This document shows, in pieces, positions 1 through 64,000 of a stretch of DNA of 64,000 bases (the stretch's first letter is position 1; every line of letters starts with the position of its first letter). The stretch spans positions 62,001 to 126,000 of the forward strand of contig CANJCB010000002.1 in assembly GCA_947473305.1 (NCBI GenBank), written 5' to 3'. The position numbers were made by a program, and so were the translations under genes. This DNA comes from Rhodospirillales bacterium. GTDB taxonomy: Bacteria; Pseudomonadota; Alphaproteobacteria; ATCC43930; CGMCC-115725. The notes under the pieces are model-generated. The model was not told the origin of the DNA. It did no database searches and was given only the letters and a program-made list of their open reading frames with translations.

Positions 1-510
1 GCCCCGGGCGAGGGCAAGATCGCGAGCCGCTACGACGCGACCGTGGCCGGGCTCGATCCCTATCCCGAAAGCGCCCGGCCGCGCGGCGCCGATCCCATTC
101 TCACCGCCTCGATCGCGCCTTTCACGACCGCTTTCACGGCCTATGCGCGGGACGAACTCAACTATCGCAGCGAGCAGTCCTACGGCCTCCTCGAAGGCGA
201 GGTCTCCGGTCACTGGCAATGGCGCGAGGGCGAGCGGGGGCAAGGCTATGCGGGCTCGATGGAGGCCCTACACGAAGCGAGGGCGGCGGATCCCGCGCTC
301 AAGGTGATGATCGCCCATGGGGTCTCCGACATGGTGACGCCCTACCTCGCCTCGCGCTATCTGATCGATGCGATGCCGCCCCTGGCGGACGCGCGGCCGA
401 TCGACCTGAAGCTCTATCGCGGCGGCCATATGATGTACACGCGCCCCGACGCCAGGGCCGCCCTGGCCGCGGACGCCAAAGCGCTCTACGAGCCCGCGCC
501 GCCCCGCTAG
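1..510 (+). CDS. Peptidase S10 (serine carboxypeptidase-like), C-terminal part
   Basis: The window opens inside this gene; the reading frame is open from base 1 and 169 codons remain before TAG. The visible part resembles the C-terminal portion of S10 serine carboxypeptidases. It carries a GVSDMVTPY segment, which holds the family's catalytic Asp, and a YRGGHMMY segment, which holds the catalytic His near the C terminus. The nucleophile Ser and any signal peptide lie upstream of the window, so localisation (often periplasmic in bacteria) cannot be judged. An in-frame GTG at 43 exists, but homology-like sequence continues upstream of it, so it is not the start. The gene converges with the next one and overlaps it by 4 bases. 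Confidence 0.8.
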   Translation, partial: APGEGKIASRYDATVAGLDPYPESARPRGADPILTASIAPFTTAFTAYARDELNYRSEQSYGLLEGEVSGHWQWREGERGQGYAGSMEALHEARAADPALKVMIAHGVSDMVTPYLASRYLIDAMPPLADARPIDLKLYRGGHMMYTRPDARAALAADAKALYEPAPPR

Positions 511-1019
511 GCCCTGCGCCGCGCCGCCGCCCTCTCTAAAACCTCGTCAAGGCTCGCCGGGCGGAAGTTCCAGGCGTCCACCCCGACATCCACCTGCCGG
601 AGAAGCGGCTTCATCGTTCCATGGCTATGTCCATGAAGATCGATGGCGCCCTTCGCCATGCGGTTCCAGGACCGGAAGGGGAAGTGGCACATCACGAGGA
701 GCCGCCCCCCGATCTCCATCTCGGCATAGGGCGACACCGAGGCCCAACCCGGAAGAGCCCGCGCCTCGGGGCTGTCGTTGTTGCCCGCGACGAGATGCTT
801 GCGGCCGTTGAGCGAGCGGAAAAGTTCGGCGAGCGCCGCCCCCTTCGGTCCGATCGCGAAATCGCCGAGATGCCAGACCTCGTCCTCCGGGCCCACCGTC
901 TCGTTCCAGCCTTCGACCATCGCCCGGTTCATCTCCACCACGGAATCGAAGGGTCGCTTGAAGAGACCCAAGGCCCCGCCATGACCGAAATGCGTGTCGC
1001 TGGTGAAGAAGAGAGTCAT
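507..1019 (-). CDS. Calcineurin-like metallophosphoesterase
   Basis: A 170-residue protein with the dimetal phosphoesterase signature spread along its length. SDTHFGH lies at residues 7-13, a GDF motif in the first third, GNND in the middle, CHFPF next, and HGHSHG towards the end. These residues bind the two metal ions in this superfamily. The short single-domain form resembles the small phosphoesterases found in phage and bacterial genomes; the substrate is unknown. An upstream start at 1079 is possible, but the extra 20 residues look non-conserved, so ATG at 1019 is preferred. No clear Shine-Dalgarno sequence is visible. It stands alone on the minus strand and converges with the peptidase gene. 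Confidence 0.85.
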   Translation of the reverse strand: MTLFFTSDTHFGHGGALGLFKRPFDSVVEMNRAMVEGWNETVGPEDEVWHLGDFAIGPKGAALAELFRSLNGRKHLVAGNNDSPEARALPGWASVSPYAEMEIGGRLLVMCHFPFRSWNRMAKGAIDLHGHSHGTMKPLLRQVDVGVDAWNFRPASLDEVLERAAARRRA

Positions 1020-1112
1020 GGGGAGATGGACGGACTCACTTTGCGTCGAGGAAATCGACCTGGAATGCTGCCGCCGCAAAGCTAGCCGAAAAACCGGGCT
1101 TTGGAGAAGGCG

Positions 1113-1205
1113 ATGGTAAGGATCGGGGTGGTGGACGCCAGCGAAAGGCCGGTGTTCGCCGGCAGCTATAGGCTGCGGGTCCTGCCGGAGGCGGAACTGC
1201 CATGA
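1113..1205 (+). CDS. Possible 30-residue leader peptide upstream of the sugar operon
   Basis: A short open frame runs from ATG 1113 to a TGA at 1203-1205, which overlaps the ATG of the epimerase gene (ATGA). A GGAG sits at 1103-1106, 6 bases before the start, a better Shine-Dalgarno match than many neighbours have. The product would begin MVRIGVVDASERP and end PEAELP. I recognise no family. The overlap would allow translational coupling to the epimerase. It may equally be chance in a GC-rich leader. Confidence 0.3.
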   Translation: MVRIGVVDASERPVFAGSYRLRVLPEAELP

Positions 1206-2230
1206 GCGCCGCGCGGATATTGGTCACCGGCGGATTGGGCTTCATCGGTGCGGCGCTCGTCAAGGGCCTGTTGCGCGCGGGACATGCCGTCCGGGTGCTG
1301 GACGATGCGTCGCGGGGCGCTCACCGCCGGCTTCGAGACGTCCAGGCCTCCATCGAGTTCATGGCAGGCGATATACGCGATCCCGCCCTGGTCTGCGCCG
1401 CCCTCAAGGGCATGGACGAGGTCCATCATCTCGCCTTCGTCAACGGTACCCAATTCTTCTACAGCGCCCCCGATCTGGTGCTCGATGTCGGTGTCCGGGG
1501 GATGCTGAACGTGATCGACGGCTGCCGGACCCAGGGAGTGGGCCGGCTGATCCTGGCCTCCAGTTCCGAGGTCTACCACGATCCGCCGCGCCTCCCGGCC
1601 GACGAGACCGTGCCTCTGGTTGTGCCCGACCCCTTGAACCCCCGCTTTTCCTATAGCGGCGGCAAGATCGTCAGCGAATTGCTGGCGCTTAATTTCGGCC
1701 GCCGGCATTTCGAGCGGGTGATCGTTTTCCGGCCGCATAACATCTATGGGCAGGACATGGGCTGGGAACATGTGGTGCCGCAATTCGCGCTCCGCCTGAT
1801 GCGCGGGATCGGGGACCATCCTTCAGGACCTCTGCCCTTTCCCATCCAGGGCTCCGGCCAGGAAACGCGGGCCTTCTGCCATGTGGAGGACCTGGTGGCG
1901 GGCGTGCTGGTCCTGCGCGAGCGGGGCGAGCATCTGGGCATCTATCACATCGGCACGACCGAGGAGGTCACGATCGCCGATCTTGCCCATCGGATGGCGA
2001 ACTGCTTCGGCCGGGCGGTCGTGCTGGAGCCGGGCGCGGCGCGGCCCGGCGGCCCCCGGCGGCGATGCCCGGATATCGGCAAGCTCGCGGCCCTCGGCTT
2101 TGCGCCCCGCCTCACGCTGGCGCAGGGATTGCCGGGGACGGTGGCCTGGTATTCCGACCATGCTCACCTTGCCCCCCTCGCCCTTAGTCCCCCTACCAAA
2201 AGAGACCACATTCCAGAGGTGACATGGTGA
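1202..2230 (+). CDS. NAD-dependent epimerase/dehydratase (extended SDR)
   Basis: A 342-residue extended short-chain dehydrogenase/reductase of the nucleotide-sugar epimerase/dehydratase group. The Rossmann glycine motif TGGLGFIG lies at residues 9-16. A serine-rich SSSEVY segment lies at 120-125, and the catalytic YxxxK is Y151 to K155 within YSGGK. Such enzymes epimerise or dehydrate NDP-sugars with bound NAD. The exact substrate cannot be read from sequence. It heads a run of overlapping genes (next start at 2224, 7-base overlap) that encode a sugar C-methyltransferase and a sugar dehydrogenase, so it probably acts on the same NDP-sugar in surface-glycan or modified-sugar synthesis in the cytoplasm. 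Confidence 0.88.
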   Translation: MSAARILVTGGLGFIGAALVKGLLRAGHAVRVLDDASRGAHRRLRDVQASIEFMAGDIRDPALVCAALKGMDEVHHLAFVNGTQFFYSAPDLVLDVGVRGMLNVIDGCRTQGVGRLILASSSEVYHDPPRLPADETVPLVVPDPLNPRFSYSGGKIVSELLALNFGRRHFERVIVFRPHNIYGQDMGWEHVVPQFALRLMRGIGDHPSGPLPFPIQGSGQETRAFCHVEDLVAGVLVLRERGEHLGIYHIGTTEEVTIADLAHRMANCFGRAVVLEPGAARPGGPRRRCPDIGKLAALGFAPRLTLAQGLPGTVAWYSDHAHLAPLALSPPTKRDHIPEVTW

Positions 2231-3495
2231 CCGAGAAGTATGCGCCGCGCGCTGCCGGGACCGGCGGCAGCGTTCCCATTCACGCCTGCCAGATCTGCGG
2301 CTCCGCTTCCCTCGAAACCGTACTTTTCCTGGGCTTCATGCCGCCGGTCAACCGGATGAGCGCCATCGGCGACACCCCCCGCGAGCAGCCCGCCTATCCG
2401 GCGAGCCTCCTCTTCTGCCCGGTCTGCGAGCTGGTCCAGCTAGGGCTTTCGGTCGATCCCGCCCTCCTCTTCCCGCCCGACTATCCCTATACCAGCGGCA
2501 CCACCCGGATCCTGCGCGAGAATTTCGCCGACCTCGCCCGGGAAGCGACGGCCCTGGCCGGCCTCAAGCCCGGCGACCTCGTCGTGGACATCGGCTCCAA
2601 CGACGGGACCCTGCTTGCCAATTTCCGGGCCGGAGGACATCGCGTGTTGGGCATCGAGCCTACCGATGTGGGGAAGCTTGCGGAAGCCAGGGGCGTCGAG
2701 ACCCTCCGCCGCTATTTCGGGCCGGAGACCGCGCGGACGATCCGCCGGGAGAAGGGACCAGCGCGCGTCGTCACCGCGGCGAACTGCTTTGCCCATATCG
2801 AAGACGTTCACGGCGTCATCGAGGGCATCCTGGAAATGCTCGACGACACAGGCGTCTTCCTTTCCGAATCCCACTATCTCGTCAGCCTGCTCGACCGGCT
2901 GCAATACGACACCGTCTATCACGAGCATCTGCGCTACTACTCCTTGCGCAGCCTCGGCCATCTCCTGGAGATGCACGGGCTCGAAATCTTCCAAGCCCGC
3001 CCGATCCCGACGCATGGCGGCTCCATCCGGGTCTATGCCGCCCGGAAGGGGGCCTATCCGCTTCATTCCGGCCTCGCCGAAATGCGGACCGCGGAGCCGA
3101 GCGGAGAGGCGATGCGGCGGCGGCTTGCCGAGTTCCGCCGCGACGTGACGCTCTCCAAGCTCCGGCTTCACCGGCTGCTGGCGGAGGTGAAGGAGCGCGG
3201 CGGGAGAATTTGCGGCATCGGCGCGCCGTCCCGCGCCTCGACGCTCATCACCCATGTCGGGCTCGATCATTCGATCCTCGACTATGTCTGCGAGGTCGAA
3301 GGCTCGCTCAAGATCGGCCTATACATGCCGGGAACCCTGATCCCCATCGTCGAGGAGAGCCGGCTTTTGGAAGACCAGCCGGATTGCGCGCTCATCCTCT
3401 CCTGGCATATGGCCGGAGAACTGGCGTCGAAGCTTCGCGGGAAGGGCTTCCGGGGAAAGATCGTCACGCCGCTGCCCCTGCCGGAGGAGATCTGA
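2224..3495 (+). CDS. Class I SAM-dependent sugar C-methyltransferase
   Basis: A 423-residue protein with the three-part build of NDP-sugar C-methyltransferases (TylC/NovU type). The N-terminal zinc-binding region has cysteine pairs at C22/C25 and C65/C68. A SAM-binding core has VDIGSNDGTLL near residues 123-133. The central block with ESHY and YDTVYHEHLRYY is typical of this family, and a C-terminal Rossmann-like domain follows with GIGAPSRAST. These enzymes methylate a sugar carbon on an NDP-4-keto sugar. It overlaps the epimerase by 7 bases and the following dehydrogenase by 1 base (TGATG), indicating translational coupling. A branched-chain sugar product is inferred, not proven. Confidence 0.85.
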   Translation: MVTEKYAPRAAGTGGSVPIHACQICGSASLETVLFLGFMPPVNRMSAIGDTPREQPAYPASLLFCPVCELVQLGLSVDPALLFPPDYPYTSGTTRILRENFADLAREATALAGLKPGDLVVDIGSNDGTLLANFRAGGHRVLGIEPTDVGKLAEARGVETLRRYFGPETARTIRREKGPARVVTAANCFAHIEDVHGVIEGILEMLDDTGVFLSESHYLVSLLDRLQYDTVYHEHLRYYSLRSLGHLLEMHGLEIFQARPIPTHGGSIRVYAARKGAYPLHSGLAEMRTAEPSGEAMRRRLAEFRRDVTLSKLRLHRLLAEVKERGGRICGIGAPSRASTLITHVGLDHSILDYVCEVEGSLKIGLYMPGTLIPIVEESRLLEDQPDCALILSWHMAGELASKLRGKGFRGKIVTPLPLPEEI

Positions 3496-4700
3496 TGTCC
3501 GGCACAGGCGCGCCGGATCTCACCGTCGTCGGAGGCGCCGGCCACGTTGGCGTTCCGCTGGTGCTCGCCTTCGCCCGCGCCGGTCTTCGGGTGAATATCA
3601 ACGACCTCAACCGCTGCGCTCTCGACGAGCTGGCGGCCGGCCGGCTGGCCTTCCTGGAGCAGGACGCCGAACCGCTGCTTGCCGCGGCCCTGAAGGACAA
3701 GAGGCTCGCCTTCTCGACGTCGCCGGCGGAGATAACGGCCGGAGCTCCCGTCATCGTCACCATCGGAACGCCGGTCGATGAATTCCTCAACCCCGTCCGC
3801 AAGGTCGTCCAGGCCTGCATCGACGATCTCCTGCCCTGGCTTTCCGAGGGGCAGCTTCTCATCCTGCGCTCGACGCTTTATCCCGGCACGACCGATTGGA
3901 TCGCCGGCTATCTGGAACGCCAGGGCAAACGCCTGAAAGTCGCCTTCTGTCCCGAACGAGTCGTCCAGGGACAAGGGATCCGGGAGCTTGGGCAAATGCC
4001 GCAGATCGTGAGCGGCGTCTCGCCCGAGGCCGAGGAGGAAGCCGCCCGTCTCTTCGGCCTGATCGCCCCCGAGATCGTCCGGGTGAAGCCCGCGGAGGCG
4101 GAACTGGCCAAGCTTTTCAACAACGCCTACCGCTATATCGAATTCGCGACCACCAACCAGTTCTATCTGATCGCCAAGTCCGGCGGGCTCGATTACGGCG
4201 CGATCCATGGCGCCATGCGTCACCATTACCCGCGCGCCAAAGGCATCCCCTCCGCGGGCCTTGCGGCGGGACCCTGCCTCTTCAAGGACACCATGCAGCT
4301 CGCCGCCTTCGCCCAGAACCAATTCACCCTGGGCCAGGCGGCGATGCTCATCAACGAAGGCATCGTGCTTCGCATCATCGACGATCTGCGTGCGCGCTTT
4401 GATCTTGCCCCGCTGACCGTGGGGCTACTCGGCATGGACTTCAAAGCCGATATCGACGACACCCGCGCCTCCTTGAGCTACAAGTTCAAGAATATGTTGA
4501 GCGGGCTGGCGGGAAAGGTCCTGACCACCGATCCCTTCGTCCGGACCGATCCCGATCTGACACCCTTGGAAGACGTGGTGGAACGCAGCGATCTGCTGAT
4601 TCTCTGTACGCCGCATAGCGCCTATCGGGGCGTGGATCTGAAGGGCAAGCCGGTGGTCGATATCTGGAGGTTTCTTGACGGCGCGAATAGACTTCCCTGA
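3495..4700 (+). CDS. Nucleotide-sugar dehydrogenase (UDP-sugar 6-dehydrogenase family)
   Basis: A 401-residue protein starting at ATG 3495, which overlaps the previous stop codon (TGATG). An in-frame extension back to 3210 is possible but runs inside the methyltransferase gene and lacks conserved sequence. The N-terminal NAD fold has GGAGHVG at residues 13-19. The catalytic motif GPCLFKD contains the thioester cysteine C261 and the K264/D265 pair, and KLFNN lies near 206-210. This family oxidises the C6 hydroxyl of UDP-sugars to uronic acids in two NAD-dependent steps. The order of motifs resembles WecC/VipA-like UDP-N-acetylmannosamine/glucose dehydrogenases; the substrate is undetermined. 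The gene overlaps the downstream membrane-protein gene by 26 bases. Confidence 0.85.
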   Translation: MSGTGAPDLTVVGGAGHVGVPLVLAFARAGLRVNINDLNRCALDELAAGRLAFLEQDAEPLLAAALKDKRLAFSTSPAEITAGAPVIVTIGTPVDEFLNPVRKVVQACIDDLLPWLSEGQLLILRSTLYPGTTDWIAGYLERQGKRLKVAFCPERVVQGQGIRELGQMPQIVSGVSPEAEEEAARLFGLIAPEIVRVKPAEAELAKLFNNAYRYIEFATTNQFYLIAKSGGLDYGAIHGAMRHHYPRAKGIPSAGLAAGPCLFKDTMQLAAFAQNQFTLGQAAMLINEGIVLRIIDDLRARFDLAPLTVGLLGMDFKADIDDTRASLSYKFKNMLSGLAGKVLTTDPFVRTDPDLTPLEDVVERSDLLILCTPHSAYRGVDLKGKPVVDIWRFLDGANRLP

Positions 4701-5691
4701 GGACCGTTCGGCGAGTTCCCCCGGATGGAAGCGCGCCGCCGTAACCGGGCTCAAGCTGGCGGTGACGATGGGTTTGCTCGCCCTCGTCTTTTTTCGCTTT
4801 TCCGATCCTCAGGCGATTGTCGCCCATCTCAAGTCCTTCCCGCTTCAGGGGCTCCTCCTCCCCTTGGCCTGCATGGCCGCCAGCCTGGTTTTCTTCGCCG
4901 CGCGGTGGAACGCCATTCTCGCCGCCACCGCCCGGCCGCTTCGGTTCGACGCCCTTTTCAAAGCGACGCTTGCGGCTCTTTTCTTCAGCCAGGCCCTGCC
5001 CACCGGCCTCGGCGGCGATGTCTATCGGGTCTGGTACGCCCGCCGCGCCGGCATTGCGCTGCCCCAGGCGGTCAGCAGCGTGGTGCTCGACCGCGTGTTG
5101 GCGCTGGCGGCCGCGGTGGTCTTCATCGCCGCGGCGCTGCCCGTGCTGCTCTCGCTTCCGGAGCTTGCTCCGATAAGTCTTTTGCTGATCGCCGCGCCGG
5201 TGGTGGCAATCGGCGGCCTTTCGGTCATCGCGATCCTGGACCGGCTCACCGGCATTCTGCCGCCCCTTCAGCGGCCGGGACTTGCCGCCCTCGCCGCGAG
5301 CCTCGCCGCCTTGGGCGCGGATGGACGCAAGCTTGCCCGGTCCTGGCCCTGGGGCATCGCGAGCTTCCTGCTTGCCCTGGTCAACCAGCTGCTTTTCGGC
5401 CTGACGGTTTATGGCCTGGGACAGGGTTTGGGCATCGAGCTTCCGCTCACTTCCGTCCTCATCCTCTTCCCGCCCGTGCTGCTTCTCAGCATGGTGCCGA
5501 TCTCGCTCGCGGGCTGGGGGGTCAGGGAGGGGGCCATGGTTTATTTCCTGGGCGCGGCGGGCATTCCAGCCGAGCCGGCGCTTTCGGCCTCGATTCTCTT
5601 CGGGCTTCTGAACCTCGTCATCGCCTTGCCCGGGGGCATCGTCTGGGTGCTGGACCGCCCGGCAGCCTCGCCGACCAGGGGACAGAAATGA
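4675..5691 (+). CDS. LPG-synthase-TM / UPF0104-family multipass membrane protein (flippase-like)
   Basis: A 338-residue hydrophobic protein. The chosen start is TTG 4675, which follows a TGGAGG Shine-Dalgarno sequence at 4665-4670. Several membrane segments alternate with short loops, beginning near residues 25-40. LPTGLGGDVYRVWYARR and SLAGWGVREGAMV are hallmark segments of the lysylphosphatidylglycerol-synthase transmembrane family. Free-standing members lack the MprF synthase domain and are often encoded in glycan or lipid clusters, where lipid or glycolipid flipping is suspected. Its place between sugar-nucleotide genes fits a role in membrane translocation of a glycolipid, but this is inference. 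It overlaps the dehydrogenase by 26 bases and the NUDIX gene by 4 (ATGA). Confidence 0.75.
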   Translation: MTARIDFPEDRSASSPGWKRAAVTGLKLAVTMGLLALVFFRFSDPQAIVAHLKSFPLQGLLLPLACMAASLVFFAARWNAILAATARPLRFDALFKATLAALFFSQALPTGLGGDVYRVWYARRAGIALPQAVSSVVLDRVLALAAAVVFIAAALPVLLSLPELAPISLLLIAAPVVAIGGLSVIAILDRLTGILPPLQRPGLAALAASLAALGADGRKLARSWPWGIASFLLALVNQLLFGLTVYGLGQGLGIELPLTSVLILFPPVLLLSMVPISLAGWGVREGAMVYFLGAAGIPAEPALSASILFGLLNLVIALPGGIVWVLDRPAASPTRGQK

Positions 5692-6248
5692 CCAACGGCT
5701 GGCCCCGCATCCTTTCCCGGCGCAAGAGCCGACTGTCACCCTGGGTCGAGATCGTCGAACGGGAAGTCGAATTCCGGCCGGGAGGCCCGCCCTAAACCTA
5801 TCATGCGATCACGCCGCCCGATTATGTGGCGATCCTGGCGATCACCTCCGACGGCCGTTTCCCGCTGGTCCGGCAATATCGTCCCGCCATCGAGGCCTTC
5901 ACCTGGGAACTCCCCGCGGGCCTGATCGATGGCGACGAGCCGCCCGGCGAAACCTGCCGCCGCGAACTGCGGGAGGAAACAGGATATGTCGCAGGACGCC
6001 TCCACGCGCTTGGCAAGGCTGTGGTGGAGGCCGGCCGCCTCGGCAACAGCCTCCACGGGTTCTTCGTCGAAATCGACGGCCGCGATGAGGCCCATGTCCC
6101 CGAAGCCGGTGTCGAGACGGCGCTCGTGACGGCAAGCGACTTCCGGGAGTGGATCGTCTCGGGCCGGTTCCCGATGCAGATCCATGTGGGGGTCGTGCTG
6201 CAGGCCATCCTGCGCGGCTACCTGAAGCCGGATCTAGGAAGACCCTAG
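5688..6248 (+). pseudogene. NUDIX hydrolase gene interrupted by an in-frame TAA at 5793
   Basis: ATG 5688 overlaps the stop of the preceding gene (ATGA), the usual coupling in this operon. The frame is broken after 35 codons by TAA at 5793-5795 and then continues in the same frame to 6248. Sequence on both sides reads as one NUDIX protein: the next residues TYHAITPPDYVAILAIT match the usual start of the NUDIX fold. A complete NUDIX box follows (G-x5-E-x7-RELREETGY). A single C-to-T change from CAA would explain the stop. Either this is a recent nonsense mutation or sequence error, or translation restarts at GTG 5826 to give a 140-residue protein lacking the first strand. ADP-sugar or NDP-sugar cleavage would fit the operon. 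The gene converges with an MFS gene, with a 4-base overlap. Confidence 0.72.
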
Positions 6249-7741
6249 TCGGGCGAGGCCACCGTGCGGATGGTCGGCTGGTCGCTCAAGACCCGATCCT
6301 CAACCAGGGCGAAGACGGCGAGGCCGAGGGCGAAGATCCCCGCCATCACCCCGAAGAGCACGCCGAAGGCCTGGGCCACGGCGGCGCGGGCGGCCGGCGG
6401 CAAGGTCTGGCGCGCAAGATCCTCCAGGCTGGCGATCCGCTCGCCTTCCATAGGCAGCTGATCGAGCATGCCGGAGAGGAGGCCCAGCAGCAGCGCCGAA
6501 CCGGCGGCGATGGCGAGCGCTCCGCCGAGCGCCCGGGAAAAGGTCACCGCGCCGGTGACCGCGCCCATGTCCTGCCGCTCCACCGCGTTCTGGGCGGCGA
6601 CCGTGGCGCAGGGATAGGAGGGGCCGATCCCCAGCCCCGCCGCCATCAGCGCGAAGGAGACGGCGGGTGCCGAAAGCCGGTCGATGAAGAAGGCGACCAG
6701 CCCCATGACGATCACCGTAAAGGTCAGCCCATAGAGCGGCGGCGTCTTGTAACGGGCATATTTCCGCGAATAGAGCCCGGCCAGATTGGCCGTCATGGTC
6801 GAAGAGACCATCAAGGGGATCATCAGGAGCCCCGAGGTGCTGACCGACTTGCCGAGCGCCACCTGGAAATAGATCGGCGCCAGGACCGAGAGCGCCAGAT
6901 GGGTTCCCGGCACCAGCACGCCGACCGCGAGAACCGGCGCGATCACTCTGTGGCGCAGGAAGCGCGGCGGCACGATCGCCTCCTTGGCGACCCACTGCCG
7001 GCGGATAAAAAGCGCGGCCAGGACAAGCGCCGTGACCGCGAGCAGGAGAGAGGGCACGCCGATCCAGGCGATCCGCTTGCCGCCGAGCGACAGGAGAAAC
7101 AGCAGCGCCACCGTCCCGCCGGTGAGCCAGGCGACGCCGAGATAGTCTATGGACCCCCGGCGCGGCGTGACCGGCAGCTTCTTCAGCACCTGGTTGACCA
7201 CCAGGAGCGCCGCGGCACCGAGCGGAATGTTAATCCAGAAGATCAGCCGCCAGCCGAAATACTCGGTCAGGAACCCACCGAGGATCGGCCCCGTAAGCGC
7301 CGCCGCCACCCACATGGAGGAAAAATACCCGGCATAGCGGCCGCGCTCGCGCGGGGAGACCACATCGCCGATGATCGCCATGGGCACGGTGATGAGCGCG
7401 CCGCCGCCGAGGCCCTGCAGGGCCCGCGCGAAGATCAGCGCGGTCATGCTGGTCGCCAGGGCGCAGAAGATCGAGGCGGCCATGAAAACCGCGCCCGCCA
7501 CGAGAAGCGCGCTTCGCCGCCCGTAGAGATCGCTGAGCTTGCCGATGACCGGCGTCACCGCCGTCGAGGTGACGAGATAGGCGGTCACCACCCAGGACAC
7601 CAGCGTGAAATCCCCGAATTCGCCGGCGATCGGCGGCAGGGCCGTGGCGACGATGGTCTGGTCGAGCGCCGCGAGGAACATCGCCATCAGCGTGCCGGTG
7701 ATGACGATGCCGACCTCGCGCGGCGTCAGCCCCGTGCTCAT
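6245..7741 (-). CDS. MFS transporter, DHA2 (EmrB/QacA-like) 14-helix type
   Basis: A 498-residue inner-membrane protein of the major facilitator superfamily. The N terminus has LDQTIVATALPPIA, the D1 motif typical of drug:H+ antiporter family 2. GKLSDLYGRR follows (motif A), then ARALQGLGGGAL (motif B region) and a GPILGGFLTEYFGWRLIFWIN stretch (motif C and following helix). Length and motif order fit the 14-helix EmrB/QacA group, which exports drugs, dyes or small metabolites using the proton gradient. No HlyD-type partner (EmrA) is adjacent. The next gene upstream on this strand starts 13 bases away on the other side, so the two may be co-transcribed, but no functional link is evident. Confidence 0.9.
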   Translation of the reverse strand: MSTGLTPREVGIVITGTLMAMFLAALDQTIVATALPPIAGEFGDFTLVSWVVTAYLVTSTAVTPVIGKLSDLYGRRSALLVAGAVFMAASIFCALATSMTALIFARALQGLGGGALITVPMAIIGDVVSPRERGRYAGYFSSMWVAAALTGPILGGFLTEYFGWRLIFWINIPLGAAALLVVNQVLKKLPVTPRRGSIDYLGVAWLTGGTVALLFLLSLGGKRIAWIGVPSLLLAVTALVLAALFIRRQWVAKEAIVPPRFLRHRVIAPVLAVGVLVPGTHLALSVLAPIYFQVALGKSVSTSGLLMIPLMVSSTMTANLAGLYSRKYARYKTPPLYGLTFTVIVMGLVAFFIDRLSAPAVSFALMAAGLGIGPSYPCATVAAQNAVERQDMGAVTGAVTFSRALGGALAIAAGSALLLGLLSGMLDQLPMEGERIASLEDLARQTLPPAARAAVAQAFGVLFGVMAGIFALGLAVFALVEDRVLSDQPTIRTVASPD

Positions 7742-7754
7742 CGGGTTTTGCTCA

Positions 7755-8681
7755 TCAGCTTTTTTGGGTGAGATGCGCGATCAACGACATCAAGGTCCGG
7801 TCGCGCCAGGCTTGGCGGGCGGGCTGGTCTTCCATCGGCAGGATGGCGCGGCGCTCCGCATGGGCCTTGGCGACAAGTTCGGGGCTCCAATCGCGCGGCG
7901 ACTGGGCCTGCATAATCTCCACATTGGTGCCGCCATAACGCTCGCACCAATCGGCGAGACCCTTGGGCGCATTGAGATCGATGGTCTCGAAAGGCCCCAT
8001 GAAGGCCCAGCGCAGGCCCAGCGCGTGCTTGATCGCCGCATCCACGTCCTCGACCGAGGCGATGCCGTCCTCCACGAGACGGAAGGCTTCGGCAATGACG
8101 GCGGTCTGCAGCCGGTTCATGAGGAAGCCCGGCACCTCGCGGGTCATGACGGCGGGCACCATGCCGATCTTCGCCATGAAGGCCCGCGCTTCTTCGAGAT
8201 GGCGGGGATCGGTCCAGGGCGCCGGGCAAATCTCGACGAAGGGCAGAAGCTCCGGCGGATTGACGCAATGGGCGACGAGGCAGCGGGAGCGGCCCTTCAG
8301 GTTTTCGGTGAAGCCGCTCGGCGGGAGGCCGGAGGTGCAACTGGCCACGATCACGCCTTCGGGCGCCACCGGATCGATGGCCGCGAAAAGCCGCTGCTTT
8401 TCGGCGAGGATCTCAGGACCGCCCTCCTGGATCCAGTCGGCGTCCTTGACCGCTTCTTCGAGGCTTTGGGTGATATGGAGGCGGGCCGAGACCTGTTCCG
8501 GGGTCTGGCCCGGGAGAAGACCCGCAGCCTGAAGTTCCTTCGCCCGATTGGCGATATAGGCCGCCGCCGCGTCGAGCGCCTCGCGGGACGGATCCTGCAA
8601 TGTCACCTCGCATCCGCCGCGCGCGAAGACCAGAGCCCAGGACCGGCCCGCCGAGCCGGCCTCAATCACCGCAACCTTCAT
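7755..8681 (-). CDS. 3-hydroxyacyl-CoA dehydrogenase-like protein (lambda-crystallin / L-carnitine dehydrogenase type)
   Basis: A 308-residue protein with an NAD-binding N domain (residues 1 to about 185) and a C-terminal helical domain containing EVPGFLMNRLQ. ATG 8681 is preceded by a strong GAGGAGG. A longer frame runs back into the tRNA and is rejected. The family oxidises 3-hydroxy acids or 3-hydroxyacyl-CoA with NAD, and AHCVNPPELLPFVEI carries the conserved active-site His region. The dinucleotide motif is unusual: VAVIEAGSAGRSW has Glu at residue 7 where relatives have the first Gly of GxGxxG. This could weaken NAD binding. Lambda-crystallin-like, L-gulonate or carnitine dehydrogenase activity are all possible. 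Confidence 0.8.
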   Translation of the reverse strand: MKVAVIEAGSAGRSWALVFARGGCEVTLQDPSREALDAAAAYIANRAKELQAAGLLPGQTPEQVSARLHITQSLEEAVKDADWIQEGGPEILAEKQRLFAAIDPVAPEGVIVASCTSGLPPSGFTENLKGRSRCLVAHCVNPPELLPFVEICPAPWTDPRHLEEARAFMAKIGMVPAVMTREVPGFLMNRLQTAVIAEAFRLVEDGIASVEDVDAAIKHALGLRWAFMGPFETIDLNAPKGLADWCERYGGTNVEIMQAQSPRDWSPELVAKAHAERRAILPMEDQPARQAWRDRTLMSLIAHLTQKS

Positions 8682-8798
8682 CGCATCCTCCTCGTTTCGC
8701 ACGAAGACAGCACAAGCGCGCGGAGGCCGCAACCGCTTCGCTCGCGGCTCGGCCTCGAGCGAAAAACATCGCTCGGGCGCTTTTACAGATTTTGAAAT

Positions 8799-8873
8799 TG
8801 GAGCGGGCGAAGGGATTCGAACCCTCGACCCCAACCTTGGCAAGGTTGTGCTCTACCCCTGAGCTACGCCCGC
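8799..8873 (-). tRNA. tRNA-Gly (GCC anticodon)
   Basis: On the minus strand the sequence folds as a complete tRNA. The acceptor stem is GCGGGCG with CGCCCGC, the D arm is GCTC-loop-GAGC, the anticodon stem is CAACC/GGTTG with loop TTGCCAA (anticodon GCC), and the T arm has loop TTCGAAT. The discriminator is T, and CCA is encoded at 8801-8799. GCC reads the glycine codons GGC and GGU, which are abundant in this genome. It stands alone between two genes on the opposite and same strands. Confidence 0.97.
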
Positions 8874-8947
8874 ATCGCGGCACCGCCGGGTCCTAAATCG
8901 GTGCGGCGCGCATAATAGCCAGAGATCGCCGCATTGCAAGCACAGGC

Positions 8948-8976
8948 TTGGACCTATCGCGGAGCAAAGTTATCCT
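8948..8976 (+). promoter_or_regulatory. Candidate sigma-70-type promoter for a leaderless proX-like mRNA
   Basis: TTGGAC at 8948-8953 and TATCCT at 8971-8976 are separated by exactly 17 bases. The predicted transcription start falls at or one or two bases before ATG 8983, and no Shine-Dalgarno sequence is present before that ATG. The promoter is a visual match only. Confidence 0.4.
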
Positions 8977-8982
8977 ACCCCA

Positions 8983-9498
8983 ATGCCTGCCACGCCAGAC
9001 CAGCTTTTCGCCCGGCTCGACGCCCTGGGGATCGCGCATCGGACCCACCACCATCCGCCGCTTTTCACGGTCGCGGAATCGGTGGCCCTGCGCGGCGCCC
9101 TGCCTGGCGGCCATTGCAAGAGCCTCTTCCTGAAGGACAAGAAAGGCGGGCTCTGGCTGGCGGTGATGCTGGAGGACCGGCGGCTCGACATGAAGGCGCT
9201 GTCCGAAGCGCTGGGCTCGCCGCGCTTTTCCTTCGGAAGCCCGGAACTCCTTTACGAGACGCTGGGGATCTGGCCGGGGAGCGTCACGCCCTTCTCGCTC
9301 ATCAACGACAAGGACCGGCGCGTCACCCTCGTGCTCGACGCCGAGATGCTGGAGCGGGATCCGCTCAACTACCATCCCCTGACCAACGAAGCGACGACGG
9401 CGGTCTCGCCCGGCGATCTCCTGCGCTTCATCGCCGATTGCGGACACACGCCCCGCATCCTACATCTTGGACCGCTGGACCGCGCCGGGGGAACCTGA
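8983..9498 (+). CDS. YbaK/ProX-family prolyl-tRNA deacylase-like protein
   Basis: A 171-residue protein of the YbaK/EbsC superfamily, matching the free-standing ProX/PrdX group. These proteins hydrolyse mischarged tRNA (typically Ala-tRNA-Pro) in trans. Recognisable segments are HHPPLFTVAES near the start, GGHCKSLFLKDKKG with the conserved Lys, and GSVTPFSLIND in the middle. Single-domain length fits the family. ATG 8983 has no Shine-Dalgarno sequence and may be leaderless. It sits upstream of the CnoX/Lon-N/Trm112 block, an order I recall from other alphaproteobacteria. Confidence 0.85.
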   Translation: MPATPDQLFARLDALGIAHRTHHHPPLFTVAESVALRGALPGGHCKSLFLKDKKGGLWLAVMLEDRRLDMKALSEALGSPRFSFGSPELLYETLGIWPGSVTPFSLINDKDRRVTLVLDAEMLERDPLNYHPLTNEATTAVSPGDLLRFIADCGHTPRILHLGPLDRAGGT

Positions 9499-9576
9499 CC
9501 TCACCCTGATCGCGACTCTTGCCAGCGACCGGCCATGCGGCCATCTTGTGGACCAAAGCATCGCGGGAAAGTTTCC

Positions 9577-10488
9577 ATGGAACAGCTCATCGGGGCCGGC
9601 GCATCTCAAGGCGGCGCGGACCTCATCAAGAACAGCACCACGGCCACCTTCATGGAAGATGTGGTCGACGCCTCGCAGGAAGTCCCGGTCATCGTCGATT
9701 TCTGGGCGCCTTGGTGCGGCCCCTGCAAGCAGCTCGGCCCCCTGCTGGAGAAGGCGGTGCGCGACGCGCGCGGCGCCGTCCGCATGGTCAAGGTGAATAT
9801 CGACGAGAGCCCTGAGATCGCGCAGCAGATGCGCATCCAGTCGATCCCCGCGGTCTATGCCTTCAAGGGCGGCCGGCCGGTCGACGGCTTCGTCGGCGCG
9901 GTGCCCGAAAGCCAGATCAAGCAATTCATCGCCAAGCTCGCCGGCCCCGTCGGCCCCTCGCCGATCGAGGAAGCCTTGGTGATGGCGAAGGAAGCGCTGG
10001 CGGAGGGCGCGGTCCCGGAAGCCCAAGGGATCTACGCCCAGATCCTGGAGCATGAGCCCGATAACGTGGAGGCCATGGCCGGCCTGGCCAAATGCGCGGT
10101 GGAAAGCCAGGAATTCGACAAGGCGCGGCAGATCCTCGACCAGGTGCCGGCCCAGAGCGCCAGCCACGCCGATATTGTCGCCGTCCGCGCGAGCCTCGAT
10201 CTCGCCGAGGCGGGAGCCAAGGCTTCCGGCGCGCTGGGCGAATTGAAGGCCCGGCTCGAAAGCGATCCCAAGGATCACCAGGCCCGCTTCGACCTCGCCT
10301 CCGCCCTTTTCGGCGCGGGCGACCGGGAAGGCGCCATCGACGAGCTTCTGACCCTGGTCAAGAACGCCCGGGAATGGAACGAGCAGGCGGGCCGCAAGCA
10401 GCTCCTGAAGTTCTTCGAGGCCATGGGTCCGGCCGATCCGCTGACGCTCACGTCGCGGCGGCGGCTCTCCTCGGTCCTCTTTTCCTGA
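9577..10488 (+). CDS. cnoX: CnoX/YbbN-type thioredoxin with C-terminal TPR region
   Basis: A 303-residue protein. Residues 20-125 form a thioredoxin fold with the active site WAPWCGPCK (Cys47, Cys50). The remainder is helical and repeats like a tetratricopeptide region (residues about 130-290). This two-part build is that of the chaperedoxin CnoX (YbbN), which binds and protects unfolded proteins and hands them to chaperones. E. coli CnoX has lost one active-site Cys; this protein keeps CGPC, so redox activity is plausible, as described for alphaproteobacterial CnoX. ATG 9577 is chosen because the 14 upstream residues look unlike a thioredoxin N terminus. The Lon-N gene follows after 18 bases. 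Confidence 0.88.
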   Translation: MEQLIGAGASQGGADLIKNSTTATFMEDVVDASQEVPVIVDFWAPWCGPCKQLGPLLEKAVRDARGAVRMVKVNIDESPEIAQQMRIQSIPAVYAFKGGRPVDGFVGAVPESQIKQFIAKLAGPVGPSPIEEALVMAKEALAEGAVPEAQGIYAQILEHEPDNVEAMAGLAKCAVESQEFDKARQILDQVPAQSASHADIVAVRASLDLAEAGAKASGALGELKARLESDPKDHQARFDLASALFGAGDREGAIDELLTLVKNAREWNEQAGRKQLLKFFEAMGPADPLTLTSRRRLSSVLFS

Positions 10489-10506
10489 CCGGCCGGCGCT
10501 TTCTCC

Positions 10507-11187
10507 ATGGGCGGCTCCCCCTTCGATCCGGTTTTCGAGCAGCTTCCCAGAGAACTGCCGGTCTTTCCGTTGACCGGGGTGCTGCTGCTGCCCCGGGGGC
10601 GGCTGCCGCTCAACATCTTCGAGCCGCGTTATCTCGCGATGACGAGCGACGCCCTGGGCTCGGGCCGGATGATCGGGATGGTCCAGCCGCAGCCGGGACA
10701 ACCCGACGAGCGCCAGCCCGACAGTCAGCCCTCGATCTATCAGACGGGCTGCGCCGGCCGGATCACGAGCTTCAACGAGACCGACGACGGGCGTTTCCTG
10801 ATCACGCTCGCCGGGGTTGCGCGCTTCCGCGTCGCGAGCGAACTGCCGGTATCGCGCGGCTATCGCAGAGTGGTGCCGGACTGGACGCCGTTCCGGGCGG
10901 ACCTGGAGCCCGATCAGGGCGAATTGCCCGATCGCATCCGGCTGGTGGAGCGGCTGAAGCCGTTTTTCAAGCTGCATGGGATTTCGGCGGATTGGGAAAC
11001 CATCGAGGCGACGCCCGACGAGCGCCTCGTCACCACCATCGCCATGATCTGCCCCTTCGAACCGAGCGAGAAGCAGGCTCTTCTGGAAGCGCCCAATCTC
11101 CCCGAACGGGCGCGGATGTTGCGGGCCCTGGTGGAAATGGCGACCCACGAACATGGAAGCGACGGCGAGAGCCCGCCGCGCCACTGA
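10507..11187 (+). CDS. LON peptidase N-terminal (substrate-binding) domain protein
   Basis: A 226-residue protein made almost wholly of the Lon N-terminal domain (PUA-like): PVFPLTGVLLLPRGRLPLNIFEPRY near residues 16-40 is the family hallmark. It lacks the AAA+ and protease domains of Lon. Free-standing members are common in alphaproteobacteria next to CnoX and Trm112, but their role is not established; a substrate-recognition or adaptor role is inferred from the domain. It is the second gene of a block of short, closely spaced genes, with 15 bases before the next start. Confidence 0.9.
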   Translation: MGGSPFDPVFEQLPRELPVFPLTGVLLLPRGRLPLNIFEPRYLAMTSDALGSGRMIGMVQPQPGQPDERQPDSQPSIYQTGCAGRITSFNETDDGRFLITLAGVARFRVASELPVSRGYRRVVPDWTPFRADLEPDQGELPDRIRLVERLKPFFKLHGISADWETIEATPDERLVTTIAMICPFEPSEKQALLEAPNLPERARMLRALVEMATHEHGSDGESPPRH

Positions 11188-11202
11188 CGGAGAGTTCTTA
11201 AA

Positions 11203-11436
11203 ATGGCCGAGAGCAGAAGCGACGTCGATCCGAGGCTCTTGGAGATCCTCGTCTGCCCGCTCACCAAGAGCCGGCTGCGCTACGACCGCGAAGCCCAGGA
11301 ACTGGTCAGCGAAGAAGCCGGCCTCGCCTATCCGATCCGCGACGGCATTCCCATCATGCTGGTGGACGAGGCCCGTCCCCTCGATCCCGACGCCGCGGCG
11401 AAACGCGGCCAGGAAGCCTTGGAGCGCGGCGCTTGA
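11203..11436 (+). CDS. Trm112-family protein
   Basis: A 77-residue protein with [17 protein letters not shown] at the N terminus and [16 protein letters not shown] at the C terminus, the signature of the Trm112/YcaR family. In eukaryotes and archaea Trm112 activates methyltransferases; bacterial members are small and mostly uncharacterised. Only one cysteine of the first zinc-ribbon pair is visible, as is common in alphaproteobacterial members. A GGAG lies just before ATG 11203. It overlaps the next gene by 4 bases. Confidence 0.9.
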
Positions 11437-11798
11437 GCGGCTTCGACACCGTCCATTGGCCGACCGAAATCCGCCTGAAGAAGGCCGAGAAGATCCTGGA
11501 GGTCGATTACGACGACGGCAGTCGTTTCCGGCTTCCGGCGGAATATCTCCGGGTGGAAAGCCCTTCGGCCGAGGTACAGGGGCACGGCCCCGACCAGAAG
11601 CAGCTCGTCGCCGGAAAATCACGCGTCGGCCTCACGGGTGTGGATCCGGTTGGCAATTACGCCATCCGGATCCATTTTGACGACACCCATGACACCGGCA
11701 TCTATACCTGGAGCTATCTCTACGAGTTGGGCCGCGACCAGGAAAAGCGCTGGCAGGCTTATCTCCAGGAACTCGCCACGGCGGGAAAGCCCCGCTAG
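11433..11798 (+). CDS. DUF971 (gamma-butyrobetaine hydroxylase-like N-terminal domain) protein
   Basis: A 121-residue single-domain protein. It shows the DUF971 pattern: [21 protein letters not shown] followed by [15 protein letters not shown], then [23 protein letters not shown] with its conserved H/D/W residues. The domain occurs as the N-terminal part of carnitine-pathway dioxygenases and, alone, beside iron-sulfur carrier genes; stand-alone function is not settled. The start is a TTG or nearby codon in the overlap with the Trm112 gene, which suggests coupled translation. Confidence 0.87.
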
Positions 11799-11819
11799 CG
11801 CGGCGTCGGCTATCCGGTT

Positions 11820-11996
11820 TTAGTAGTAGTTCCATCCCATGTGGGGACCGCCGAACAGCAGGCCGACCACGAGGATGATCAGCAGGATACCGACGATACC
11901 CATGCCGCCGCCGCCATAGTAGTTACGCCGGTAGCCGTAGTAACCACCGCCGCCAAAAATTACGAAGAGAATGATCAGGAGCAGCAGGATGCTCAT
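11820..11996 (-). CDS. 58-residue glycine/tyrosine-rich two-helix membrane protein
   Basis: ATG 11996 to TAA 11820 encodes 58 residues. A hydrophobic helix (residues 2-14, rich in L/I/F) is followed by a Gly/Tyr/Arg linker (GGGGYYGYRRNYYGGGG). A second hydrophobic helix (residues 32-48) and a short tail ending GWNYY complete it. The build recalls DUF3309-like small hydrophobic proteins of alphaproteobacteria, but I cannot assign the family. An AGAGG lies about 9 bases upstream. Most substitutions among glycine and leucine codons are synonymous-type GC-rich codons, consistent with real coding. Probably inner membrane. Confidence 0.65.
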   Translation of the reverse strand: MSILLLLIILFVIFGGGGYYGYRRNYYGGGGMGIVGILLIILVVGLLFGGPHMGWNYY

Positions 11997-12074
11997 TTGG
12001 GTCGCCTCTTTGAGTAGTCTCGCCTGCTAGAAGAGCCTCGCCGTCATTTCGTTCCACTCCCGTGAAACGGAGGC

Positions 12075-13310
12075 TTAGAGGGGCTCTCCCCTGACGAGGC
12101 GCGGCTGGTCGCCCAGCACCCCCATGGCGTGACGCATGAGCATCCGCTTCACCGGCGGCAGGCGATCCACCAGCGCGAGGCCGAGATCGCGCACCGTGCG
12201 AATGGGCTCGATCGAATTGGAGAAGAGCCGGTTAAGGCCGTCCGTCACCGCCGAGAGGGTAACGCTGTCGAGCCGCCGGCGACGTTCGTAACGGCCGAGC
12301 AGGCCGGGATTGCCGAGGTCGAGGCCCAGCCTGCGGTCATCCACGATCAATTCCGCCAGCGCCGCCACATCGCGGATACCGAGATTGAGCCCCTGGCCGG
12401 CGATGGGATGGATCGCATGGGCGGAATCGCCCAGCAGGGCCAGCCGATCGGCGGAATAGCGCTCCGCATGGAGCAGCGACAAGGGATAGGACCAGCGCGG
12501 CCCTTCCAGCGCGACCTCTCCAAGGAAATCGCCGAAGCGCTTGGCAAGCTCTGCCGTGAAACCCGCCCCGTCCAAAGCCATCATGCGCTTTGCGGTTTCC
12601 AGGCGCTCGGTCCAGACGATCGAGGACCGGTTCCCCGTCATCGGCAGGATCGCGAAGGGGCCGGAGTTGAGGAAATGTTCCACCGCCACGCCCCGGTGGG
12701 GCTTTTCGTGGCGCGCCGTGCAGACGATCCCGGCCTGGGGATAGGCCCATTCCACCGTCCGGATGCCCGCGGCCTTGCGCAGCGGAGAATTCCGCCCATC
12801 CGCCGCGACCGCCAGTTGGGCCTGGATCGTCTGCCCGTCGGAAAGCCTGACCGCGGTGCCCGAAAGGCCGGGTTCCGCAGCCTCCACGCCCAAGGGCGCG
12901 AGATGGGAGAGATCGGGCAGCGCGGCGGCCCGTTCCAAGAGCGCCCGGCGCAAGACCCGGTTCTCGACGATATATCCCAGCGGTTGGTCGCCCACCTCCC
13001 GGTGATCGTAATGGAGGAAGAGAGGCGATCCCTGGTCCGCGACCCGGATTTCCAGGATGGGCTGCGCCTCTGCCCGCAGCAGTTCCCAGACGCCGATCCC
13101 CTCCAGCACCTGGCGGGAGCCCCAGGCGATCGCCGAACTGCGCCCATCGAAGGGCAGCGCCAGCATATCGGCGGGCGCCTCGCGGTCGATGACGGCGACC
13201 TTGATCCCCGCGCCCGCGCAGGCGATCCCCAAGGTGAGGCCAGCGAGACCGCCGCCAACCACCGCCACTTCGACCCGCCTCTTTTCAATTCTGGTTATGT
13301 TCGTCGTCAT
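12075..13310 (-). CDS. UbiH/UbiF/COQ6-family FAD-dependent hydroxylase
   Basis: A 411-residue flavoprotein monooxygenase. The N-terminal FAD site is VAVVGGGLAGLTLG, with a DG motif in the middle (AVAADGRNSPLR). The second FAD motif GDSAHAIHPIAGQGLNLGIRD is the diagnostic UbiH/COQ6 signature. These enzymes hydroxylate the ubiquinone ring with NADPH and O2 at the inner membrane. Which ring position is modified cannot be told (UbiH, UbiF, UbiL and UbiM types are alike). ATG 13310 is chosen over an upstream start because of the fit to the family N terminus. It is divergent from amtB, with 229 bases between them. Confidence 0.88.
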   Translation of the reverse strand: MTTNITRIEKRRVEVAVVGGGLAGLTLGIACAGAGIKVAVIDREAPADMLALPFDGRSSAIAWGSRQVLEGIGVWELLRAEAQPILEIRVADQGSPLFLHYDHREVGDQPLGYIVENRVLRRALLERAAALPDLSHLAPLGVEAAEPGLSGTAVRLSDGQTIQAQLAVAADGRNSPLRKAAGIRTVEWAYPQAGIVCTARHEKPHRGVAVEHFLNSGPFAILPMTGNRSSIVWTERLETAKRMMALDGAGFTAELAKRFGDFLGEVALEGPRWSYPLSLLHAERYSADRLALLGDSAHAIHPIAGQGLNLGIRDVAALAELIVDDRRLGLDLGNPGLLGRYERRRRLDSVTLSAVTDGLNRLFSNSIEPIRTVRDLGLALVDRLPPVKRMLMRHAMGVLGDQPRLVRGEPL

Positions 13311-13366
13311 GGGCCGCGAGAATGAAGGCGGCGGCGAATCCTGTCGAGACGGCAGATTGCCCAAAA

Positions 13367-13406
13367 AATAGCCGCCTTTATTTTGATGCCTGAAATTTAG
13401 GCTATT
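13367..13406. promoter_or_regulatory. Inverted repeat AATAGCC-N26-GGCTATT between ubiH-like gene and amtB
   Basis: Perfect 7-base arms lie at 13367-13373 and 13400-13406, with a nested GCCT/AGGC pair (13388-13391, 13399-13402). The region is AT-rich compared with its surroundings and lies between two divergent genes, about 60 bases upstream of the sigma-54 promoter. It could be an operator or a cruciform. I did not see a convincing NtrC consensus. Confidence 0.35.
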
Positions 13407-13469
13407 GCGCGCGCTCCCTTATCAAAAACCCCGAGAATCCGCCCCGAGTCGGGCCTGCGCCGGCTGGCA

Positions 13470-13485
13470 TGGAATTTGTGTTGCA
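13470..13485 (+). promoter_or_regulatory. Sigma-54 (-24/-12) promoter of amtB
   Basis: TGGAAT-N5-TTGCA: the invariant GG (13471-13472) and GC (13483-13484) are separated by exactly 10 bases, and TTGCA matches the -12 element fully. Transcription would start near 13496, leaving a leader of about 44 bases with GGAGA before GTG 13540. Sigma-54/NtrC control of ammonium transporter genes is well established in proteobacteria. Confidence 0.7.
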
Positions 13486-13539
13486 CCGACGCTCCTGCCC
13501 GCGCTCGGCGGCGCTTTTCGGTTCTTCGGAGAATTCACG

Positions 13540-14922
13540 GTGGCTCTACGTTCTTTCGCATCGCTTCTGACGCGCTTCCTGCCGCTCTTGGTGCTGGCGC
13601 TTCTCCTGTCGATCGCCGCCGTCACAGGCGTCCAGGCGCAGGATGCGCCGCCGGCCTGCGATGCGAAGACGCTCGAAGCCTGCACGCCCAGTTCCGGCGA
13701 CACCGCCTGGATGATGACCTCGGTCGCGTTGGTTCTGCTGATGACGATCCCGGGCCTCGGCCTCTTCTATGGCGGGATGGTCCGCAAGAAGAACGTCGGC
13801 GACACGGTGATGACGAGCTTCGCCATCACCTGCCTGATCACGGTCCTTTGGGCGATGATCAACTATAGCCTCGCCTTCCGCAGCGGCAACGCCTTCATCG
13901 GCGGGCTCGACCGGGCCTTCCTGCAAGGCATCGTGAGCGACATCGCCAAGGGCGTGGGCAATCCCAACCCGCTGGCGCCGACGATCCCCGAGACTGTCTA
14001 TCTCTGCTTCCAGATGACCTTCGCGATCATCACTCCGGCCCTCATCGCCGGCGCTTTCGCGGAACGCATGAAGTTCTCCGCCATGCTGTGGTTCGTCGGC
14101 CTCTGGGCGACCCTCGTCTATGCCCCGGTCGCCCATTGGGTCTGGGGTCCCGACGGCATCCTCAACAGCGGCAACGACGCCGCCTGGGTCAAGGTGCTCG
14201 ACTATGCCGGCGGCACGGTCGTCCATATCAATTCGGGCGTCGCGGGCCTCGTCTGCGCGATCATGCTGGGCAAGCGCCGGGACATGTCCCCGCCGCACAA
14301 CATGGTGTTGACCTTCATCGGCGCGGCGCTGCTCTGGGTCGGCTGGTTCGGCTTCAACGCGGGCTCGGCCGTGACGGCCGGTCTCCAGGCGGGCATGGCG
14401 ATGACCGTGACCCAGCTCGCCGCCGCCATGGCGGGCCTCACCTGGATGTTCGTGGAATGGGTGCATCGCGGCAAGCCGACGGTCATCGGCATCTGCTCGG
14501 GCGCGGTGGCCGGCCTCGTCGCGATCACCCCGGCCTCGGGCTTCGTCGGACCGGCGGGAGCGCTGGCCATCGGCGCGGCCGGCGGCTTTGCCTGCTATGT
14601 CGGCGCGGTCTGGCTGAAGCATGCCTTCGGCTATGACGACGCGCTCGATGCCTTCGGCGTGCATGGGGTGGGCGGCATCGTCGGCGCCATCCTGACCGGC
14701 GTCTTCGCGATCAGCGAATACGGCGGCACCTCGGGCCTCATCGAAGGCAACGCCATGCAGGTGCTGAACCAGATCGAAGGCGTCGCCATCGTCGTCGTCT
14801 ACGACGTGGTCGTCTGCTTCATTCTTCTGAAGGTGATCGACATGGTGATCGGGTTGCGCGTCGATCCGGAAATCGAGCGCGACGGCCTCGACCTCGCGCT
14901 CCATGGCGAAACCGTTCAATAG
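13540..14922 (+). CDS. amtB: Ammonium transporter AmtB
   Basis: A 460-residue Amt/Rh channel. It begins with a cleavable signal peptide of about 32 residues ending VQAQDA, as found in many proteobacterial AmtB proteins, followed by 11 hydrophobic segments. IPGLGLFYGGMVRKKN is the first-helix signature. The pore histidines are found in APVAHWVWGPDG and DAFGVHGVGG. It imports ammonium under nitrogen limitation. GTG 13540 is chosen because GGAGA lies 7 bases upstream and because the longer frame back to 13405 precedes the sigma-54 promoter's start site. No glnK gene is adjacent, although glnK usually is, so its PII regulator must lie elsewhere. A strong terminator follows. Confidence 0.95.
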   Translation: MALRSFASLLTRFLPLLVLALLLSIAAVTGVQAQDAPPACDAKTLEACTPSSGDTAWMMTSVALVLLMTIPGLGLFYGGMVRKKNVGDTVMTSFAITCLITVLWAMINYSLAFRSGNAFIGGLDRAFLQGIVSDIAKGVGNPNPLAPTIPETVYLCFQMTFAIITPALIAGAFAERMKFSAMLWFVGLWATLVYAPVAHWVWGPDGILNSGNDAAWVKVLDYAGGTVVHINSGVAGLVCAIMLGKRRDMSPPHNMVLTFIGAALLWVGWFGFNAGSAVTAGLQAGMAMTVTQLAAAMAGLTWMFVEWVHRGKPTVIGICSGAVAGLVAITPASGFVGPAGALAIGAAGGFACYVGAVWLKHAFGYDDALDAFGVHGVGGIVGAILTGVFAISEYGGTSGLIEGNAMQVLNQIEGVAIVVVYDVVVCFILLKVIDMVIGLRVDPEIERDGLDLALHGETVQ

Positions 14923-14946
14923 GACAAGTTTCCTCCCGTGGGCCTA

Positions 14947-14978
14947 GGGGGTGCTCGGTTAGGCACCCCCGTTTTTTT
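14947..14978 (+). terminator. Rho-independent terminator after amtB
   Basis: Perfect 8-base stem GGGGGTGC (14947-14954) and GCACCCCC (14963-14970), with an 8-base loop and a run of seven T at 14972-14978. It is a textbook intrinsic terminator 24 bases after the amtB stop. Confidence 0.95.
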
Positions 14979-15062
14979 GGCTAAAACTTTTTTACCGCGC
15001 GGCTTTTTGTACTCGCACGTGACGTTTGACGCCCCGCAACCCGGCTGCCATCATCGGGCGAC

Positions 15063-15863
15063 ATGACAGACAATCCCTCCCCCCTCATCCGTTTCGAGCG
15101 CCTCTCGAAGGTTTACCGCACCACGGCAGGCGAGCCGATCCATGCGCTGGATAATTTCTCCCTCGATATGGGCAAGGGCGAGTTCCTGTCGATCGTCGGC
15201 CCCTCGGGATGCGGCAAGAGCACGCTCCTGAAAATTCTCGCCGGACTGCAGCCCGCGACCAGTGGTCGGATCACCCTCGCCGGCAAGCCCGCCGCCGGAC
15301 CCCAGAGCAATATCGGCGTCGTCTTCCAGGAAGCGACCTTGTTGCCCTGGATGTCGATCCTCCGCAACGTGCTGGTCCCGGCCGATGTGGCGCATATCCC
15401 GCGCAAGCAATTGGAAGGCCGGGCGCGCGATCTCCTGAAGCTCGTGGGCCTTCAGGGTTTCGAGGACAAATACCCCAACGAGCTGTCGGGCGGCATGCAG
15501 CAGCGCGCCGCGATCTGCCGGGCCTTGCTGCGCGAGCCCGAGATCATGCTGATGGACGAGCCCTTCGGTGCGCTCGACGCCCTGACCCGCGACTTCATGA
15601 ACCTGGAGCTGCAACGCATCTGGCAGGCGCAGCACAACACCGTCCTCTTCATCACCCACAGCATTCCGGAAGCGGTTCTCCTGAGCGACCGGGTCGTGGT
15701 GATGTCGCCGCGCCCGGGCCGCATCCTGGAGGCCATCACCATCGACCTGCCGCGCCCCCGGACGCTCGCCATGATCAACAGCTCGGAATTCGGCGCCTAT
15801 TCCAACCATATCCGCGACCTTCTCGCCCAGCAGGGGATCGTTATGGGCGAGGAGGCGGCCTGA
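15063..15863 (+). CDS. ABC transporter ATPase, SsuB/TauB/NrtD type
   Basis: A 266-residue nucleotide-binding protein. Walker A is GPSGCGKST (near residue 45), the Q-loop lies in VVFQEATLLPW, the signature is LSGGMQQR, Walker B is IMLMDEPFGALDALT, and the H-loop is FITHSIPEA. The PFGALDALTR and SIPEAVLLSDRVVVM segments mark the nitrate/sulfonate/taurine importer group. It powers uptake with the permease that starts one base after its stop codon. The matching periplasmic binding protein is probably the one at 19850. The substrate is unknown, but the linked CoA enzymes suggest an organic acid. Confidence 0.92.
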   Translation: MTDNPSPLIRFERLSKVYRTTAGEPIHALDNFSLDMGKGEFLSIVGPSGCGKSTLLKILAGLQPATSGRITLAGKPAAGPQSNIGVVFQEATLLPWMSILRNVLVPADVAHIPRKQLEGRARDLLKLVGLQGFEDKYPNELSGGMQQRAAICRALLREPEIMLMDEPFGALDALTRDFMNLELQRIWQAQHNTVLFITHSIPEAVLLSDRVVVMSPRPGRILEAITIDLPRPRTLAMINSSEFGAYSNHIRDLLAQQGIVMGEEAA

Positions 15864-15864
15864 G

Positions 15865-16692
15865 ATGGTGGCAAAAGCGGAAATCGTGGCCCCGGCCCTG
15901 CCCTCGCGCGGCAGCCTGCTGCGCCAAAGGCCCGAACTCATCACGGTGCCGCTTGTCTTCGTGCTCGCCATCGCGGGCTGGGAATGCGCGGTCCGTTTTC
16001 TCGACATAAATGCGCTGATCCTCCCTGGCCCGTTCGAGATCTGGGAGGAATTGATCGATGGGCTCCAGTCAGGCGTCTACCTGAAGCATGGGCTTGTGAC
16101 CGGCGAGGAGATGGTCGCCGGCTTCCTGATCGGCGCCAGCCTCGGCCTCGTCATCGGTTCGGTCGTCTCGCAATTCCCGCTCATCGAGAAGACCTTCTTC
16201 GCCTATCTCGTCGGGCTCCAGACGGTTCCCAAATTCGCCATCGCGCCGCTTTTCATCGTCTGGTTCGGCTTCGGCATCCAATCCAAGATTTTCATTTCCG
16301 CCATGGTGGTCTTCTTCCCCATGGTGGTGAGCACGATCGAGGGCTTCCAGGCCTCCGACCAGCGCCAGCTCGACATGCTGCGCGCCATGGGCGCCTCGCG
16401 CTGGCAGCAGTTCCGGATGGTGAAGCTGCCGAACGCGCTGCCCTTCATCTTCGTGGGCGCCAATGTGGGCGTGGTGCTGTCGATCCTGGGCGCGGTGGTC
16501 GGTGAATTCGTCGGCGCGCAGGAAGGCCTCGGCTATCTGATCCTGCAATATAATTTCCAGCTGAAGATCGCGCGGGTCTTCGCGATCCTGGTGGTTCTCG
16601 CCACCATGGGCATCTCGCTGCATCTGATGGTGAAATTCCTCCATCGGCGGATCGTCTTCTGGCGCAAACCGAGCAGTCATCTGGAGGCCTGA
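15865..16692 (+). CDS. ABC transporter permease, SsuC/TauC type
   Basis: A 275-residue inner-membrane protein with about six hydrophobic segments. The ABC-docking (EAA-like) loop reads AMGASRWQQFRMVKLPNALPFIF, and the segment GLQTVPKFAIAPLFIVWFG is typical of BPD_transp_1 permeases in SsuC/TauC systems. It forms the channel for the ATPase encoded immediately upstream (stop TGA, then one base, then ATG). The enoyl-CoA hydratase gene begins one base after its stop, so the three genes form one transcript. Confidence 0.92.
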   Translation: MVAKAEIVAPALPSRGSLLRQRPELITVPLVFVLAIAGWECAVRFLDINALILPGPFEIWEELIDGLQSGVYLKHGLVTGEEMVAGFLIGASLGLVIGSVVSQFPLIEKTFFAYLVGLQTVPKFAIAPLFIVWFGFGIQSKIFISAMVVFFPMVVSTIEGFQASDQRQLDMLRAMGASRWQQFRMVKLPNALPFIFVGANVGVVLSILGAVVGEFVGAQEGLGYLILQYNFQLKIARVFAILVVLATMGISLHLMVKFLHRRIVFWRKPSSHLEA

Positions 16693-16693
16693 G

Positions 16694-17515
16694 ATGTCGA
16701 GCAGCGAACCGACCCAACCCCTGGTGCTCTATTCGGTCGAGGGCAAGGTTGCGACCATCACCCTGAACCGCCCGGAAAAGCGCAACGCGCTGACCCGGCA
16801 GCTCTGGGTCGAATTCGACAAGATCCTCTCCCAGGCCGAGGACGATCCCGACACCCGGGTCATCATCCTGACCGGGGCCGGGCCGTCCTTCTGCTCCGGC
16901 GCGGACCTCGCGGGCGACGAGGATCCCACCAGTTCTTATACCTGGTTCACCCACAACCAGCGCCACCACCGCCGCCAGTTCCGCATCTGGGACAGCCAGA
17001 AGATCTGGATCGCGGCGGTCGACGGCTATGCCCTGGGGCGGGGCTGCGAGATCGCGCTCTGGTGCGACATCGTGGTGGCGGCGGAGGATTCGCACCTGGG
17101 CTTGCCGGAAATCCGCCAGGCGGGCGTGCTCCACAGCGTCATCCCCTGGATCTCGCCGATCCAGAAGGCCAAGCTCTTCATGATCGAGGGCAATACCCTG
17201 AGCGCCCGGGACGCCGAAGATCTCGGCATCGTCACGAAAGTGGTGGAAGCCGGCGGCGCCCGGCGCGAGGCCGCGAAGCTCGCCAAGCGTCTGGCCCATA
17301 TCCCGGCGCTTGCCGCCCAGTCGATCAAGAAGATGGTGAACGGCGTCTATGAGGCGAAGGGTTTCCGCGACCAGCAACAGCTCGGCATCGGCTCGTCGTC
17401 CTTCAACGCGGCCCTGCCGCCCGAAGAACGCGGGATCGCCGAGCTGACCCGCGTCGGGAAGGAGCAGGGCTTCAAGGCCTGGCTCGCCTTCCGCGACGCG
17501 CCCTTCAAGGGCTGA
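16694..17515 (+). CDS. Enoyl-CoA hydratase/isomerase family protein
   Basis: A 273-residue crotonase-fold protein. GKVATITLNRPEKRNALT is the N-terminal hallmark. The oxyanion-hole segments are FCSGADLAG (first) and AVDGYALGRGCEIALWCD (second), and a Glu lies in LPEIRQAG. Crotonases hydrate, isomerise or cleave CoA thioesters. Its overlap-like spacing with the ABC importer genes suggests that it processes the CoA ester of the imported compound. It converges, 3 bases apart, with an ADP-forming acyl-CoA synthetase gene that may supply that CoA ester. Confidence 0.9.
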   Translation: MSSSEPTQPLVLYSVEGKVATITLNRPEKRNALTRQLWVEFDKILSQAEDDPDTRVIILTGAGPSFCSGADLAGDEDPTSSYTWFTHNQRHHRRQFRIWDSQKIWIAAVDGYALGRGCEIALWCDIVVAAEDSHLGLPEIRQAGVLHSVIPWISPIQKAKLFMIEGNTLSARDAEDLGIVTKVVEAGGARREAAKLAKRLAHIPALAAQSIKKMVNGVYEAKGFRDQQQLGIGSSSFNAALPPEERGIAELTRVGKEQGFKAWLAFRDAPFKG

Positions 17516-17518
17516 CCC

Positions 17519-19675
17519 TCACTCCTTCAGGATGAGCCGGGCATCGGCGACCGAGCCGCCCGGGGCCTTCTCGTTCACGATCACCGGATTGAGATCCAGC
17601 ACCTGGAGCCTGTCGCCGAGCGCCAGGGCCAGATCGCCAACCTTGACCATCATGGCGGCCAGCGACTTAAGATCGGCCTTGGGTCCGCCCCGGAACCCGT
17701 CGAGGAAGGGTTTCGCCCCACTCCGCTCGATCGCGTCCAAGGCTTCCGCCTCGTCGAAGGGGGCGACGAGCAAGGCGGTCTTGCCCAGGATTTCCAGGAA
17801 GCGCCCGCCGATCCCGCAAGCGACCACCGGCCCGAAACTCTCGTCGTTATGGGCGCCGATGTAGAACTCGACACCCTGGGCGAGCATCGGCATGGCAACG
17901 ACGCCTTCGCCTTCGACCGCTTTCCCCGCCTGCGCCCGGATCACGCCCTGGAGGGCCTCGAAGCGTTGCGCCGCATCGGACGCGGTCACGCCGAGGGCCA
18001 CCCCGCCCACGTCGCTCTTATGGACGATGCGGGGGGTGTCTACCTTCATGACCATCGGCCCGCCCATATCGGCAGCCGCCTTCTCAGCCTCTGCGGCGCT
18101 GGCGACCCGCCGCACTTTTGCCGCCGCAATACCGCGACGCTCTAACAGAGCGAAGGTCTCCGCCTGGGACACCATGCCACCGGCCCAAGGCTTCAGCGAC
18201 GCGGCCAGGGCGGGATCGGCTTTCGTCTCGGGATTGCGCTGGCGCAGGCTGTCGGCGAATTGGAGATGTTTCTCCATGTGCCGGATCGCCTTCATGGCCT
18301 CACGGCTGCCTTGGAGCATCGGAACGCCGGCCGCCAGGATGGGGGCGACGATGATAGGCTCCACGTCGCCCGTGACGCTCGCCGTCACGATGATCGGCTT
18401 CGGCAGGGTCGGTGCTTCCTCCGCCGCCGCCGTGAGCATGTTGTAGTTGAGTGACAGCGTGAGATCGCTGCGGTCCCGCCCAAAACCCTGATGGAGCGCC
18501 ACGATATCGAAGGCGGGATCGTCGGCGACAGCCCGGATGCAGGCCCGCATCCGGTCGTGATAGGAGGTCTTGCTCGCAAAGCCCGTCCCCACATCCATCG
18601 GGTTCTTGAGGAAGAGGTCCTCCGGGAAATTCTGGATCTTCTGAAAGGCGAGCTGGGTCTGAAGCGATGGCTCCGGCACCGTCACCCCCATCCTCACCGC
18701 CGTATCGGCGATATTGGAAAGCTCGCCGCCCGAGGTGCCGAGGAAGCCGATCCGGCAGGTCTTCGACCGCGGCTTCAGCACGGTCATCAGCTCGACCGTC
18801 TGAGCCAGCTCGTCGAAATCCTCCACCATGGTGATGCCGGCCTGGTCAAAGGCCTGGCGATAGACCTCGCCCGACCCGGCGATAGCGCCTGTATGCCCGA
18901 AGGAAACCTGACCGCCGATATCGGTCAAGCCGACCTTCAGCACGATGACATGCTTGCCCGCCTCGGCGGCGCGGCGTCCAAGCTCGAAGATTTCGCGCGG
19001 GCGGCGCAGCATCTCGACGAAGGCGATAACGACCTTTGTGGTGGGATCGTCGATGCCGGCCCCGATCAGGTCTTCCATTGTCGTTATGGCTTCATTGCCG
19101 GTCGAGGCCAGGAAGGAGAGCCCGTACTTCGACCCGATCTTCGCGAGGATCGAGGCGCAGGCGCCACTCTGGCTGATGCCGGCGATGGGGCCGACCTTGA
19201 AGTCCTTGGGCACCCGCATCGCGCCAAAGGCGGTGCGTTCGACGTAATTGATGATGCCCAGGCAATTGGGTCCCAACGCGGGAATGTTGGCTTTGGCGCA
19301 GATCTCTATGAGTTTCTTGTGCCGGGCCGCCCCACCCGCGCCGCGCTCCAGGAAGCCGCCGGGATACATGAGGAGGGCTTTCGCGCCGTGTTCGATGGCT
19401 TCCTCGATGCCGATCAGCATCTTTTCGCCGGGGATGCTGAAGGCGACCGCATCGACCTGTTCCGGCAGGGCCGCGAGATTGGGATAACAGGCATCGCCGT
19501 AGAGCTCGGTGCGGCTCGGATTGACGAAATAGATCTTCCCCGGATAGCCGATATTGGCCATGCCATCCATCAGGCGGCCGGTGAAATTCTGCCCGCTCGC
19601 CCGGTCGGTCGCCCCGATGATCGCGATCGTCTTGGGCGCCGCCAGAGCGCGCCATCCTTCAGCCGTCAATGCCAC
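17519..19675 (-). CDS. ADP-forming acetate/acyl-CoA ligase (acyl-CoA synthetase, NDP-forming)
   Basis: A 718-residue single-chain ADP-forming acyl-CoA synthetase. The N-terminal CoA-binding Rossmann domain (IAIIGATDRASGQNF) is followed by a succinyl-CoA-ligase-like domain. SFGHTGAIAGS contains the His expected to be phosphorylated. A C-terminal ATP-grasp domain has PMVMKVDTPRIVHKSDVGGVALG. The family activates carboxylic acids to CoA esters with ATP, giving ADP and phosphate. Its neighbours are an ABC importer and a crotonase, so it probably activates the imported acid. A palindrome, possibly an operator, lies just upstream at 19691-19710. Confidence 0.92.
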   Translation of the reverse strand: MALTAEGWRALAAPKTIAIIGATDRASGQNFTGRLMDGMANIGYPGKIYFVNPSRTELYGDACYPNLAALPEQVDAVAFSIPGEKMLIGIEEAIEHGAKALLMYPGGFLERGAGGAARHKKLIEICAKANIPALGPNCLGIINYVERTAFGAMRVPKDFKVGPIAGISQSGACASILAKIGSKYGLSFLASTGNEAITTMEDLIGAGIDDPTTKVVIAFVEMLRRPREIFELGRRAAEAGKHVIVLKVGLTDIGGQVSFGHTGAIAGSGEVYRQAFDQAGITMVEDFDELAQTVELMTVLKPRSKTCRIGFLGTSGGELSNIADTAVRMGVTVPEPSLQTQLAFQKIQNFPEDLFLKNPMDVGTGFASKTSYHDRMRACIRAVADDPAFDIVALHQGFGRDRSDLTLSLNYNMLTAAAEEAPTLPKPIIVTASVTGDVEPIIVAPILAAGVPMLQGSREAMKAIRHMEKHLQFADSLRQRNPETKADPALAASLKPWAGGMVSQAETFALLERRGIAAAKVRRVASAAEAEKAAADMGGPMVMKVDTPRIVHKSDVGGVALGVTASDAAQRFEALQGVIRAQAGKAVEGEGVVAMPMLAQGVEFYIGAHNDESFGPVVACGIGGRFLEILGKTALLVAPFDEAEALDAIERSGAKPFLDGFRGGPKADLKSLAAMMVKVGDLALALGDRLQVLDLNPVIVNEKAPGGSVADARLILKE

Positions 19676-19690
19676 GTCGACCCCTCGCCT

Positions 19691-19710
19691 CTGAAACTCG
19701 TCCGTTTCAG
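19691..19710. promoter_or_regulatory. Palindromic operator candidate CTGAAAC-N6-GTTTCAG
   Basis: Perfect 7-base inverted arms (19691-19697 and 19704-19710) lie 15 bases upstream of the start of the acyl-CoA synthetase gene. The GAAAC/GTTTC halves resemble operators of TetR-type acyl-CoA-responsive repressors such as PsrA, but the spacer is longer. No regulator gene is nearby. Confidence 0.4.
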
Positions 19711-19814
19711 CCTATGGGCGCAAGGGGCTCGCCGCAAGCGGTTTGACGGCCGCTCCGGGGGGTGCCATCATCCTAACCTTAATCCGAATTTTTTGAGGCA
19801 CAGCCGGCGATTGG

Positions 19815-19826
19815 GGACCTAGGTCC
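19815..19826. promoter_or_regulatory. Perfect 12-base palindrome upstream of binding-protein gene
   Basis: GGACCTAGGTCC lies 24 bases upstream of ATG 19850 and is followed at once by CCGGCCGG. An AT-rich stretch (about 19778-19795) precedes it, where a promoter could sit. Position near the expected transcription start would suit an operator or leader hairpin. Confidence 0.35.
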
Positions 19827-19849
19827 GGCCGGTTTTCAGGGGAGAGATC

Positions 19850-20983
19850 ATGCGCTCAATTCTGCGAGGTTTTGCCTTGGCCGTTTCGGCGGCCGCCTTG
19901 GTCCTGGGCATCGGCGGCGACGCCCAGGCCCAGAGCAAGCCCATGAAGAAGGTCGTGTTCCTGCAGTACAATGTGGTGCCCGATCTCGGCGACGCGCATC
20001 TCTGGATCCTGCCTCACGCGCTCGGCTATTTCGCCGAGGAAGGCCTTGACGTGAACGTGCAGCTCGCCGGCGGTTCGGCGGGCGCCATCCAGCTCCTCGC
20101 GGCCGGCAAGGGCGATATCGCCACCTCCACCCCCGACCAGCTCATGATCGGCATCCAGAAGGGGGTCAAGATGAAGGCCTTCTTCGAGCAGAACCGCAGC
20201 TACGGCTCGGCGCTCGTGGTGCAGAAGAGCGCCAATATCACCACCGTCGAACAGCTCAAGGCCTATCTCAAGGGCAGCGCCATCGGCGTCGCGAGCCTCG
20301 GCAGCGGGCGCATCCACTATGGCCGCGCCTGGCTGCGCGACCTCGGCCTTCAGGAAGAGACCGATGTGAAGATCGTCGCGGTGGGCACGGGCGCCCAGGC
20401 GGCGGTCGCGCTCAAGACCGACCGGGTCCGCGCGCTCTCGATCTACGACGCGGCCTATGCGGCAATCGAGGCGGTCTCCGACATCCGCTTCCAGCGTTTC
20501 GAGACCAATTGGCAGGGTCCGCTCTTCAGCGGCGTCATGGCGGCGAGCGACGAGGCCATCGCCAAGGATCCCGCGATGATCACCGGCATCAGCCGGGCCG
20601 TCGCGAAGTCCCTGGTCTTCGCCACCACCAATCCCCAGGCCGTGGTGAAGATCTTCTGGAAGCTCTACCCGGAAACCAAGCCCAAGGCGGACGCCGAGGC
20701 GAAGGAACTCGCGACGCAAACAACCGTCGTCAATTCGATGCTGCCCAACTGGCTCTACGAGATGGACAAGCCCGGCGCTCAATGGGGCCGGATGTCCGCT
20801 TCTGATTGGGAAAAGACCCAGGAATTCAATCTCAAGGCCGGCGTGCTGACCGCGACCGCGCCGGTCGCCAATTACTTCACCGATCAATATATCGAGGCCG
20901 CCAACAAGTTCGACCCCGAGCCGATCAAGAAGCAGGCCCGGGAATTCACCGAATCGATGATCAAATATACCTCGTCCAACTGA
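19850..20983 (+). CDS. ABC transporter substrate-binding protein (NMT1/SsuA-like)
   Basis: A 377-residue periplasmic protein. The first 28 residues form a signal peptide (hydrophobic core AVSAAALVLGIG, cleavage after DAQAQ). The body matches the NMT1/THI5/SsuA class: HALGYFAEEGLDVNVQLAGGSAGAIQLLAAGKGDIA is the usual start of the fold. It most likely delivers the substrate to the permease and ATPase at 15063-16692, though it is separated from them by the convergent acyl-CoA synthetase and must have its own promoter. GGGGAGAG precedes ATG 19850. A hairpin follows the stop. Confidence 0.9.
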   Translation: MRSILRGFALAVSAAALVLGIGGDAQAQSKPMKKVVFLQYNVVPDLGDAHLWILPHALGYFAEEGLDVNVQLAGGSAGAIQLLAAGKGDIATSTPDQLMIGIQKGVKMKAFFEQNRSYGSALVVQKSANITTVEQLKAYLKGSAIGVASLGSGRIHYGRAWLRDLGLQEETDVKIVAVGTGAQAAVALKTDRVRALSIYDAAYAAIEAVSDIRFQRFETNWQGPLFSGVMAASDEAIAKDPAMITGISRAVAKSLVFATTNPQAVVKIFWKLYPETKPKADAEAKELATQTTVVNSMLPNWLYEMDKPGAQWGRMSASDWEKTQEFNLKAGVLTATAPVANYFTDQYIEAANKFDPEPIKKQAREFTESMIKYTSSN

Positions 20984-20995
20984 TTGGTTCCGAGC

Positions 20996-21030
20996 GGCGG
21001 GCGTTTCAGCTCGGAACGCCCGCCGTCTTT
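20996..21030 (+). terminator. Hairpin terminator after the binding-protein gene
   Basis: A perfect 10-base stem (GGCGGGCGTT at 20996-21005, AACGCCCGCC at 21015-21024) with a 9-base loop, followed by GTCTTT. The T-run is short, so termination may be partial. Confidence 0.6.
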
Positions 21031-21176
21031 AGGCAGAGTCTCCGGGAATCCCCTCAAGGCCCTGTCTTGTAATAATTTCCCGTCTTGTCTCCAACTAGGC
21101 TCGGGGCGTATGTTGGAGCCGATTCGTGCCGCAAGGTCGAACCGGCGCGAGGGCTTGCGCCTTCGGGGAAGACGAC

Positions 21177-23573
21177 ATGAGCATCATGAGCGACAGCGTC
21201 CTGGGACGACGCGGCGCGGCCCCGGCCAGCGGGCTCCGGCGCAGAGTGTCCGAGCTTGTGGGCCTCGGGCTTCTCTTCCTCACCGTCGTCATTCTCCTGG
21301 CGCTCGCGACCTACGATCATCGCGATCCTTCCTGGAACACCGCCGTCGATGGCGCGGCGCGCAACCTGCTGGGCTCCTTCGGGGCCAAGCTCGCCGATGG
21401 CGCCTTCCAGGGCGCCGGTCTGGCAATCCTCGTGCTGCCCACCGTGCTGCTCATCTGGTCGTTCCGTCTCCTGCTCAATCGAGGCCTGCGGCTGGCGGTG
21501 CTTCGCGTGGCGCTTCTGCCGCTGACGATTCTCGTCGCAACCGTCGCTCTTGCCGAGCTTCCGGCACCCGATCTCTGGCCGCTCCGCGTGGGGCTGGGGG
21601 GTGAAATCGGCCGGCTCGGCTTGATGACCCTGCTTCGTCACGGGCTCGACCCGATTATCGCGGTGATGGGCGCCGCGGGGCTGCTCGGCCTCCTCCTGAT
21701 GTTCGTGCTCGGGCTTTCCAGCCGAGACTGGCAGCGCATCGGCCGTGACGCGGGGCGTGCCGCCGCCGCGGCCGGGCGGGGCGGCGCGAGGGTAGCGGAG
21801 CTGGGAGCCGATGTGCGAGGGCGGATCGGCGGCTTCCCATTCGGTCTCTGGCGCCGTGCGGCCGACCCGGAGACGGAAATGCCCGCGCGGCGGGAACCCC
21901 GGCTTTCCGGGCATTCCGGCGGGTCCACCGAGGAGCCGGAGGCCGCCCCCAAGGAGCGCAAGCGCCGGCGCGAGCTGCCGAGCGATCTCGTCGCGCCGAA
22001 ACTCGCCGGCCCCACCGGGCGCAAGCAGTCTGAAGAACGGCAGGCGAGCCTCGACCTCGGTCCCGAGGACGAGCACGAATTGCCCCCGCTCGAACTCCTG
22101 GCCGCGCCGCCCCTGACCAAGACCACCACCGTCAACGAGGAGGCTCTGCAGCAGAACGCGCGGCTTCTCGAAACCGTGCTGGAGGATTTCGGCGTCCGCG
22201 GCCAGATCGTGAAGATCAGGCCGGGACCGGTCGTGACGCTTTACGAGTTGGAACCCGCGCCGGGCATCAAGGCATCCCGCATCATCGGCCTCGCCGACGA
22301 CATCGCGCGCTCCATGAGCGCAGTTTCGGCCCGCGTCGCCGTGGTGACGGGCCGCAACGTCATCGGCATCGAGCTGCCCAACGCCAAGGCCGAGACGGTC
22401 CTGCTGCGCGAGCTCCTGGAATCGGAAGCCTATGAGCGCAGCGGCGCCAGGCTCTCGCTGATCCTGGGCAAGGACATCGCGGGCGGACCGGTCATCGCCG
22501 ATCTGGCGCGCATGCCGCATCTTCTGATCGCGGGCACCACCGGCTCAGGCAAGTCGGTCGGGATCAACACCATGATCCTATCGATCCTTTATCGGATGCC
22601 GCCCGACCAGTGCAAATTCATCATGATCGACCCGAAGATGCTGGAACTGTCGATCTACGACGGCATCCCGCATCTTCTCACCCCGGTGGTCACCGACCCG
22701 CGCAAGGCGGTGGTCGCGCTGAAATGGACCGTGCGGGAGATGGAGAACCGCTACCGGGCCATGTCGAAGCTCGGCGTGCGCAATATCGAGGGCTATAACG
22801 CCCGCCTCGGCGAAGCCAAGGCGCGGGGCGAGGTCCTGATGCGCAAGGTCCAGACCGGCTTCGATCCCGAGACCGGCCAGCCGATCATGGAAGAGCAGCC
22901 GCTCGACATGAACCCGCTGCCGCTGATCGTCGTGGTCGTAGACGAGATGGCCGACCTGATGCTGGTCGCCGGCAAGGATATCGAGGCGGCGATCCAGCGC
23001 CTGGCGCAGATGGCCCGGGCCGCCGGCATCCATATCGTCATGGCGACCCAGCGGCCTTCGGTCGATGTCATCACCGGCACCATCAAGGCGAATTTCCCGA
23101 CCCGGATCAGCTTCCAGGTCACTTCCAAGATCGACAGCCGCACCATTCTCGGCGAATCGGGGGCGGAGCAGCTCCTGGGCCGCGGCGACATGCTCTATAT
23201 GGCGGGCGGCGGCCGGATCACCCGTGTCCATGGGCCCTTCGTCGGCGACCAGGAAGTCGAGGCGGTCGTCGCCTTCCTCAAGGAAAGCGGGGTCGAGCCG
23301 ACCTATATCGACGAGATCACCCAGGACGACGAGGAAGCCACGCCCGGCCTCGACGACGAGGGCGGGGAAGGCGGATCGGGCGATGCGCTCTACGACCAGG
23401 CGGTGGCCCTCGTGTGCCGCGAGCGCAAGGCCTCGACCAGCTTCGTCCAGCGCCATCTCCAGATCGGCTACAACCGGGCGGCGCGGATCATCGAGCGCAT
23501 GGAGAGCGAGGGTGTCGTCAGCACCGCCAACCATGTGGGCAAGCGCGAAGTTCTCGCCCGGAACATCGACTGA
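21177..23573 (+). CDS. ftsK: DNA translocase FtsK
   Basis: A 798-residue protein. Residues about 25-190 hold four membrane segments. A variable charged linker (about 190-330) is followed by the RecA-like motor with Walker A GTTGSGKSVGINTM and a Walker B region LIVVVVDEMADLM. The C-terminal winged-helix gamma domain reads from DALYDQAVALVCRERKAS to NHVGKREVL. FtsK anchors at the division septum and pumps chromosomal DNA towards dif for dimer resolution by XerCD. ATG 21177 is chosen because GGGGAAG lies just before it; GTG 21126 adds 17 unlikely residues. amtB-ftsK-lolA-xthA is a familiar alphaproteobacterial order. Confidence 0.95.
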   Translation: MSIMSDSVLGRRGAAPASGLRRRVSELVGLGLLFLTVVILLALATYDHRDPSWNTAVDGAARNLLGSFGAKLADGAFQGAGLAILVLPTVLLIWSFRLLLNRGLRLAVLRVALLPLTILVATVALAELPAPDLWPLRVGLGGEIGRLGLMTLLRHGLDPIIAVMGAAGLLGLLLMFVLGLSSRDWQRIGRDAGRAAAAAGRGGARVAELGADVRGRIGGFPFGLWRRAADPETEMPARREPRLSGHSGGSTEEPEAAPKERKRRRELPSDLVAPKLAGPTGRKQSEERQASLDLGPEDEHELPPLELLAAPPLTKTTTVNEEALQQNARLLETVLEDFGVRGQIVKIRPGPVVTLYELEPAPGIKASRIIGLADDIARSMSAVSARVAVVTGRNVIGIELPNAKAETVLLRELLESEAYERSGARLSLILGKDIAGGPVIADLARMPHLLIAGTTGSGKSVGINTMILSILYRMPPDQCKFIMIDPKMLELSIYDGIPHLLTPVVTDPRKAVVALKWTVREMENRYRAMSKLGVRNIEGYNARLGEAKARGEVLMRKVQTGFDPETGQPIMEEQPLDMNPLPLIVVVVDEMADLMLVAGKDIEAAIQRLAQMARAAGIHIVMATQRPSVDVITGTIKANFPTRISFQVTSKIDSRTILGESGAEQLLGRGDMLYMAGGGRITRVHGPFVGDQEVEAVVAFLKESGVEPTYIDEITQDDEEATPGLDDEGGEGGSGDALYDQAVALVCRERKASTSFVQRHLQIGYNRAARIIERMESEGVVSTANHVGKREVLARNID

Positions 23574-23660
23574 TCGTCGCAGAAAGCCCGCCGGCCCTGG
23601 AAGCCGGGGCTTCGCACCCCATTTATCTGGTTCCCGCCACCCACCCTTAAGGCCATTCCA

Positions 23661-24323
23661 ATGCTGGATCGCCCCTTCGACGGTCAGCGCCGTCGCCTCC
23701 TTGCCCTCAGCGCCTCCGCTCTCGCAGCGCCGCTTTTGTCGCCTTTGGCGGTCTTGGCGGCGGATCCCAAAGCGGTGGCCCTCACGCCCGATCAGCAGAC
23801 CCAGGTCAAACGGGTGCAGGATTACCTCAACAGCATCCGCACCTTGAACTCGCGATTCCAGCAAAACTCGGGCAGCGGCGGCGATTCCGAGGGTACGGTA
23901 TGGCTGTCGCGCCCCGGGCGGATGCGCTTCGAATACGATCCGCCGGTGCCCGTCCTGCTCATCTCCGACAGTCGCACCGTCTATTATTACGACAAGGAGC
24001 TGCAGCAGCTCACGACCGTCGGTCTCGACGACACGCCGGCCTGGTTCCTGCTGCGCAACGACGTGCGCTTGGGCGGGGATGTCACCATCGTCCGCTTCGA
24101 GCAGGCTCCGGGCGCCATCCGTCTCACCATTGTCGAGACCAAGAACCCCGGCAACGGCACCGTCACGCTGGTCCTCAGCGATCGGCCGCTGGAGTTGCGG
24201 CAATGGACGGTGGTCGATTCCCAGAATCGCGCGACGACGGTAACGCTCAATGATCCGCATTATGGCGTGGACGTCGACCCGCAGCTCTTCTTCTTCAAAG
24301 ACCCCCGGCCCACGCGGAATTAG
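23661..24323 (+). CDS. lolA: Outer-membrane lipoprotein carrier protein LolA
   Basis: A 220-residue periplasmic protein with an N-terminal signal peptide (hydrophobic stretch LLALSASALAAPLLSPLAVLA). The LolA core starts with VQDYLNSIRTLNSRFQQ and continues with GTVWLSRPGRMRFEYDPP and ISDSRTVYYYDKELQQLT. LolA carries lipoproteins across the periplasm from LolCDE to the outer membrane. The 87-base spacing after ftsK is consistent with the conserved ftsK-lolA pairing. Confidence 0.93.
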   Translation: MLDRPFDGQRRRLLALSASALAAPLLSPLAVLAADPKAVALTPDQQTQVKRVQDYLNSIRTLNSRFQQNSGSGGDSEGTVWLSRPGRMRFEYDPPVPVLLISDSRTVYYYDKELQQLTTVGLDDTPAWFLLRNDVRLGGDVTIVRFEQAPGAIRLTIVETKNPGNGTVTLVLSDRPLELRQWTVVDSQNRATTVTLNDPHYGVDVDPQLFFFKDPRPTRN

Positions 24324-24432
24324 CGAAGGGCGAAAAGGTTCCCACGCGAGGCATGCGTGATTCGCAAAGATGGCATGCGGAGTCTGCATTTTTATTCTGA
24401 GGGTTCCGTCACCAGTTTTTAGGAATGAAGCG

Positions 24433-24545
24433 GTCGGCGGACCCTCCCTCCGACAGCCTGGCGTAGTCCCCTGCTACGATCCGGGCTCACCGAAAGGCGC
24501 TTCCGGCGCCCGACCATCCCCCCTGGTCGGGCGCCTTCGTTTTTT
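24433..24545 (+). ncRNA. Candidate small RNA with three C-rich hairpin loops
   Basis: The 342-base gap between lolA and the kinase gene has no convincing reading frame but folds into three successive hairpins. H1: GTCGG (24433-24437) pairs with CCGAC (24450-24454), with loop CGGACCCTCCCT. H2: CCTGGCGTAG (24457-24466) pairs with CTACG-AT-CCGGG (24474-24485), with loop TCCCCTG. H3 is the terminator at 24505-24545, with loop TCCCCCC. Exposed C-rich loops that mimic anti-Shine-Dalgarno sequence are typical of alphaproteobacterial sRNA groups such as alpha-r14 and the CcsR RNAs. The 5' end and promoter are not evident; it might instead be a processed 3' end of the lolA mRNA. Confidence 0.5.
24505..24545 (+). 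terminator. Strong Rho-independent terminator between lolA and sensor kinase
   Basis: A perfect 12-base stem (GGCGCCCGACCA at 24505-24516, TGGTCGGGCGCC at 24524-24535), a C-rich 7-base loop and a T-rich tail ending in six T (24540-24545). It ends the lolA transcript and/or the proposed small RNA. Confidence 0.9.
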
Positions 24546-24584
24546 GGGCAAATTTTCGGGCAAAATTTTCGGGCCAACTTTCGG
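24541..24584 (+). repeat. Three to four imperfect 13-base direct repeats (TTTTCGGGCAAAA type)
   Basis: Units at 24541-24552, 24553-24565 and 24566-24578, and a partial one from 24579. They vary around TTTTCGGGCMAA. They overlap the T-run of the terminator and lie about 80-120 bases upstream of the kinase gene, where they could bind a regulator. Confidence 0.55.
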
Positions 24585-24665
24585 TGCGTCACCGTCACTC
24601 CAAAGTGGCGGTTTCTCTATGCCGATGGCAGGATGCCGGGGTATTCACGCTTTTCGTAAATTCGC

Positions 24666-26861
24666 ATGATTTCGAAAAGCTCGTCCGCCAGCGGCGACTC
24701 GCCGATGGAGAGAAGGCTGAAAAAAGCTTCCGGCGATTTAGTCGAGGTCCTGGGCGGTCCTCGCCGCGCATTCCTGACATTCATGGGCGCGGCCTGCTTG
24801 CTGGCGGCGATCATCGGTTTGAGCGCCTGGGCGATCTGGGACGCGCGCCGGGATGCCTATGAGCGGGCGCTGCAGTCGGCCTCCAACCTTGCCGATGTGC
24901 TGGAACGCGATATCTCGCGCAACATCGAGCTTTACGATCTGTCGCTGGCGGCCGCCGTCCGCGGCATGAGCCTGCCGGAAATCTGGTCGATCACCCCGGA
25001 AAATCGGGATCTCGTGCTTTTCGATCATGTCACCGGCGCCCGGGATCTCGGTTCGGTGATCGTCGTGGATGAAGAAGGCCGGATGGTCGCGACATCGCGG
25101 TCCCCGGTGCCGCGCGTGGCCAATTACGCCGAGCGGGAATTTTTCCAGATCCATCGAAGCAATCCGGATATCGGTCTTTTCCTGGGACCGCCGTTCCGGA
25201 CCGATTCCGCGGGCGCCTGGACCATTCCCCTGAGCCGCCGGCTCGATCACCCCGATGGAAGCTTCGCGGGAGTGGTGCGCGGCAGCCTGCGGCTCTCTTA
25301 TTTCAAGCGGCTGTTCGACGGGATGGAACTGGGTCCCGAAGGCTCGATCACCCTTTATCATACGGGAGGGGTCCTGGTGGCGCGCCGGCCCGATGACGAC
25401 AGCCTGATCGGCCGGCAATCGTCCGGCAGGGGAATTGTCGATCGCCTGAGGGCCTCGGGAGGCACTGCCGGCTACTTCCAGGGTGTTTCCAACATCGACG
25501 GCATCGAGCGGCTCTTCGTCTATCGCAAGGTCGGCGACTTCCCCTTGATGATTTCCGTCAACCTTTCGATCCATGGCATCGAATCCGCCTGGCGCGGGAA
25601 GGTCGCGGTCGTCCTCTCCGTCATGGGGACGATCCTCGCGGTGGCCCTGGCGCTGGCCTGGGGGTTGGTAAGCGGCCTCCGGCAACGCAGCTTCGCCGAA
25701 ACCGCAGCTCGGGAAAGCGAGCGGCGCTACCGGCTGCTCGCCGAAAATTCCTCCGACATGATCGCGCGGATCGATACGAAAACATCGAAGCGCCTCTACG
25801 TTTCCCCCGCTTCCCGCCGGCTTTACGACTACGAGCCGGAGGAGATGATCGGGATGCCGCTGATGCAGCCCGTTCATCCCGACGACCGGGAGATGCTGAA
25901 GGACGCCGTCCGACACGTCATGGACAAGGGCAGCGTGCGGATCACCCACCGGGTTCGGCGCAGGGGCGGCGAATATATCTGGGTAGAAGTCGACATGACC
26001 CGGGTCGACGATCCGGAAACCGGGGCCGTGGAGATCGTCAGCACCGTCCGCGAAGTCACCGACCGGGTGCGCAACGAGGAGGCTTTGCGAGCCGCCAAGG
26101 ATCAGGCCGAGGCGGCAAGCCGGGCGAAGTCCGAATTCCTCGCGAATATGAGCCACGAATTGCGCACGCCCCTGAACGCGATCATCGGCTTTTCCGAAGT
26201 GATCAAGGAGGAGCTTTTCGGATCCGGCGTCACGACCCGCTACAGGGACTACGCCCGGGATATCTTCGAGAGCGGGCATCATCTCCTCAACGTCATCAAC
26301 GGCGTGCTCGACCTCGCCAAGGTCGAGGCGGGCACCATGCAGCTGACCGCCGCGACCGTTGATGTGGAGGCGACCCTTTCGGCCTGCCTGCGCACCGTGG
26401 AGCAGCAGGCGAACAAGGCCGGCCTCACCTTGGAGATGACCGTCGGGCCGGAGGTGACGGGCCTTCTCGCCGACGAGGCAAAGCTCCGTCAGATCGTGAT
26501 CAACCTCTTGGCCAATGCGGTGAAATTCACGCCGGCCGGCGGAATCGTCTCGGTCTCCGCCTGGGTTTCTCCGGAAGGCGAGGTCGCGATCGCGATCAAG
26601 GACAGCGGCATCGGGATCGCGGCGGAGGACCTGCCCGCGGCGCTTCAGCCCTTCGGGCAGATCCAGAACGCCCTGTCCCGCACGCACCAGGGCACGGGCC
26701 TCGGCCTGCCCCTCGCAAAATTGCTGATCGAGCTGCACGGCGGACGGCTGAAGGTCGACAGCACGGTCGGCATCGGCACGGTCGTCACGATCTATTTCCC
26801 GGCGGAGCGTAATACCTTCATTCCCTCCCGCCGGGAAAATTCCACCATCCTGCGCGCCTGA
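24666..26861 (+). CDS. Membrane sensor histidine kinase (periplasmic Cache-like domain, PAS, HisKA, HATPase)
   Basis: A 731-residue protein. TM1 spans residues 36-58. An extracytoplasmic domain (about 60-310) has features of a dCache-type ligand sensor (EREFFQIH, GPPFRTDSAGAWTIPLSRR). TM2 spans about 312-335. A PAS domain (about 345-465, with YRLLAENSSDMIARID) precedes the dimerisation domain with SHELRTPLNAII, where H497 is the phosphoacceptor. The ATPase domain has NLLANAVKFTP, DSGIGIA and GTGLGLPLAK. No response regulator is adjacent, so it is an orphan kinase. ATG 24666 lacks a clear Shine-Dalgarno sequence; ATG 24705 is an alternative. Confidence 0.9.
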   Translation: MISKSSSASGDSPMERRLKKASGDLVEVLGGPRRAFLTFMGAACLLAAIIGLSAWAIWDARRDAYERALQSASNLADVLERDISRNIELYDLSLAAAVRGMSLPEIWSITPENRDLVLFDHVTGARDLGSVIVVDEEGRMVATSRSPVPRVANYAEREFFQIHRSNPDIGLFLGPPFRTDSAGAWTIPLSRRLDHPDGSFAGVVRGSLRLSYFKRLFDGMELGPEGSITLYHTGGVLVARRPDDDSLIGRQSSGRGIVDRLRASGGTAGYFQGVSNIDGIERLFVYRKVGDFPLMISVNLSIHGIESAWRGKVAVVLSVMGTILAVALALAWGLVSGLRQRSFAETAARESERRYRLLAENSSDMIARIDTKTSKRLYVSPASRRLYDYEPEEMIGMPLMQPVHPDDREMLKDAVRHVMDKGSVRITHRVRRRGGEYIWVEVDMTRVDDPETGAVEIVSTVREVTDRVRNEEALRAAKDQAEAASRAKSEFLANMSHELRTPLNAIIGFSEVIKEELFGSGVTTRYRDYARDIFESGHHLLNVINGVLDLAKVEAGTMQLTAATVDVEATLSACLRTVEQQANKAGLTLEMTVGPEVTGLLADEAKLRQIVINLLANAVKFTPAGGIVSVSAWVSPEGEVAIAIKDSGIGIAAEDLPAALQPFGQIQNALSRTHQGTGLGLPLAKLLIELHGGRLKVDSTVGIGTVVTIYFPAERNTFIPSRRENSTILRA

Positions 26862-26955
26862 CCCGGGGGGTTGCCGCCCCGGCCGGCTTCTGGTTAAGTG
26901 CCGCCGAGCGCGCCTCCCGCGTCTTCCTAGCAGATCATCCCCGGAGTTTCCGCAC

Positions 26956-27639
26956 ATGGCCCTCGTCATTCCCGCTCCCGCGACGACCACGATCCCGGTT
27001 GCTGGCGGCGGTGAGTTTCCCGTCCGTCGCATCTTCTGCGTGGGCCGGAACTATGCCGACCATGTGCGCGAGATGGGCGGCGACCCCGACCGGGAAGAGC
27101 CGTTCTTCTTCACCAAGCCGACCGACGCCATCGTCCCCAATGGGGCCGAGGTGCATTACCCGACCAAGACCAAGAACTACCACCACGAGATCGAGATGGT
27201 GGTGGCCATCGGCAAGGGCGGCAAGAACATCCCTGTCGCCCAGGCGCTGGAGCATGTCTTCGGCTATGGGGTCGGCCTCGACATGACCCGCCGCGACCTG
27301 CAGCAGGAAGCCAAGAACATGGGCCGCCCCTGGGACCTGTCGAAGGGTTTCGACAATTCCGGCCCCTGCTCGGAGCTCCATCCGGCCGCCAAGGTCGGTC
27401 ATATCGAGAAGGGCGCCATCTGGCTTGAGGTCAACGGCAAGGTCCGCCAGACGAGCCAGCTCGAAAAGATGATCTGGAGCGTGCCGGAGACCATCTCCTA
27501 TCTCTCCGACTATGTGGAACTCGCGGCCGGCGACGTCATCTTCTCCGGCACGCCGGACGGTGTGGCCGCCGTGGTCGCAGGCGACAAGCTCCACGGCCAT
27601 GTGGACGGGCTGACGGACCTCAAGATCACCATCGTCTAA
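26956..27639 (+). CDS. Fumarylacetoacetate hydrolase (FAH) family protein
   Basis: A 227-residue FAH-fold protein. RRIFCVGRNYADHVREMGG near residues 24-42 and FFFTKPTDAIVPNGAEV are the family's N-terminal marks. The metal-binding Glu pair lies in HHEIEMVVAIGKGG, and GDVIFSGTPDGVA is the C-terminal signature. Short members hydrolyse acylpyruvates, decarboxylate oxaloacetate or isomerise catabolic intermediates using Mg2+. The exact substrate cannot be read. It is located between the kinase and xthA, and xthA starts 14 bases after its stop, so the two are probably co-transcribed. Confidence 0.9.
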   Translation: MALVIPAPATTTIPVAGGGEFPVRRIFCVGRNYADHVREMGGDPDREEPFFFTKPTDAIVPNGAEVHYPTKTKNYHHEIEMVVAIGKGGKNIPVAQALEHVFGYGVGLDMTRRDLQQEAKNMGRPWDLSKGFDNSGPCSELHPAAKVGHIEKGAIWLEVNGKVRQTSQLEKMIWSVPETISYLSDYVELAAGDVIFSGTPDGVAAVVAGDKLHGHVDGLTDLKITIV

Positions 27640-27653
27640 GGACGGAAACCCAG

Positions 27654-28451
27654 ATGACGTTGAAGGTCGCGACCTGGAACATCAACTCGGTTCGCCTGCG
27701 GATCGAGACCGTGCGGCGCTGGATCAACGAGGCGGAGCCCGACGTGCTCTGCCTCCAGGAGACCAAGAGCCCCGACGAGCATTTCCCGCGCGAGGCCTTC
27801 GAGGCCATGGGTTATCGCCATATGATGACCCATGGGATGAAGGGCTATAACGGCGTCGCCGTCGTTTCCAAGGTGCCGCTCGACGCCCATTCCACGCGGG
27901 GCTGGTGCGGCAAGCAGGATTGCCGGCATGGGATCGTCGAACTGCCCGGCGGGATCGAACTGCACAATCTCTATATCCCGGCGGGCGGCGATATTCCCGA
28001 CCGCGCGCTCAACGTCAAATTCGCCCATAAGCTCGATTTCCTCGACGAGATCACGGGCTGGTTCAGCGGCGAGCGGAAGTCGGACAAGCCGATGATCCTG
28101 GTGGGCGACCTCAACATCGCGCCGCTGGAACACGACGTCTATTCGCACAAGAAGCTTCTGAAGGTGGTGAGCCACACGCCCATCGAGGTGGAAAAGCTCG
28201 GCAACGTCCAGAATTCGGCCGGCTTCGTCGATGCGGTGCGCCACTTCGTCGACCCGAGCCAGAAGGTCTACACCTGGTGGAGCTATCGCGCGCCGGATTG
28301 GGATACCGCCGACCGGGGCCGGAGGCTCGATCATATCTGGGTGACGCCGCCCCTGGTCGACAGGCTGCGCGGCTACCAGATCACCCGCGCCACGCGGGGC
28401 TGGGAGCAGCCCTCCGACCATGTCCCGGTCATGGTGACTTTGGATATCTGA
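27654..28451 (+). CDS. xthA: Exodeoxyribonuclease III
   Basis: A 265-residue enzyme of the exonuclease III/AP endonuclease family. It shows KVATWNINSVRLR at the start (catalytic Asn), LCLQETKSPDE (metal-binding Glu), VGDLNIAPLEHDVY (catalytic Asp/Asn) and the final WEQPSDHVPVMV (catalytic Asp-His). It cuts at abasic sites and degrades DNA 3' to 5' in base-excision repair. The gene belongs to the conserved ftsK-lolA-xthA group, here separated from lolA by the sRNA/kinase/FAH insertion. It converges with the next gene. Confidence 0.94.
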   Translation: MTLKVATWNINSVRLRIETVRRWINEAEPDVLCLQETKSPDEHFPREAFEAMGYRHMMTHGMKGYNGVAVVSKVPLDAHSTRGWCGKQDCRHGIVELPGGIELHNLYIPAGGDIPDRALNVKFAHKLDFLDEITGWFSGERKSDKPMILVGDLNIAPLEHDVYSHKKLLKVVSHTPIEVEKLGNVQNSAGFVDAVRHFVDPSQKVYTWWSYRAPDWDTADRGRRLDHIWVTPPLVDRLRGYQITRATRGWEQPSDHVPVMVTLDI

Positions 28452-28859
28452 TTATCTGAGCGCGTTGTTGATCAGATAATCCGCGAAGTCGGCGGGCTTC
28501 AGCTTGAGCTCCGCCCGTTCCGACTCGCCGGCCAAGGCTCTTGTCATCAAGATGTGGTTTTCCACATGTTCCGGTGGAACCCGGAAAATCCCCGTGGCGC
28601 CCTTGAGCTTGGGATAGAGCTTCGGATCGATCATCCGCGTCTTGCGCTGAAGACGCTCGATGATCTCGGCTTCGTCGAGGACTTCGGCCTCGCGCTGCCG
28701 CAGGAGCGCCCAGTCGGTCTCCCCGGCCCAGCCCCCGCCGGCAACCGCCGCCTTTGCCGGCTCTTCGGTCACGCCCAGCTTGAAGAGGTGCTTGCTGACG
28801 CCCACGTCGGAGCCCCATTTCGAGAGGCGCACACTGCGCGCCACGAAGATCGTCGTCAC
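28452..28859 (-). CDS. Conserved alphaproteobacterial protein of unknown function
   Basis: 135 residues from GTG 28859, which overlaps the stop of the upstream methyltransferase gene (GTGA). The N terminus TTIFVARSVRLSKWGSDVG and the C terminus LKLKPADFADYLINNALR look conserved, by recollection of similar hypothetical proteins in Rhodospirillales, but I cannot name a domain. There is no signal peptide or membrane segment, and the middle is rich in charged helices. A longer frame to 29147 runs through the methyltransferase gene and is rejected. It is probably cytosolic and co-translated with the methyltransferase. Confidence 0.7.
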   Translation of the reverse strand: MTTIFVARSVRLSKWGSDVGVSKHLFKLGVTEEPAKAAVAGGGWAGETDWALLRQREAEVLDEAEIIERLQRKTRMIDPKLYPKLKGATGIFRVPPEHVENHILMTRALAGESERAELKLKPADFADYLINNALR

Positions 28860-29347
28860 GGGTTGACCCGATAGAGGTGATAGCGCCCCTCGCGCACGCC
28901 GGGCGGCAAGGGCAAGAGGGTCCAGCCCGGCACGTCCTGGGCCTGGTCGCTGACCACGATCCCGCCGGGCCGCATCACGGGGGCGAGCAAGAGGGCGATC
29001 TCGTTGCTGAGACGCTTCGAGGCCTCGGCCTCCCCGGTGCCCACATCCATATGGGCAAGCGCGGTCTGGCGATGGAAGCGGTCCCAGACCTTGGGCAGGC
29101 TGTCCAACAGATCGCCCAGGAAGAGGTGATCGGCCGCGGGGACGCAATCGGGATGGGCCGCCACGGCCCGCTCGAAGACGAAGATCTCGCGCCGGGGCGC
29201 GATCTCGCGGAGATGGTCGTAGGTGCGGCCGTTGCCGAGCCCCAGTTCCAGCACGGGGCCTTCGACATTGCGCACCAGCTCCATCGCCATGTCGAGACAG
29301 GCGCGCTGCGCCATCATGCGCCTGATGAAACTGTCGAGCCGGCTCAT
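28856..29347 (-). CDS. Small class I SAM-dependent methyltransferase
   Basis: A 163-residue protein with the SAM-binding motif PVLELGLGNGRTYDHL near residues 31-46 and an acidic FERAVAAHP segment after the next strand. LAHMDVGTG lies in the middle and a final strand reads GRYHLYRVNP. It is short for a methyltransferase and has no visible substrate domain. The substrate is unknown. It lies upstream of the unknown gene at 28452, with which it shares a 4-base overlap, and downstream of a cNMP-binding protein, 41 bases away. Confidence 0.78.
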   Translation of the reverse strand: MSRLDSFIRRMMAQRACLDMAMELVRNVEGPVLELGLGNGRTYDHLREIAPRREIFVFERAVAAHPDCVPAADHLFLGDLLDSLPKVWDRFHRQTALAHMDVGTGEAEASKRLSNEIALLLAPVMRPGGIVVSDQAQDVPGWTLLPLPPGVREGRYHLYRVNP

Positions 29348-29388
29348 AGATGGGGAGACTTAAATCGAAACGGACCTGAAGGCGGCAA

Positions 29389-29859
29389 TCAGCTTGCCTT
29401 CTTCAGTCTGTCCACCTCGGTAAGCGCGCTCTGGAGCTTGCTGTTGGTCTGTTCCAACCGATGGGCCAGTTCGCGCATCATCGAGATCGCCATATGCGGG
29501 AACTCGCGCAAAAGCCGGAAGAACAGCTCCTTGGAAATGCGGAGCGTCGTAAGGCGGGTGTTCGCCTTCACCATGGCAGTTCGGGGCACCTCGCAGAGAA
29601 TCCCGATCTCTCCGACGAAATCGTGCTTTCCGAGGGTCGCTACCCTGATCGGGCCGGACGGTCCGCTCACCAGGACGTCAGCCTCCCCCTCGATGATGAT
29701 ATAGGCCGCGTTCGCGGGATCGCCCTGGCTGAACAGCACCTGCTCGGCATCGAAAGAGACCCGCTCGCTGGTGAAAGCCAGCAGTTTGAGCTTTGAAGGT
29801 TCGGTCTCCGCGAAAAGCGGGATGCGACGCAAAAGCTCTACTTCTTCCTGCAGACCCAC
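29389..29859 (-). CDS. Cyclic nucleotide-binding domain protein without effector domain
   Basis: A 156-residue protein consisting of one cNMP-binding fold (residues about 8-125). The segments are RRIPLFAETEPSKLKLLAF, VLFSQGDPANAAYIIIEGEADV and the phosphate-binding cassette FVGEIGILCEVPRTAMVKA, followed by a short coiled-coil-like C helix (MRELAHRLEQTNSKL). The cassette has E and R in the places used for cAMP/cGMP binding. There is no DNA-binding or kinase domain. It precedes, on the same strand, the aberrant ABC protein, 47 bases after that gene's stop. A role as its ligand-dependent regulatory partner is a tempting inference. Confidence 0.88.
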   Translation of the reverse strand: MGLQEEVELLRRIPLFAETEPSKLKLLAFTSERVSFDAEQVLFSQGDPANAAYIIIEGEADVLVSGPSGPIRVATLGKHDFVGEIGILCEVPRTAMVKANTRLTTLRISKELFFRLLREFPHMAISMMRELAHRLEQTNSKLQSALTEVDRLKKAS

Positions 29860-29906
29860 TTCTCAGCCCTCCCGGGGAACGTGCTGGGTATTGGAGCGAT
29901 AGCCGG

Positions 29907-32675
29907 TCATTCTGCGGCCAACAGCATCGTCATGGTCGAACCCGGCTTGTCGAGTTCCTCGAAGGAGCCCTGCTCGACGAGCTTGGCGTTGCTCATGACC
30001 ACCACATGATCGAACTGGCGGGCAAGCGCGGTGCGATGCAGCACCCAGATGAGGCCCCGACCAGCGAATTCTTCCTTGATCGACTGCAGGACCTTGGTCT
30101 GGGTCGCCCCATCGAGGGCCGTGGTCGCCTCGTTGAGGATCAGGACATCGGGGCGCTTCAGGATGACCCGTGCCAGCGCGGCCTTCTGACGCTGGGCGGC
30201 GGAGAGCCGGCCGCCGCCGCTGCCGACCCCATATTCGAGACCCGCCTCGATGATCGTCAGGCGCAGGTCGAGCTTGTTGATGACCTCTGCGATCGCGGTC
30301 CTGACCTTCTCTTCGGCGCCGGCCTCGTTATAGGCGATCTTGCCGAAGAGAATGTTGTCTTGAACCGGCGCCGCGGCGTTGTAGCGCTCGATATCGAAGA
30401 AGGCGATGGTGCCCTTCAACTCTTCCGGCAGGTCAGCCGCGAAGACCTTGCGGGCCTCCAGGATCCGGGCCTGCATGGCTTCGTCGATGACGTCGAGACG
30501 ATGGCGCGCCGTGATGATCTTGAACGGCAGGGACAACAGCTTGTTGCGGTCCTCCTTGCTCATGTCGCCATGGCCGCTCTTGGTCAGCCGACCCAGGATC
30601 ACCTGGAATTCCGGCAGATCTTCGGCCTTGATGAAGCTGAACTGCTCGAAGAACTCATGGCCGGGCGGCACGTCGGCGAACATTTCGACCATGGTCTCGG
30701 CGATGGAGATGCCAGCTTTCACCAGATCGTCGGTCAGCCCGACCTTGTCGAGAACCTTCAACACATAGGTATTGTCGGCAAGCCCCTCGGGATCGAAGGC
30801 AGGTCCGACCTGGGTTCCGAACAGCAGGTTTTCGGCCAGCGTCGCATTGTGATTGTACTTGGTGACGTCGTAGCGCTCGATGGCCTTGGTCAGGCCCTTT
30901 TCCTCGAGCACGCCCGAGAGAGCCTTCCGCGCTTCCAGGAGCTGGCTCGTCGCCTCCGGATGCTCCTTGGGATTGAGCATCCCGCGCAGGCCGAAGAGAT
31001 AGACGTCCCCGTCGAAGTCGACCGCCTGCAGGACCGTGAGGATCCGCTCGATGAGCTCCTTCTTATCGTGCACGCCGGCAGCGGCGTAATCGATCCAATC
31101 CGCCTCGATGTCCAGCGCGAGGTTGCCGGACCTGAAGGTCTCGGCCAGCGTCGCGTGACGCTTCTTCGCCCGGATGGCTTCGTAATGCGCCGGGGTCACA
31201 GGTCGGAAACGCAGCGAGCTTTCGAGATTTTCCCGGAGCGTCGCATTGAACAGGAAAGGCTGGCTGGAGACATAGCCCATTCGCCGGCCCAGGACGGCCG
31301 TGGGAAGCGTCGCGATATCCTGCCCGCCGATCAGCACGCGGCCGCTCGTCGCGGGCAGCAGGCGCGACATCACCTGGGCGAGTTCCTGCTTGCCGCTGCT
31401 GCTCTGACCGACAATGGCGATATGCTTATCGATCGGCAGATTGGCGCTCACGCTGTCGACGATCTTCAGGCGCTCGTCTTCGGCCAAGGTGACGTTCGCG
31501 AGCGTCATTTCGCCGGTCAAGGGGGCATCCTGGTCCGGCTGCTCGTGGATGAGCCGGCCGTCCATCATGCCTTCCGGCTGGAACTGTTCGACGACCTGCT
31601 CGTACTTGATCCGGGCGTCTTCCTTGATCTGGTAGAAGTTCAGGAGCTCGTTCCAGGGAGAGGCCAGGTCCTTATAGGCGGCGAGCACGGCAACCAGGGC
31701 GCCGAAGCTCAGCGTGCCTTCCATCACCAGATAGCCGCCGATCGAGAAGAAGAAGAAGGGTGTCAGCTGGGCGATGAAGTTGTTGACGAACTTCGTGAAG
31801 AACTTCCGCTGGAAGATCTCGAACCTGAGCTCGTAGATCAGCCCCAGCACATGGGAGAACTGAGCGAGCTGCAGCCGGGCGCCGTCATTGGCGTGAAGAT
31901 CGGAGACGCCGGAGATCGATTCGCTGACCTTGTCGGCGACGCGCCGCACGGTGCGGGTCCGCTGCTTGCCGAGCTGGTTGGTCTTCTTCTGCAGCTTGGG
32001 GATCAGGTAGCCCTGAACCGGATAGAGCGCGATTGCAGCGGCGCCCAGGATCGGGTCCTGGATGAACATGAAGAGCACGATGGTCGCAAGCTGGCCGCCC
32101 TGGAAAAGCGGCAGCACGAGGGCGTCGCCGATGAAGCCGCCGAGGTTTTCCACCTCCGAGGTGATCATCGGGATGATCTCGCCCGGGGAGACCTTGCGGA
32201 AATGATGCAGCGGAAAGCGCAGCAACTGTTCGTAGAGGCAATAGCGCAGGCGGCGCAGCATCCGCTCGCCCAGCCGGCCCTTCAGAACGTTGATATAGAA
32301 TTTGAAACCGCCGTTGACGAAAACCAGTGCCAGGAACATCCCGCAAAGGACGGCAAGATAGGAATAGCGGTTGCCGAATTCCATCCCCAGGAAGTCGGCC
32401 GGGAATTTGGCCGTGGGGCTGATCGCCTTGTTGATGATCGTCTTCGGCAGATCGAGCGAATAATAAAGAAACGGGAAGGAGATAAGAGTGACCACCACCA
32501 CCATGATCTGCTGGGGCAGACTGTTCTTGATGATGAACTTGAAGATCGTCGGCTCGAGGCCGCCTCCCGCATGAGGCGGTATTGCGGGCAGGCCCTCAGC
32601 CGGCGATGCGGGTGATCCGGCGGGTTCGGTGGCTGCCTTTTCGCGCAGCTCGGCGGTGGGAGAAATCGCTTTCAT
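29907..32675 (-). CDS. ABC transporter with a split, degenerate nucleotide-binding domain
   Basis: A 922-residue protein. An exporter-type membrane domain (about residues 40-345) carries several hydrophobic segments. The ATPase domain starts near 385. Walker A is GQSSSGKQE (423-431), with Gln where Ser/Thr is expected. The Q-loop lies near 471 (SSQPFLFNATLRENL). About 290 residues then intervene before LSAAQ (824-828, instead of LSGGQ), LILNEATTALD (Walker B Asp replaced by Asn, Glu kept) and an H-loop His at 880. The insert contains two further segments like the one after the Q-loop: NATLAENLLFG near 610 and PVQDNILFG near 770. The substrate is unknown; glycosyltransferase genes lie divergently upstream. 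Confidence 0.85.
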   Translation of the reverse strand: MKAISPTAELREKAATEPAGSPASPAEGLPAIPPHAGGGLEPTIFKFIIKNSLPQQIMVVVVTLISFPFLYYSLDLPKTIINKAISPTAKFPADFLGMEFGNRYSYLAVLCGMFLALVFVNGGFKFYINVLKGRLGERMLRRLRYCLYEQLLRFPLHHFRKVSPGEIIPMITSEVENLGGFIGDALVLPLFQGGQLATIVLFMFIQDPILGAAAIALYPVQGYLIPKLQKKTNQLGKQRTRTVRRVADKVSESISGVSDLHANDGARLQLAQFSHVLGLIYELRFEIFQRKFFTKFVNNFIAQLTPFFFFSIGGYLVMEGTLSFGALVAVLAAYKDLASPWNELLNFYQIKEDARIKYEQVVEQFQPEGMMDGRLIHEQPDQDAPLTGEMTLANVTLAEDERLKIVDSVSANLPIDKHIAIVGQSSSGKQELAQVMSRLLPATSGRVLIGGQDIATLPTAVLGRRMGYVSSQPFLFNATLRENLESSLRFRPVTPAHYEAIRAKKRHATLAETFRSGNLALDIEADWIDYAAAGVHDKKELIERILTVLQAVDFDGDVYLFGLRGMLNPKEHPEATSQLLEARKALSGVLEEKGLTKAIERYDVTKYNHNATLAENLLFGTQVGPAFDPEGLADNTYVLKVLDKVGLTDDLVKAGISIAETMVEMFADVPPGHEFFEQFSFIKAEDLPEFQVILGRLTKSGHGDMSKEDRNKLLSLPFKIITARHRLDVIDEAMQARILEARKVFAADLPEELKGTIAFFDIERYNAAAPVQDNILFGKIAYNEAGAEEKVRTAIAEVINKLDLRLTIIEAGLEYGVGSGGGRLSAAQRQKAALARVILKRPDVLILNEATTALDGATQTKVLQSIKEEFAGRGLIWVLHRTALARQFDHVVVMSNAKLVEQGSFEELDKPGSTMTMLLAAE

Positions 32676-32737
32676 GAAATGATGATTTTCCGCCTTAAGG
32701 TTCTCGTGCGATACTTTGGAGATGCGTGGGGGAATGT

Positions 32738-33961
32738 ATGAGCCAGCGGCACCATAAGCGCATTCTCATCTACAGCCATGATACGTTCGGGCTGGGACAT
32801 CTGCGTCGCTGCCGGGCCATTGCGCACTCCCTGGTGGACGAGGATAAGGAGCTTTCTGTCCTCATTCTATCCGGATCGCCCATAATTGGCAGCTTTGATT
32901 TTCGCGCTCGCGTGGATTTCGTACGCATTCCGGGTGTCATCAAGCTCCGAAATGGGGAGTACACCTCCCTCAACCTGCATATCGGGATCGAAGAGACCCT
33001 GGAGATGCGGACGTCGATCATCCGGCACACGGCGGATATCTTCGATCCCGACCTCTTCATCGTCGACAAGGAGCCACTGGGATTGCGCGGCGAGGTCCAG
33101 GAAACCCTGGACCTTCTGTCCCAGCGCGGCGTGCCGAATGTGCTGGGCCTGCGCGACGTGATGGACGGGCCCTCGCTCCTGGCGCCGGAGTGGTCGCGCA
33201 AGAAGGTGGTGCCGGCGCTGCGCCGCTATTACGACGACATCTGGGTCTATGGCCTGCCGGAGATCTGCGATCCCCTGGCGGGTATCGCCTTGCCGGAAAG
33301 CGTGCGCAAGCGGATGACCTATACCGGCTACCTGAGGCGCACCGAACCCCAGGAAGTGCCGCATTACACAGGTCTCGACGTGAGCGACGAGCCCTATTTC
33401 CTGGTCACGCCCGGCGGTGGAGGGGACGGCGAGGAATTGATCGACTGGGTGATCTCGGCCTATGAGGCAGATCCGAAAATCCCCCATCGCGCCATTCTCG
33501 TTCTCGGCCCCTTCATGCAGCCGGAGTTGCAAGCCGACTTCATGGCCCGGGCCGCCCGAACCGGCCGGGTCGAGGCGATCACCTTCTCCGCCCGGATCGA
33601 GACCCTGATGGCGCGGGCCGCCGGGATCGTGGCCATGGGCGGCTATAACACCTTCTGCGAGATCCTCTCCTTCGACAAACGCGCGCTGATCGTGCCCCGC
33701 ACGAAGCCAAGGCTCGAGCAGCTGATCCGCGCCGAGCGGGCCCAGGAACTGGGTCTCATGCGCATGCTCGAAGGCGACGAGCCCCGCGATCCCAAGGTCA
33801 TGGCGGCGGCGCTCCGGGCTTTGCCCGACCAGCATCTCCCCTCGGAAGTCACCGTGCCGGGACTGCTGGACGGTCTCCCCAACGTCAACCGCCACGCCCA
33901 GAAGTGGCTTGAGCGCAGCGCCGGCCGATCCTACCGGGTCGCTCTCGCCGCCCGGGGCTAG
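32738..33961 (+). CDS. Predicted glycosyltransferase, COG4671-like (first paralogue)
   Basis: A 407-residue protein with a GT-B type fold. ILIYSHDTFGLGHLRRC at the N terminus and GGYNTFCEILSFDKRALIVPR near residue 310 are the donor-site-like marks of this family, distantly related to MurG/GT28. GGGGDGEEL lies in the middle. Glycosyltransferase activity is predicted only. ATG 32738 is chosen because GGGGGA lies just before it; GTG 32726 and ATG 32734 (another frame) are alternatives. It is divergent from the ABC protein with only 62 bases between, so they may share control. A second paralogue lies at 36965. Confidence 0.75.
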   Translation: MSQRHHKRILIYSHDTFGLGHLRRCRAIAHSLVDEDKELSVLILSGSPIIGSFDFRARVDFVRIPGVIKLRNGEYTSLNLHIGIEETLEMRTSIIRHTADIFDPDLFIVDKEPLGLRGEVQETLDLLSQRGVPNVLGLRDVMDGPSLLAPEWSRKKVVPALRRYYDDIWVYGLPEICDPLAGIALPESVRKRMTYTGYLRRTEPQEVPHYTGLDVSDEPYFLVTPGGGGDGEELIDWVISAYEADPKIPHRAILVLGPFMQPELQADFMARAARTGRVEAITFSARIETLMARAAGIVAMGGYNTFCEILSFDKRALIVPRTKPRLEQLIRAERAQELGLMRMLEGDEPRDPKVMAAALRALPDQHLPSEVTVPGLLDGLPNVNRHAQKWLERSAGRSYRVALAARG

Positions 33962-33973
33962 CCGAAGGCGATC

Positions 33974-35305
33974 ATGCCCGACAGTGCGCGATCGGCCAGT
34001 GCGCAATCGGCCAGTGCGCGATCGGATAATGCGCGATCAAACGGCGCGCCCGCTCGCGTCGCCTTCGTGGTGAAGGGCTATCCGAGGCTGTCGGAAACCT
34101 TCATCGCCCAGGAAATCCGGGCGCTCGAAGAACGTGGCCTCCCGATCGAGATCTTTTCCCTGCGCCGGCCGACCGACCGCCACATCCATCCGGTCCATCG
34201 GGAAATACGCGCGCCGGTGCGCTATCTGCCGGAATATCTCCACGAGGCGCCGCTGCGGGTTTGGCGTGCCTGGCGGGCGCTGCGCCGCAGCCCCGCCTAT
34301 CCGGAAGCCCGCCATCTGTGGCTTGCCGATCTCCGGCGGGATTTCACGCGCAACCGGATCCGGCGGTTCGGGCAGGCGCTCGTCCTGGCCCATGAGTTGG
34401 GGCCGGAGGTCCGCTGGATCCATGCCCATTTCCTCCACACACCCGCCTCGGTCGCCCGCTATGCCGCCGCCCTGCTGGAAATCGGCTGGACCGTTTCGGC
34501 CCATGCGAAGGACATCTGGACCTCGCCCGACTGGGAGAAGCGCGAGAAGCTCGCTTCCTGCCGCTGGCTCGTCACCTGCACCGCCAGCGGCGGCGCGCAT
34601 CTGGCGGGTCTGGCCCCCGATCCTTCCCGGGTGGAAGTTGTCTATCACGGCCTCGACGCCCGCCGCTTTCCGGCCTTCGAGGAGCCTAGGCCGCCCCGTG
34701 ACGGCAGCGATGCCCAGACGCCGGTCCGCCTGCTCTCGGTCGGCCGCGCCGTTCCGAAAAAGGGCTATGAGGATCTTCTCGCCGCCCTCGCGCAGCTTCC
34801 GCCCGGGCTTCATTGGCATCTGACCCACATCGGGGGCGGCGCGCTGCTGAACAGCCTCAAAGACCAGGCCGCCCGCCTGGGAATCGCCGAGCGGATCGAA
34901 TGGTGCGGCGCCCGCCCGCAGGAGGATGTGCTGGCGGCTTATCGCTGGGCCGATCTCTTCGTGCTGGCGAGCCGCATCGCCGGGGACGGGGACCGGGACG
35001 GGCTCCCCAATGTGCTGATGGAAGCGCAGAGCCAAAAGCTCGCCTGCATCGCCACCCGGGTCTCCGCCATCCCGGAACTGATCGATGACGGGAGGACCGG
35101 AATGCTGGTTCCCCCAGCCGATCCCGCCGCCTTGGCCCAGGCCCTGGCGGAATTGATCTCCTCACCCGCCCGCCGCCAAGTGCTCGGCGACGCCGGCGAG
35201 GCGCGGGTGCGGTCGGCCTTCACCCTAGACGCGGGCATCGACCGGCTCGCCGCCAAATTCGACCTGCCGGCCCTGGCATGCGCATCGCCTTCTACGCACC
35301 CCTGA
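33974..35305 (+). CDS. GT4-family glycosyltransferase with repeat-derived N terminus
   Basis: A 443-residue GT-B glycosyltransferase. The N-terminal domain starts at VAFVVKGYPRLSETFIAQEI (near residue 29). The C-terminal donor domain has SVGRAVPKKGYEDLLAAL and SRIAGDGDRDGLPNVLMEAQ, with the ExxxxxxxE-like retaining GT4 pattern (PNVLMEAQSQ), and CIATRVSAIPELIDDGRTG. The first 24 residues (SARSASAQSASARSDNARS) come from four 15-base tandem repeats. Substrates are unknown. It is preceded by the COG4671-like gene 12 bases away and overlaps the next glycosyltransferase gene by 28 bases. Confidence 0.85.
   Translation: MPDSARSASAQSASARSDNARSNGAPARVAFVVKGYPRLSETFIAQEIRALEERGLPIEIFSLRRPTDRHIHPVHREIRAPVRYLPEYLHEAPLRVWRAWRALRRSPAYPEARHLWLADLRRDFTRNRIRRFGQALVLAHELGPEVRWIHAHFLHTPASVARYAAALLEIGWTVSAHAKDIWTSPDWEKREKLASCRWLVTCTASGGAHLAGLAPDPSRVEVVYHGLDARRFPAFEEPRPPRDGSDAQTPVRLLSVGRAVPKKGYEDLLAALAQLPPGLHWHLTHIGGGALLNSLKDQAARLGIAERIEWCGARPQEDVLAAYRWADLFVLASRIAGDGDRDGLPNVLMEAQSQKLACIATRVSAIPELIDDGRTGMLVPPADPAALAQALAELISSPARRQVLGDAGEARVRSAFTLDAGIDRLAAKFDLPALACASPSTHP
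33983..34042 (+). repeat. Four tandem 15-base repeats inside the glycosyltransferase gene
   Basis: Units AGTGCGCGATCGGCC (33983-33997), a one-mismatch copy (33998-34012), then 34013-34027 and 34028-34042 with growing divergence. Each is five codons, so copy-number changes would keep the frame. Confidence 0.85.
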
Positions 35306-36384
35306 AACCCCCCGATCATCCGGTGCCCTCGGGCGACCGGCGGATGGGACGATTGCTGGGCGCGGCGCTGGCCGCCGCCGGACACGAGACGGTTGTGGCC
35401 TCGCGCTTCCGCAGCCGCGACGGTGACGGCGATCTTCTCCGGCAGCAGCGGCTGCGCGCGACCGGCGAGGCGCTCGCCCGACGCTTCCTGGAAGGCGTTC
35501 GCCGCGAGCCGGCGCGCCGACCCGATCTCTGGTTCACCTATCATCTCTATTACAAGGCGCCAGACTGGATCGGGCCGCTCGTCGCCGATGCGCTCGGCAT
35601 CCCCTATGTGGTCGCCGAAGCCTCTGTGGCGGGAAAGCGCCGGGGAAGCCCCTGGTCGATGGGTCATGACGCCGTAGTCCGGGCGCTCGCCCGCGCCGAT
35701 GCGGTTATCGGCCTCAATCCGGCGGATCGCGAGGGCGTGCTGCCCCACCTGCGCGATCCCTGGCGCTGGGTCCCCATGAAGCCCTTTCTCGATCTGGGAC
35801 CCTACCGCGACCTTGACCGTTCCATAGGCGATGTTCCCGTCCTCATCGCGCCGGCCATGATGCGGCCCGGCGACAAGCTTGCCTCCTACCGGGTGCTGGG
35901 CGAGGCGCTGAGCCGGCTGCTGGATCGTCCCTGGCGCCTGGTGGTCGCGGGCGATGGCCCCGCGCGGGCGGAAGTCGAGACGATCCTCGCCCCCTGCGCC
36001 AGCCGCACCACTTGGCTGGGCCAGGTTTCAGAGGCGCAGCTTGCCCAAGCCCTGGCCGCATCGGATATCTGTGTCTGGCCGGCGATTAACGAAGCCTGGG
36101 GCATGGCGCTGCTGGAGGCCCAGGCGGCGGGCGTCCCCGTCGTCGCCGGCGCGACCGGGGGCGTCGGCGAGGTCGTGGCCCAGGGCGTCAGCGGCCTTTT
36201 GACCCCGGTTGGTGACGCCGGACGTTTCGCCGAGGCGGTCGCAACCCTCCTCGGCGATGCCGGGCGACGCAAAGCCTATGGCATGGCGGCAAAACGCCTG
36301 ACCGAGGAAAATCACGGCATCGAAGCCGCCTCCCGGCAGCTCGACGCGACACTCTCGGCCCTTCTGCCCGCGCGCACGGCATGA
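35278..36384 (+). CDS. GT4-family glycosyltransferase
   Basis: A 368-residue GT-B protein starting at ATG 35278 inside the previous gene (28-base overlap). MRIAFYAPLKPPDHPVPSGD at the N terminus is a common start for GT4 enzymes in alphaproteobacterial glycan loci. The donor domain has VVAGDGPARAEVE, DICVWPAINEAWGMALLEAQAAGVPVVA and GVSGLLTPVGDA. The EAWGMALLEAQ segment carries the ExxxxxxxE retaining signature. The sugar and acceptor are unknown. It overlaps the histidine phosphatase by 4 bases (ATGA), and the set looks like one operon from 32738 to 38119. Confidence 0.85.
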   Translation: MRIAFYAPLKPPDHPVPSGDRRMGRLLGAALAAAGHETVVASRFRSRDGDGDLLRQQRLRATGEALARRFLEGVRREPARRPDLWFTYHLYYKAPDWIGPLVADALGIPYVVAEASVAGKRRGSPWSMGHDAVVRALARADAVIGLNPADREGVLPHLRDPWRWVPMKPFLDLGPYRDLDRSIGDVPVLIAPAMMRPGDKLASYRVLGEALSRLLDRPWRLVVAGDGPARAEVETILAPCASRTTWLGQVSEAQLAQALAASDICVWPAINEAWGMALLEAQAAGVPVVAGATGGVGEVVAQGVSGLLTPVGDAGRFAEAVATLLGDAGRRKAYGMAAKRLTEENHGIEAASRQLDATLSALLPARTA

Positions 36385-36968
36385 CGAGCTTCGCCCTCCT
36401 GCGCCACGGCCCGACGGCCTGGTCGCGCGCCGGCCGCCTGCAGGGTCTGCGCGACGAACCGCTGGATGAAGGCGGCCGGAAACAGGTCGCGAGCTGGCGC
36501 GTGCCGGCGGAACTAGACGGCTTTGCCTGGATATCGAGCCCCTTGGCCCGCGCCCGTGAAACCGCCGGCCTCCTGGGTGTCGAGGCCAGCCCCGAGCCTC
36601 TCTTGACCGAGATGGACTGGGGCGACTGGGAAGGCCGCCGGCTTGCCGAGATCGCCGCCGCCGAGGGACAGGCCCTCCAAGCCCGCGAGTCCCTGGGCCT
36701 CGATTTCCGGGCGCCCGGCGGCGAAAGCCCCCGCGAGGTGCAGGCCCGGGTCCTGCCGCTCCTCGCGCGCATCGCGAAGGAGGGCAAACCCGTCGCCGCC
36801 GTCTGTCATAAGGGCGTGATCCGGGCGGTTCTCGCCCTCGCCTGCGACTGGCCGATGGTGGGAAAGCCGCCGGTGAAGCTCTCCTGGACCGCGGCGCATC
36901 TTTTTCAACTCGATCCCGACGGCAGGCCTCGGCTCGACCGCCCGAACATCGCCCTGGAGAAACCGTGA
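36381..36968 (+). CDS. Histidine phosphatase superfamily protein
   Basis: A 195-residue protein with the RHG motif LLRHGPTAWSRAGRLQG at the N terminus (catalytic His), SSPLARARETAGLL (second Arg), a catalytic-acid-like EMDWGDWEG and CHKGVIRAVLALA, the second His. This is the phosphoglycerate-mutase-like branch 1 fold. In sugar loci such enzymes can dephosphorylate sugar phosphates, but the substrate is not predictable. It has 4-base overlaps with both neighbours, so it belongs to the glycosyltransferase operon. Confidence 0.87.
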   Translation: MTSFALLRHGPTAWSRAGRLQGLRDEPLDEGGRKQVASWRVPAELDGFAWISSPLARARETAGLLGVEASPEPLLTEMDWGDWEGRRLAEIAAAEGQALQARESLGLDFRAPGGESPREVQARVLPLLARIAKEGKPVAAVCHKGVIRAVLALACDWPMVGKPPVKLSWTAAHLFQLDPDGRPRLDRPNIALEKP

Positions 36969-38119
36969 CGCGCGTGCTTTTTCACGTCCAGCACCTCCTG
37001 GGCATCGGTCATCTCCGCCGGGCGGCGCTGCTGGTGCGGGGAATGCGGGCGGCGGGGCTCGAGGTGACATTTCTCTCCGGGGGCATGCCGGTGCCCGACC
37101 TCGATCTCGCCGGAGCGGAGATCGTTCAGCTTCCGCCCGCGCGATCGCTCGACGTGGGCTTCAAGAGCCTGGTGGACGAGGCTGACAAGCCGCTCGACGA
37201 GGTCTTTCACGCCCGTCGCCGGGAGCAGGTGCTGGCCGCCTTTGCCGCGCTCCGACCCGACGTCGTCCTCATCGAGACCTATCCCTTCGGGCGGCGGGCG
37301 TTCCGGACGGAACTCGACGCGCTCATCGCGGCGGTTCGCGCCACGGCCCAGCCGCCGGCCCTGCTTTGCTCGATCCGGGACATCCTCGTCGCCAAGGCGG
37401 ATCCCAAGCGCAACGCCGGGATCGTCGAGAAGATCATGCGGGATTTCGACGGGGTCCTCGTCCATGGCGACCCCGCTTTCGTGCCGCTGGAGGCGAGCTT
37501 TCCCGCGGCCCGGGAAATCTCGGACAAGCTTTTCTATACGGGATATGTGGCAGAGACCGCGCCGCTCCCCGAAGGAACGGCGGGTTCCGGCGAGGTCATC
37601 GTCTCGGCGGGCGGTGGCGCGGTCGGGGAAGGACTTTTGCGCGCCGCTCTCGCCGCCAAGCCGCGAACCGCGCTCCGCGACAGGACCTGGCGGCTGCTTG
37701 CCGGCCCCAACCTCCCCGATGAGGCCTATGCGGAATTGTCCCAACAGGCGGGACCGGGCGTCGTTATCGAGCGGCATCGGGCGGATTTCCCGGACATGCT
37801 GGCGCGCTGCGCTCTCTCGATCAGCCAGGGCGGCTACAACACGATCCTCGACATCCTGCGCGCCAGGGCCCGCGCGGTGATCGTGCCCTTCGCGGCGGGC
37901 GCCGAAACTGAGCAGACGCTGCGGGCGGAGCTTCTGGCGGAAAAGGGCGTCATCTATCTCGTCGCGGAAACCGATCTCGACCGGCCGGAGCCGGGCGCCG
38001 GGCTGGCACTCGCAATCGAGAAGGCCCTGGCGGCGCCGGTGGCGACCCTCGGCGGCGTCAGGCTGGACGGCGCGGCCCGCAGCGCGGGGCTGATCCGGCG
38101 GTTTTCTAGGGAAACATGA
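36965..38119 (+). CDS. Predicted glycosyltransferase, COG4671-like (second paralogue)
   Basis: 384 residues from GTG 36965, which overlaps the phosphatase stop. RVLFHVQHLLGIGHLRRAALL mirrors the start of the protein at 32738. SQGGYNTILDILRARARAVIVPFAAG mirrors its C-terminal donor-site segment. The central GEVIVSAGGGAVGEGLL stands in for the glycine-rich linker. The two are therefore paralogues, at the start and end of one operon. A glycosyltransferase role is predicted only. The gene converges with a membrane-protein gene and overlaps it by 14 bases. Confidence 0.75.
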   Translation: MTRVLFHVQHLLGIGHLRRAALLVRGMRAAGLEVTFLSGGMPVPDLDLAGAEIVQLPPARSLDVGFKSLVDEADKPLDEVFHARRREQVLAAFAALRPDVVLIETYPFGRRAFRTELDALIAAVRATAQPPALLCSIRDILVAKADPKRNAGIVEKIMRDFDGVLVHGDPAFVPLEASFPAAREISDKLFYTGYVAETAPLPEGTAGSGEVIVSAGGGAVGEGLLRAALAAKPRTALRDRTWRLLAGPNLPDEAYAELSQQAGPGVVIERHRADFPDMLARCALSISQGGYNTILDILRARARAVIVPFAAGAETEQTLRAELLAEKGVIYLVAETDLDRPEPGAGLALAIEKALAAPVATLGGVRLDGAARSAGLIRRFSRET

Positions 38120-38771
38120 ACTTTCGGCCGAAGAGGTAGTCGAGCACCGTCCGAAGCGCCGCGCCGGCGAAAACAGCCATGCCCAGGTGTTCGGAAGATA
38201 GGCTCGTCTTATAGGCGAGGTAGTAGCAGGCCGCTCCGAAAACGACATTCAGGGCGATCCACCTGCCATAGACCTCCAAATCCTTCCAGGCGGTGAGATT
38301 CAAGAGGCTGCTCTTGACCCAATCCACCAGCAGGACGAGCGCATCGAACAGCAGCATCGCGGCCATCCAGGCGTAAAAGAGCTTCGGATCCATCTCTACG
38401 GAGCCGATGAGCCCCTGGCCCGGGATCGTCTGTGAGATCTTCACGAAGAAGGTCGCCGTGACGAGCAGCATATAGACATCCCAGACATAGGCGATCTGCC
38501 CGCCGAGCCGGGTTTGGGGCGACCCCAGATATTTTATGTCGAGGGAACGGTCGCCCCCGTGGAAGATCGGCACCACGGTGATGAAGAAGGTGCAGAACAT
38601 CCAGAAAGCCGGATCCGCCAAGGTGAAGTGCCCGTCCGGGAAAAGCTTGCTGCAGGCCTGGGTGATGGCCAGCCCGACGATGATCTGATAGGCGCGCTTG
38701 AAATGGTCGATGAGGCGCGAGCGTTGCTGATCCTGAAGACCGGGAACGACTGCCGGTTGCGTATCCGTCAT
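38106..38771 (-). CDS. Multipass membrane protein of unknown function
   Basis: A 221-residue protein with about six hydrophobic stretches. They begin near IIVGLAITQACSKLF and FWMFCTFFITVVPIF, and continue with VYMLLVTATFFVKI, FYAWMAAMLLFDALVLLV, WIALNVVFGAACYYLAY and LGMAVFAGAALRTVLDYL. HGGDRSLDIKYL in the second loop carries charged residues. I recognise no family. The last two segments and the C-terminal motif FGRKFMFP look like a short tail in the cytosol. It converges with the glycosyltransferase gene and is probably transcribed on its own. Confidence 0.7.
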   Translation of the reverse strand: MTDTQPAVVPGLQDQQRSRLIDHFKRAYQIIVGLAITQACSKLFPDGHFTLADPAFWMFCTFFITVVPIFHGGDRSLDIKYLGSPQTRLGGQIAYVWDVYMLLVTATFFVKISQTIPGQGLIGSVEMDPKLFYAWMAAMLLFDALVLLVDWVKSSLLNLTAWKDLEVYGRWIALNVVFGAACYYLAYKTSLSSEHLGMAVFAGAALRTVLDYLFGRKFMFP

Positions 38772-38915
38772 GCTGGCCCCCCTGCGGTTCAGTCCAGCCT
38801 AGCCCTCTGAGAGGAGGCTGTTTGTTCCAGATTGAACTGAGCGCAGCCCGAGAGGCCGGCTGTTCAGGGTCGGGCGGTTGTCCTAGGATAAATCGCCTTC
38901 GACAAGGGAGAGCGC

Positions 38916-39527
38916 ATGGGCGTGGAGCGCACAGTCTATCTGGCCGGACCCGATGTCTTCCTGCGGAACGCCCTGGAAATGGGCGCCCGCAAGAAAGAGC
39001 TTTGCGCGCGCTACGGTTTCAAAGGTCGCTATCCCTTCGACAACGAGGTCCCGGCGGACGTCCCCGACCCCGACCGCGTCATCTATCGCGCCAATGTGCG
39101 GATGATGCGCGAGGTCGATTTCGGCATCTTCAACCTGACGCCCTTCCGGGGACCGAGCGCCGATGCCGGAACGGTCTTCGAGCTTGGCCTCATGATCGGC
39201 CTCGGCAAGCCCGTCTTCGGCTATACCAATGCCGCCGCCGACCTGATGATCCGGGTCAAGACCGCGGTCGCGCTGTCCTTCGATCCGAAGACGAGCTTCT
39301 GGCGCGATCCCGCCGGCATGATGGTCGAGGATTTCGGCAATGCGGACAACCTGATGATCGACGCCGCACTGGCCGAGCAGGGGCACCCCATCGTCCGCAC
39401 CGCAACCAGGGCCAGGGACCGTTTCCGCGACCTGACCGGCTTCGAGACCTGCCTCAGCCGCGCGGCTGAGTTTTATGCCTCGGCCGAGGGCCTTCCCGCC
39501 GGAGCGGAGGGCTCGCGCGGGGCGTGA
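38916..39527 (+). CDS. Nucleoside 2-deoxyribosyltransferase family protein
   Basis: A 203-residue protein. TVYLAGPDVFLRNALEMG at the N terminus matches the base-binding YLAGP motif. DFGIFNLTPFRGPSADAGTVFELGLMIGLGKPVFGY carries the family's nucleophile Glu (within TVFELG) and the preceding DxGT segment. Such enzymes cleave or transfer the base of deoxynucleosides, or of N-glycosides more generally. GGGAG precedes the ATG. The true substrate here is unknown; a nucleotide-salvage role is the default guess. Confidence 0.85.
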   Translation: MGVERTVYLAGPDVFLRNALEMGARKKELCARYGFKGRYPFDNEVPADVPDPDRVIYRANVRMMREVDFGIFNLTPFRGPSADAGTVFELGLMIGLGKPVFGYTNAAADLMIRVKTAVALSFDPKTSFWRDPAGMMVEDFGNADNLMIDAALAEQGHPIVRTATRARDRFRDLTGFETCLSRAAEFYASAEGLPAGAEGSRGA

Positions 39528-39613
39528 CCTTTTCCCCGCGTAATGTTTCCCTAAGCGGCATCCTCCCATAGTGCGATTCCGCACAAAGCTCGAACTAAAG
39601 GGTGTCCGTGTTT

Positions 39614-39641
39614 TTGAATTTCAATCATCCCGTTGTATAAC
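39614..39641 (+). promoter_or_regulatory. Candidate promoter for a leaderless deacetylase mRNA
   Basis: TTGAAT (39614-39619) and TATAAC (39636-39641) are separated by 16 bases. The expected start falls at 39647-39649, essentially on ATG 39649, which has no good Shine-Dalgarno sequence. The -10 box sits inside a small inverted repeat (CCGTT-N4-AACGG, 39630-39643). Confidence 0.4.
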
Positions 39642-39648
39642 GGCGGCA

Positions 39649-40440
39649 ATGACACACAAGCCCGTTCACACATCGTCTTTGCTCGCCGGTTGGAATGACT
39701 TGGAGGAAGAGCTCACGGCCTGGGCGGAAGCCGGCCGGATGGCCGACTTCTGGTGGCGGGACGACGACGCGGCGACAAACACGGCAGCGCTGCGACGCCT
39801 GCTCGATCTGGCGGAGGGAACCCCGCTCGCGCTGGCCGCGATCCCCGCCGAAGCCGACGCCAAGCTCGTCTCAGTGCTCGCTCCCTATTCCGAAATCCGC
39901 ATCCTCCAGCACGGCTGGAGCCATGCCAATCACGCGCCTCCGGAAGAAAAGAAATGCGAGCTGGGGCTCCATCGGCCGATGGAAGCGGTCCTGATGGAGC
40001 TTTCGGCAGGCTATGCCCGCCTGATGGCGCTGTTCCGGACGAAGTTCCTGCCCGTTCTCACACCGCCCTGGAACCGGATCGACCGCTCGCTCCTCCCGCT
40101 TCTTCCGACCGTCGGCTTCACCGGCCTCTCGACGGACAAGGCGCGCCCGGCGGCTGAGCCTTACCCGGGCCTGCTCCAGGTCAATGTCCATGCCGATCTC
40201 GTGGATTGGCGCGGCGGGACGGGTTTCGTCGGCGAAGGCCGCGCGCTCGCCCTGATCGTCGGCCATCTGGAAGCCCGCCGCCTCGGCCGCGCGGACGCCG
40301 AAGAGCCGACCGGCATCCTGACCCATCATCTGGTCCAGGATCGGGCGACCCACGACTTCCTCGCCAGGCTCGTTCCGCTGATCCAAAAGCACGCCGCCGC
40401 GCGCTGGCTGGACCTGTCACGGGTATTCCCGCGTTCATGA
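39649..40440 (+). CDS. Polysaccharide deacetylase-like (NodB fold) protein
   Basis: A 263-residue protein. The visible NodB-type elements are ADFWWRDDDA (acidic metal-binding Asp pair), LQHGWSHANHAPP (HxxxH metal motif) and VLTPPWNRIDRSLLPLLP (motif 3 Arg/Pro region). A final helix ends at WLDLSRVF. No signal peptide is seen, so the protein appears cytosolic. It would deacylate a sugar or related amide; it lies near the glycosyltransferase operon. ATG 39649 is preferred over 39571, whose extra residues look unlike protein. It overlaps the next gene by 4 bases. Confidence 0.72.
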   Translation: MTHKPVHTSSLLAGWNDLEEELTAWAEAGRMADFWWRDDDAATNTAALRRLLDLAEGTPLALAAIPAEADAKLVSVLAPYSEIRILQHGWSHANHAPPEEKKCELGLHRPMEAVLMELSAGYARLMALFRTKFLPVLTPPWNRIDRSLLPLLPTVGFTGLSTDKARPAAEPYPGLLQVNVHADLVDWRGGTGFVGEGRALALIVGHLEARRLGRADAEEPTGILTHHLVQDRATHDFLARLVPLIQKHAAARWLDLSRVFPRS

Positions 40441-40924
40441 GCCTTCATATTTATCCCATCGCGTCACTGGCGGGCGACTATCTGCGCGCCGTTCTGGGCA
40501 CGGCGATCGTGCTGTTCCCGGTGGTCATGGTCCCCCTGCCCGCAACGGTGGAGATCATCCTTCTCATGCTCGCCGCCCTCTTCATCGCCTTCGGCGGCGC
40601 CACGCTCTTCCGGCAGCTCCGCCCGGTCCTGGTGACAGACGCCCATATCGAGGCCCAGGGGCCTTTTCCCGTGAGGCTCGAATGGTCGGCCCTGGAGTTC
40701 GTGGGATTGCGCTATTACGCGACCCGGCGCGACGGGGTCGGCGGCTGGATGCAGCTCGTGTTCCGCGCCGCGGGCCGCCGCCTCCGGCTCGACAATCGGA
40801 TCGAAGATTTCACCGCCATCGCCGAGCGGACCGCCTGGGCGATCCGCCGGCATTGCATCTCCGTGACACCCGCCACCGCCGCCAATTTCGCGGCGCTCGG
40901 CATTACCATCGCGCCAGAGGATAG

Positions 40925-40928
<4 letters not shown>
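40437..40928 (+). CDS. Two-helix membrane protein of unknown function
   Basis: A 163-residue protein starting at ATG 40437 (ATGA overlap with the deacetylase). Two hydrophobic segments lie at residues about 14-34 and 37-56. A hydrophilic domain of about 100 residues follows, with short strands and a helix (TDAHIEAQGPFPVRLEWSAL), which could be a PH-like fold. I recognise no family. It overlaps the ATPase gene at 40925 by 4 bases (ATGA), so it may be made together with the peptide transporter. Confidence 0.65.
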
Positions 40929-42807
<1,879 letters not shown>

Positions 42808-42811
<4 letters not shown>

Positions 42812-44721
42812 GACTGATCCTCGCCGCCTTTCTAGCGCTCCTCGGCATCGGCTCGGCCGAGGCCGCCGATCTTCCGACCCTCATCGAAACGCCGAGCCTC
42901 CAGGCGAGCGTCGCTTCGGGAACCTTGCCGCCCGTCGCCAAGCGCATCCCCGAAGAGGTCGACGTCGCGACCTTCGACCAGCCGGGGCAGCCCGGCGGCG
43001 AGCTCAGGCTGCTGATGGCGGGCGCGCGCGACACCCGGATGATGGTGGTCTATGGCTACGCCCGCCTCGTCGGCTTCAACACCAACTACGAGCTGATCCC
43101 GGATATCCTGAAGGCGGTCGATAACCAGGACGGCAAGGTCTTCACCTTCCATCTCCGCCGCGGCCACAAGTGGTCGAGCGGCGAGCCCTTCACCACCGAA
43201 GACTTCCGCTACTGGTTCGAGGACGTGGCGTCCAACCGCCAGCTCTCGCCGAGCGGCCTGCCCGAAGTCCTGATGGTCAACGGCAAGGGACCGAAGTTCG
43301 AGGTCATCGACGCCGAGACGGTCCGCTACAGCTGGGAGCAGCCCAATCCGCGTTTCCTGGCGGCGCTGGCCGGCCCCGATTCCCTCTTTATCTATTCGCC
43401 GTCCCATTACCTGAAGCCGTTCAACGCGAAATACGCCGACAAGCAGAAGCTCGACGATCTGGTGAAGCAGATGGGCGTGCGCAACTGGTCGGCGCTCTAT
43501 ACGCGGCTGGAAAACCAGTACCGCAACGACAATCCCGACCTGCCCACCCTTCAGCCCTGGATGCTGACGACCCGGCCGCCGTCCGAGCGCTTCATCTTCA
43601 AGCGCAATCCCTATTACCACCGAATCGACACTGCCGGCCGGCAGCTGCCCTATATCGACATGGTCTCGCTCTCGATCGCCGATTCCAAGATCATCCCGGC
43701 CAAGACCGGCGCCGGGGAATCCGATCTCCAGGCGCGCTACCTGCGGTTCGACAATTACACCTTCCTGAAGGAAGCCGCCCGCCGCAACGATTTCGCCGTG
43801 CGGCTCTGGCGCACCGCACCCGGCAGCCAGCTTGCGCTTTATCCCAATCTCAACGTCAACGACCCGCAGTGGAAGAAGCTCTTCCGCGATACCCGCTTCC
43901 GCCGCGCGCTGTCGCTGGCGGTCAACCGGCACGAGATCAACCAGGTGATCTATTACGGCCTCGCGGTCGAGGGGCAGAACACGCTCCTGCCGGGCTCGCC
44001 GCTCTATAAGCCGGAATACCGCCAGGCCTGGGCGCAGTTCGATTTGAAGCAGGCCAATGCCCTCCTCGACGAGGTCGGCCTGACGAAGCGGGACAGCGAG
44101 GGCATCCGCCTCCTGCCCGACGGCCAGCCGCTGCAGATCATCATCGAGAACGCCGGCGAATCGACCGAGCAGTCCGACGTGCTGGAGCTGATCCGCGACA
44201 CCTGGCGCGAGGCGGGCATCAAGCTCTTCGCCAAGCCTTCCCAGCTCGACGTCTTCCGCCGCCGCATCTTCTCCGGCGAGACCATGATGGGCATCGACAA
44301 GGGCTATGAGAATGGCCTGCCGATCGCCGACATGCCGCCCTCGGAATTCGCGCCCACCAGCCAGCAGCAATTGCATTGGCCGAAATGGGGCCAGTGGTAC
44401 GAGACCAAGGAGCGCGCGGGCGAGCCCCCGGACCTCCCCGCCGCCAAGGAGCTTCGCAGCCTCTATCTCGACTGGTTCAAAACCGACGATTCCACCCAGC
44501 AGGCCGAGATCTGGCACAAGATGCTGAAGATCCAGGCCGACGAGGTCTTTTCCATCGGGCTCGTCGCGGGCGTCCTCCAGCCCGTGGTGGTCAACAACCG
44601 GCTCCGCAACGTGCCGGTGGAAGGCATCTATAACTGGGATCCGGGCGCGTTCTTCGGCATCTACCATCCCGACCGCTTCTGGTTCGCACCCGCGGAACAG
44701 AAATCCGCGCAAGCCGGCTAA
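42808..44721 (+). CDS. ABC transporter substrate-binding protein, family 5 (YejA-like)
   Basis: A 637-residue periplasmic protein of SBP_bac_5 type. The N terminus (MRLILAAFLALLGIGSAEAAD) is a signal peptide. GHKWSSGEPFTTEDFRYWFED and FRRALSLAVNRHEINQVIYYG are the marks of oligopeptide-binding proteins of the YejA/DppA class. Its long size (over 600) fits the YejA group. ATG 42808 lies in an ATGA overlap with the ATPase gene; a longer frame extends into that gene and is rejected. It is likely to feed the two permeases downstream. The ligand cannot be predicted beyond peptide-like solutes. Confidence 0.92.
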
Positions 44722-44735
44722 GCGAGCATATCAAG

Positions 44736-45734
44736 ATGTTTGGCTATCTCGTCCGTCGCCTCCTGATCATGATCCCGACCCTGATCCTGATCAGCATCAT
44801 CGTCTTCACGATCATCAAGCTGCCGCCGGGGGATTATTTCTCGACGCTCATCGCCGAGCTGCAGAGCCAGGGCGAGGCGGTCGATCTTCAGAAGATCGAA
44901 TTCCTGCGCAGCCACTACGGCTTGGACCGACCGGCCTGGCAGCAATATATCTACTGGGCGCTCGGCCTGCTCCAGGGCGACATGGGCTATTCCTTCCAAT
45001 ACGACCTGCCGGTCTCCAAGATCGTGGGCGAGCGGCTGTTCCTGACCTTCATCGTCTCCTTCTCGACGATCATCTTCACCTGGGTCGTGGCCTTCCCCAT
45101 CGGGGTCTATTCGGCGACGCATCAATATAGCTGGTCGGACCATGCCCTGACACTGCTGGGCTTCCTCGGCCTGGCCACGCCGAATTTCCTGCTAGCCCTG
45201 GTGTTGCTGTATTTCGCCAATGTGACCTTCGGCACCTCGATCGGCGGGCTCATGGATCCGGCCTATATCGACCAGCCCTGGACCTGGGGCAAATTCAGCT
45301 CGGTGCTCCAGCATCTCTGGATCCCGGTGCTGGTGATCGGCGCCTCGGGCACCGCGGGCATGATCCGGCGGTTGCGCGCCAATCTCCTCGACGAGCTTCA
45401 GAAGCAGTATGTGGTCACGGCCCGCGCCAAGGGGCTGCCGCCCTTCCGCGCGCTGATCAAATACCCGCTCCGCATGTCGCTCAATCCCTTCATCTCCGAC
45501 ATCGGGACCTTGCTTCCCCATGTCATCTCGGGCGCCGCCGTCGTGTCGGTGGTGCTCTCCCTGCCGACCACCGGGCCGATGCTGCTGACGGCGCTCAGGA
45601 GCCAGGACATGTATCTCGCGGGCTCCTTCCTCATGTTCCTCGCGACCCTGACGGTGATCGGCGTCTTTGTCTCCGACCTCTTGCTGGCGGTCCTCGATCC
45701 CCGCATCAGGCTGCAGGGAGGAGTAAGCCGATGA
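44736..45734 (+). CDS. Peptide ABC transporter permease, first subunit (YejB/DppB-like)
   Basis: A 332-residue membrane protein. It starts MFGYLVRRLLIMIPTLILISIIVF, the hallmark of DppB/OppB permeases. PPGDYFSTL, LDRPAWQQYIYWALGLLQGDMGYSF and the EAA-type loop VVTARAKGLPPFRALIKYPLRMSL follow. It has about six membrane segments. It starts 14 bases after the binding-protein gene and overlaps the second permease gene by 4 bases. Confidence 0.93.
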   Translation: MFGYLVRRLLIMIPTLILISIIVFTIIKLPPGDYFSTLIAELQSQGEAVDLQKIEFLRSHYGLDRPAWQQYIYWALGLLQGDMGYSFQYDLPVSKIVGERLFLTFIVSFSTIIFTWVVAFPIGVYSATHQYSWSDHALTLLGFLGLATPNFLLALVLLYFANVTFGTSIGGLMDPAYIDQPWTWGKFSSVLQHLWIPVLVIGASGTAGMIRRLRANLLDELQKQYVVTARAKGLPPFRALIKYPLRMSLNPFISDIGTLLPHVISGAAVVSVVLSLPTTGPMLLTALRSQDMYLAGSFLMFLATLTVIGVFVSDLLLAVLDPRIRLQGGVSR

Positions 45735-46900
45735 GCGTCGCCCCGGATAGCCGCGAGCTGCCCCACTACGCCTCGCCCGAGCCTTTCGACCCCTATAGCA
45801 TCGAGGCGATGACCCCGGCGCAGGAGCGCTTCTACCTCGCCTCCCAATGGCGCATGATGTGGTGGAAGCTGAAGCGCCATCGGATCGCGGTCATTTCCGG
45901 CGCCTTCCTCCTGGCGGCCTATGCCTCGATCCTCATCAGCGAATTCCTGGCGCCCTATGCGCTTGCCACCCGCCACACCGATTTCATCTATGCCCCGCCC
46001 CAGGGGATCCATCTCTTCCACGACGGCCATTTCGTCGGGCCTTTCGTCTATGGCTACGATTACCGCCTGGACATGGAGAACCTGCAGCGGGAATACACGC
46101 CGAATCCCACCAAGGTGGAGCCGCTGCGTTTCTTCTGCCATGGCGACCCCTACCATTACATGGGCCTGATCGAGGGCGACGTGCATCTCATCTGCCCCGC
46201 GGCGGGCGGTCATTTCTTCTTCTTCGGCACCGACCGGCTGGGGCGCGACATGCTCTCGCGCATCCTCTATGGGGCGCGTATTTCGCTCACCGTGGGCCTC
46301 ATCGGCATCAGCATCAGCTTCGCCATCGGCCTCACCCTAGGCGGCATCGCCGGCTATTACGGCGGGATCGCCGACACCCTCGTCCAGCGCCTGATCGAGG
46401 TGATCCGCTCCTTCCCGGAATTGCCGCTCTGGATGGCGCTTTCCGCGGTCCTGCCGGTAAGCTGGAGCCCATTGCTGATCTATTTCGGGATCACGCTCAT
46501 CCTGGGCATGCTCGACTGGACGGGCCTCGCCCGCGCGGTGCGATCGAAGCTGCTGGCGCTCCGCGAAGAGGATTTCTGCGTCGCCGCGCGGCTTATGGGG
46601 GCAAGCTCCAGCCGGGTCATCGGCCGGCATCTGCTGCCGAGCTTCATGAGCCATCTCATCGCCTCGGCGACTTTGTCGGTCCCTTCGATGATCCTGGGCG
46701 AGACGGCGCTGTCCTTCCTGGGCCTGGGTCTCCGCCCGCCGATCACCAGCTGGGGCGTGCTCTTGAACGAGGCGCAGAACATCAACGTGGTGGCGCTCTA
46801 CCCCTGGCTCATGCTGCCGGTGGTGCCGGTGATCCTGATCGTGCTCGCCTTCAACTTCTTCGGCGATGGGCTCCGCGACGCGGCCGATCCCTATCGGTAA
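45731..46900 (+). CDS. Peptide ABC transporter permease, second subunit (YejE/DppC-like)
   Basis: A 389-residue membrane protein. The N-terminal DppC-type segment is SQWRMMWWKLKRHRIAVIS, then a hydrophobic stretch (TM1). A large periplasmic loop of about 120 residues (residues about 80-170, with RFFCHGDPYHYMG) precedes HFFFFGTDRLGRDMLSRILYGARIS. The EAA loop is CVAARLMGASSSRVIGRHLLPSFM. A long loop of this kind is also seen in YejE, so it is not odd here. It completes the five-gene set from 40437 to 46900. A hairpin that can terminate in both directions follows. Confidence 0.93.
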   Translation: MSVAPDSRELPHYASPEPFDPYSIEAMTPAQERFYLASQWRMMWWKLKRHRIAVISGAFLLAAYASILISEFLAPYALATRHTDFIYAPPQGIHLFHDGHFVGPFVYGYDYRLDMENLQREYTPNPTKVEPLRFFCHGDPYHYMGLIEGDVHLICPAAGGHFFFFGTDRLGRDMLSRILYGARISLTVGLIGISISFAIGLTLGGIAGYYGGIADTLVQRLIEVIRSFPELPLWMALSAVLPVSWSPLLIYFGITLILGMLDWTGLARAVRSKLLALREEDFCVAARLMGASSSRVIGRHLLPSFMSHLIASATLSVPSMILGETALSFLGLGLRPPITSWGVLLNEAQNINVVALYPWLMLPVVPVILIVLAFNFFGDGLRDAADPYR

Positions 46901-46913
46901 ACCCGCAAATGAA

Positions 46914-46944
46914 AAGGGCGGAAAGCACTACGCCTTCCGCCCTT
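46914..46944. terminator. Bidirectional hairpin between convergent genes
   Basis: A perfect 10-base stem (AAGGGCGGAA at 46914-46923, TTCCGCCCTT at 46935-46944) with an 11-base loop. On the minus strand it is followed by TTCATTT, so it best serves the MBL gene. It probably also ends the permease transcript. Confidence 0.65.
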
Positions 46945-46964
46945 AAATTCCCCAACCGATATCG

Positions 46965-47801
46965 TCAGATGTGAAGCTGCATCCCCTCGTGGGCGACGAT
47001 GGTGCCCGGGCGCATTTCCGCGGCCTCGTCGGCGATCCGATCCATGAAGGCGTCGTCATGGGCGGGATCGTGGTGGAAGACCGCCAGCGTCTTCACATGG
47101 GCCGCCTCGGCAAGCCGGCAGCCTTCCTGCCAGGTCGAATGCCCCCAGGTCGCGAACTTCGGATATTCCTCGTCCGTATAGGTGCAGTCGTAGACCATGA
47201 GGTCGGCATGGTCGATCAGCGCCAGCACATTGGGATCGAACTCGCCCTGGCGATGCTCGGTGTCGGTGATATAGGCGATCACCTTGCCGCCGTATTCCAG
47301 CCGATAGCCGGTCGCGCCATTGGGATGGTTCAAGCCCCGCGTATGAAGCGTAATGTCCGGGCGCGGATGCAGCGTCTCGCCGCATTTGAAGTTGTGGAAT
47401 TCGATCGAGGCGCGGAAGACCTCCATGGGCACCGGGAAGAGCGGCGCCATCATCATGTCGCCGAGGACCTCTTCGATCCGATGCTCGGGCAGAAGATGGC
47501 CCGCCCACATCCGGACCTTGCAGCCGGGAATGAAAAGCGGCGCGAAGAAAGGAATCCCCAGCACGTGGTCGAAGTGGGTATGGCTGAAGAAGAGGTCGGT
47601 ATCGAGCGTCGCCCCCTTCGCCGCCAGCGTCTTCCCAAGCGGCCTCAAGCCTGTGCCCGCATCGAAGATCAAGAGGTGTTCGCCGCAGCGCACCTCGATG
47701 CAGGAGGTATTGCCGCCATAACGCACGGTCTCCGAACCTGGGCAGGCGATGCTGCCGCGGACCCCCCAGAAACGGACCGAAATTGCCCCCGCTTGCGACA
47801 A
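46965..47801 (-). CDS. Metallo-beta-lactamase-fold hydrolase
   Basis: A 278-residue protein with the MBL fold. The HxHxDH motif lies in FFSHTHFDHVLGIPFF and a His in LNHPNGATGY. The ITDTEH segment (bridging Asp) and LAVFHHDPAHDD carry the later ligands. The N terminus VRFWGVRGSIACPG resembles phosphodiesterase-type members (PhnP/RNase Z relatives), which hydrolyse cyclic or diester phosphates. The substrate is unknown. It lies downstream of the response regulator gene on the same strand, 103 bases apart, and may be part of its locus. Confidence 0.9.
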   Translation of the reverse strand: MSQAGAISVRFWGVRGSIACPGSETVRYGGNTSCIEVRCGEHLLIFDAGTGLRPLGKTLAAKGATLDTDLFFSHTHFDHVLGIPFFAPLFIPGCKVRMWAGHLLPEHRIEEVLGDMMMAPLFPVPMEVFRASIEFHNFKCGETLHPRPDITLHTRGLNHPNGATGYRLEYGGKVIAYITDTEHRQGEFDPNVLALIDHADLMVYDCTYTDEEYPKFATWGHSTWQEGCRLAEAAHVKTLAVFHHDPAHDDAFMDRIADEAAEMRPGTIVAHEGMQLHI

Positions 47802-47904
47802 AGCCGCACCCTCCCCTAAAGAACCCCCAGCCTTTCCATCCTACCCTTTCCGGATGGATTCGGGATCATAAAAAAACTATCTGCATTTTATACGCCGTCG
47901 GCCT

Positions 47905-48594
47905 TCACGGCACCAGCCGATAGCCGCCCGTCTCGGTCACCAGGATTTCCGCCTTGGCGGGGTCTCGCTCGATCTTCTGCCGGAGCCGGTAGACATGGGT
48001 TTCCAAGGTATGGGTCGTGACGCCCGCGTTGTAGCCCCAGACTTCGTTGAGCAGGGTTTCGCGTCCGATGACCTTGTCGCCGGCCCGATAAAGATATTTC
48101 AGGATGGCGGTCTCTTTCTCCGTCAGCCGCACTTTCTTGCGGCCGGTGCCGTCGGTCAGAAGCTTGGCGCTCGGCCGGAAACTATAGGGACCGATCAAGA
48201 AAACCGCGTCCTCGCTCTGCTCGTGCTGGCGGAGCTGCGCGCGCAGCCGGGCGAGCAGCACGTTCAGCCGGAACGGCTTGGTGATGTAATCGTTGGCCCC
48301 GCTGTCGAGGCCCAGGATGGCGTCGGCATCGGTGTCGGCGCCGGTCAGCATCAGGATCGGGGACCGCACACCCGCCCGGCGCATGAGCCGGCAGAGCTCC
48401 CGCCCGTCCATATCCGGCAGCCCCACATCGAGCAGGATCGCGTCGTAGTAATGCTGCTTGGCGAATTCGAAAGCCTCGTCGGCGGTTTCGGCCTCCGCCG
48501 GAGCGAATTCCTCATGGAGCTGAAGCTGCTCCGCCAGGGATCGCCGGAGCGCGGAATCATCGTCGACGATTAGGATCTTTCGGCCAGGATTCAT
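47905..48594 (-). CDS. OmpR/PhoB-family response regulator
   Basis: A 229-residue protein. The receiver domain (1-120) has KILIVDDDSALRR (acidic pocket), LLDVGLPDMDGREL (phosphoacceptor Asp in LLDVG), MLTGADTD and DYITKPFRL (conserved Lys). The C-terminal OmpR-type winged helix ends in THTLETHVYRLRQKIE. It binds DNA as a phosphorylation-controlled activator or repressor. No kinase gene is next to it, so it is orphaned locally. ATG 48594 is preceded by GGAGAG; ATG 48660 is less likely. Confidence 0.93.
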   Translation of the reverse strand: MNPGRKILIVDDDSALRRSLAEQLQLHEEFAPAEAETADEAFEFAKQHYYDAILLDVGLPDMDGRELCRLMRRAGVRSPILMLTGADTDADAILGLDSGANDYITKPFRLNVLLARLRAQLRQHEQSEDAVFLIGPYSFRPSAKLLTDGTGRKKVRLTEKETAILKYLYRAGDKVIGRETLLNEVWGYNAGVTTHTLETHVYRLRQKIERDPAKAEILVTETGGYRLVP

Positions 48595-48656
48595 GATCTC
48601 TCCAGGAGCGCGCCGGGCGGAATCATACCATGATGCGCGGGAATATTCTTGTCCGA

Positions 48657-49526
48657 TCAAGGGGTTTTGCGGGGCAGCGCCAGCAAATCGAGGTGGCCGA
48701 CGCTCATGGAGAGAAGGCCGCCCGAGAGCTGGGCCTGCCGCTCCGCCAGCCAGCGCGCGAAGAGACCCGCCGACCGCGGCTCGGCAGCCGTCGCAACGGC
48801 GGTTGCTTCCTCGAGAAGCGTCGCCAGCATGCGGCGGTGTTCCGGGCTGATCCGCCAGTCGCTTTTTACGGCCAAGGTCTCATGACCGAGGCCGTCGAGC
48901 CGATCCTTCAAATAGGCGGCGGCAGAAACGCCAAGCGCCGGGCCGAACCCTTTGTCGCCGCCCTGGTGACGCAGAAAGGCCGCCAGCACTGCCGCATCCT
49001 CCGGCAAGGGAGGATGCCAATCCCGCCGCCCGTCGACGCTCAAGGTCGCCAGCAACGGCAGGCGGCGGTCGGCCAGGCAGGCGGCCAGCCGGTCGAGCCA
49101 GGGGGCGGAGACCAGATCCAGGAAGGCCGTGGTCGTCACGCCCGTGAAACTCGCGAAATCGAGGCGCTCCAGATCGCGCGACAGATCGAGCCGCTTGGCC
49201 TTGGCGCACCAGCGGGCCGAGCCGGTTTCGACCACGACGCCCTCGGCCTCGCTGGAACAATGCCAGCCTTCGCGCTTCGCCCAACGCGCGATTTCGCCGG
49301 CCTGAGCGGTCAGCAGCATGGGATCCTGGTCCACCAGCACCCAGTCCTGATCGCCGCCGATGATCGGCGCCAGGGCGCGGAAATTGGCGCCATGCCCCGC
49401 CGCGAGATCGATCACGCGAGCGGTCTTTCCGAGCGCTGCGGCGAAACGCACAGCCAGTTCCCCATCCCGCGCCGCGAGATCGAAAGGCGCCCGGCGGCTG
49501 AGCCATTCATCGGAAAAGTCGGTCAT
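48657..49526 (-). CDS. Class I SAM-dependent methyltransferase (last gene of seven-gene operon)
   Basis: 289 residues from ATG 49526, which overlaps the glycosyltransferase stop (ATGA). The SAM pocket is RVIDLAAGHGANFRAL near residues 38-53, followed by WVLVDQDPML (acidic residue after strand 2). The rest is helical, with FTGVTTTAFLDLVSAPWLDRL in the middle. I know relatives only as unnamed methyltransferases of glycosyltransferase/PTPS loci. Methylation of the same product handled by the other genes is inferred. It ends the tight gene run before the response regulator. Confidence 0.78.
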   Translation of the reverse strand: MTDFSDEWLSRRAPFDLAARDGELAVRFAAALGKTARVIDLAAGHGANFRALAPIIGGDQDWVLVDQDPMLLTAQAGEIARWAKREGWHCSSEAEGVVVETGSARWCAKAKRLDLSRDLERLDFASFTGVTTTAFLDLVSAPWLDRLAACLADRRLPLLATLSVDGRRDWHPPLPEDAAVLAAFLRHQGGDKGFGPALGVSAAAYLKDRLDGLGHETLAVKSDWRISPEHRRMLATLLEEATAVATAAEPRSAGLFARWLAERQAQLSGGLLSMSVGHLDLLALPRKTP

Positions 49527-50578
49527 GCCGCGAGCCGATCGAAAGCCGATGCCCAAAGGCGCGTCGCCTCGGCCCAGTCGGGCAAAGCCGCCCCCGCCCG
49601 CCGCGCGCCTTCGGCGAGACGGTCCCGAAGACCGGGATCTTCGAGGAGATGGGAGAGGGCCGCCGCGAGAGCTTCGGTGTCTCCCGGCGGCACGAGCAGC
49701 CCGGCGTCGGCCGGAACCGTGTCCGGTATGGCGCCGGCCGTGGTCGCGACGATCGGCAGTCCATGCGCCAAGGCTTCCGCATAGGCCATGCCGTACCCTT
49801 CATGATAGGACGGGAGCACGAAAAGATCCGCCTGCCGATAGGCTTGCGAGAGGCCTTCCGGGGGACGTTCGCCCAGAAGCTCCACCCGATCCCCGAGCCC
49901 GTGGCGAGCGATGGCCGCGCGCAACGCCGCCGCCGTCTCGGGATGACGGTCGAGGCTGCCGATGCAGGTCAGCCGCCAGTCCCCTGCCTTTACCCGCGAC
50001 AAAGCCTCGATCAGCAGGAGATGGCCTTTGCGCGGTGTCACCGTGCCGACGGCAAGCATGTGCAAGGGGCCTCCCCCCCGCTTGCGCGCCGAAGCGGCCG
50101 GCGGCTTCTCCGTCCCCGGAGGGACCACGGCGACCTGGGAAGCCGGCACTCCGTAGGACGCCACCGCCTCGGCCGTGCGGCGGCTGGGGCAGAGAATGCC
50201 GCGCAGAAGCGGCATCAGCCTGGTTTCGACTTCGGCGAAATGGCGGCTCTCCGTAACCGTAAGACCGGTTTCCAGCGCCAGGGGATGATGGATGAAGCCG
50301 ACGAGGCGCAAGCGCTCGGCTTCCTTCGCCAGACAATCCGCGAAGGCCGGCAAAGCCAAGCCGTCGATCACCGCGGCGCTCCGGTCGGGCAAGCCCCGCA
50401 AGGCGGCGGTCGCCGCGCCGCCCGCCGCCGCGTCGGCATCGGGATAGCGACCGGCCAATTCCAGGACCTCGACCTGCCGGCCCGAGGCGCGGAGACCCTC
50501 GACGATCCGGCGGTCGAAAAGATAGCCTCCGGTCAGCTGGTCGATCGGGCCGGGCACCAGAAAGGCGAGATCCCTCAC
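49523..50578 (-). CDS. GT4-family glycosyltransferase of the PTPS-like operon
   Basis: A 351-residue GT-B protein starting with GTG 50578, which overlaps the PTPS-like stop (GTGA). The N-terminal domain (residues 1-170) has FLVPGPIDQLTGGYLFDRRI. The donor domain carries AVGTVTPRKGHLLLIEAL and ADLFVLPSYHEGYGMAYAEALAHGLPIVAT, with the EGYGMAYAEAL retaining GT4 signature, and a final helix ends in SAFDRL. It probably adds a sugar to the product of the PTPS-like/reductase pathway; the acceptor and sugar are unknown. The start is tight with both neighbours. Confidence 0.87.
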   Translation of the reverse strand: MRDLAFLVPGPIDQLTGGYLFDRRIVEGLRASGRQVEVLELAGRYPDADAAAGGAATAALRGLPDRSAAVIDGLALPAFADCLAKEAERLRLVGFIHHPLALETGLTVTESRHFAEVETRLMPLLRGILCPSRRTAEAVASYGVPASQVAVVPPGTEKPPAASARKRGGGPLHMLAVGTVTPRKGHLLLIEALSRVKAGDWRLTCIGSLDRHPETAAALRAAIARHGLGDRVELLGERPPEGLSQAYRQADLFVLPSYHEGYGMAYAEALAHGLPIVATTAGAIPDTVPADAGLLVPPGDTEALAAALSHLLEDPGLRDRLAEGARRAGAALPDWAEATRLWASAFDRLAA

Positions 50579-50979
50579 CCCAGCGAGTCCTCGAAGCTCG
50601 CCCAGGCCACCGGCGATTCATGGAGCACGATCTTCATCGAGACGAGGCCCTCGGCCGTCCCCGGCCCGACGGCGCCGGCTTTGACGCGGGTCTTCAGCCG
50701 GCGGAAAATCTCGCCGGCCATGAATTCGGTGGTCGTGTTCCGCCCGCGGAATTCCGGCAGTTCGTCGAGGTTCTTGAAGTTGAGTTCCGCCAGAACCTGC
50801 TTGAGGGTCTCCGAGGCAAGGCCGATATCGCAGACAAGGCCGTTTCCATCGAGTTCCGGCCGGCGGAATTCGACCACCACTCCATAGGTCGCGCCGTGCA
50901 TCTGCTGGGCCGGGCCGAAGATTTCTCCGACGAAGCTATGGGCGATCATGATGTGATCCGAAACGGCGAGGCTGTACAT
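50575..50979 (-). CDS. 6-pyruvoyl-tetrahydropterin synthase/QueD-like protein with altered active site
   Basis: A 134-residue T-fold protein. PTPS-type elements are visible: His14 (IAHSFVGE), His28-Gly29-Ala30 (MHGATYGVVVEF), the CDIG segment (50-53), NTTTEFMA (81-88) and the final Glu121 (LHESPVAW). Canonical PTPS/QueD has HGH (zinc ligands), a catalytic Cys just before it and a Asp-His-His segment. Here the second His of HGH is Ala30, no Cys precedes it, and the Asp-His-His region reads LNFKNLDEL. The fold is clear but canonical chemistry may be lost or changed. It lies between the MDR dehydrogenase and GT4 genes in a seven-gene run. Confidence 0.82.
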   Translation of the reverse strand: MYSLAVSDHIMIAHSFVGEIFGPAQQMHGATYGVVVEFRRPELDGNGLVCDIGLASETLKQVLAELNFKNLDELPEFRGRNTTTEFMAGEIFRRLKTRVKAGAVGPGTAEGLVSMKIVLHESPVAWASFEDSLG

Positions 50980-50999
50980 CGGTCGAAGACTCCCTGAAT

Positions 51000-51968
51000 T
51001 CAGTATTTCACGACATGGCAGAGCGCGCCGTCGGGCGTGGAGGCAAGCCGGGCCATGGTCGCCGGCAGATCCTCGAAGCGGCTTTCGCCGGTCAGCAGCG
51101 CATCGAAGAGCGGATCGGCGAGAAGGTCCAGCGCCAAGGTCAGCCGCCGCCGGTAGCTCCACCTGGCCCGCTGAGCCGTCGCGACCGACCCCACCTGGGA
51201 CGACCGGAGCGTCAGGCGGCGCGAATGGAAGGCTTCGCCCAGCGGCGCCGCGACCATCTTGTCGCCATACCAGCTCATTTCCAGGACCGTCGCCTCGAAG
51301 CCGGCGATGCGCAGCGCCGTCGAAAGCCCGGCCGGGTTGCCGCTCGCATGGATGACCAGATCCGCATCGGAGCGCGCCGCCTCGGGTCCCGCGAAACGGC
51401 AGCCCAGGCGGGCGGCAAGGGCTGACCGGCGCGCATCGGCATCGATCAATTCAACCTCGGTGCCGGGAATCCGGGCGGCCAGCGCGGCCAGGAGGCAGCC
51501 CACCACGCCGGCGCCCACCACCGCGATCCGGTCGCCGAGCCTCGGACCCGCGTCCCAGAGGCCGTTCACCGCCGTCTCCATATTGGCGGCGAGAACCGCG
51601 CGCTCGGTGGAAACCGCCTCCGGCACCGGGACGACGCTGTCGGTCGGCACGGCATAGCGATCCTGATGCGGATAAAGGCAGAAGACACGGCGGCCCCGCA
51701 CCTCGGGCGGGCCTTCCTCGACGAGGCCGACCGAGGAATAGCCGTATTTGACCGGCCCCGGAAACTCGCCTTCCTGAAAGGGGCAGCGCATGACCTGGCG
51801 CTGGCTTTCCGGAACCAATCCCTGGAAGACGAGGCTTTCCGTTCCCCGGCTGATCCCGCTCGCCAGCGTCCGGACGATGACGCCATCGACAGCCTTTGCG
51901 GGCAACGCGCCGGACCGGATCTCTCCCCGCCCGGGCTCCGCGACCCAGAAACTCCGACAGTCAGTCAT
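51000..51968 (-). CDS. Medium-chain dehydrogenase-like protein lacking the catalytic zinc Cys
   Basis: A 322-residue MDR-type (zinc alcohol dehydrogenase-like) protein. The N-terminal domain has [18 protein letters not shown], in which Ser40 stands where the catalytic zinc Cys normally is. The NAD(P) fold has [18 protein letters not shown] in the middle, followed by an acidic ELIDADARR at the end of strand 2 (NAD preference suggested). The SRGTE segment recurs in a branch that includes BchC-like dehydrogenases. The substrate is unknown. ATG 51968 overlaps the RibD-like stop by 8 bases, and the PTPS-like start follows 20 bases after its stop. Confidence 0.8.
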
Positions 51969-52725
51969 GGAAGATGCATTCCACGAGAATGTCGTCGCCC
52001 AGCGGGAAGTGCCGGACACGGGGGCGCAGGCCTTCGCGGATATCCGTGATTTCCGGCAGGTCGATGCTTGGGCGGCCCGAGCCCAGGATGACCGGGGCTA
52101 TGGTGATTTGCAGCCGGTCGAGAGCGCCCACCTTGAGGAAGCGGGAGATCGTCACCCCGCCGCCCTCGATGAAAAGCCAATGGAGCCCGCGCCGCGCCAA
52201 CACATCGCGGATCGTGCGGGGATCGAGACCTTCGGGTCCTCTCGGAACAGGAACATATTCCGCGAGCCCGAGCGTTTCGCCGTCCTGGGCACGGCCTTCG
52301 CCGGTGACGATCAGGGTGCGCGCCGCGCCGTCGCGGAAGATGCCCTGGGTTCCATCGAGCCGCCGCTCGGGATCGATGACCACCCGCACGGGATTGGATC
52401 CCGGACAGCGGCGGACGGTGAGTTGCGGGTCGTCGCTCAAGACGGTCCCGACGCCGACCAGGATCGCATCGGCCAGCGCGCGCATCCGATGGGCGTGAAG
52501 CAGATCCGCCTCGCCGCTGAGCCATTGGGACGCGCCATTGACGGTGGCGATCCGGCCGTCGAGGCTTTGCGCCAGATGGGCGACCGCGAAAGGCCGGCCG
52601 CGCGGCACGGCGCAGAGCGGGCCATAGAGTTCGGCCAGGGGCGATCCCTCGCAGGGCGAAGGGCCGCCGCGCTCCCGCCAGGCCAGCAACGCCTCCCAGT
52701 CCGCTCCCTCTAACTCCCCCCTCAT
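51961..52725 (-). CDS. RibD C-terminal-type (pyrimidine/dihydrofolate) reductase domain protein
   Basis: A 254-residue protein with only the reductase domain of RibD (RibD_C, DHFR-like fold); the N-terminal deaminase domain is absent. Marks are [39 protein letters not shown] and [14 protein letters not shown]. The family uses NADPH to reduce the ribosyl group of aminouracil/pterin-like intermediates in riboflavin and related pathways. The genome's normal RibD should be elsewhere, so this copy is probably dedicated to the linked pathway. It starts 5 bases after the stop of the secreted protein gene and overlaps the next gene by 8. Confidence 0.85.
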
Positions 52726-52730
52726 CCCCC

Positions 52731-53654
52731 TTATTTCCCGGAAAAATCGCGGAAGATGAGATCGGGAGCGGTCAGGTTGTGGTGGGATTGGAGGCTGCGG
52801 CCGAAGCGCACCTCCTCGGTCCGGGCGCCGGGAAAGCCGAGGATAGGCAGCACCCGTTTCGCGAAGCCGTCCTGCCAGGCGACTTCGGTCATATCCGCCT
52901 GATCGGTGGTGACGAACATGGAGCGCAAGGCCGCGAAGGGCCCCGGCCCGACGGGCGGCCCGAGCTGGACCTTAAGCGAGACGTAGTCGGGCCGGATGTC
53001 GGCAACCCGCAGGAGCGCCGCCCCGCCGCGCGCGAAATCGAGGCGGAAGGCCATGGCGGAAGGATCGAAGGCGATGGATTTCAGCGCCACGAAGGGCCGC
53101 GACGATTCCTCGATCGGCCCGATCAGGAAGGAGCTGCCATAGGCGCTGTCCTGGAGATGCGGCGGCGGCATGGGCTTCAGCCGCCAATAGCCATCCCCCG
53201 GATAGAGCACCAGGAATTCGATCTCCCCGCCCATGCCCCCGGTCCAATGCTTCAGGAAAAGCTGGACGAGGTGAAGGCCCCGCTCGTTGCGGTCCTCGAC
53301 CCGGAAATCGACCACATCGGGCCGCCAATTGGTCTTGAAGGTGTGGCCCACCAACCTAATGCGGGCATCCTCGTAGAGCGTCACGGTGCGGGGCTCGAAG
53401 GGGAAACTCGGATCCTGCGACATGTCGCAATGGGTGAAGTCGGGATCCTTGCTCTCTGTCGTGACCGCCTGGATGTAAGGCGGCAATACCGCGCGGATCT
53501 CGAAGAAGGAGACATCCTGCCCGAGGAACTTCACATAGACATTGTCCTCCTCGGCGCAGCGGGTCGGCTTCGTCGCATTGACCACCTCGACGGGCGCCGC
53601 GATCGCGGGCAGAGCCGCGAGGCCGAGGAACAGGGCGAGAGCGGCTGCCCTCAT
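52731..53654 (-). CDS. Secreted protein of unknown function encoded next to the OpgH-like enzyme
   Basis: A 307-residue protein with a signal peptide (MRAAALALFLGLAALPAIAA). The mature body has two early Cys (C33 in PTRCAEED and C76 in FTHCDMS) that could form a disulfide, and many beta-strand-like stretches (YIQAVTTESKDPDF, GEIEFLVLYPGDGYWRLKP). I recognise no family. It overlaps the OpgH-like gene by 4 bases (ATGA). OpgH normally works with the periplasmic OpgG, a protein of about 500 residues; this one is unrelated in length and is a possible functional substitute, which is inference. Confidence 0.72.
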   Translation of the reverse strand: MRAAALALFLGLAALPAIAAPVEVVNATKPTRCAEEDNVYVKFLGQDVSFFEIRAVLPPYIQAVTTESKDPDFTHCDMSQDPSFPFEPRTVTLYEDARIRLVGHTFKTNWRPDVVDFRVEDRNERGLHLVQLFLKHWTGGMGGEIEFLVLYPGDGYWRLKPMPPPHLQDSAYGSSFLIGPIEESSRPFVALKSIAFDPSAMAFRLDFARGGAALLRVADIRPDYVSLKVQLGPPVGPGPFAALRSMFVTTDQADMTEVAWQDGFAKRVLPILGFPGARTEEVRFGRSLQSHHNLTAPDLIFRDFSGK

Positions 53655-55426
53655 TCGGCGAAACCCGCCGCCGGCAGCGCGAAGGGCGAGACCTCGTCCA
53701 GCTCCTCGGTCGTGGCGCGGGCCGGCGTCTCCTCCGGGATCCGGCAGAGACCCACAGCCATGAGCGCGCGCCCGACCAGCGGATGGGCGGTCAGCATGGC
53801 GAGGGGGATTGCCCCCAGAAGCCCGCCGAGAAAGGGCGAGGCGATCCAGAGCGCGCCCGGCGCCATGACCACGAACCAGGCGGTGAGCGCCGCGCCGAAA
53901 AGCGTCTGAGGCCAGAATTTCTGCATCGCCATGGAGAAGGGAACGCTTTGCGCATCGCGGCGCTGGGCGTTCCAGCCGACGGTGCGGCCGAAGGGGAGCC
54001 CCAGGATCATCAGCGACACCGCAACCGCGCTGATCGGCGAGAGCAGCATCGAGAAGGCCGTCTCCAGCAGGGCTCCGGCGACGATCCGGGGGGCGCCGCC
54101 GAAGGCCCGGCGCAGATCCCGGCGCAGCAGCACGTCGATGAGCGTCGCGATCTTCGGCGCGAAGACCATGACCATGGAGAGGAAGAACAGGATGATGCCG
54201 AGGTCCGCCCGGTACGGCGCATCCCGCACCATGCCCAGCAGGATGAAGCCGAGCCAGGCCGGCGACCCCAGGTACATGGCGATGGCGAGGCCGAGCTGGC
54301 AGCGGCTCACCGGCTTCAGCTTGGGGGTGCCCAGGAACTTCCAATACTGCATGTTGCCCTGGCACCAGCGCAGGTCGCGCCGGATGAATTCGGGCATGGT
54401 CGGCGGGTTCTCTTCCCAGCTGCCATCCTCGTCCGGAAGGACGCGGACCTGATAGCCCGCGCGGCGCATCAGCACCGCTTCGAGCTGATCGTGGCTCAGC
54501 ACATGGCCGCCCAAAGGCGGCTTGCCCGGTAGTACCGGCAGATGGCAATGATCGGTGAAGGGCTTCAGGCGCAGGATCGCGTTATGGCCCCAATAGGGTC
54601 CGCAATCCCCCTGCCAGCTCGCGGATCCCAGGGTATAGGACCGCATGCCGAGCCGCATGCCGAACTGGAAGATCCGGGCAAAGGGGCTGGCGCTGGGCAG
54701 GCCGGTGACCAGGGTCTGGAGAATGCCGATCTGCGGTTCCCGCTGCATGACCCGCACGAGGCGCAGCATCGCCTTGGGCGTCATCACGCTGTCGGCGTCG
54801 AAGACGATCCCGAAGTCGTGGCGATCGGCCCAGCGTTCCAGGAAATCGCGGATATTGCCGGCCTTGAAGCCGACGCTCTCGCTGCGCCGCCGATAGGTGA
54901 CCGCGAGGCTCTTACCGCAACGCTCCTCGAGGGAAGCCGCGACGGCCTCCTCCTCGGCGAAGACTTCCGGCTTGTTGCTGTCGCTCAGAATATAGAGATG
55001 GAAGCCGCCCGCCTGACCCGTCGCAACCAGGCCATCGAGCATCCAGGTCAGATTGCGGGAGAGCCGCCGGGTATCCTCGTTGCGCACGCAGATCATCAAG
55101 GCCGTGCGGCTTGTGATAGGCTCGTCGCCCGTGAGGCGGCGCAGGAAGGGCGAGACGAAGCCTTCGGGGTCCTTGACGAAACTCATGAGCGCCAGGCCGA
55201 TGAGCGCGTTCCAGAAGCCGATCGCGACCCAGGGCAGCGTGATCGCGAAGCAGACGATCATCAAAAGCCCGACGAGATCGACGCCTCCCGGGAAAAGCGT
55301 CGCCGCCATGAGCCCGATGAGACCCGCGCATGTGCCGAGGACCAGAGCCGCAAATCCCGCCCGACGCCAGATCAGCCCCTTGCCGGCGTCAAGTGACGCC
55401 CCCATTTCCTGCAACGCATCCTCCAT
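53651..55426 (-). CDS. opgH: OpgH/MdoH-like membrane glucosyltransferase (GT2)
   Basis: A 591-residue inner-membrane protein. Two N-terminal helices (about 22-43 and 50-72) precede a GT2 catalytic domain with TALMICVRNEDTRRLSRNL, FDADSVMTPKAMLRLVRVM (DxD-like) and EAVLMRRAGYQVRVLPDEDGSWEENPPTM. RRDLRWCQGNMQY is the catalytic QxxRW-like motif. Four or more C-terminal helices follow. OpgH makes osmoregulated periplasmic glucan backbones from UDP-glucose. ATG 55426 is far from ribA (285 bases), so this gene heads the minus-strand operon. It is shorter than E. coli OpgH (about 850 residues), as are other alphaproteobacterial homologues. Confidence 0.88.
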   Translation of the reverse strand: MEDALQEMGASLDAGKGLIWRRAGFAALVLGTCAGLIGLMAATLFPGGVDLVGLLMIVCFAITLPWVAIGFWNALIGLALMSFVKDPEGFVSPFLRRLTGDEPITSRTALMICVRNEDTRRLSRNLTWMLDGLVATGQAGGFHLYILSDSNKPEVFAEEEAVAASLEERCGKSLAVTYRRRSESVGFKAGNIRDFLERWADRHDFGIVFDADSVMTPKAMLRLVRVMQREPQIGILQTLVTGLPSASPFARIFQFGMRLGMRSYTLGSASWQGDCGPYWGHNAILRLKPFTDHCHLPVLPGKPPLGGHVLSHDQLEAVLMRRAGYQVRVLPDEDGSWEENPPTMPEFIRRDLRWCQGNMQYWKFLGTPKLKPVSRCQLGLAIAMYLGSPAWLGFILLGMVRDAPYRADLGIILFFLSMVMVFAPKIATLIDVLLRRDLRRAFGGAPRIVAGALLETAFSMLLSPISAVAVSLMILGLPFGRTVGWNAQRRDAQSVPFSMAMQKFWPQTLFGAALTAWFVVMAPGALWIASPFLGGLLGAIPLAMLTAHPLVGRALMAVGLCRIPEETPARATTEELDEVSPFALPAAGFAE

Positions 55427-55711
55427 CGAACCTTGCTGCCTGATCTTCGTCTCCCGGGCAAACCTGAAGCCGCCGATCTCAATTCGCTCGTCATAACGAC
55501 TGAGAGCCTCCTTCTATGCCATGACGCGGCGATGCGTCGCGCGCAAAACTGCGGAGTTCAAGCCGACTATGGGGAAGGGAGTTGTCACATTTCCGCGAGG
55601 GTGGGCCGATTTGTCGCCTTCCACTGCGTTTCTGCTGACGTTGTAAAAGAGCCGATATATGATCGCGCCTCTTCGCGGGGCGGGTAGGGCCTTAAAAACC
55701 CACGGAATATC

Positions 55712-56884
55712 TTGGCACCCAAACGAGTTATTAAGACCGAAGTCCAGGTGGAGCCCACTTTGCTGAACCGCAAACTCGTCCCCGCGCCATCCGCCGCCGC
55801 GGCCCTGCTTTACAAGGTTGACCACGCCATTGCCGATCTGCGGCGGGGCGGGAAGGTCCTGCTGTGGCATGAGGGCGCTAGCTTCGTGGTGCAGGCCGCA
55901 GAGGCCCTGACCCCGGAAAGCGTCGACTGGCTGCGCGAGGCCACGGGCGGGCGCGTGGCCCTGGTTCTGACGCGGCGGCGCGCCGCCGCCCTCGGTCTTG
56001 TGCCGCAGCCTCAGGGACCGGGCGGCACCGTCGCCCTTTCCGTGCCGGATCCCTGCGACGCGGCCCTGCTTCAGCATATGGCCGATCCGACCGCCGAGAC
56101 CGCCGAAACCCTTCCGCTCGCCGCGTCGGCTTTGCCGCCGAGCGCCGCCGATGCGGCGGTCGAGCTGACCAAGCTCGCCCGTCTCTTGCCGGCCGTGCTC
56201 ATGGGACCCGTCGGCCAGAAAGCCGCCGATCTCGCCGCCGAAGGGGTATTGGATGTCGATGCGAGCCTCGTCGCCGATTACCAGGCAACTGCGGCCCGCT
56301 CCCTCCGCCGCGTCAGCGAAGCCAATGTCCCCCTGGCGGATGCGGAAAATACCAAGATCGTCGCTTTCCGGCCGACCGATGGCGGCATCGAGCATCTGGC
56401 CATCGTGATCGGCGATCCCGATCCGGCCCAGCCGATCCTGATCCGGCTCCATTCCGAATGCTTCACGGGCGACCTCCTCGGCAGCCTGCGCTGCGATTGC
56501 GGGGACCAGCTGCGCGGCGCGATCGCCGAAATCGCGCGCGCCGGCAGCGGTGTCCTGCTCTATCTGGCGCAGGAAGGACGGGGTATCGGGCTCGTCAATA
56601 AGCTCCGGGCCTACCGGCTCCAGGATGCGGGTTTCGACACGGTCGACGCCAACGAGCAGCTGGGCTTCGATGCGGATGAGCGGGTCTATCTGCCGGCCGC
56701 CGAGATGCTGTTTCAGATGGGATTTCCACGGGTGAGGCTGCTCACCAACAATCCCGAGAAGGTGGCGGCCCTGACCCGCTGCGGCATCAATGTCGTCGAG
56801 CGCGTGCCGCACGTCTTCCCCGCCAACGGTCACAACGACCGCTATCTTCGGACCAAGGCGACCCGCAGCGGCCACTTCCTCTAG
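55712..56884 (+). CDS. ribA: GTP cyclohydrolase II with degenerate N-terminal domain (RibA-like)
   Basis: A 390-residue protein. The C-terminal half is GTP cyclohydrolase II: HSECFTGDLLGSLRCDCGDQL holds the zinc ligands C250, C261 and C263, and LAQEGRGIGL and RLLTNNPEKV follow. The N-terminal half looks like a shrunken DHBP synthase (AIADLRRGGKVLLWHEG), but the acidic EDREN-type catalytic motif is missing, so only the GTP reaction is expected. The start is TTG 55712 (GTG 55748 is an alternative). It is divergent from the OpgH-to-methyltransferase operon and may feed it, or simply make riboflavin. Confidence 0.88.
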   Translation: MAPKRVIKTEVQVEPTLLNRKLVPAPSAAAALLYKVDHAIADLRRGGKVLLWHEGASFVVQAAEALTPESVDWLREATGGRVALVLTRRRAAALGLVPQPQGPGGTVALSVPDPCDAALLQHMADPTAETAETLPLAASALPPSAADAAVELTKLARLLPAVLMGPVGQKAADLAAEGVLDVDASLVADYQATAARSLRRVSEANVPLADAENTKIVAFRPTDGGIEHLAIVIGDPDPAQPILIRLHSECFTGDLLGSLRCDCGDQLRGAIAEIARAGSGVLLYLAQEGRGIGLVNKLRAYRLQDAGFDTVDANEQLGFDADERVYLPAAEMLFQMGFPRVRLLTNNPEKVAALTRCGINVVERVPHVFPANGHNDRYLRTKATRSGHFL

Positions 56885-56965
56885 ATAGCCCATTCCTGCC
56901 GGGGGTTCCCGGCACATTCTTCCTCCCTTCTATCTCAAGTATCTGATTTATAAGGACTTTACCTC

Positions 56966-56981
56966 TGGCATCGGCCTTGCA
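56966..56981 (+). promoter_or_regulatory. Sigma-54 promoter upstream of the 312-residue protein
   Basis: TGGCAT-N5-TTGCA: the GG (56967-56968) and GC (56979-56980) are separated by exactly 10 bases, and TGGCA and TTGCA match the consensus fully. The start would be near 56992, giving a short leader that contains GGAGA (56996-57000) before ATG 57006. This is the better of the two sigma-54 matches in the window. Confidence 0.78.
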
Positions 56982-57005
56982 GAGCTGACGCCCGAGGAGA
57001 TTTTG

Positions 57006-57944
57006 ATGTCCGATGTTGCCGTCAGTTATCCAGCCGGAGCCAGCCCCTATCTCGATGGGCCAGCCGGCGCAGCACCGGGCAAATCGGTGCTCTGGAAAGG
57101 CGACAGCTTCAGCTTTCACGACCTTCTCGACGTCATAAATCCGATCCAGCACATCCCGGTCGTCGGCACCGTCTACCGCTGGCTCAGCGGCGATACGATC
57201 GGCAATGCGGCGCGGGTCATGGGCGACACGCTGTTCGGCGGCCCCATCGGGGCGGTGACCGGAATGATCGGCGCCCTTCTGAAGGAAGGCACCGGCAAGG
57301 ATGTCGGCGAACATGTGATCGCCATGTTCGACAGCCCACCCGCCACGGATGCCTCTGCCGCCTTGGTGGGCGACGACAGGAAGCGCGAAGGAGCGCGGCC
57401 CGCCATCCAGGTCGCCTATGAAAGCCCCGCGCTGGCCAAGACGGTCGCGGCCCTGAGCCCCGGCCTTCCGCTCAATCGGGGCACGCCGGCTTCAGCGGGC
57501 AACCTCACCCGCACCGACGCCGAGCAGGCCTTCGTCACTCAAAACGCAAAGCTCATGGGAGGACGGTCGGCAGCGAGCACGCCAATGAACCAGCTCCCGC
57601 CCCGGCCGATCATCAACACGCCGGTCCCCCTGCAGCTCACCGGCGCTCCCCTGCCCGAACGCAGGCCGCTCTTCAGTCCCGTCCAGCCCGCGCATGCCCA
57701 GGGGCAGACGCCGCCGGGGCAGGCTCAACCGGCGCTGAAAATGCCGAACCAGCCGGCCGCAGGCACATTCACGCCGGTGACGATCCCCGCTCCCGGCGAT
57801 CAGTCCGCGGCCGGCCAGATGAATCCCCCCATCGAAGTTTCCCAGAAGATGATGGAAGCGCTCGACCGCTATATGAGAATCCAGCAGGATCGCGACCGTA
57901 CGAAACCGACGGGCGCCGGCGCACAGCTCGACGTTCGGAGCTGA
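57006..57944 (+). CDS. Protein of unknown function with sigma-54 promoter, conserved N-terminal domain and Pro-rich tail
   Basis: A 312-residue protein from ATG 57006 (TTG 57003 is one codon earlier). Residues 20-110 look conserved (SFSFHDLLDVINPIQHIPVVG, GDTLFGGPIGAVTGMIGAL). This part has alternating hydrophobic and glycine-rich stretches, so a membrane association is possible. From about 180 the protein is rich in Pro, Gln and Ala and ends with a coiled-coil-like helix. I recall similar sequences in Rhodospirillales only as hypothetical proteins. Sigma-54 promoters in this class often serve flagellar genes, so an envelope or motility role is plausible but not shown. Confidence 0.7.
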   Translation: MSDVAVSYPAGASPYLDGPAGAAPGKSVLWKGDSFSFHDLLDVINPIQHIPVVGTVYRWLSGDTIGNAARVMGDTLFGGPIGAVTGMIGALLKEGTGKDVGEHVIAMFDSPPATDASAALVGDDRKREGARPAIQVAYESPALAKTVAALSPGLPLNRGTPASAGNLTRTDAEQAFVTQNAKLMGGRSAASTPMNQLPPRPIINTPVPLQLTGAPLPERRPLFSPVQPAHAQGQTPPGQAQPALKMPNQPAAGTFTPVTIPAPGDQSAAGQMNPPIEVSQKMMEALDRYMRIQQDRDRTKPTGAGAQLDVRS

Positions 57945-57977
57945 AGGAACAAGGCGTCGACCCTCGCCCCTGATAAT

Positions 57978-58496
57978 GTGGCCGGCAATCTGCCCGACAA
58001 TCTGGAAATCACCCCGGACGGCAAGGCGCTTTGGCGCGGCCGGATCTGGCGTTGCGCCCTCGGTCGAGGCGGCGTCCTGCAAGAGAAGCGCGAAGGGGAC
58101 GGCGCGACCCCCATCGGTTCCTGGGCGATGCGGCAGCTGCTCTATCGGGCGGATCGGCAACCACCCCCCTCCACGCGGCTGTCGCTCGCTCCGATCGGCC
58201 GGGACGATGGCTGGTGCGACGCGCCGGAAGATGAGCTCTACAACCGGCCCGTCACCTTGCCCTATAAGGCCAGCGCCGAGCATTTGTGGCGCGCGGACGA
58301 GGTCTATGACCTGATCGTGCCGCTGGGCTACAACGACCGGCTGCCAAAGGCCGATCTCGGCAGCGCGATCTTCCTCCATGTGGCGCGGCCGGATTACGCG
58401 CCCACGGCGGGCTGCGTGGCGCTGTCCCAGGCCGACCTTCTAACGCTGCTCGCCGAAGCCGATCCGCGGTCCCGCGTCGTCGTCAGAGGGCCGTGA
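57978..58496 (+). CDS. L,D-transpeptidase (YkuD) family protein
   Basis: A 172-residue protein with a single YkuD-like domain. IFLHVARPDYAPTAGCVALSQADL carries the catalytic His and Cys of the HxxxxxxxxxxGC(V/I) signature. GRGGVLQEKREGDGATPIGSWAM is the usual start of the fold. No signal peptide is visible from GTG 57978. The upstream frame up to the stop at 57942 adds only a few residues and no start. Family members cross-link peptidoglycan or attach proteins to it. It converges with yggS, overlapping by 14 bases. Confidence 0.85.
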   Translation: MAGNLPDNLEITPDGKALWRGRIWRCALGRGGVLQEKREGDGATPIGSWAMRQLLYRADRQPPPSTRLSLAPIGRDDGWCDAPEDELYNRPVTLPYKASAEHLWRADEVYDLIVPLGYNDRLPKADLGSAIFLHVARPDYAPTAGCVALSQADLLTLLAEADPRSRVVVRGP

Positions 58497-59217
58497 CCGG
58501 CTCCTGGCGCGGAGGACGCGCCCCGAAGATCGCGGTGCCGATCCGGACATGGGTCGCGCCAAGCCGGATCGCGACCTCGAAATCGGCGCTCATCCCCATG
58601 CTGAGAATCGGCAAACCCTGACGCCGGGCGATTTCGCGCAGCAGGGCAAAATAGGGGGAGGGCTCCTCGCCCGCCGGAGGAACGCACATGAGGCCGGTCA
58701 CCGGAAGCGCCAAGCGACCGCGACAATCCTCGATGAAGGCGTCGGCATCGGCGGGCAAAATGCCCGCCTTCTGGGGCTCCTCGCCGATATTCACCTCGAC
58801 CAGAAGCTCCGGGCAGCGGCCGCTCCGCTCCCTTTCCCGGACCAGGGCCTCGGCGAGCTTCGGGCGGTCGAGGCTTTCGATGACATCGAAGAGGGCGACG
58901 GCCTCCTTGACCTTGTTGGTCTGGAGCGGCCCGATGAGATGCAGGCGGAGATCGGGATGCCGGCTTTTAAGGTCGGGATATTTTCCCTGCGCCTCCTGGA
59001 CCCGGTTCTCGCCGAAAAGGCGCTGGCCGGCGAGAAGAGCCGCTTCGACGGCATCGGCAGGATGGGTCTTGCTCACCGCGACCAGCGCCACGGCGCCCGC
59101 TGGACGGTTGGCCTTGGCGGCCGCCTCAAGGATTCGCTGCCGGATGAGCGCGAGATTTTGCGCGACGGCGACGCCGCTCGGCAGGGGAGGCTCAGATTGG
59201 GTGTCGGCTGATGACAT
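58483..59217 (-). CDS. yggS: YggS-family PLP-binding protein (PLPHP)
   Basis: A 244-residue protein of the alanine-racemase-like PLP homeostasis family (YggS/PROSC). ALVAVSKTHPADAVEAAL (PLP-binding Lys in SKTH), LFGENRVQEAQGKYPDL, HLIGPLQTNKVKEAV and the end motif LSMGMSADFEVAIRLGATHVRIGTAIFG are the family hallmarks. It keeps cellular PLP and amino-acid balance and has no known enzyme activity. ATG 59217 is chosen over TTG 59226. In alphaproteobacteria the gene often neighbours the DUF3576/leuS group, as here, although on the other strand. Confidence 0.93.
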   Translation of the reverse strand: MSSADTQSEPPLPSGVAVAQNLALIRQRILEAAAKANRPAGAVALVAVSKTHPADAVEAALLAGQRLFGENRVQEAQGKYPDLKSRHPDLRLHLIGPLQTNKVKEAVALFDVIESLDRPKLAEALVRERERSGRCPELLVEVNIGEEPQKAGILPADADAFIEDCRGRLALPVTGLMCVPPAGEEPSPYFALLREIARRQGLPILSMGMSADFEVAIRLGATHVRIGTAIFGARPPRQEPVTAL

Positions 59218-59357
59218 TCTTCGCAACCATCGCGGAGGCTCGATTCCGCGTCAAGATGGCCCCGCACGGCCTGAATTTTTAGCACAATTCCCGGCCCTGC
59301 CGGTGTAGGATGCGCCGCCCGCCGGTTTGGCCTCCGGCGTTCAAGGAGTTTGTGTTG

Positions 59358-59951
59358 ATGTCCATGAGATCCGTCGGCTTCGCCATTGCCGCCGCAAGCC
59401 TGCTCGCCGGTTGCAGTTCCTTCGACTGGTTCACGAAGTCGAGCGAGCCTGTCGACACCGCCACGATCCGGCGTTCGGCAGACCCCTACGGCACGGACGG
59501 CAGGTACAGCGATCCCAGGAACTACAACCCCCTTATCGAAGGCGATCCGAACGGTCCGGGCGCCCAGGGCCTCATGAGCATGCTGCTGAGCCCGAAAAAG
59601 GACGAGGGCGGCGGTGGCGCGGGTATCGGCGTCAACAGTTTCCTCTGGCGCGCAACCTTGGATACGGTTTCCTTCATGCCGCTCGCCTCGGCGGATCCCT
59701 TCGGCGGCGTCATCATCTCCGACTGGTACAGCCCTGCCGAGACCCCGAACGAACGCTTCAAGGTCAATGTCTTCATTCTCGGCCGCGAGCTTCGCGCCGA
59801 CGGCGTGCGTTGCAGCGTCTTCCGGCAACGCAAGGACGCCAACGGCGGGTGGATCGATGCCTCCGTTGACGGCAATACCGGCACCGACATCGAAAACGCT
59901 ATCCTGACCCGCGCCCGGCAAATCCGCATCGCCACCGCGCAGACCAAGTAG
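59358..59951 (+). CDS. DUF3576-family lipoprotein
   Basis: A 197-residue lipoprotein. The signal sequence ends in the lipobox LLAGCSS (Cys19 lipidated). After a spacer, [32 protein letters not shown] and [17 protein letters not shown] belong to DUF3576. AAGGAG lies 9 bases before ATG 59358. The family is widespread in alphaproteobacteria and is regularly encoded just upstream of leuS, with 40 bases between them here. Envelope function is not known. Residues with acidic/Gly repeats ([10 protein letters not shown]) lie before the domain. Confidence 0.92.
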
Positions 59952-59991
59952 CCTCTCCGTCTCATATCTAATCGGGAGCAGCGTCCGCGCG

Positions 59992-62553
59992 ATGGCGCGT
60001 TATAATTTCAAGGAAACCGAAGCCCGGTGGCAATCCGTCTGGGACGAGCGCGGCTCGTTCCGGGTGACCACCGATCCCGCGCGCCCGAAATACTACGTGC
60101 TGGAGATGTTTCCCTATCCCTCGGGGAAGCTGCATGTAGGGCATGTGCGCAATTACACCATGGGTGACATGGTGGCGCGCTACCGCCGCGCCCAAGGCTA
60201 TAACGTCATGCATCCCATGGGCTGGGACGCCTTCGGCTTGCCGGCGGAAAACGCCGCCATCGCCAGCAAGGTTCATCCCGCTGACTGGACCTATCAGAAC
60301 ATCGCCACCATGCGCGCCCAGCTGAAGCAGATGGGCCTTGCCTATGACTGGGACCGGGAGGTGGCGACCTGCCATCCCGGCTACTACAGGCACGAACAGA
60401 AGATGTTCCTCGACTTCCTCAAGGCGGGTCTCGCCTATCGGAAGGAATCCTGGGTCAATTGGGATCCGATCGAGAACACCGTGCTGGCCAACGAGCAGGT
60501 TATCGACGGACGCGGCTGGCGCTCGGGAGCCCCGGTCGAAAAGCGCCTGCTTTCCCAGTGGTTCCTGCGGATCACGGCCTATTCCGACGATCTGCTCGAC
60601 GCGCTTTCCGGGCTGGAGCGCTGGCCCGAGCGCGTCCGCCTCATGCAGGAGAACTGGATCGGCCGGTCCGACGGCGCCCGGGTGTTCTTCCCGCTCAAGG
60701 GCCGCTCGGACAAGCTGGAGATCTTCACGACCCGGCCGGACACGCTGTTTGGGGCCTCTTTCTGCGCCATGGCGCCGAACCATCCCTTGTCCCAGGAACT
60801 CGCCAAGGACAGCCCCGCTCTCACCGCCTTCATCGCCGAATGCAACCGCAACGGCACCAGCGAGGCAGCCATCGAGACCGCCGAAAAGCAGGGTTTCGAC
60901 ACCGGGCTTCGCGTCCAGCATCCCCTGATCCCCGGCCACGAGCTGCCGGTGATGGTGGCGAACTTCGTGCTGATGGAATATGGCACCGGCGCGATCTTCG
61001 GCTGTCCCGCCCACGACCAGCGCGACCTGGATTTCGCGCGGAAATATGGCCTGGCGGTGAAACCGGTCGTTCTGCCGCCCGGGGAAGATCCGGCAACCTT
61101 TTCCATTGGGGATACGGCCTATACGGAATATCCCGGCACGCTTTTCAATTCCGAGTTCCTGGACGGCCTCGCCGTCGCCGATGCGAAGCGGATCGTGGGC
61201 GAAAGGCTGGAAGGGATCGGCGCCGGCGAGCGCACCATCATCTATCGCCTGCGCGACTGGGGTGTGTCGCGCCAGCGCTACTGGGGCTGTCCGATCCCGG
61301 TCATCTATTGCGACGCCTGTGGCGTCGTTCCGGTGCCGGAATCCCAGCTTCCCGTGGAACTGCCTGCGGATGTCAGCTTTGACAAGCCGGGCAATCCGCT
61401 CGATCACCATCCGACCTGGAAGCATACGACCTGTCCCTCCTGCGGCGCGGCTGCCCGACGGGAGACGGATACCTTCGATACTTTCTTCGAGTCCTCCTGG
61501 TATTTCGCGCGCTTCTGTTCGCCGCGCGCCGACACCGCCTTCGAGGCGGAGGATGTCGATTACTGGCTGCCGGTCGATCAATACATCGGCGGCATCGAGC
61601 ACGCGGTGCTCCACCTCCTTTATTCGCGTTTTTTCACCCGGGCTCTGAAGGATTGTGGCTATCTCCATATAAAAGAACCGTTTGCCGGTCTCTTTACCCA
61701 GGGGATGGTCTGTCACGAGACCTATCAGGACGCCGAGGGGAATTGGCTTTTTCCCGAGGAGGTCCGGCACGGCGAGGGCGGCGCCCTGAGCGACGCCCGT
61801 GGCCGCCCGGTGCAGTCCGGCCGCCTTGAGAAAATGAGCAAGTCCCGCAAGAACGTCGTCGGCCTCGACGCGATCGTCGACGGCTATGGCGCGGATACGG
61901 CGCGTCTTTACCTGCTCTCCGACAGTCCGCCGGAGCGGGATCTCGAATGGACCGACGCCGGCATCGAAGGCGCCTGGCGCTACGTCAATCGCCTCTGGCG
62001 CCTGGCCAGCGAACCGCCTGTCGCCCTGCCCGCCCCCGGCACGACGCTTCCCCAGGATCTTTCCGCCGAAGCCGCCAAGGCCAGGGGTGCCATCCATCGG
62101 ACCATCATCGCCGTGACCGAGGATCTGGATCGGTTCCGCTTCAACCGTTCGGTCGCCCATATCCGCGAACTGACCAATCTTCTGGATGAGCTTGGCGGTG
62201 GCGCCGGTGAAGCGGCCGTTCTGCGCGAAGGCCTGGAGACCGTGACCAAGCTGATCGGCCCCATGATGCCGCATCTGGCCGAGGAGCTGTGGCAAGCTTT
62301 GGGACATCCCGGCCTGCTCGTCGATCAGGCCTGGCCTGTGGCCGATCCGGCGCTGGCCATTGAAAACAACGTCACCGTGGCGATCCAGGTGAACGGCAAG
62401 CTGCGGGCGACGATTGATCTGCCCCGGGACGCCACCAAGGATATCGCCGAGGCGGCCGCCCGGGCGCATCCCGCCGTGGAGAAGGCCGCGGAGGGCAAGC
62501 CGATCCGCAAGGTGATCGTCGTACCGAACCGGGTGATCAATGTGGTGGTCTAA
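59992..62553 (+). CDS. leuS: Leucyl-tRNA synthetase
   Basis: An 853-residue class I aminoacyl-tRNA synthetase. The HIGH region reads [14 protein letters not shown], the editing (CP1) domain follows ([12 protein letters not shown], then the Thr-rich [14 protein letters not shown] region), and the KMSKS loop is [11 protein letters not shown]. The C-terminal anticodon-binding domain and the family's end segment follow. It charges tRNA-Leu with leucine and hydrolyses misactivated amino acids. The lptE gene overlaps its end by 14 bases, and the DUF3576-leuS-lptE-holA order is the standard one for this class. Confidence 0.97.
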
Positions 62554-63052
62554 CCGCCTCGCCTTCTGTTGTTTTCTATCCCTGATGATGGGAGCCTGCG
62601 GCTTCCACCCGCTCTATGCGCCGTCGAGCCGAAGCGTTTACGAACCGGAGCTGGCGGCGATCCGGGTCGAGTCGATCCCTGATCGGCTGGGTCAGATCCT
62701 CGCCATTTCCCTGCGCGACAGCTTCAATCCGAGCGGGGAGCGGACCAGCGCCCGCTACGGTCTGCGCATCGCCATCACCATAAGCCGCCAGGACGTCGGC
62801 ATCCGCAGCGACGGCACGGCCAGCCGCGCCGAGATCGACACGACGGCGACTTTCACGCTGACGGAATTGGGCAGCACCCGGATTTTGCTCACGAGCTCCG
62901 CCCGTACGGTCAGCGGGTTCGATATTCTGACCGACGATTATGCCACGATCGTTGCCGAGAAAGACGCCAAGGAGCGGTCGATGCGCGATTTGTCGGACGA
63001 GATCCATACCCGGCTCGCGCTCTTCCTAGGGCGCGACCGGCGTAACGGCTGA
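62540..63052 (+). CDS. lptE: LPS-assembly lipoprotein LptE
   Basis: A 170-residue lipoprotein with a short signal peptide and the lipobox MMGACGF followed by HPLYAPSS, the typical LptE start. The body is short and beta-rich ([29 protein letters not shown]), matching the LptE/RlpB fold. LptE plugs the LptD barrel and helps insert LPS into the outer leaflet. The gene overlaps leuS by 14 bases, and holA starts 7 bases after its stop. The end sequence [16 protein letters not shown] is a conserved tail. Confidence 0.9.
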
Positions 63053-63059
63053 TACGCCG

Positions 63060-64000
63060 GTGAAACTTCCGGCCGCGCGCATCTCCACCTTCCTGAAACA
63101 ACCCGACGCCGATATCCGGGCCGTGCTGATCTACGGGCCCGACAATGGCCTGGTGAGAGAGCGGGCCGATGCTCTGGGCTTGGCGATCTGTTCCGATCTG
63201 AAGGATGCGTTCCGGGTCACCGATCTCACGGCGGCGGCGCTTGTGGCCGACCCGGCGCGTCTCAACGATGAAGCATCGGCCCTCAGCCTGATCGGAGGGC
63301 GGCGCCTGATCCGCGTCAGGGATGCCACGGACAATATATCCTCTCTTTTCGCAGGTTTCCTGGGATCGCCCCCGCCGGGAGACGGCTTTGTCGTGATCGA
63401 AGCGGGCGACCTTCCCGGCAAGTCTTCTTTGCGTAAAGCCTTTGAGGGATCCCCGAGAGGGGCCGCTGTCGCTTGTTACGGCGATGCCGGCCGCGACCTG
63501 GCGGATCTCATCCGCGAGATCCTTGGAAAGCATGGGATAAGCATCAGCAGCGACGCCCAGTCTTACCTCCTGGCCCACCTGGGAAACGACCGGATGGTGA
63601 GCCGGGGAGAGATCGAGAAACTCGCGCTTTATGCGGGCGACCGGGGTCGGGTGGAGTTGGACGACGCCACGGCCTGCGTCGGGGATAGCGCGTCTCTTTC
63701 TGTCGACGACATTGTTTATGCGGCGGCGGACGGAAAAGGGGTCGCGCTGGAACGCGCGCTCATCAGGGCTTTGCAAGAGGGCGAGGCGCCGATTTCGATC
63801 TTGCGGGCAGTCATGCGGCACTTCCAGAAACTTCATCTGGTCGGATCGCGGCGCATGGCCGGAGCCTCGGTGGAGGAAGCCTTGCGCGCTTTGAGGCCTC
63901 CGCTCTTCTTCAAGGTTGCAGATCGGTTCAAGGCGCAGCTCGACGTCTGGCCACCCCATCGCGTGGTCTCGGCGCTCGAGCTTTTGATGCAGGCGGAGAT
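63060..64000 (+). CDS. holA: DNA polymerase III delta subunit, incomplete at the window edge
   Basis: From GTG 63060 the frame is open to the end of the window (about 313 codons). The start VKLPAARISTFLKQPD, the segment VLIYGPDNGLVRERAD (P-loop-like) and IYAAADGKGVALERALIRAL match HolA. HolA is the clamp-loader subunit that opens the beta clamp. The C terminus is outside the window. It follows lptE by 7 bases, which fits the class's conserved order. The GTG is preferred because the N terminus matches family starts and the upstream bases contain no better start. Confidence 0.9.
   Translation, partial: MKLPAARISTFLKQPDADIRAVLIYGPDNGLVRERADALGLAICSDLKDAFRVTDLTAAALVADPARLNDEASALSLIGGRRLIRVRDATDNISSLFAGFLGSPPPGDGFVVIEAGDLPGKSSLRKAFEGSPRGAAVACYGDAGRDLADLIREILGKHGISISSDAQSYLLAHLGNDRMVSRGEIEKLALYAGDRGRVELDDATACVGDSASLSVDDIVYAAADGKGVALERALIRALQEGEAPISILRAVMRHFQKLHLVGSRRMAGASVEEALRALRPPLFFKVADRFKAQLDVWPPHRVVSALELLMQAE

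Follow-up and report, generated by a model that had tools for sequence, protein, structure and literature searches.

What has become of an ABC exporter whose nucleotide-binding domain (NBD) is split by a long insert and whose catalytic motifs have changed, and is such a gene in decay or is it a conserved protein in its own right? The question is raised by one gene in a 64,000-nucleotide stretch of DNA (the window) from a Rhodospirillales bacterium (assembly GCA_947473305.1, contig CANJCB010000002.1, positions 62,001 to 126,000). A sequence-only reading of the window had proposed that an internal duplication lies behind the insert, that Walker A, Walker B and the signature motif are altered, that ATP may be bound yet only poorly hydrolysed, and that the protein may work as a gate or sensor. 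Here we describe the protein, its family and its gene neighborhood, and weigh the possible explanations of its function.

An ABC exporter by descent and fold

The gene, hereafter pseudo-ABC, is an open frame that begins with ATG, encodes 922 amino acids and is present as a single full-length copy in its own genome. Pfam recognizes ABC_membrane (PF00664) at residues 93–331 and ABC_tran (PF00005) as two separate stretches, the better of which covers residues 407–512. The AlphaFold2 model of the whole protein has a mean pLDDT of 82, the NBD core (mostly 85–95) is modelled as an intact fold, and the closest folds in the PDB are type IV ABC exporters. With a PF00664 transmembrane domain (TMD) followed by an ABC ATPase fold, the protein belongs by ancestry and fold to the type IV ABC exporter superfamily, its best NCBIfam match being MsbA_lipidA with 202 bits against a cut-off of 602. 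Its main features are as follows.

29907..32675 (−): pseudo-ABC half-exporter, 922 aa, N-terminal TMD and split degenerate NBD (open reading frame, Pfam, AlphaFold2 model, PDB fold matches)
31560..32555 (−): TMD, residues 41–372 (PF00664 at 93–331; lowest dN/dS within the protein)
31386..31409 (−): Walker A, GQSSSGKQ, residues 423–430; Gln at the Ser/Thr position, where the family mostly has Asp or Glu
30192..30206 (−): signature LSAAQ, residues 824–828, degenerate family-wide
30129..30146 (−): Walker B, VLILNE, residues 844–849; Asn848 in place of Asp, Glu849 kept

All three altered motifs are exactly as the sequence-only reading had given them, and each fails the sequence requirement of its kind: GxxGxGK[ST] for Walker A (GQSSSGKQ), hhhhDE for Walker B (LILNE) and LSGGQ for the signature (LSAAQ). 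The H-loop H880 and the D-loop D855 are both present. What is new here is an ABC exporter, judged by ancestry and fold, without the three sequence motifs that a functional ABC ATPase needs, and not a new category of protein. Where members of the family are annotated, the usual name is “ABC transporter ATP-binding protein,” which is probably misleading, and a keyword search of the literature found no study of the family.

A module in three copies

In the pseudo-ABC protein 339 residues lie between the ENL of the Q-loop segment and the signature, compared with 42, 42, and 47 in three exporters encoded by the same genome, and thus the insert amounts to approximately 295 residues (292–297), close to the 290 first noticed. 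This distance is 339–340 in almost all close relatives. The insert and the repeated segments are located as follows.

31224..31274 (−): Q-loop segment, module copy 1, residues 468–484, YVSSQPFLFNATLRENL (motif positions, profile comparison)
30366..31223 (−): insert, residues 485–770, alpha-helical, length conserved (alignment, model)
30816..30857 (−): core of module copy 2, residues 607–620, YNHNATLAENLLFG (profile–profile comparison)
30342..30383 (−): core of module copy 3, residues 765–778, YNAAAPVQDNILFG, running into the signature motif (copies 2 and 3, E 1e-13)

The copies carry NATLRENL (477–484), NATLAENLLFG (610–620), and PVQDNILFG (770–778), respectively. When segments of the family alignment are compared profile to profile, copies 2 and 3 match with a probability of 98% (E 1e-13, score 74) and copies 1 and 2 with 81% (score 35), and the direct match of copies 1 and 3 is weak (45%); the highest score among 60 column-shuffles was about 10, and reversed controls gave 6–7. 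Each module is made up of a strand, a turn-helix of the form Y/F-x-(2-6)-ENL(L/I)FG and the subsequent helices. In an ordinary NBD these elements are the Q-loop strand and the helical subdomain; here they are found three times in one protein, which supports the internal duplication proposed from the repeated segment. The insert has no match in Pfam; modelled alone it reaches a pLDDT of 82, and a Foldseek search of the PDB with the isolated insert gave no confident match, nothing falling below E 1. A literature search found no description of an NBD of such build.

Spread, motif loss and selection

A search with a profile of the insert alone gave hits in 130 of the 385 genomes sampled across Alphaproteobacteria, mostly once per genome, and in a sample of the phylum (398 genomes) all 31 hits fell within this same class. 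A second pseudo-ABC copy without an adjacent gene for a cyclic-nucleotide-binding (CNB) protein occurs in several genomes of the same family (L030, L032, L033, L034).

The erosion of the catalytic motifs is shared by the whole family. Among 75 non-redundant members, the Ser/Thr position of Walker A is Asp in 25, Glu in 23 and Ser/Thr in only 7, while the Asp position of Walker B is Asn in 48 and Asp in 13. The Glu of Walker B is kept in 37 and the H-loop His in 28; the P-loop Lys is found in 45 (Arg in 21), and the D-loop Asp in 67. Several rhizobial members have Ala at the Lys position. The complete canonical motif set is found in none of 145 members, and the only one to combine K-S with DE (L020) has a broken signature, LSLAL. 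The most divergent lineages (L166–L171) have lost Walker A and retain the insert together with the repeat motifs and a fused CNB domain; therefore ATP binding cannot be general in the family. We also considered a compensating swap at the Mg site, in which a Walker A Asp is paired with a Walker B Asn, and rejected it, as many combinations occur and there is no clean pairing.

Purifying selection acts on the whole pseudo-ABC protein, with dN/dS of 0.06–0.14; for 29 close pairs the medians are 0.064 (TMD), 0.141 and 0.109 (the two NBD halves) and 0.121 (insert). Under this selection the family as a whole has kept both the insert and the altered motifs. Homologues with normal motifs would have pointed to a single decaying copy, as the sequence-only reading had itself allowed, and their absence among the 145 members together with these ratios excludes that explanation.

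A putative cyclic-nucleotide-binding partner

Directly downstream of the pseudo-ABC gene lies a gene for a small protein with one Pfam cNMP_binding domain.

29389..29859 (−): stand-alone CNB protein, 156 aa, putative regulatory partner (PF00027)

This arrangement is the rule. In 151 distinct full-length members whose downstream sequence is long enough for the comparison, the CNB gene is directly downstream in 132, the domain is fused at the C-terminus in 11, and neither is the case in 8, some of which are the second copies mentioned above (L030–L034); CNB coupling, adjacent or fused, is therefore found in 143 of 151. A C-terminal PF00027 domain in all seven long members scanned confirms the fusion. 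Fused members form two deep clades in the midpoint-rooted tree, and an originally fused form may have been split later. The phosphate-binding cassette of the CNB domain has Arg in 134 of 134 sequences and Glu in 126 of 134, as would be expected if the domain can still bind cyclic nucleotide. The genome of the window encodes six class III cyclase domains, a possible source of this ligand. At the locus on Mesorhizobium pWSM1497 (L250), a DUF3095 protein and an adenylate/guanylate cyclase domain protein are encoded near the CNB gene, the latter being a possible local source of cyclic nucleotide.

A polysaccharide-type gene neighborhood

The window contains the following genes around the pseudo-ABC and CNB genes.

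28856..29347 (−): Methyltransf_17 SAM methyltransferase, the gene after CNB (Pfam; homologue in 46 of 66 well-flanked loci)
32726..33961 (+): divergent GT28-like glycosyltransferase, putative orthologue of SMb21265 (Pfam, orthology; PMC10128002)
33974..35305 (+): GT4 glycosyltransferase, EpsE-like (Pfam, NCBIfam, orthology)
35278..36384 (+): GT4 glycosyltransferase, putative orthologue of SMb21252 (Pfam, orthology; PMC10128002)
36381..36968 (+): histidine phosphatase, conserved neighbor (locus comparison)
36965..38119 (+): glycosyltransferase (Glyco_tran_28_C), conserved (Pfam, orthology)
39571..40440 (+): polysaccharide-deacetylase homologue without a Pfam match (similarity to Mesorhizobium A9K65_RS33900)
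40925..46900 (+): peptide-type ABC importer, namely a fused OppDF ATPase, an SBP_bac_5 protein and two permeases (orthologues at rhizobial and Azospirillum loci)
46965..47801 (−): MBL-fold hydrolase (the frame antisense to it matches the region of the MBL gene at the Mesorhizobium locus)

The glycosyltransferase operon starts 50 bp from the pseudo-ABC gene and is divergent from it. Homologues of GT28, GT4a or both lie beside 53 of 66 well-flanked members, for which each flank spans 2.5 kb or more, and are oriented either divergently or co-directionally. Among fused and divergent members, the stretches examined often contain no glycosyltransferase genes. The peptide-type importer at 40925–46900 accompanies this locus in rhizobia, Azospirillum and the window. 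A motif filter for a canonical ABC exporter half found none in 198 loci. Four weak ABC neighbors were considered as canonical heterodimer partners and rejected, for they are or resemble OppDF-type importer ATPases.

The same gene set is found on named rhizobial replicons (Mesorhizobium pWSM1497, Sinorhizobium meliloti pSymB and Rhizobium etli p42e). On pSymB of S. meliloti 1021 the order of the orthologues is GT4b, deacetylase, the MBL region, peptide-type ABC importer, GT28, GT4a, a further glycosyltransferase, pseudo-ABC and CNB, with orthologous glycosyltransferases adjoining the pseudo-ABC and CNB genes. In strain 1021 the pseudo-ABC gene (L256; NC_003078.1, ~841723–844435) reads as two ORFs, and the match is one base longer than in strain 2011, either a sequencing error or a strain difference.

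By this comparison the window locus is orthologous to the pSymB locus that we map to smb21252–smb21271. At the S. meliloti locus the second gene to follow CNB is a LacI gene, and the listing for SMb21272 is a LacI regulator (PMC11387232). Counting seven genes back from it, the GT28 protein would be SMb21265, which is indeed termed a glycosyltransferase family protein (PMC10128002); numbered in this way, from gene order and not from annotation, pseudo-ABC would be SMb21269 and CNB SMb21270. Nine genes between smb21252 and smb21271 have been reported for an uncharacterised surface polysaccharide that is phazolicin-protecting (PPP): they are strongly depleted in Tn-seq under phazolicin, insertions in them lower fitness, mutants of smb21252 and smb21265 are hypersensitive to phazolicin, and the adenylate cyclase gene cyaA was depleted in the same screen (PMC10128002). 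Seven of the nine are induced during Myxococcus predation (PMC10315480). The numbering derived from gene order would place the pseudo-ABC gene within this nine-gene interval, and it may itself be a PPP gene. The literature names the PPP cluster, and we found no paper studying the pseudo-ABC gene. A large neighboring polysaccharide cluster of S. meliloti has its own Wzx1 (PMC5498481), so the pseudo-ABC protein need not be a glycan translocator.

TMD-only relatives

Some relatives, of about 330–460 aa, consist of the TMD only. Full-length ones score 143–336 bits against the TMD profile of the family, compared with 43–53 for ordinary exporters, and in a TMD tree both TMD-only groups cluster with the pseudo-ABC family, apart from ordinary exporters. 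Therefore the TMD of the family evidently persists without any ATPase. One group (L111–L117 and L236; Rhodobacterales and others) has 415–460 aa, and its genes adjoin those for multicopper oxidase (CopA-like) and cupredoxin-like proteins, in many cases together with a two-component system, a copper-resistance context. A relative of 350 aa in the genome of the window itself (L002/L248, G000:C24) lies between genes for a Rieske-type oxygenase and an MFS transporter; in four loci of other genomes, related TMD-only proteins have a pirin-like neighbor.

What the pseudo-ABC protein may do

Our preferred reading, to which we give a little less than an even chance, is that of a non-hydrolysing membrane component, controlled by cyclic nucleotide via the CNB protein, which moves or gates a surface-glycan intermediate. 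Two pseudo-ABC copies would probably make the usual transmembrane pathway. Their ATPase domains keep the fold, lack the residues for normal Mg-ATP hydrolysis, and, enlarged by two extra copies of the Q-loop and helical subdomain, may act as a platform for regulation or docking. The CNB protein, which is a subunit of its own here and a C-terminal fusion in other lineages, would bind cyclic nucleotide and set the conformation of the membrane part. More speculatively, the cargo that the membrane part moves or gates could be a glycan, a lipid-linked intermediate or some further component of a protective surface polysaccharide, with no ATP hydrolysed and with a cargo gradient, coupled synthesis or the proton motive force as the drive. 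The only positive support for a gate comes from the CNB partner, the polysaccharide locus and the NBD-less relatives, all three of which the sequence-only reading had missed and which point to a regulated component of surface-glycan production. A bolder version, which we regard as rather unlikely, is that a widespread exporter lineage abandoned ATP hydrolysis and became a cyclic-nucleotide-controlled channel, scramblase or proton-coupled surface-glycan translocator, the triplicated helical subdomain being the platform on which CNB docks and couples, and some relatives doing without the ATPase domain.

The retention of the P-loop Lys (45/75) and the Walker B Glu (37/75) speaks against the preferred reading and may reflect weak hydrolysis or an ATP-binding switch. 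The main rival is accordingly a regulated exporter that binds ATP and hydrolyses it slowly, where ATP binding, with dimerisation, would bring about a single conformational change, to be reset by the CNB protein or other factors; even with Asp/Glu in Walker A and Asn in Walker B, the Mg site may retain nucleotide. Besides these two residues, the P-loop Arg in 21 of 75, the D-loop Asp (67/75) and the intact modelled NBD core fit with it, as do the degenerate sites of known exporters that still bind ATP and the finding that nucleotide binding alone suffices for translocation by TmrAB (PMC7756269). Because Walker A is lost in L166–L171, Ala stands at the Lys position in several rhizobial members and some relatives are TMD-only, ATP is dispensable in the wider family, and we consider this rival rather unlikely. 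Next comes a pure regulator or scaffold, which would sense cyclic nucleotide via CNB, control the glycosyltransferases or the neighboring peptide-type importer, and transport nothing. The CNB coupling, which could indeed be purely regulatory, and the importer genes conserved in rhizobia, Azospirillum and the window agree with such a role, yet the TMD is the most constrained part of the protein (dN/dS 0.064), and we judge it improbable.

Quite improbable, too, is a degenerate half of a heterodimeric exporter with its canonical half encoded elsewhere, as in TM287/288, TmrAB and TAP. Conserved degenerate sites are common in exporters (PMC7756269), but a canonical half was found in none of the 198 loci, a count that covers the loci and leaves a distant gene possible, and known heterodimers keep the canonical parts in one NBD, whereas in this family the erosion extends to Walker A, the Q-loop, the signature, Walker B and the H-loop alike. 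A decaying ordinary exporter, or an assembly or frame artefact, is hardly credible: motif loss alone would look the same, but an insert of fixed length in 130 of 385 genomes of the class, purifying selection and conserved synteny led us to reject it.

Conserved degenerate ABC sites are known chiefly from heterodimers having one good site. A family this widespread, whose motifs are all eroded, whose NBD is enlarged and whose sister groups include proteins with no NBD, would allow a direct test of the idea that an ABC-exporter fold can do without ATP hydrolysis and be rewired to a cyclic-nucleotide switch. For S. meliloti, the phazolicin-protecting polysaccharide locus would gain a defined membrane component and a regulator.

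Comparison with known systems

The pseudo-ABC protein shares the TMD fold (PF00664), the NBD core fold and the domain order with type IV ABC exporters such as MsbA, TmrAB, PCAT1, and P-glycoprotein. It differs from them in the insert of approximately 295 residues with its module duplication, and its family has lost the Walker A Ser/Thr, the Walker B Asp, the Q-loop Gln, LSGGQ and often the H-loop His. SbmA/BacA (SLiPT) peptide transporters have an ABC-exporter-like TMD, are driven by the proton gradient and lack an NBD. They are a precedent for an NBD-independent TMD but belong to a different family, and the pseudo-ABC protein retains its NBD; the SbmA_BacA/ABC_membrane_2 domain is absent from it, PF00664 and PF00005 being the only Pfam matches. 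In the heterodimeric exporters TAP, TM287/288, TmrAB, and Pdr5, the degeneration of catalytic motifs is likewise conserved and non-random (PMC7756269), whereas pseudo-ABC has no canonical partner half at its locus, all motifs of its one NBD are hit across the family, and the NBD is enlarged. The CNB proteins of bacteriocin/NHLP ABC exporters (TIGR03896) are also tied to an ABC exporter, and the window CNB protein matches this model with E 3.7e-10, below its cut-off; in contrast to those systems, the CNB of the pseudo-ABC family is C-terminal or separate. The closest likeness at the level of the locus is to the S. meliloti PPP cluster, smb21252–smb21271, which has orthologous glycosyltransferases and the pseudo-ABC and CNB genes in common with the window.

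Follow-up and report, generated by a model that had tools for sequence, protein, structure and literature searches.

A conserved gene cluster around a PTPS-IV protein in a Rhodospirillales bacterium, a candidate branch pathway off GTP

Introduction

The window, a 64,000-nucleotide stretch of DNA from a Rhodospirillales bacterium (GenBank assembly GCA_947473305.1, contig CANJCB010000002.1, positions 62,001 to 126,000), carries a minus-strand run of seven genes (55426-48657) and a divergent ribA gene. The core genes of this run are truly linked, beyond what chance would produce. On our best reading their product is a GTP-derived, glycosylated and methylated compound, possibly placed in the envelope. 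That the operon forms a single branch pathway off GTP, with its product then handed to the envelope, has in our estimate a probability of about 0.5. A new observation of this work is the recurrence of two envelope modules next to the core, one made up of a CDP-alcohol phosphatidyltransferase and a flippase-like protein, the other represented by the glucosyltransferase OpgH.

Operon organization

The seven minus-strand genes are all there, packed as tightly as the first-pass annotation had described, and so is the divergent ribA. The opgH gene overlaps that of a secreted protein by 4 bases, and a gap of 5 bases separates the latter from the gene of a RibD_C reductase, which overlaps that of a medium-chain dehydrogenase (MDR) by 8 bases. 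After a further gap of 20 bases comes the PTPS gene, and 4-base overlaps join it to a GT4 glycosyltransferase gene and that gene to a methyltransferase gene. The start of the last is more likely ATG 49526 than TTG 49556. Sixty-two bases downstream lies a response regulator, assuming that it starts at ATG 48594, which may or may not be co-transcribed with the operon. Read from a TTG at 55712, ribA is 285 bases from the opgH start, and the region between them (55427..55711) presumably holds the promoters of both units. A weak sigma-70-like site on the plus strand of this region (55635-55663) is not above chance expectation. Consensus scans for promoter-like sites (2 found, 0.9 expected) and terminator-like sites (2 found, 5.6 expected) were uninformative either way, and an Rfam search of 44000-62000 gave no family.

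Conservation of the cluster

A sample of 299 genomes from across the phylum has 22 with the PTPS-like gene (E<=1e-15), and precisely these 22 also have the MDR gene (E<=1e-40). The two are adjacent in every one of them, with gaps below 130 bases by the printed coordinates, which is more than chance would give. The linkage on which the earlier proposal depended is thus retained. Leaving aside the window's own genome gives 21 evenly drawn loci, in which the neighborhood of about 9 kb around the pair contains GT4 in 20 (missing from 1), RibD_C in 19, the methyltransferase in 19 (missing from 2) and GTP cyclohydrolase II in 10. Of 61 relatives, 17 have a window-type PTPS at E<=1e-40, and two further weak matches (1e-4 and 1e-5) are taken for other PTPS proteins. 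The MDR gene (E<=1e-40) accompanies PTPS in 16 of these 17, and in the last the contig stops inside it.

A larger set of 88 loci was picked by PTPS similarity and is biased to near relatives, since 80 of its members are the best 80 of 381 matches. With that bias, it contains MDR in 87, GT4 in 84, the methyltransferase in 83 and RibD_C in 81 loci, followed by CDP-OH-P (56), LPG-TM (48), RibA (45), creatininase (38) and OpgH (35). GT4 is absent from the Rhodobacteraceae SC52 locus. The cluster is also found in actinobacteria, partly in haloarchaea, and on plasmids.

Predicted proteins of the core

The PTPS protein (134 aa; 50575..50979, minus strand; PF01242, E 2e-19) matches a single PDB protein at E<=0.01, SCO6650 (3d7j; 143 bits). 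By its sequence we assign it to subfamily PTPS-IV; the QueD catalytic residues are missing. The FGPAQ signature recurs in 85 of the 88 PTPS ORFs, window included (80 being the best 80 of 381 matches); the exceptions are L071 and L097 (FGPAR) and L111 (FGSAQ), and the haloarchaeal proteins L110 and L124 also lack it. Where QueD and PTPS-I have CxxxHGH, which we take to be the nucleophile Cys and three zinc His, PTPS-IV has FGPAQxxHGATY (MHGATY in the window). In the profile alignment Ala24 occupies the nucleophile site of QueD (Cys27), and Ala30 replaces the second HGH histidine (His33). E121, presumably the glutamate that anchors the ring, is invariant in 26 alignment rows.

This subfamily has been described as cluster-node 62 of AGeNNT, with the FGPAQ signature and 561 sequences, and its neighborhood with PF00925 and PF01872 was already reported there (PMC5445326). 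The window shares both features, although a PF00925-type RibA is near only about half of the loci. The claim that no described pathway combines these enzymes therefore needs qualification. The literature searched gave no product or function for the cluster, but the PTPS/RibA/RibD_C part is not wholly unreported. The passages of PMC5445326 consulted read PF00925 as a FolE2-type enzyme and name no MDR, GT4, methyltransferase, CDP-OH-P, OpgH or product.

The MDR protein (322 aa; 51000..51968, minus strand) has a weak match to BchC (TIGR01202, 43.5 bits, cut-off 291). It lacks what we take to be the usual zinc-ligand motifs of such enzymes, and its residues S40-R-G-T-E44 and Y75-G-Y77 are conserved in at least 97% of 107 sequences. 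The GT4 glycosyltransferase (351 aa, GTG start; 49523..50578, minus strand) matches PF13692 and PF00534. The methyltransferase (289 aa; 48657..49526, minus strand) has no Pfam match and is placed in class I of the SAM-dependent enzymes by its Rossmann fold and glycine-rich motif I. In a 21-row alignment of this motif (DLAAGxGAN in the window) D40 and G44 are invariant and G46 nearly so. The structural model has a mean pLDDT of 91.5, its top VIA-align row reaches Z 18.7, and nearly all of 50 rows are named methyltransferases.

RibA (390 aa; 55712..56884, plus strand; PF00925, E 5e-59) has a degenerate N-terminal half resembling DHBP synthase. It scores 208 bits against the GTP cyclohydrolase II 2bz0 and has both the zinc Cys motif HSECFTGDLLGSLRCDCG and the catalytic Tyr of KLRAY. 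A GTP cyclohydrolase II homologue from Streptomyces coelicolor, SCO6655, reportedly makes FAPy (Spoonamore et al. 2006). We take Met at the position of the switch Tyr to mark enzymes of that type. The window RibA has Tyr there, so the ordinary product of GTP cyclohydrolase II is expected, whereas Streptomyces L104 has Met. A Streptomyces plasmid cluster combines such a Met-bearing enzyme with a creatininase; the surroundings of the window operon yielded no creatininase. In some plasmid copies, those of Streptomyces, Agrobacterium and Palleronia, the cluster includes a cyclohydrolase of its own, and in a Haloarcula plasmid this is GTP cyclohydrolase IIa. No nearby cyclohydrolase II turned up for 11 of the 21 evenly drawn loci or for 43 of the 88 picked by similarity (80 the best 80 of 381; short contigs included), and it is unlisted in 9 of 13 plasmid stretches, two of which are an orphan PTPS and one of which has no annotation.

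The RibD_C protein (254 aa; 51961..52725, minus strand) has PF01872 (E 4e-39) only, without the N-terminal deaminase of bifunctional RibD. Its nearest solved relative is 6p8c (106 bits), named 2,5-diamino-6-ribosylamino-4(3H)-pyrimidinone 5'-phosphate reductase, followed by 2azn, with bifunctional RibD at 72 bits. It falls below the TIGR00227 cut-off and scores 116 bits with TIGR01508 (cut-off 186). In the early riboflavin pathway of archaea and fungi reduction precedes deamination, and a reductase of this kind resembles that pathway. The operon differs in lacking the downstream riboflavin enzymes and in having PTPS, MDR, GT4 and the methyltransferase.

Envelope modules

OpgH (591 aa; 53651..55426, minus strand), the only copy found in the genome, belongs to the MdoH family, with NF003958 (537 bits, cut-off 419) and NF003962 (479, cut-off 328) above their cut-offs; NF003963 scores highest (706) but does not reach its own cut-off, 884. 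Its neighbor (307 aa; 52731..53654, minus strand), previously called simply a secreted protein, does have a signal-peptide-like N-terminus by eye and is now assigned a divergent OpgG/OpgD-like fold. It matches no Pfam or NCBIfam model, PF04349 (MdoG) included. VIA-align with its AlphaFold model (mean pLDDT 85.4) gave Z 14.2 to Escherichia coli OpgG (1txk) and 13.7 to OpgD (8ip1), against 6.6 for the next row; with Foldseek alone, no row fell below E 0.001. The alignment to OpgD stops at residue 370, short of the general acid D388. Judged by this modelled fold, the two genes look like a periplasmic-glucan pair, as in the opgGH system of osmoregulated periplasmic glucan synthesis, although the OpgG-like protein is short and without sequence match.

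The first-pass annotation had counted opgH in the set. It is not core: in the slot adjoining MDR, 7 of the 21 evenly drawn loci have OpgH, 9 have CDP-OH-P, none has both and 5 have neither. Among the 21, LPG-TM is confined to the CDP-OH-P loci and occurs in all 9 of them, and cytochrome b561 is confined to the OpgH loci, occurring in 6 of the 7. Within 9 kb, 12 of 76 loci have both OpgH and CDP-OH-P, all of them in Halomonas/Vreelandella. In the window's own family OpgH is absent from 10 of 10 loci, 8 of which have the CDP-alcohol phosphatidyltransferase. The loci with OpgH come mostly from alpha- or betaproteobacteria, and phylogeny confounds the alternation. YceI was seen beside copies of the CDP-OH-P type.

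Proposed pathway and alternatives

What follows, from the reactions and the order in which they run to the product and where it goes, is what we infer from the gene set. RibA would open GTP to the 2,5-diamino-6-ribosylamino-pyrimidinone phosphate, and the RibD_C-only protein would reduce the ribosyl to a ribityl chain with no prior deamination, in the archaeal and fungal order. The next step would fall to PTPS-IV, devoid of the PTPS/QueD catalytic residues but still with the putative ring-anchoring glutamate: with the apparently zinc-less MDR as partner, it may bind and reshape a 2-amino-4-oxo ring compound. GT4 would attach a sugar and the class I methyltransferase would add a methyl group. 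Hand-over to the envelope might proceed through OpgH and the OpgG-like protein in the window lineage, and through the CDP-alcohol phosphatidyltransferase and the LPG-synthase-TM (flippase-like) protein in many others. The enzyme set fits the glycosylated, methylated product proposed earlier, while the product itself and the single pathway stay at the level of interpretation. The loci that lack a nearby cyclohydrolase II, and the few without GT4 or the methyltransferase, weigh against this reading. A ribityl-pterin or ribityl-pyrimidine glycoside fixed in the envelope, on a phospholipid headgroup in CDP-OH-P lineages or on a periplasmic glucan in window-type ones, is a tentative possibility.

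It is unlikely, if less so than the readings that follow, that OpgH and its OpgG-like partner make a periplasmic glucan which GT4 and the methyltransferase modify, with RibD_C, MDR and the PTPS-like protein acting on sugars or nucleotide sugars and not on pyrimidines. MDR and GT4 enzymes frequently act on sugars, the OpgG-like partner supports this reading, and OpgH lies in or beside the operon in the window, betaproteobacteria, f2, Methylosinus, Neorhizobium and the 7 evenly drawn genomes. Yet none of the 10 same-family loci has OpgH, nor do the annotated haloarchaeal and actinobacterial stretches with all or part of the core, and PTPS-IV keeps E121 while cyclohydrolases recur in the cluster. 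It is decidedly improbable that ribA and the RibD_C gene merely boost or complete riboflavin supply with the other genes as bystanders. The genome's second GTP cyclohydrolase II-like protein, on contig C9, lacks the zinc cysteines; the window RibA, probably the only catalytically intact one by its residues, would thus serve riboflavin too, and the divergent ribA, proposed earlier as a partner and indeed present, is weaker evidence than it appears. However, full-length ribD, ribE and ribH lie on C9, separate from the operon contig, so the deaminase-less RibD_C should not be needed for riboflavin; neither ribE nor ribH is among the seven genes, and RibD_C recurs with PTPS-IV in both locus sets.

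The F420 and queuosine pathways resemble the cluster through a common precursor or fold. Ordinary queuosine (QueD) or tetrahydrobiopterin synthesis is very improbable. In public annotation the plasmid homologues go by the name 6-carboxytetrahydropterin synthase, but the QueD motif is lost in PTPS-IV, and no queC, queE, queF or folE product was seen in 12 annotated plasmid stretches, whose tables are incomplete. F420 synthesis starts from a RibA/RibD product, and an 817-aa ORF of the window genome contains a CofG domain plus another, weak match of CofG type, an arrangement like that of a CofG/CofH fusion. A role of the PTPS-IV cluster in F420 synthesis, suggested from unpublished work (PMC5041015), is nevertheless extremely unlikely, because CofG (E<=1e-60) occurs in just 4 of the 299 genomes and meets PTPS-IV only in the window genome. 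Within this phylum, as distinct from archaea or actinobacteria, 21 of the 22 PTPS-IV genomes lack CofG and 3 of the 4 CofG genomes lack PTPS-IV.

Conclusions

PTPS-IV is a subfamily of unproven role for which a structure has been solved; the cluster supplies a context for it and makes its role testable in culturable, harmless strains. That a lipid-headgroup module and a glucan module alternate suggests the envelope as the destination of the product. An envelope-fixed ribityl glycoside, if true, would add a new class to the known envelope molecules, and cytochrome b561 and YceI would then fit a membrane redox role for it. The gene set, which recurs in many bacteria of distant kinship, has the look of an unstudied route from GTP to a sugar-bearing small molecule.

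Operon organization and conservation

The genes of the operon form one evolutionary unit. Seven of them lie on the minus strand and follow one another in transcription order as an OpgH-like glucosyltransferase (53651-55426), a secreted protein (52731-53654), a RibD_C-only reductase (51961-52725), a medium-chain dehydrogenase (MDR, 51000-51968), a PTPS-like protein (50575-50979), a GT4 (49523-50578) and a class I methyltransferase (48657-49526). The divergent RibA gene (55712-56884) is 285 bases away, and a response regulator gene that may share the transcript follows the operon at 47905-48594. The tight packing described in the first-pass annotation was reproduced to within about one base, with overlaps of 4, 8, 4 and 4 bases and gaps of 5 and 20. 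A riboswitch or other known RNA at the operon was rejected, as an Rfam search of positions 44000-62000 of the window gave zero matches. Past ribA is an ORF of 313 amino acids (57003-57944) without a Pfam or NCBIfam match.

Among 61 relatives, a PTPS-like protein was found in 17 (E<=1e-40), 16 of which also have the MDR at that threshold; in the seventeenth the contig terminates within the MDR gene. The MDR is absent at E<=1e-40 from all 44 remaining genomes. Across 299 genomes spread over the phylum, the two proteins occur in the same 22, which excludes a chance neighbourhood; such identity would arise by chance with a probability of about 1e-33 under independence, a figure that kinship among the genomes makes too small. 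Surroundings of up to 19 kb were fetched for 21 evenly drawn loci, namely these 22 genomes minus that of the window. GT4 is present in 20 of them, RibD_C in 19, the methyltransferase in 19 (a recount, since allowing one family per ORF had hidden it and given 14) and GTP cyclohydrolase II (GCH II) in 10. The conserved linkage that the first-pass annotation had marked for checking was thus found. Accessory genes in these loci are OpgH, a CDP-alcohol phosphatidyltransferase (CDP-OH-P) and the flippase-like LPG-synthase-TM (LPG-TM, PF03706), each in nine, and cytochrome b561 in six, along with the rarer FkbM methyltransferase (6), creatininase (4) and YceI (4).

A set of 88 loci, comprising the best 80 of 381 matches by PTPS similarity in genome_contigs and eight plasmid loci, contains the same core: MDR in 87, PTPS in 87, GT4 in 84, methyltransferase in 83 and RibD_C in 81. 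The one member without a PTPS match is haloarchaeal (L110); its copy has diverged too far to be picked up this way. Accessory counts are 56 for CDP-OH-P, 48 for LPG-TM, 45 for RibA, 38 for creatininase and 35 for OpgH; FkbM (21), OpgG (20), cytochrome b561 (18), a secreted OpgG-like protein (15), YceI (15) and a sulfatase-like protein (14) are rarer. In GC-rich loci, where ORF length is unreliable, genes were called by conservation and families counted by homology.

Envelope modules

Two envelope modules accompany the core unit, one consisting of CDP-OH-P and LPG-TM and the other of OpgH. CDP-OH-P and RibA adjoin the core in eight of ten loci from the same family as the window, seven of which have the complete RibD_C-MDR-PTPS-GT4 stretch; of the other two, one has neither gene and one is a short contig. 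No OpgH was found in these ten loci, the short contig included. Four loci from the same taxonomic order as the window carry OpgH and FkbM at the operon end and no CDP-OH-P, and one of them also has the secreted protein. OpgH adjoins MDR in seven of the 21 evenly drawn loci and CDP-OH-P does so in nine, with none having both there and five having neither gene; two further OpgH genes neighbour an opgG at the far edge. LPG-TM is confined to the nine CDP-OH-P loci and occurs in all of them, cytochrome b561 is found in six of the seven loci with MDR-adjacent OpgH and nowhere else in the 21, and YceI is limited to four of the nine CDP-OH-P loci.

Among 76 loci with at least 6 kb on each side (L033 and L128 being taken as a duplicate), 19 have OpgH only, 38 CDP-OH-P only, 12 both and 7 neither. 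The 12 with both are from Halomonas or Vreelandella, and their OpgH, encoded beside opgG on the opposite strand, is at a distance of 6.3 to 7.2 kb. The alternation of the two genes is a strong lead and no more, because phylogeny confounds it. A trio of OpgH, FkbM and a short OpgG-like gene stands beside the core in three loci (L142 10690-13500, L153 10952-13800 and L138 2001-5500).

A cluster-type CDP-OH-P elsewhere in the window genome was rejected, as none of its three PF01066 proteins is close (<=27 bits), and a second OpgH was not found in that genome. Its two LPG-TM proteins are both outside the operon. One is encoded at 4750-5634 of the window on the plus strand, about 43 kb from the operon.

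No Pfam or NCBIfam family was found for the secreted protein. A model built from 17 sequences (mean pLDDT 85.4) aligns by VIA-align with E. coli OpgG (Z 14.2; 13% identity and rmsd 3.0 across 214 residues) and nearly as well with OpgD (Z 13.7), the following row scoring 6.6; Foldseek gave no match below E 0.001, so that the likeness to OpgG comes from VIA-align alone. The alignment stops short of D388, the general acid of OpgD according to PMC9608346. The pair in the window thus looks like a reduced form of opgGH. In E. coli, membrane phospholipids supply substituents to the glucans (PMC3818809), and the two modules could be equivalent in this way among others.

PTPS-IV and coenzyme F420

The FGPAQ motif, which PMC5445326 names as the signature of subfamily PTPS-IV, places the window PTPS in that subfamily. 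In the PDB, nothing but SCO6650 (3d7j) matches it at E<=0.01. Residues were read from a profile of 26 PTPS-IV members aligned to QueD entries. The histidine of 'aaH' and the first histidine of HGH are kept, Ala30 replaces the second histidine of HGH, and an asparagine and an aromatic residue occupy the QueD Asp-His positions. Ala24 stands at the nucleophile site of QueD, where the aligned QueD entries, presumably as engineered variants, also have alanine. A glutamate on the C-terminal side, E121, is invariant in 26 of 26 rows. Given this pattern of kept and lost residues and the invariant E121, PTPS-IV is expected to bind a ring resembling that of a pterin or guanine, but not to carry out the chemistry known for PTPS or QueD. 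Judged by this alignment, residues needed for the reaction named in its annotation are missing from the PTPS of the cluster.

PTPS-IV is said to take part in F420 synthesis in PMC5041015, which draws on unpublished work. As a general role this is rejected for the phylum, because CofG (4 of 299 genomes) and PTPS-IV (22) coincide in the window genome alone. The CofG of that genome is an 817-aa ORF on another contig (C6:132300-134345; L141) with one strong and one weak CofG match, as in a CofG/CofH (F420 FO synthase) fusion.

Cyclohydrolase, reductase and riboflavin

On contig C9 of the window genome, ribD, ribE, a ribBA-like gene and ribH are consecutive. The cyclohydrolase half of the RibBA-like protein (L140 3403-4527, between ribE and ribH) is without zinc cysteines, the zinc-site sequence being HSVNVLDDVLGSTTGGQ there and HSECFTGDLLGSLRCDCG in the window RibA. 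A second working GCH II was rejected on this ground. Since a genome-wide search detected just these two PF00925 proteins, the sole working GCH II is probably the window RibA. RibA must then feed riboflavin too, which weakens the argument from the divergent position of ribA. It does not remove it, since some plasmid clusters have their own cyclohydrolase and a Haloarcula GTP cyclohydrolase IIa adjoins MDR.

At the switch position the window RibA has tyrosine and the Streptomyces plasmid enzyme methionine, which was reportedly found by Spoonamore et al. in 2006 to make SCO6655 stop at the formylated product. A rule that creatininase accompanies the Met-type cyclohydrolase fails, as Halomonas and Thauera clusters combine a Tyr-type RibA with creatininase.

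Besides lacking a deaminase, the RibD_C protein scores below the NCBIfam model cut-offs. Among solved proteins it is closest to the 2,5-diamino-6-ribosylamino-pyrimidinone phosphate reductase 6p8c and next to 2azn, whose record name is putative 5-amino-6-(5-phosphoribosylamino)uracil reductase; on these grounds the 2-amino group would be retained in this step.

Plasmid copies and possible transfer

Of 24 plasmid records, 13 were inspected. The core is wholly or mostly annotated on plasmids of Streptomyces, Microbacterium, Thiodictyon, Methylosinus, Agrobacterium, Neorhizobium, Palleronia and Rhodobacteraceae SC52, the last without GT4; an Arthrobacter record is unannotated, and a search located MDR, PTPS and GT4 in it. 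Haloarcula and Halomicrococcus plasmids carry part of the core (L110 5379-9223; L124 6897-10410) with a different PTPS that retains an HSH motif; in L110, GTP cyclohydrolase IIa and CDP-OH-P are present as well. A GTP cyclohydrolase is listed in four of the 13 inspected stretches. In two Streptomyces copies, PTPS-IV is an orphan with the rest of the cluster missing (L111 8001-8426; L121 8001-8399), near cupin, MBL-fold, sigma-factor and BTAD-regulator genes.

In a tree of MDR, PTPS and GT4, the window falls within its own family, sister to a clade mostly titled betaproteobacterial (support 0.996); this clade is nested in the family, with the window at its base. Most of its loci have the same OpgH-secreted-RibD_C-MDR-PTPS-GT4-MT set (MT, methyltransferase), and in Zoogloea loci and L042 OpgH is present with no secreted gene detected. 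As the enclosing family is presumably alphaproteobacterial, the nesting suggests that the operon moved between classes as a unit, MAG labels being doubtful. An OpgH tree, built with no outside MdoH references, sets the in-operon OpgH apart from Halomonas copies and supports that separation only. Loci L024, L029, L025, L036, L045 and L091 are titled Verrucomicrobiaceae, Chitinophaga, Bordetella parapertussis or Natrialbaceae; their clusters resemble betaproteobacterial or Halomonas ones, and they are possibly mislabelled metagenome bins.

Proposed pathway

The first-pass annotation knew of no described pathway with this combination of genes. This stands for the whole gene set and its product, neither of which was found in the open-licence literature searched (including PMC10514313 and PMC2853524); other literature may hold more. 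It does not stand for the grouping of PF00925 and PF01872 around PTPS-IV, which has been in print since 2017, without a function (PMC5445326). With each reaction assigned from the family membership of its enzyme, RibA would convert GTP to a diaminopyrimidine, which RibD_C would turn into its ribityl form. PTPS-IV and MDR may then modify the ring, GT4 would glycosylate and the methyltransferase methylate the compound, and the product would finally be delivered to the envelope.
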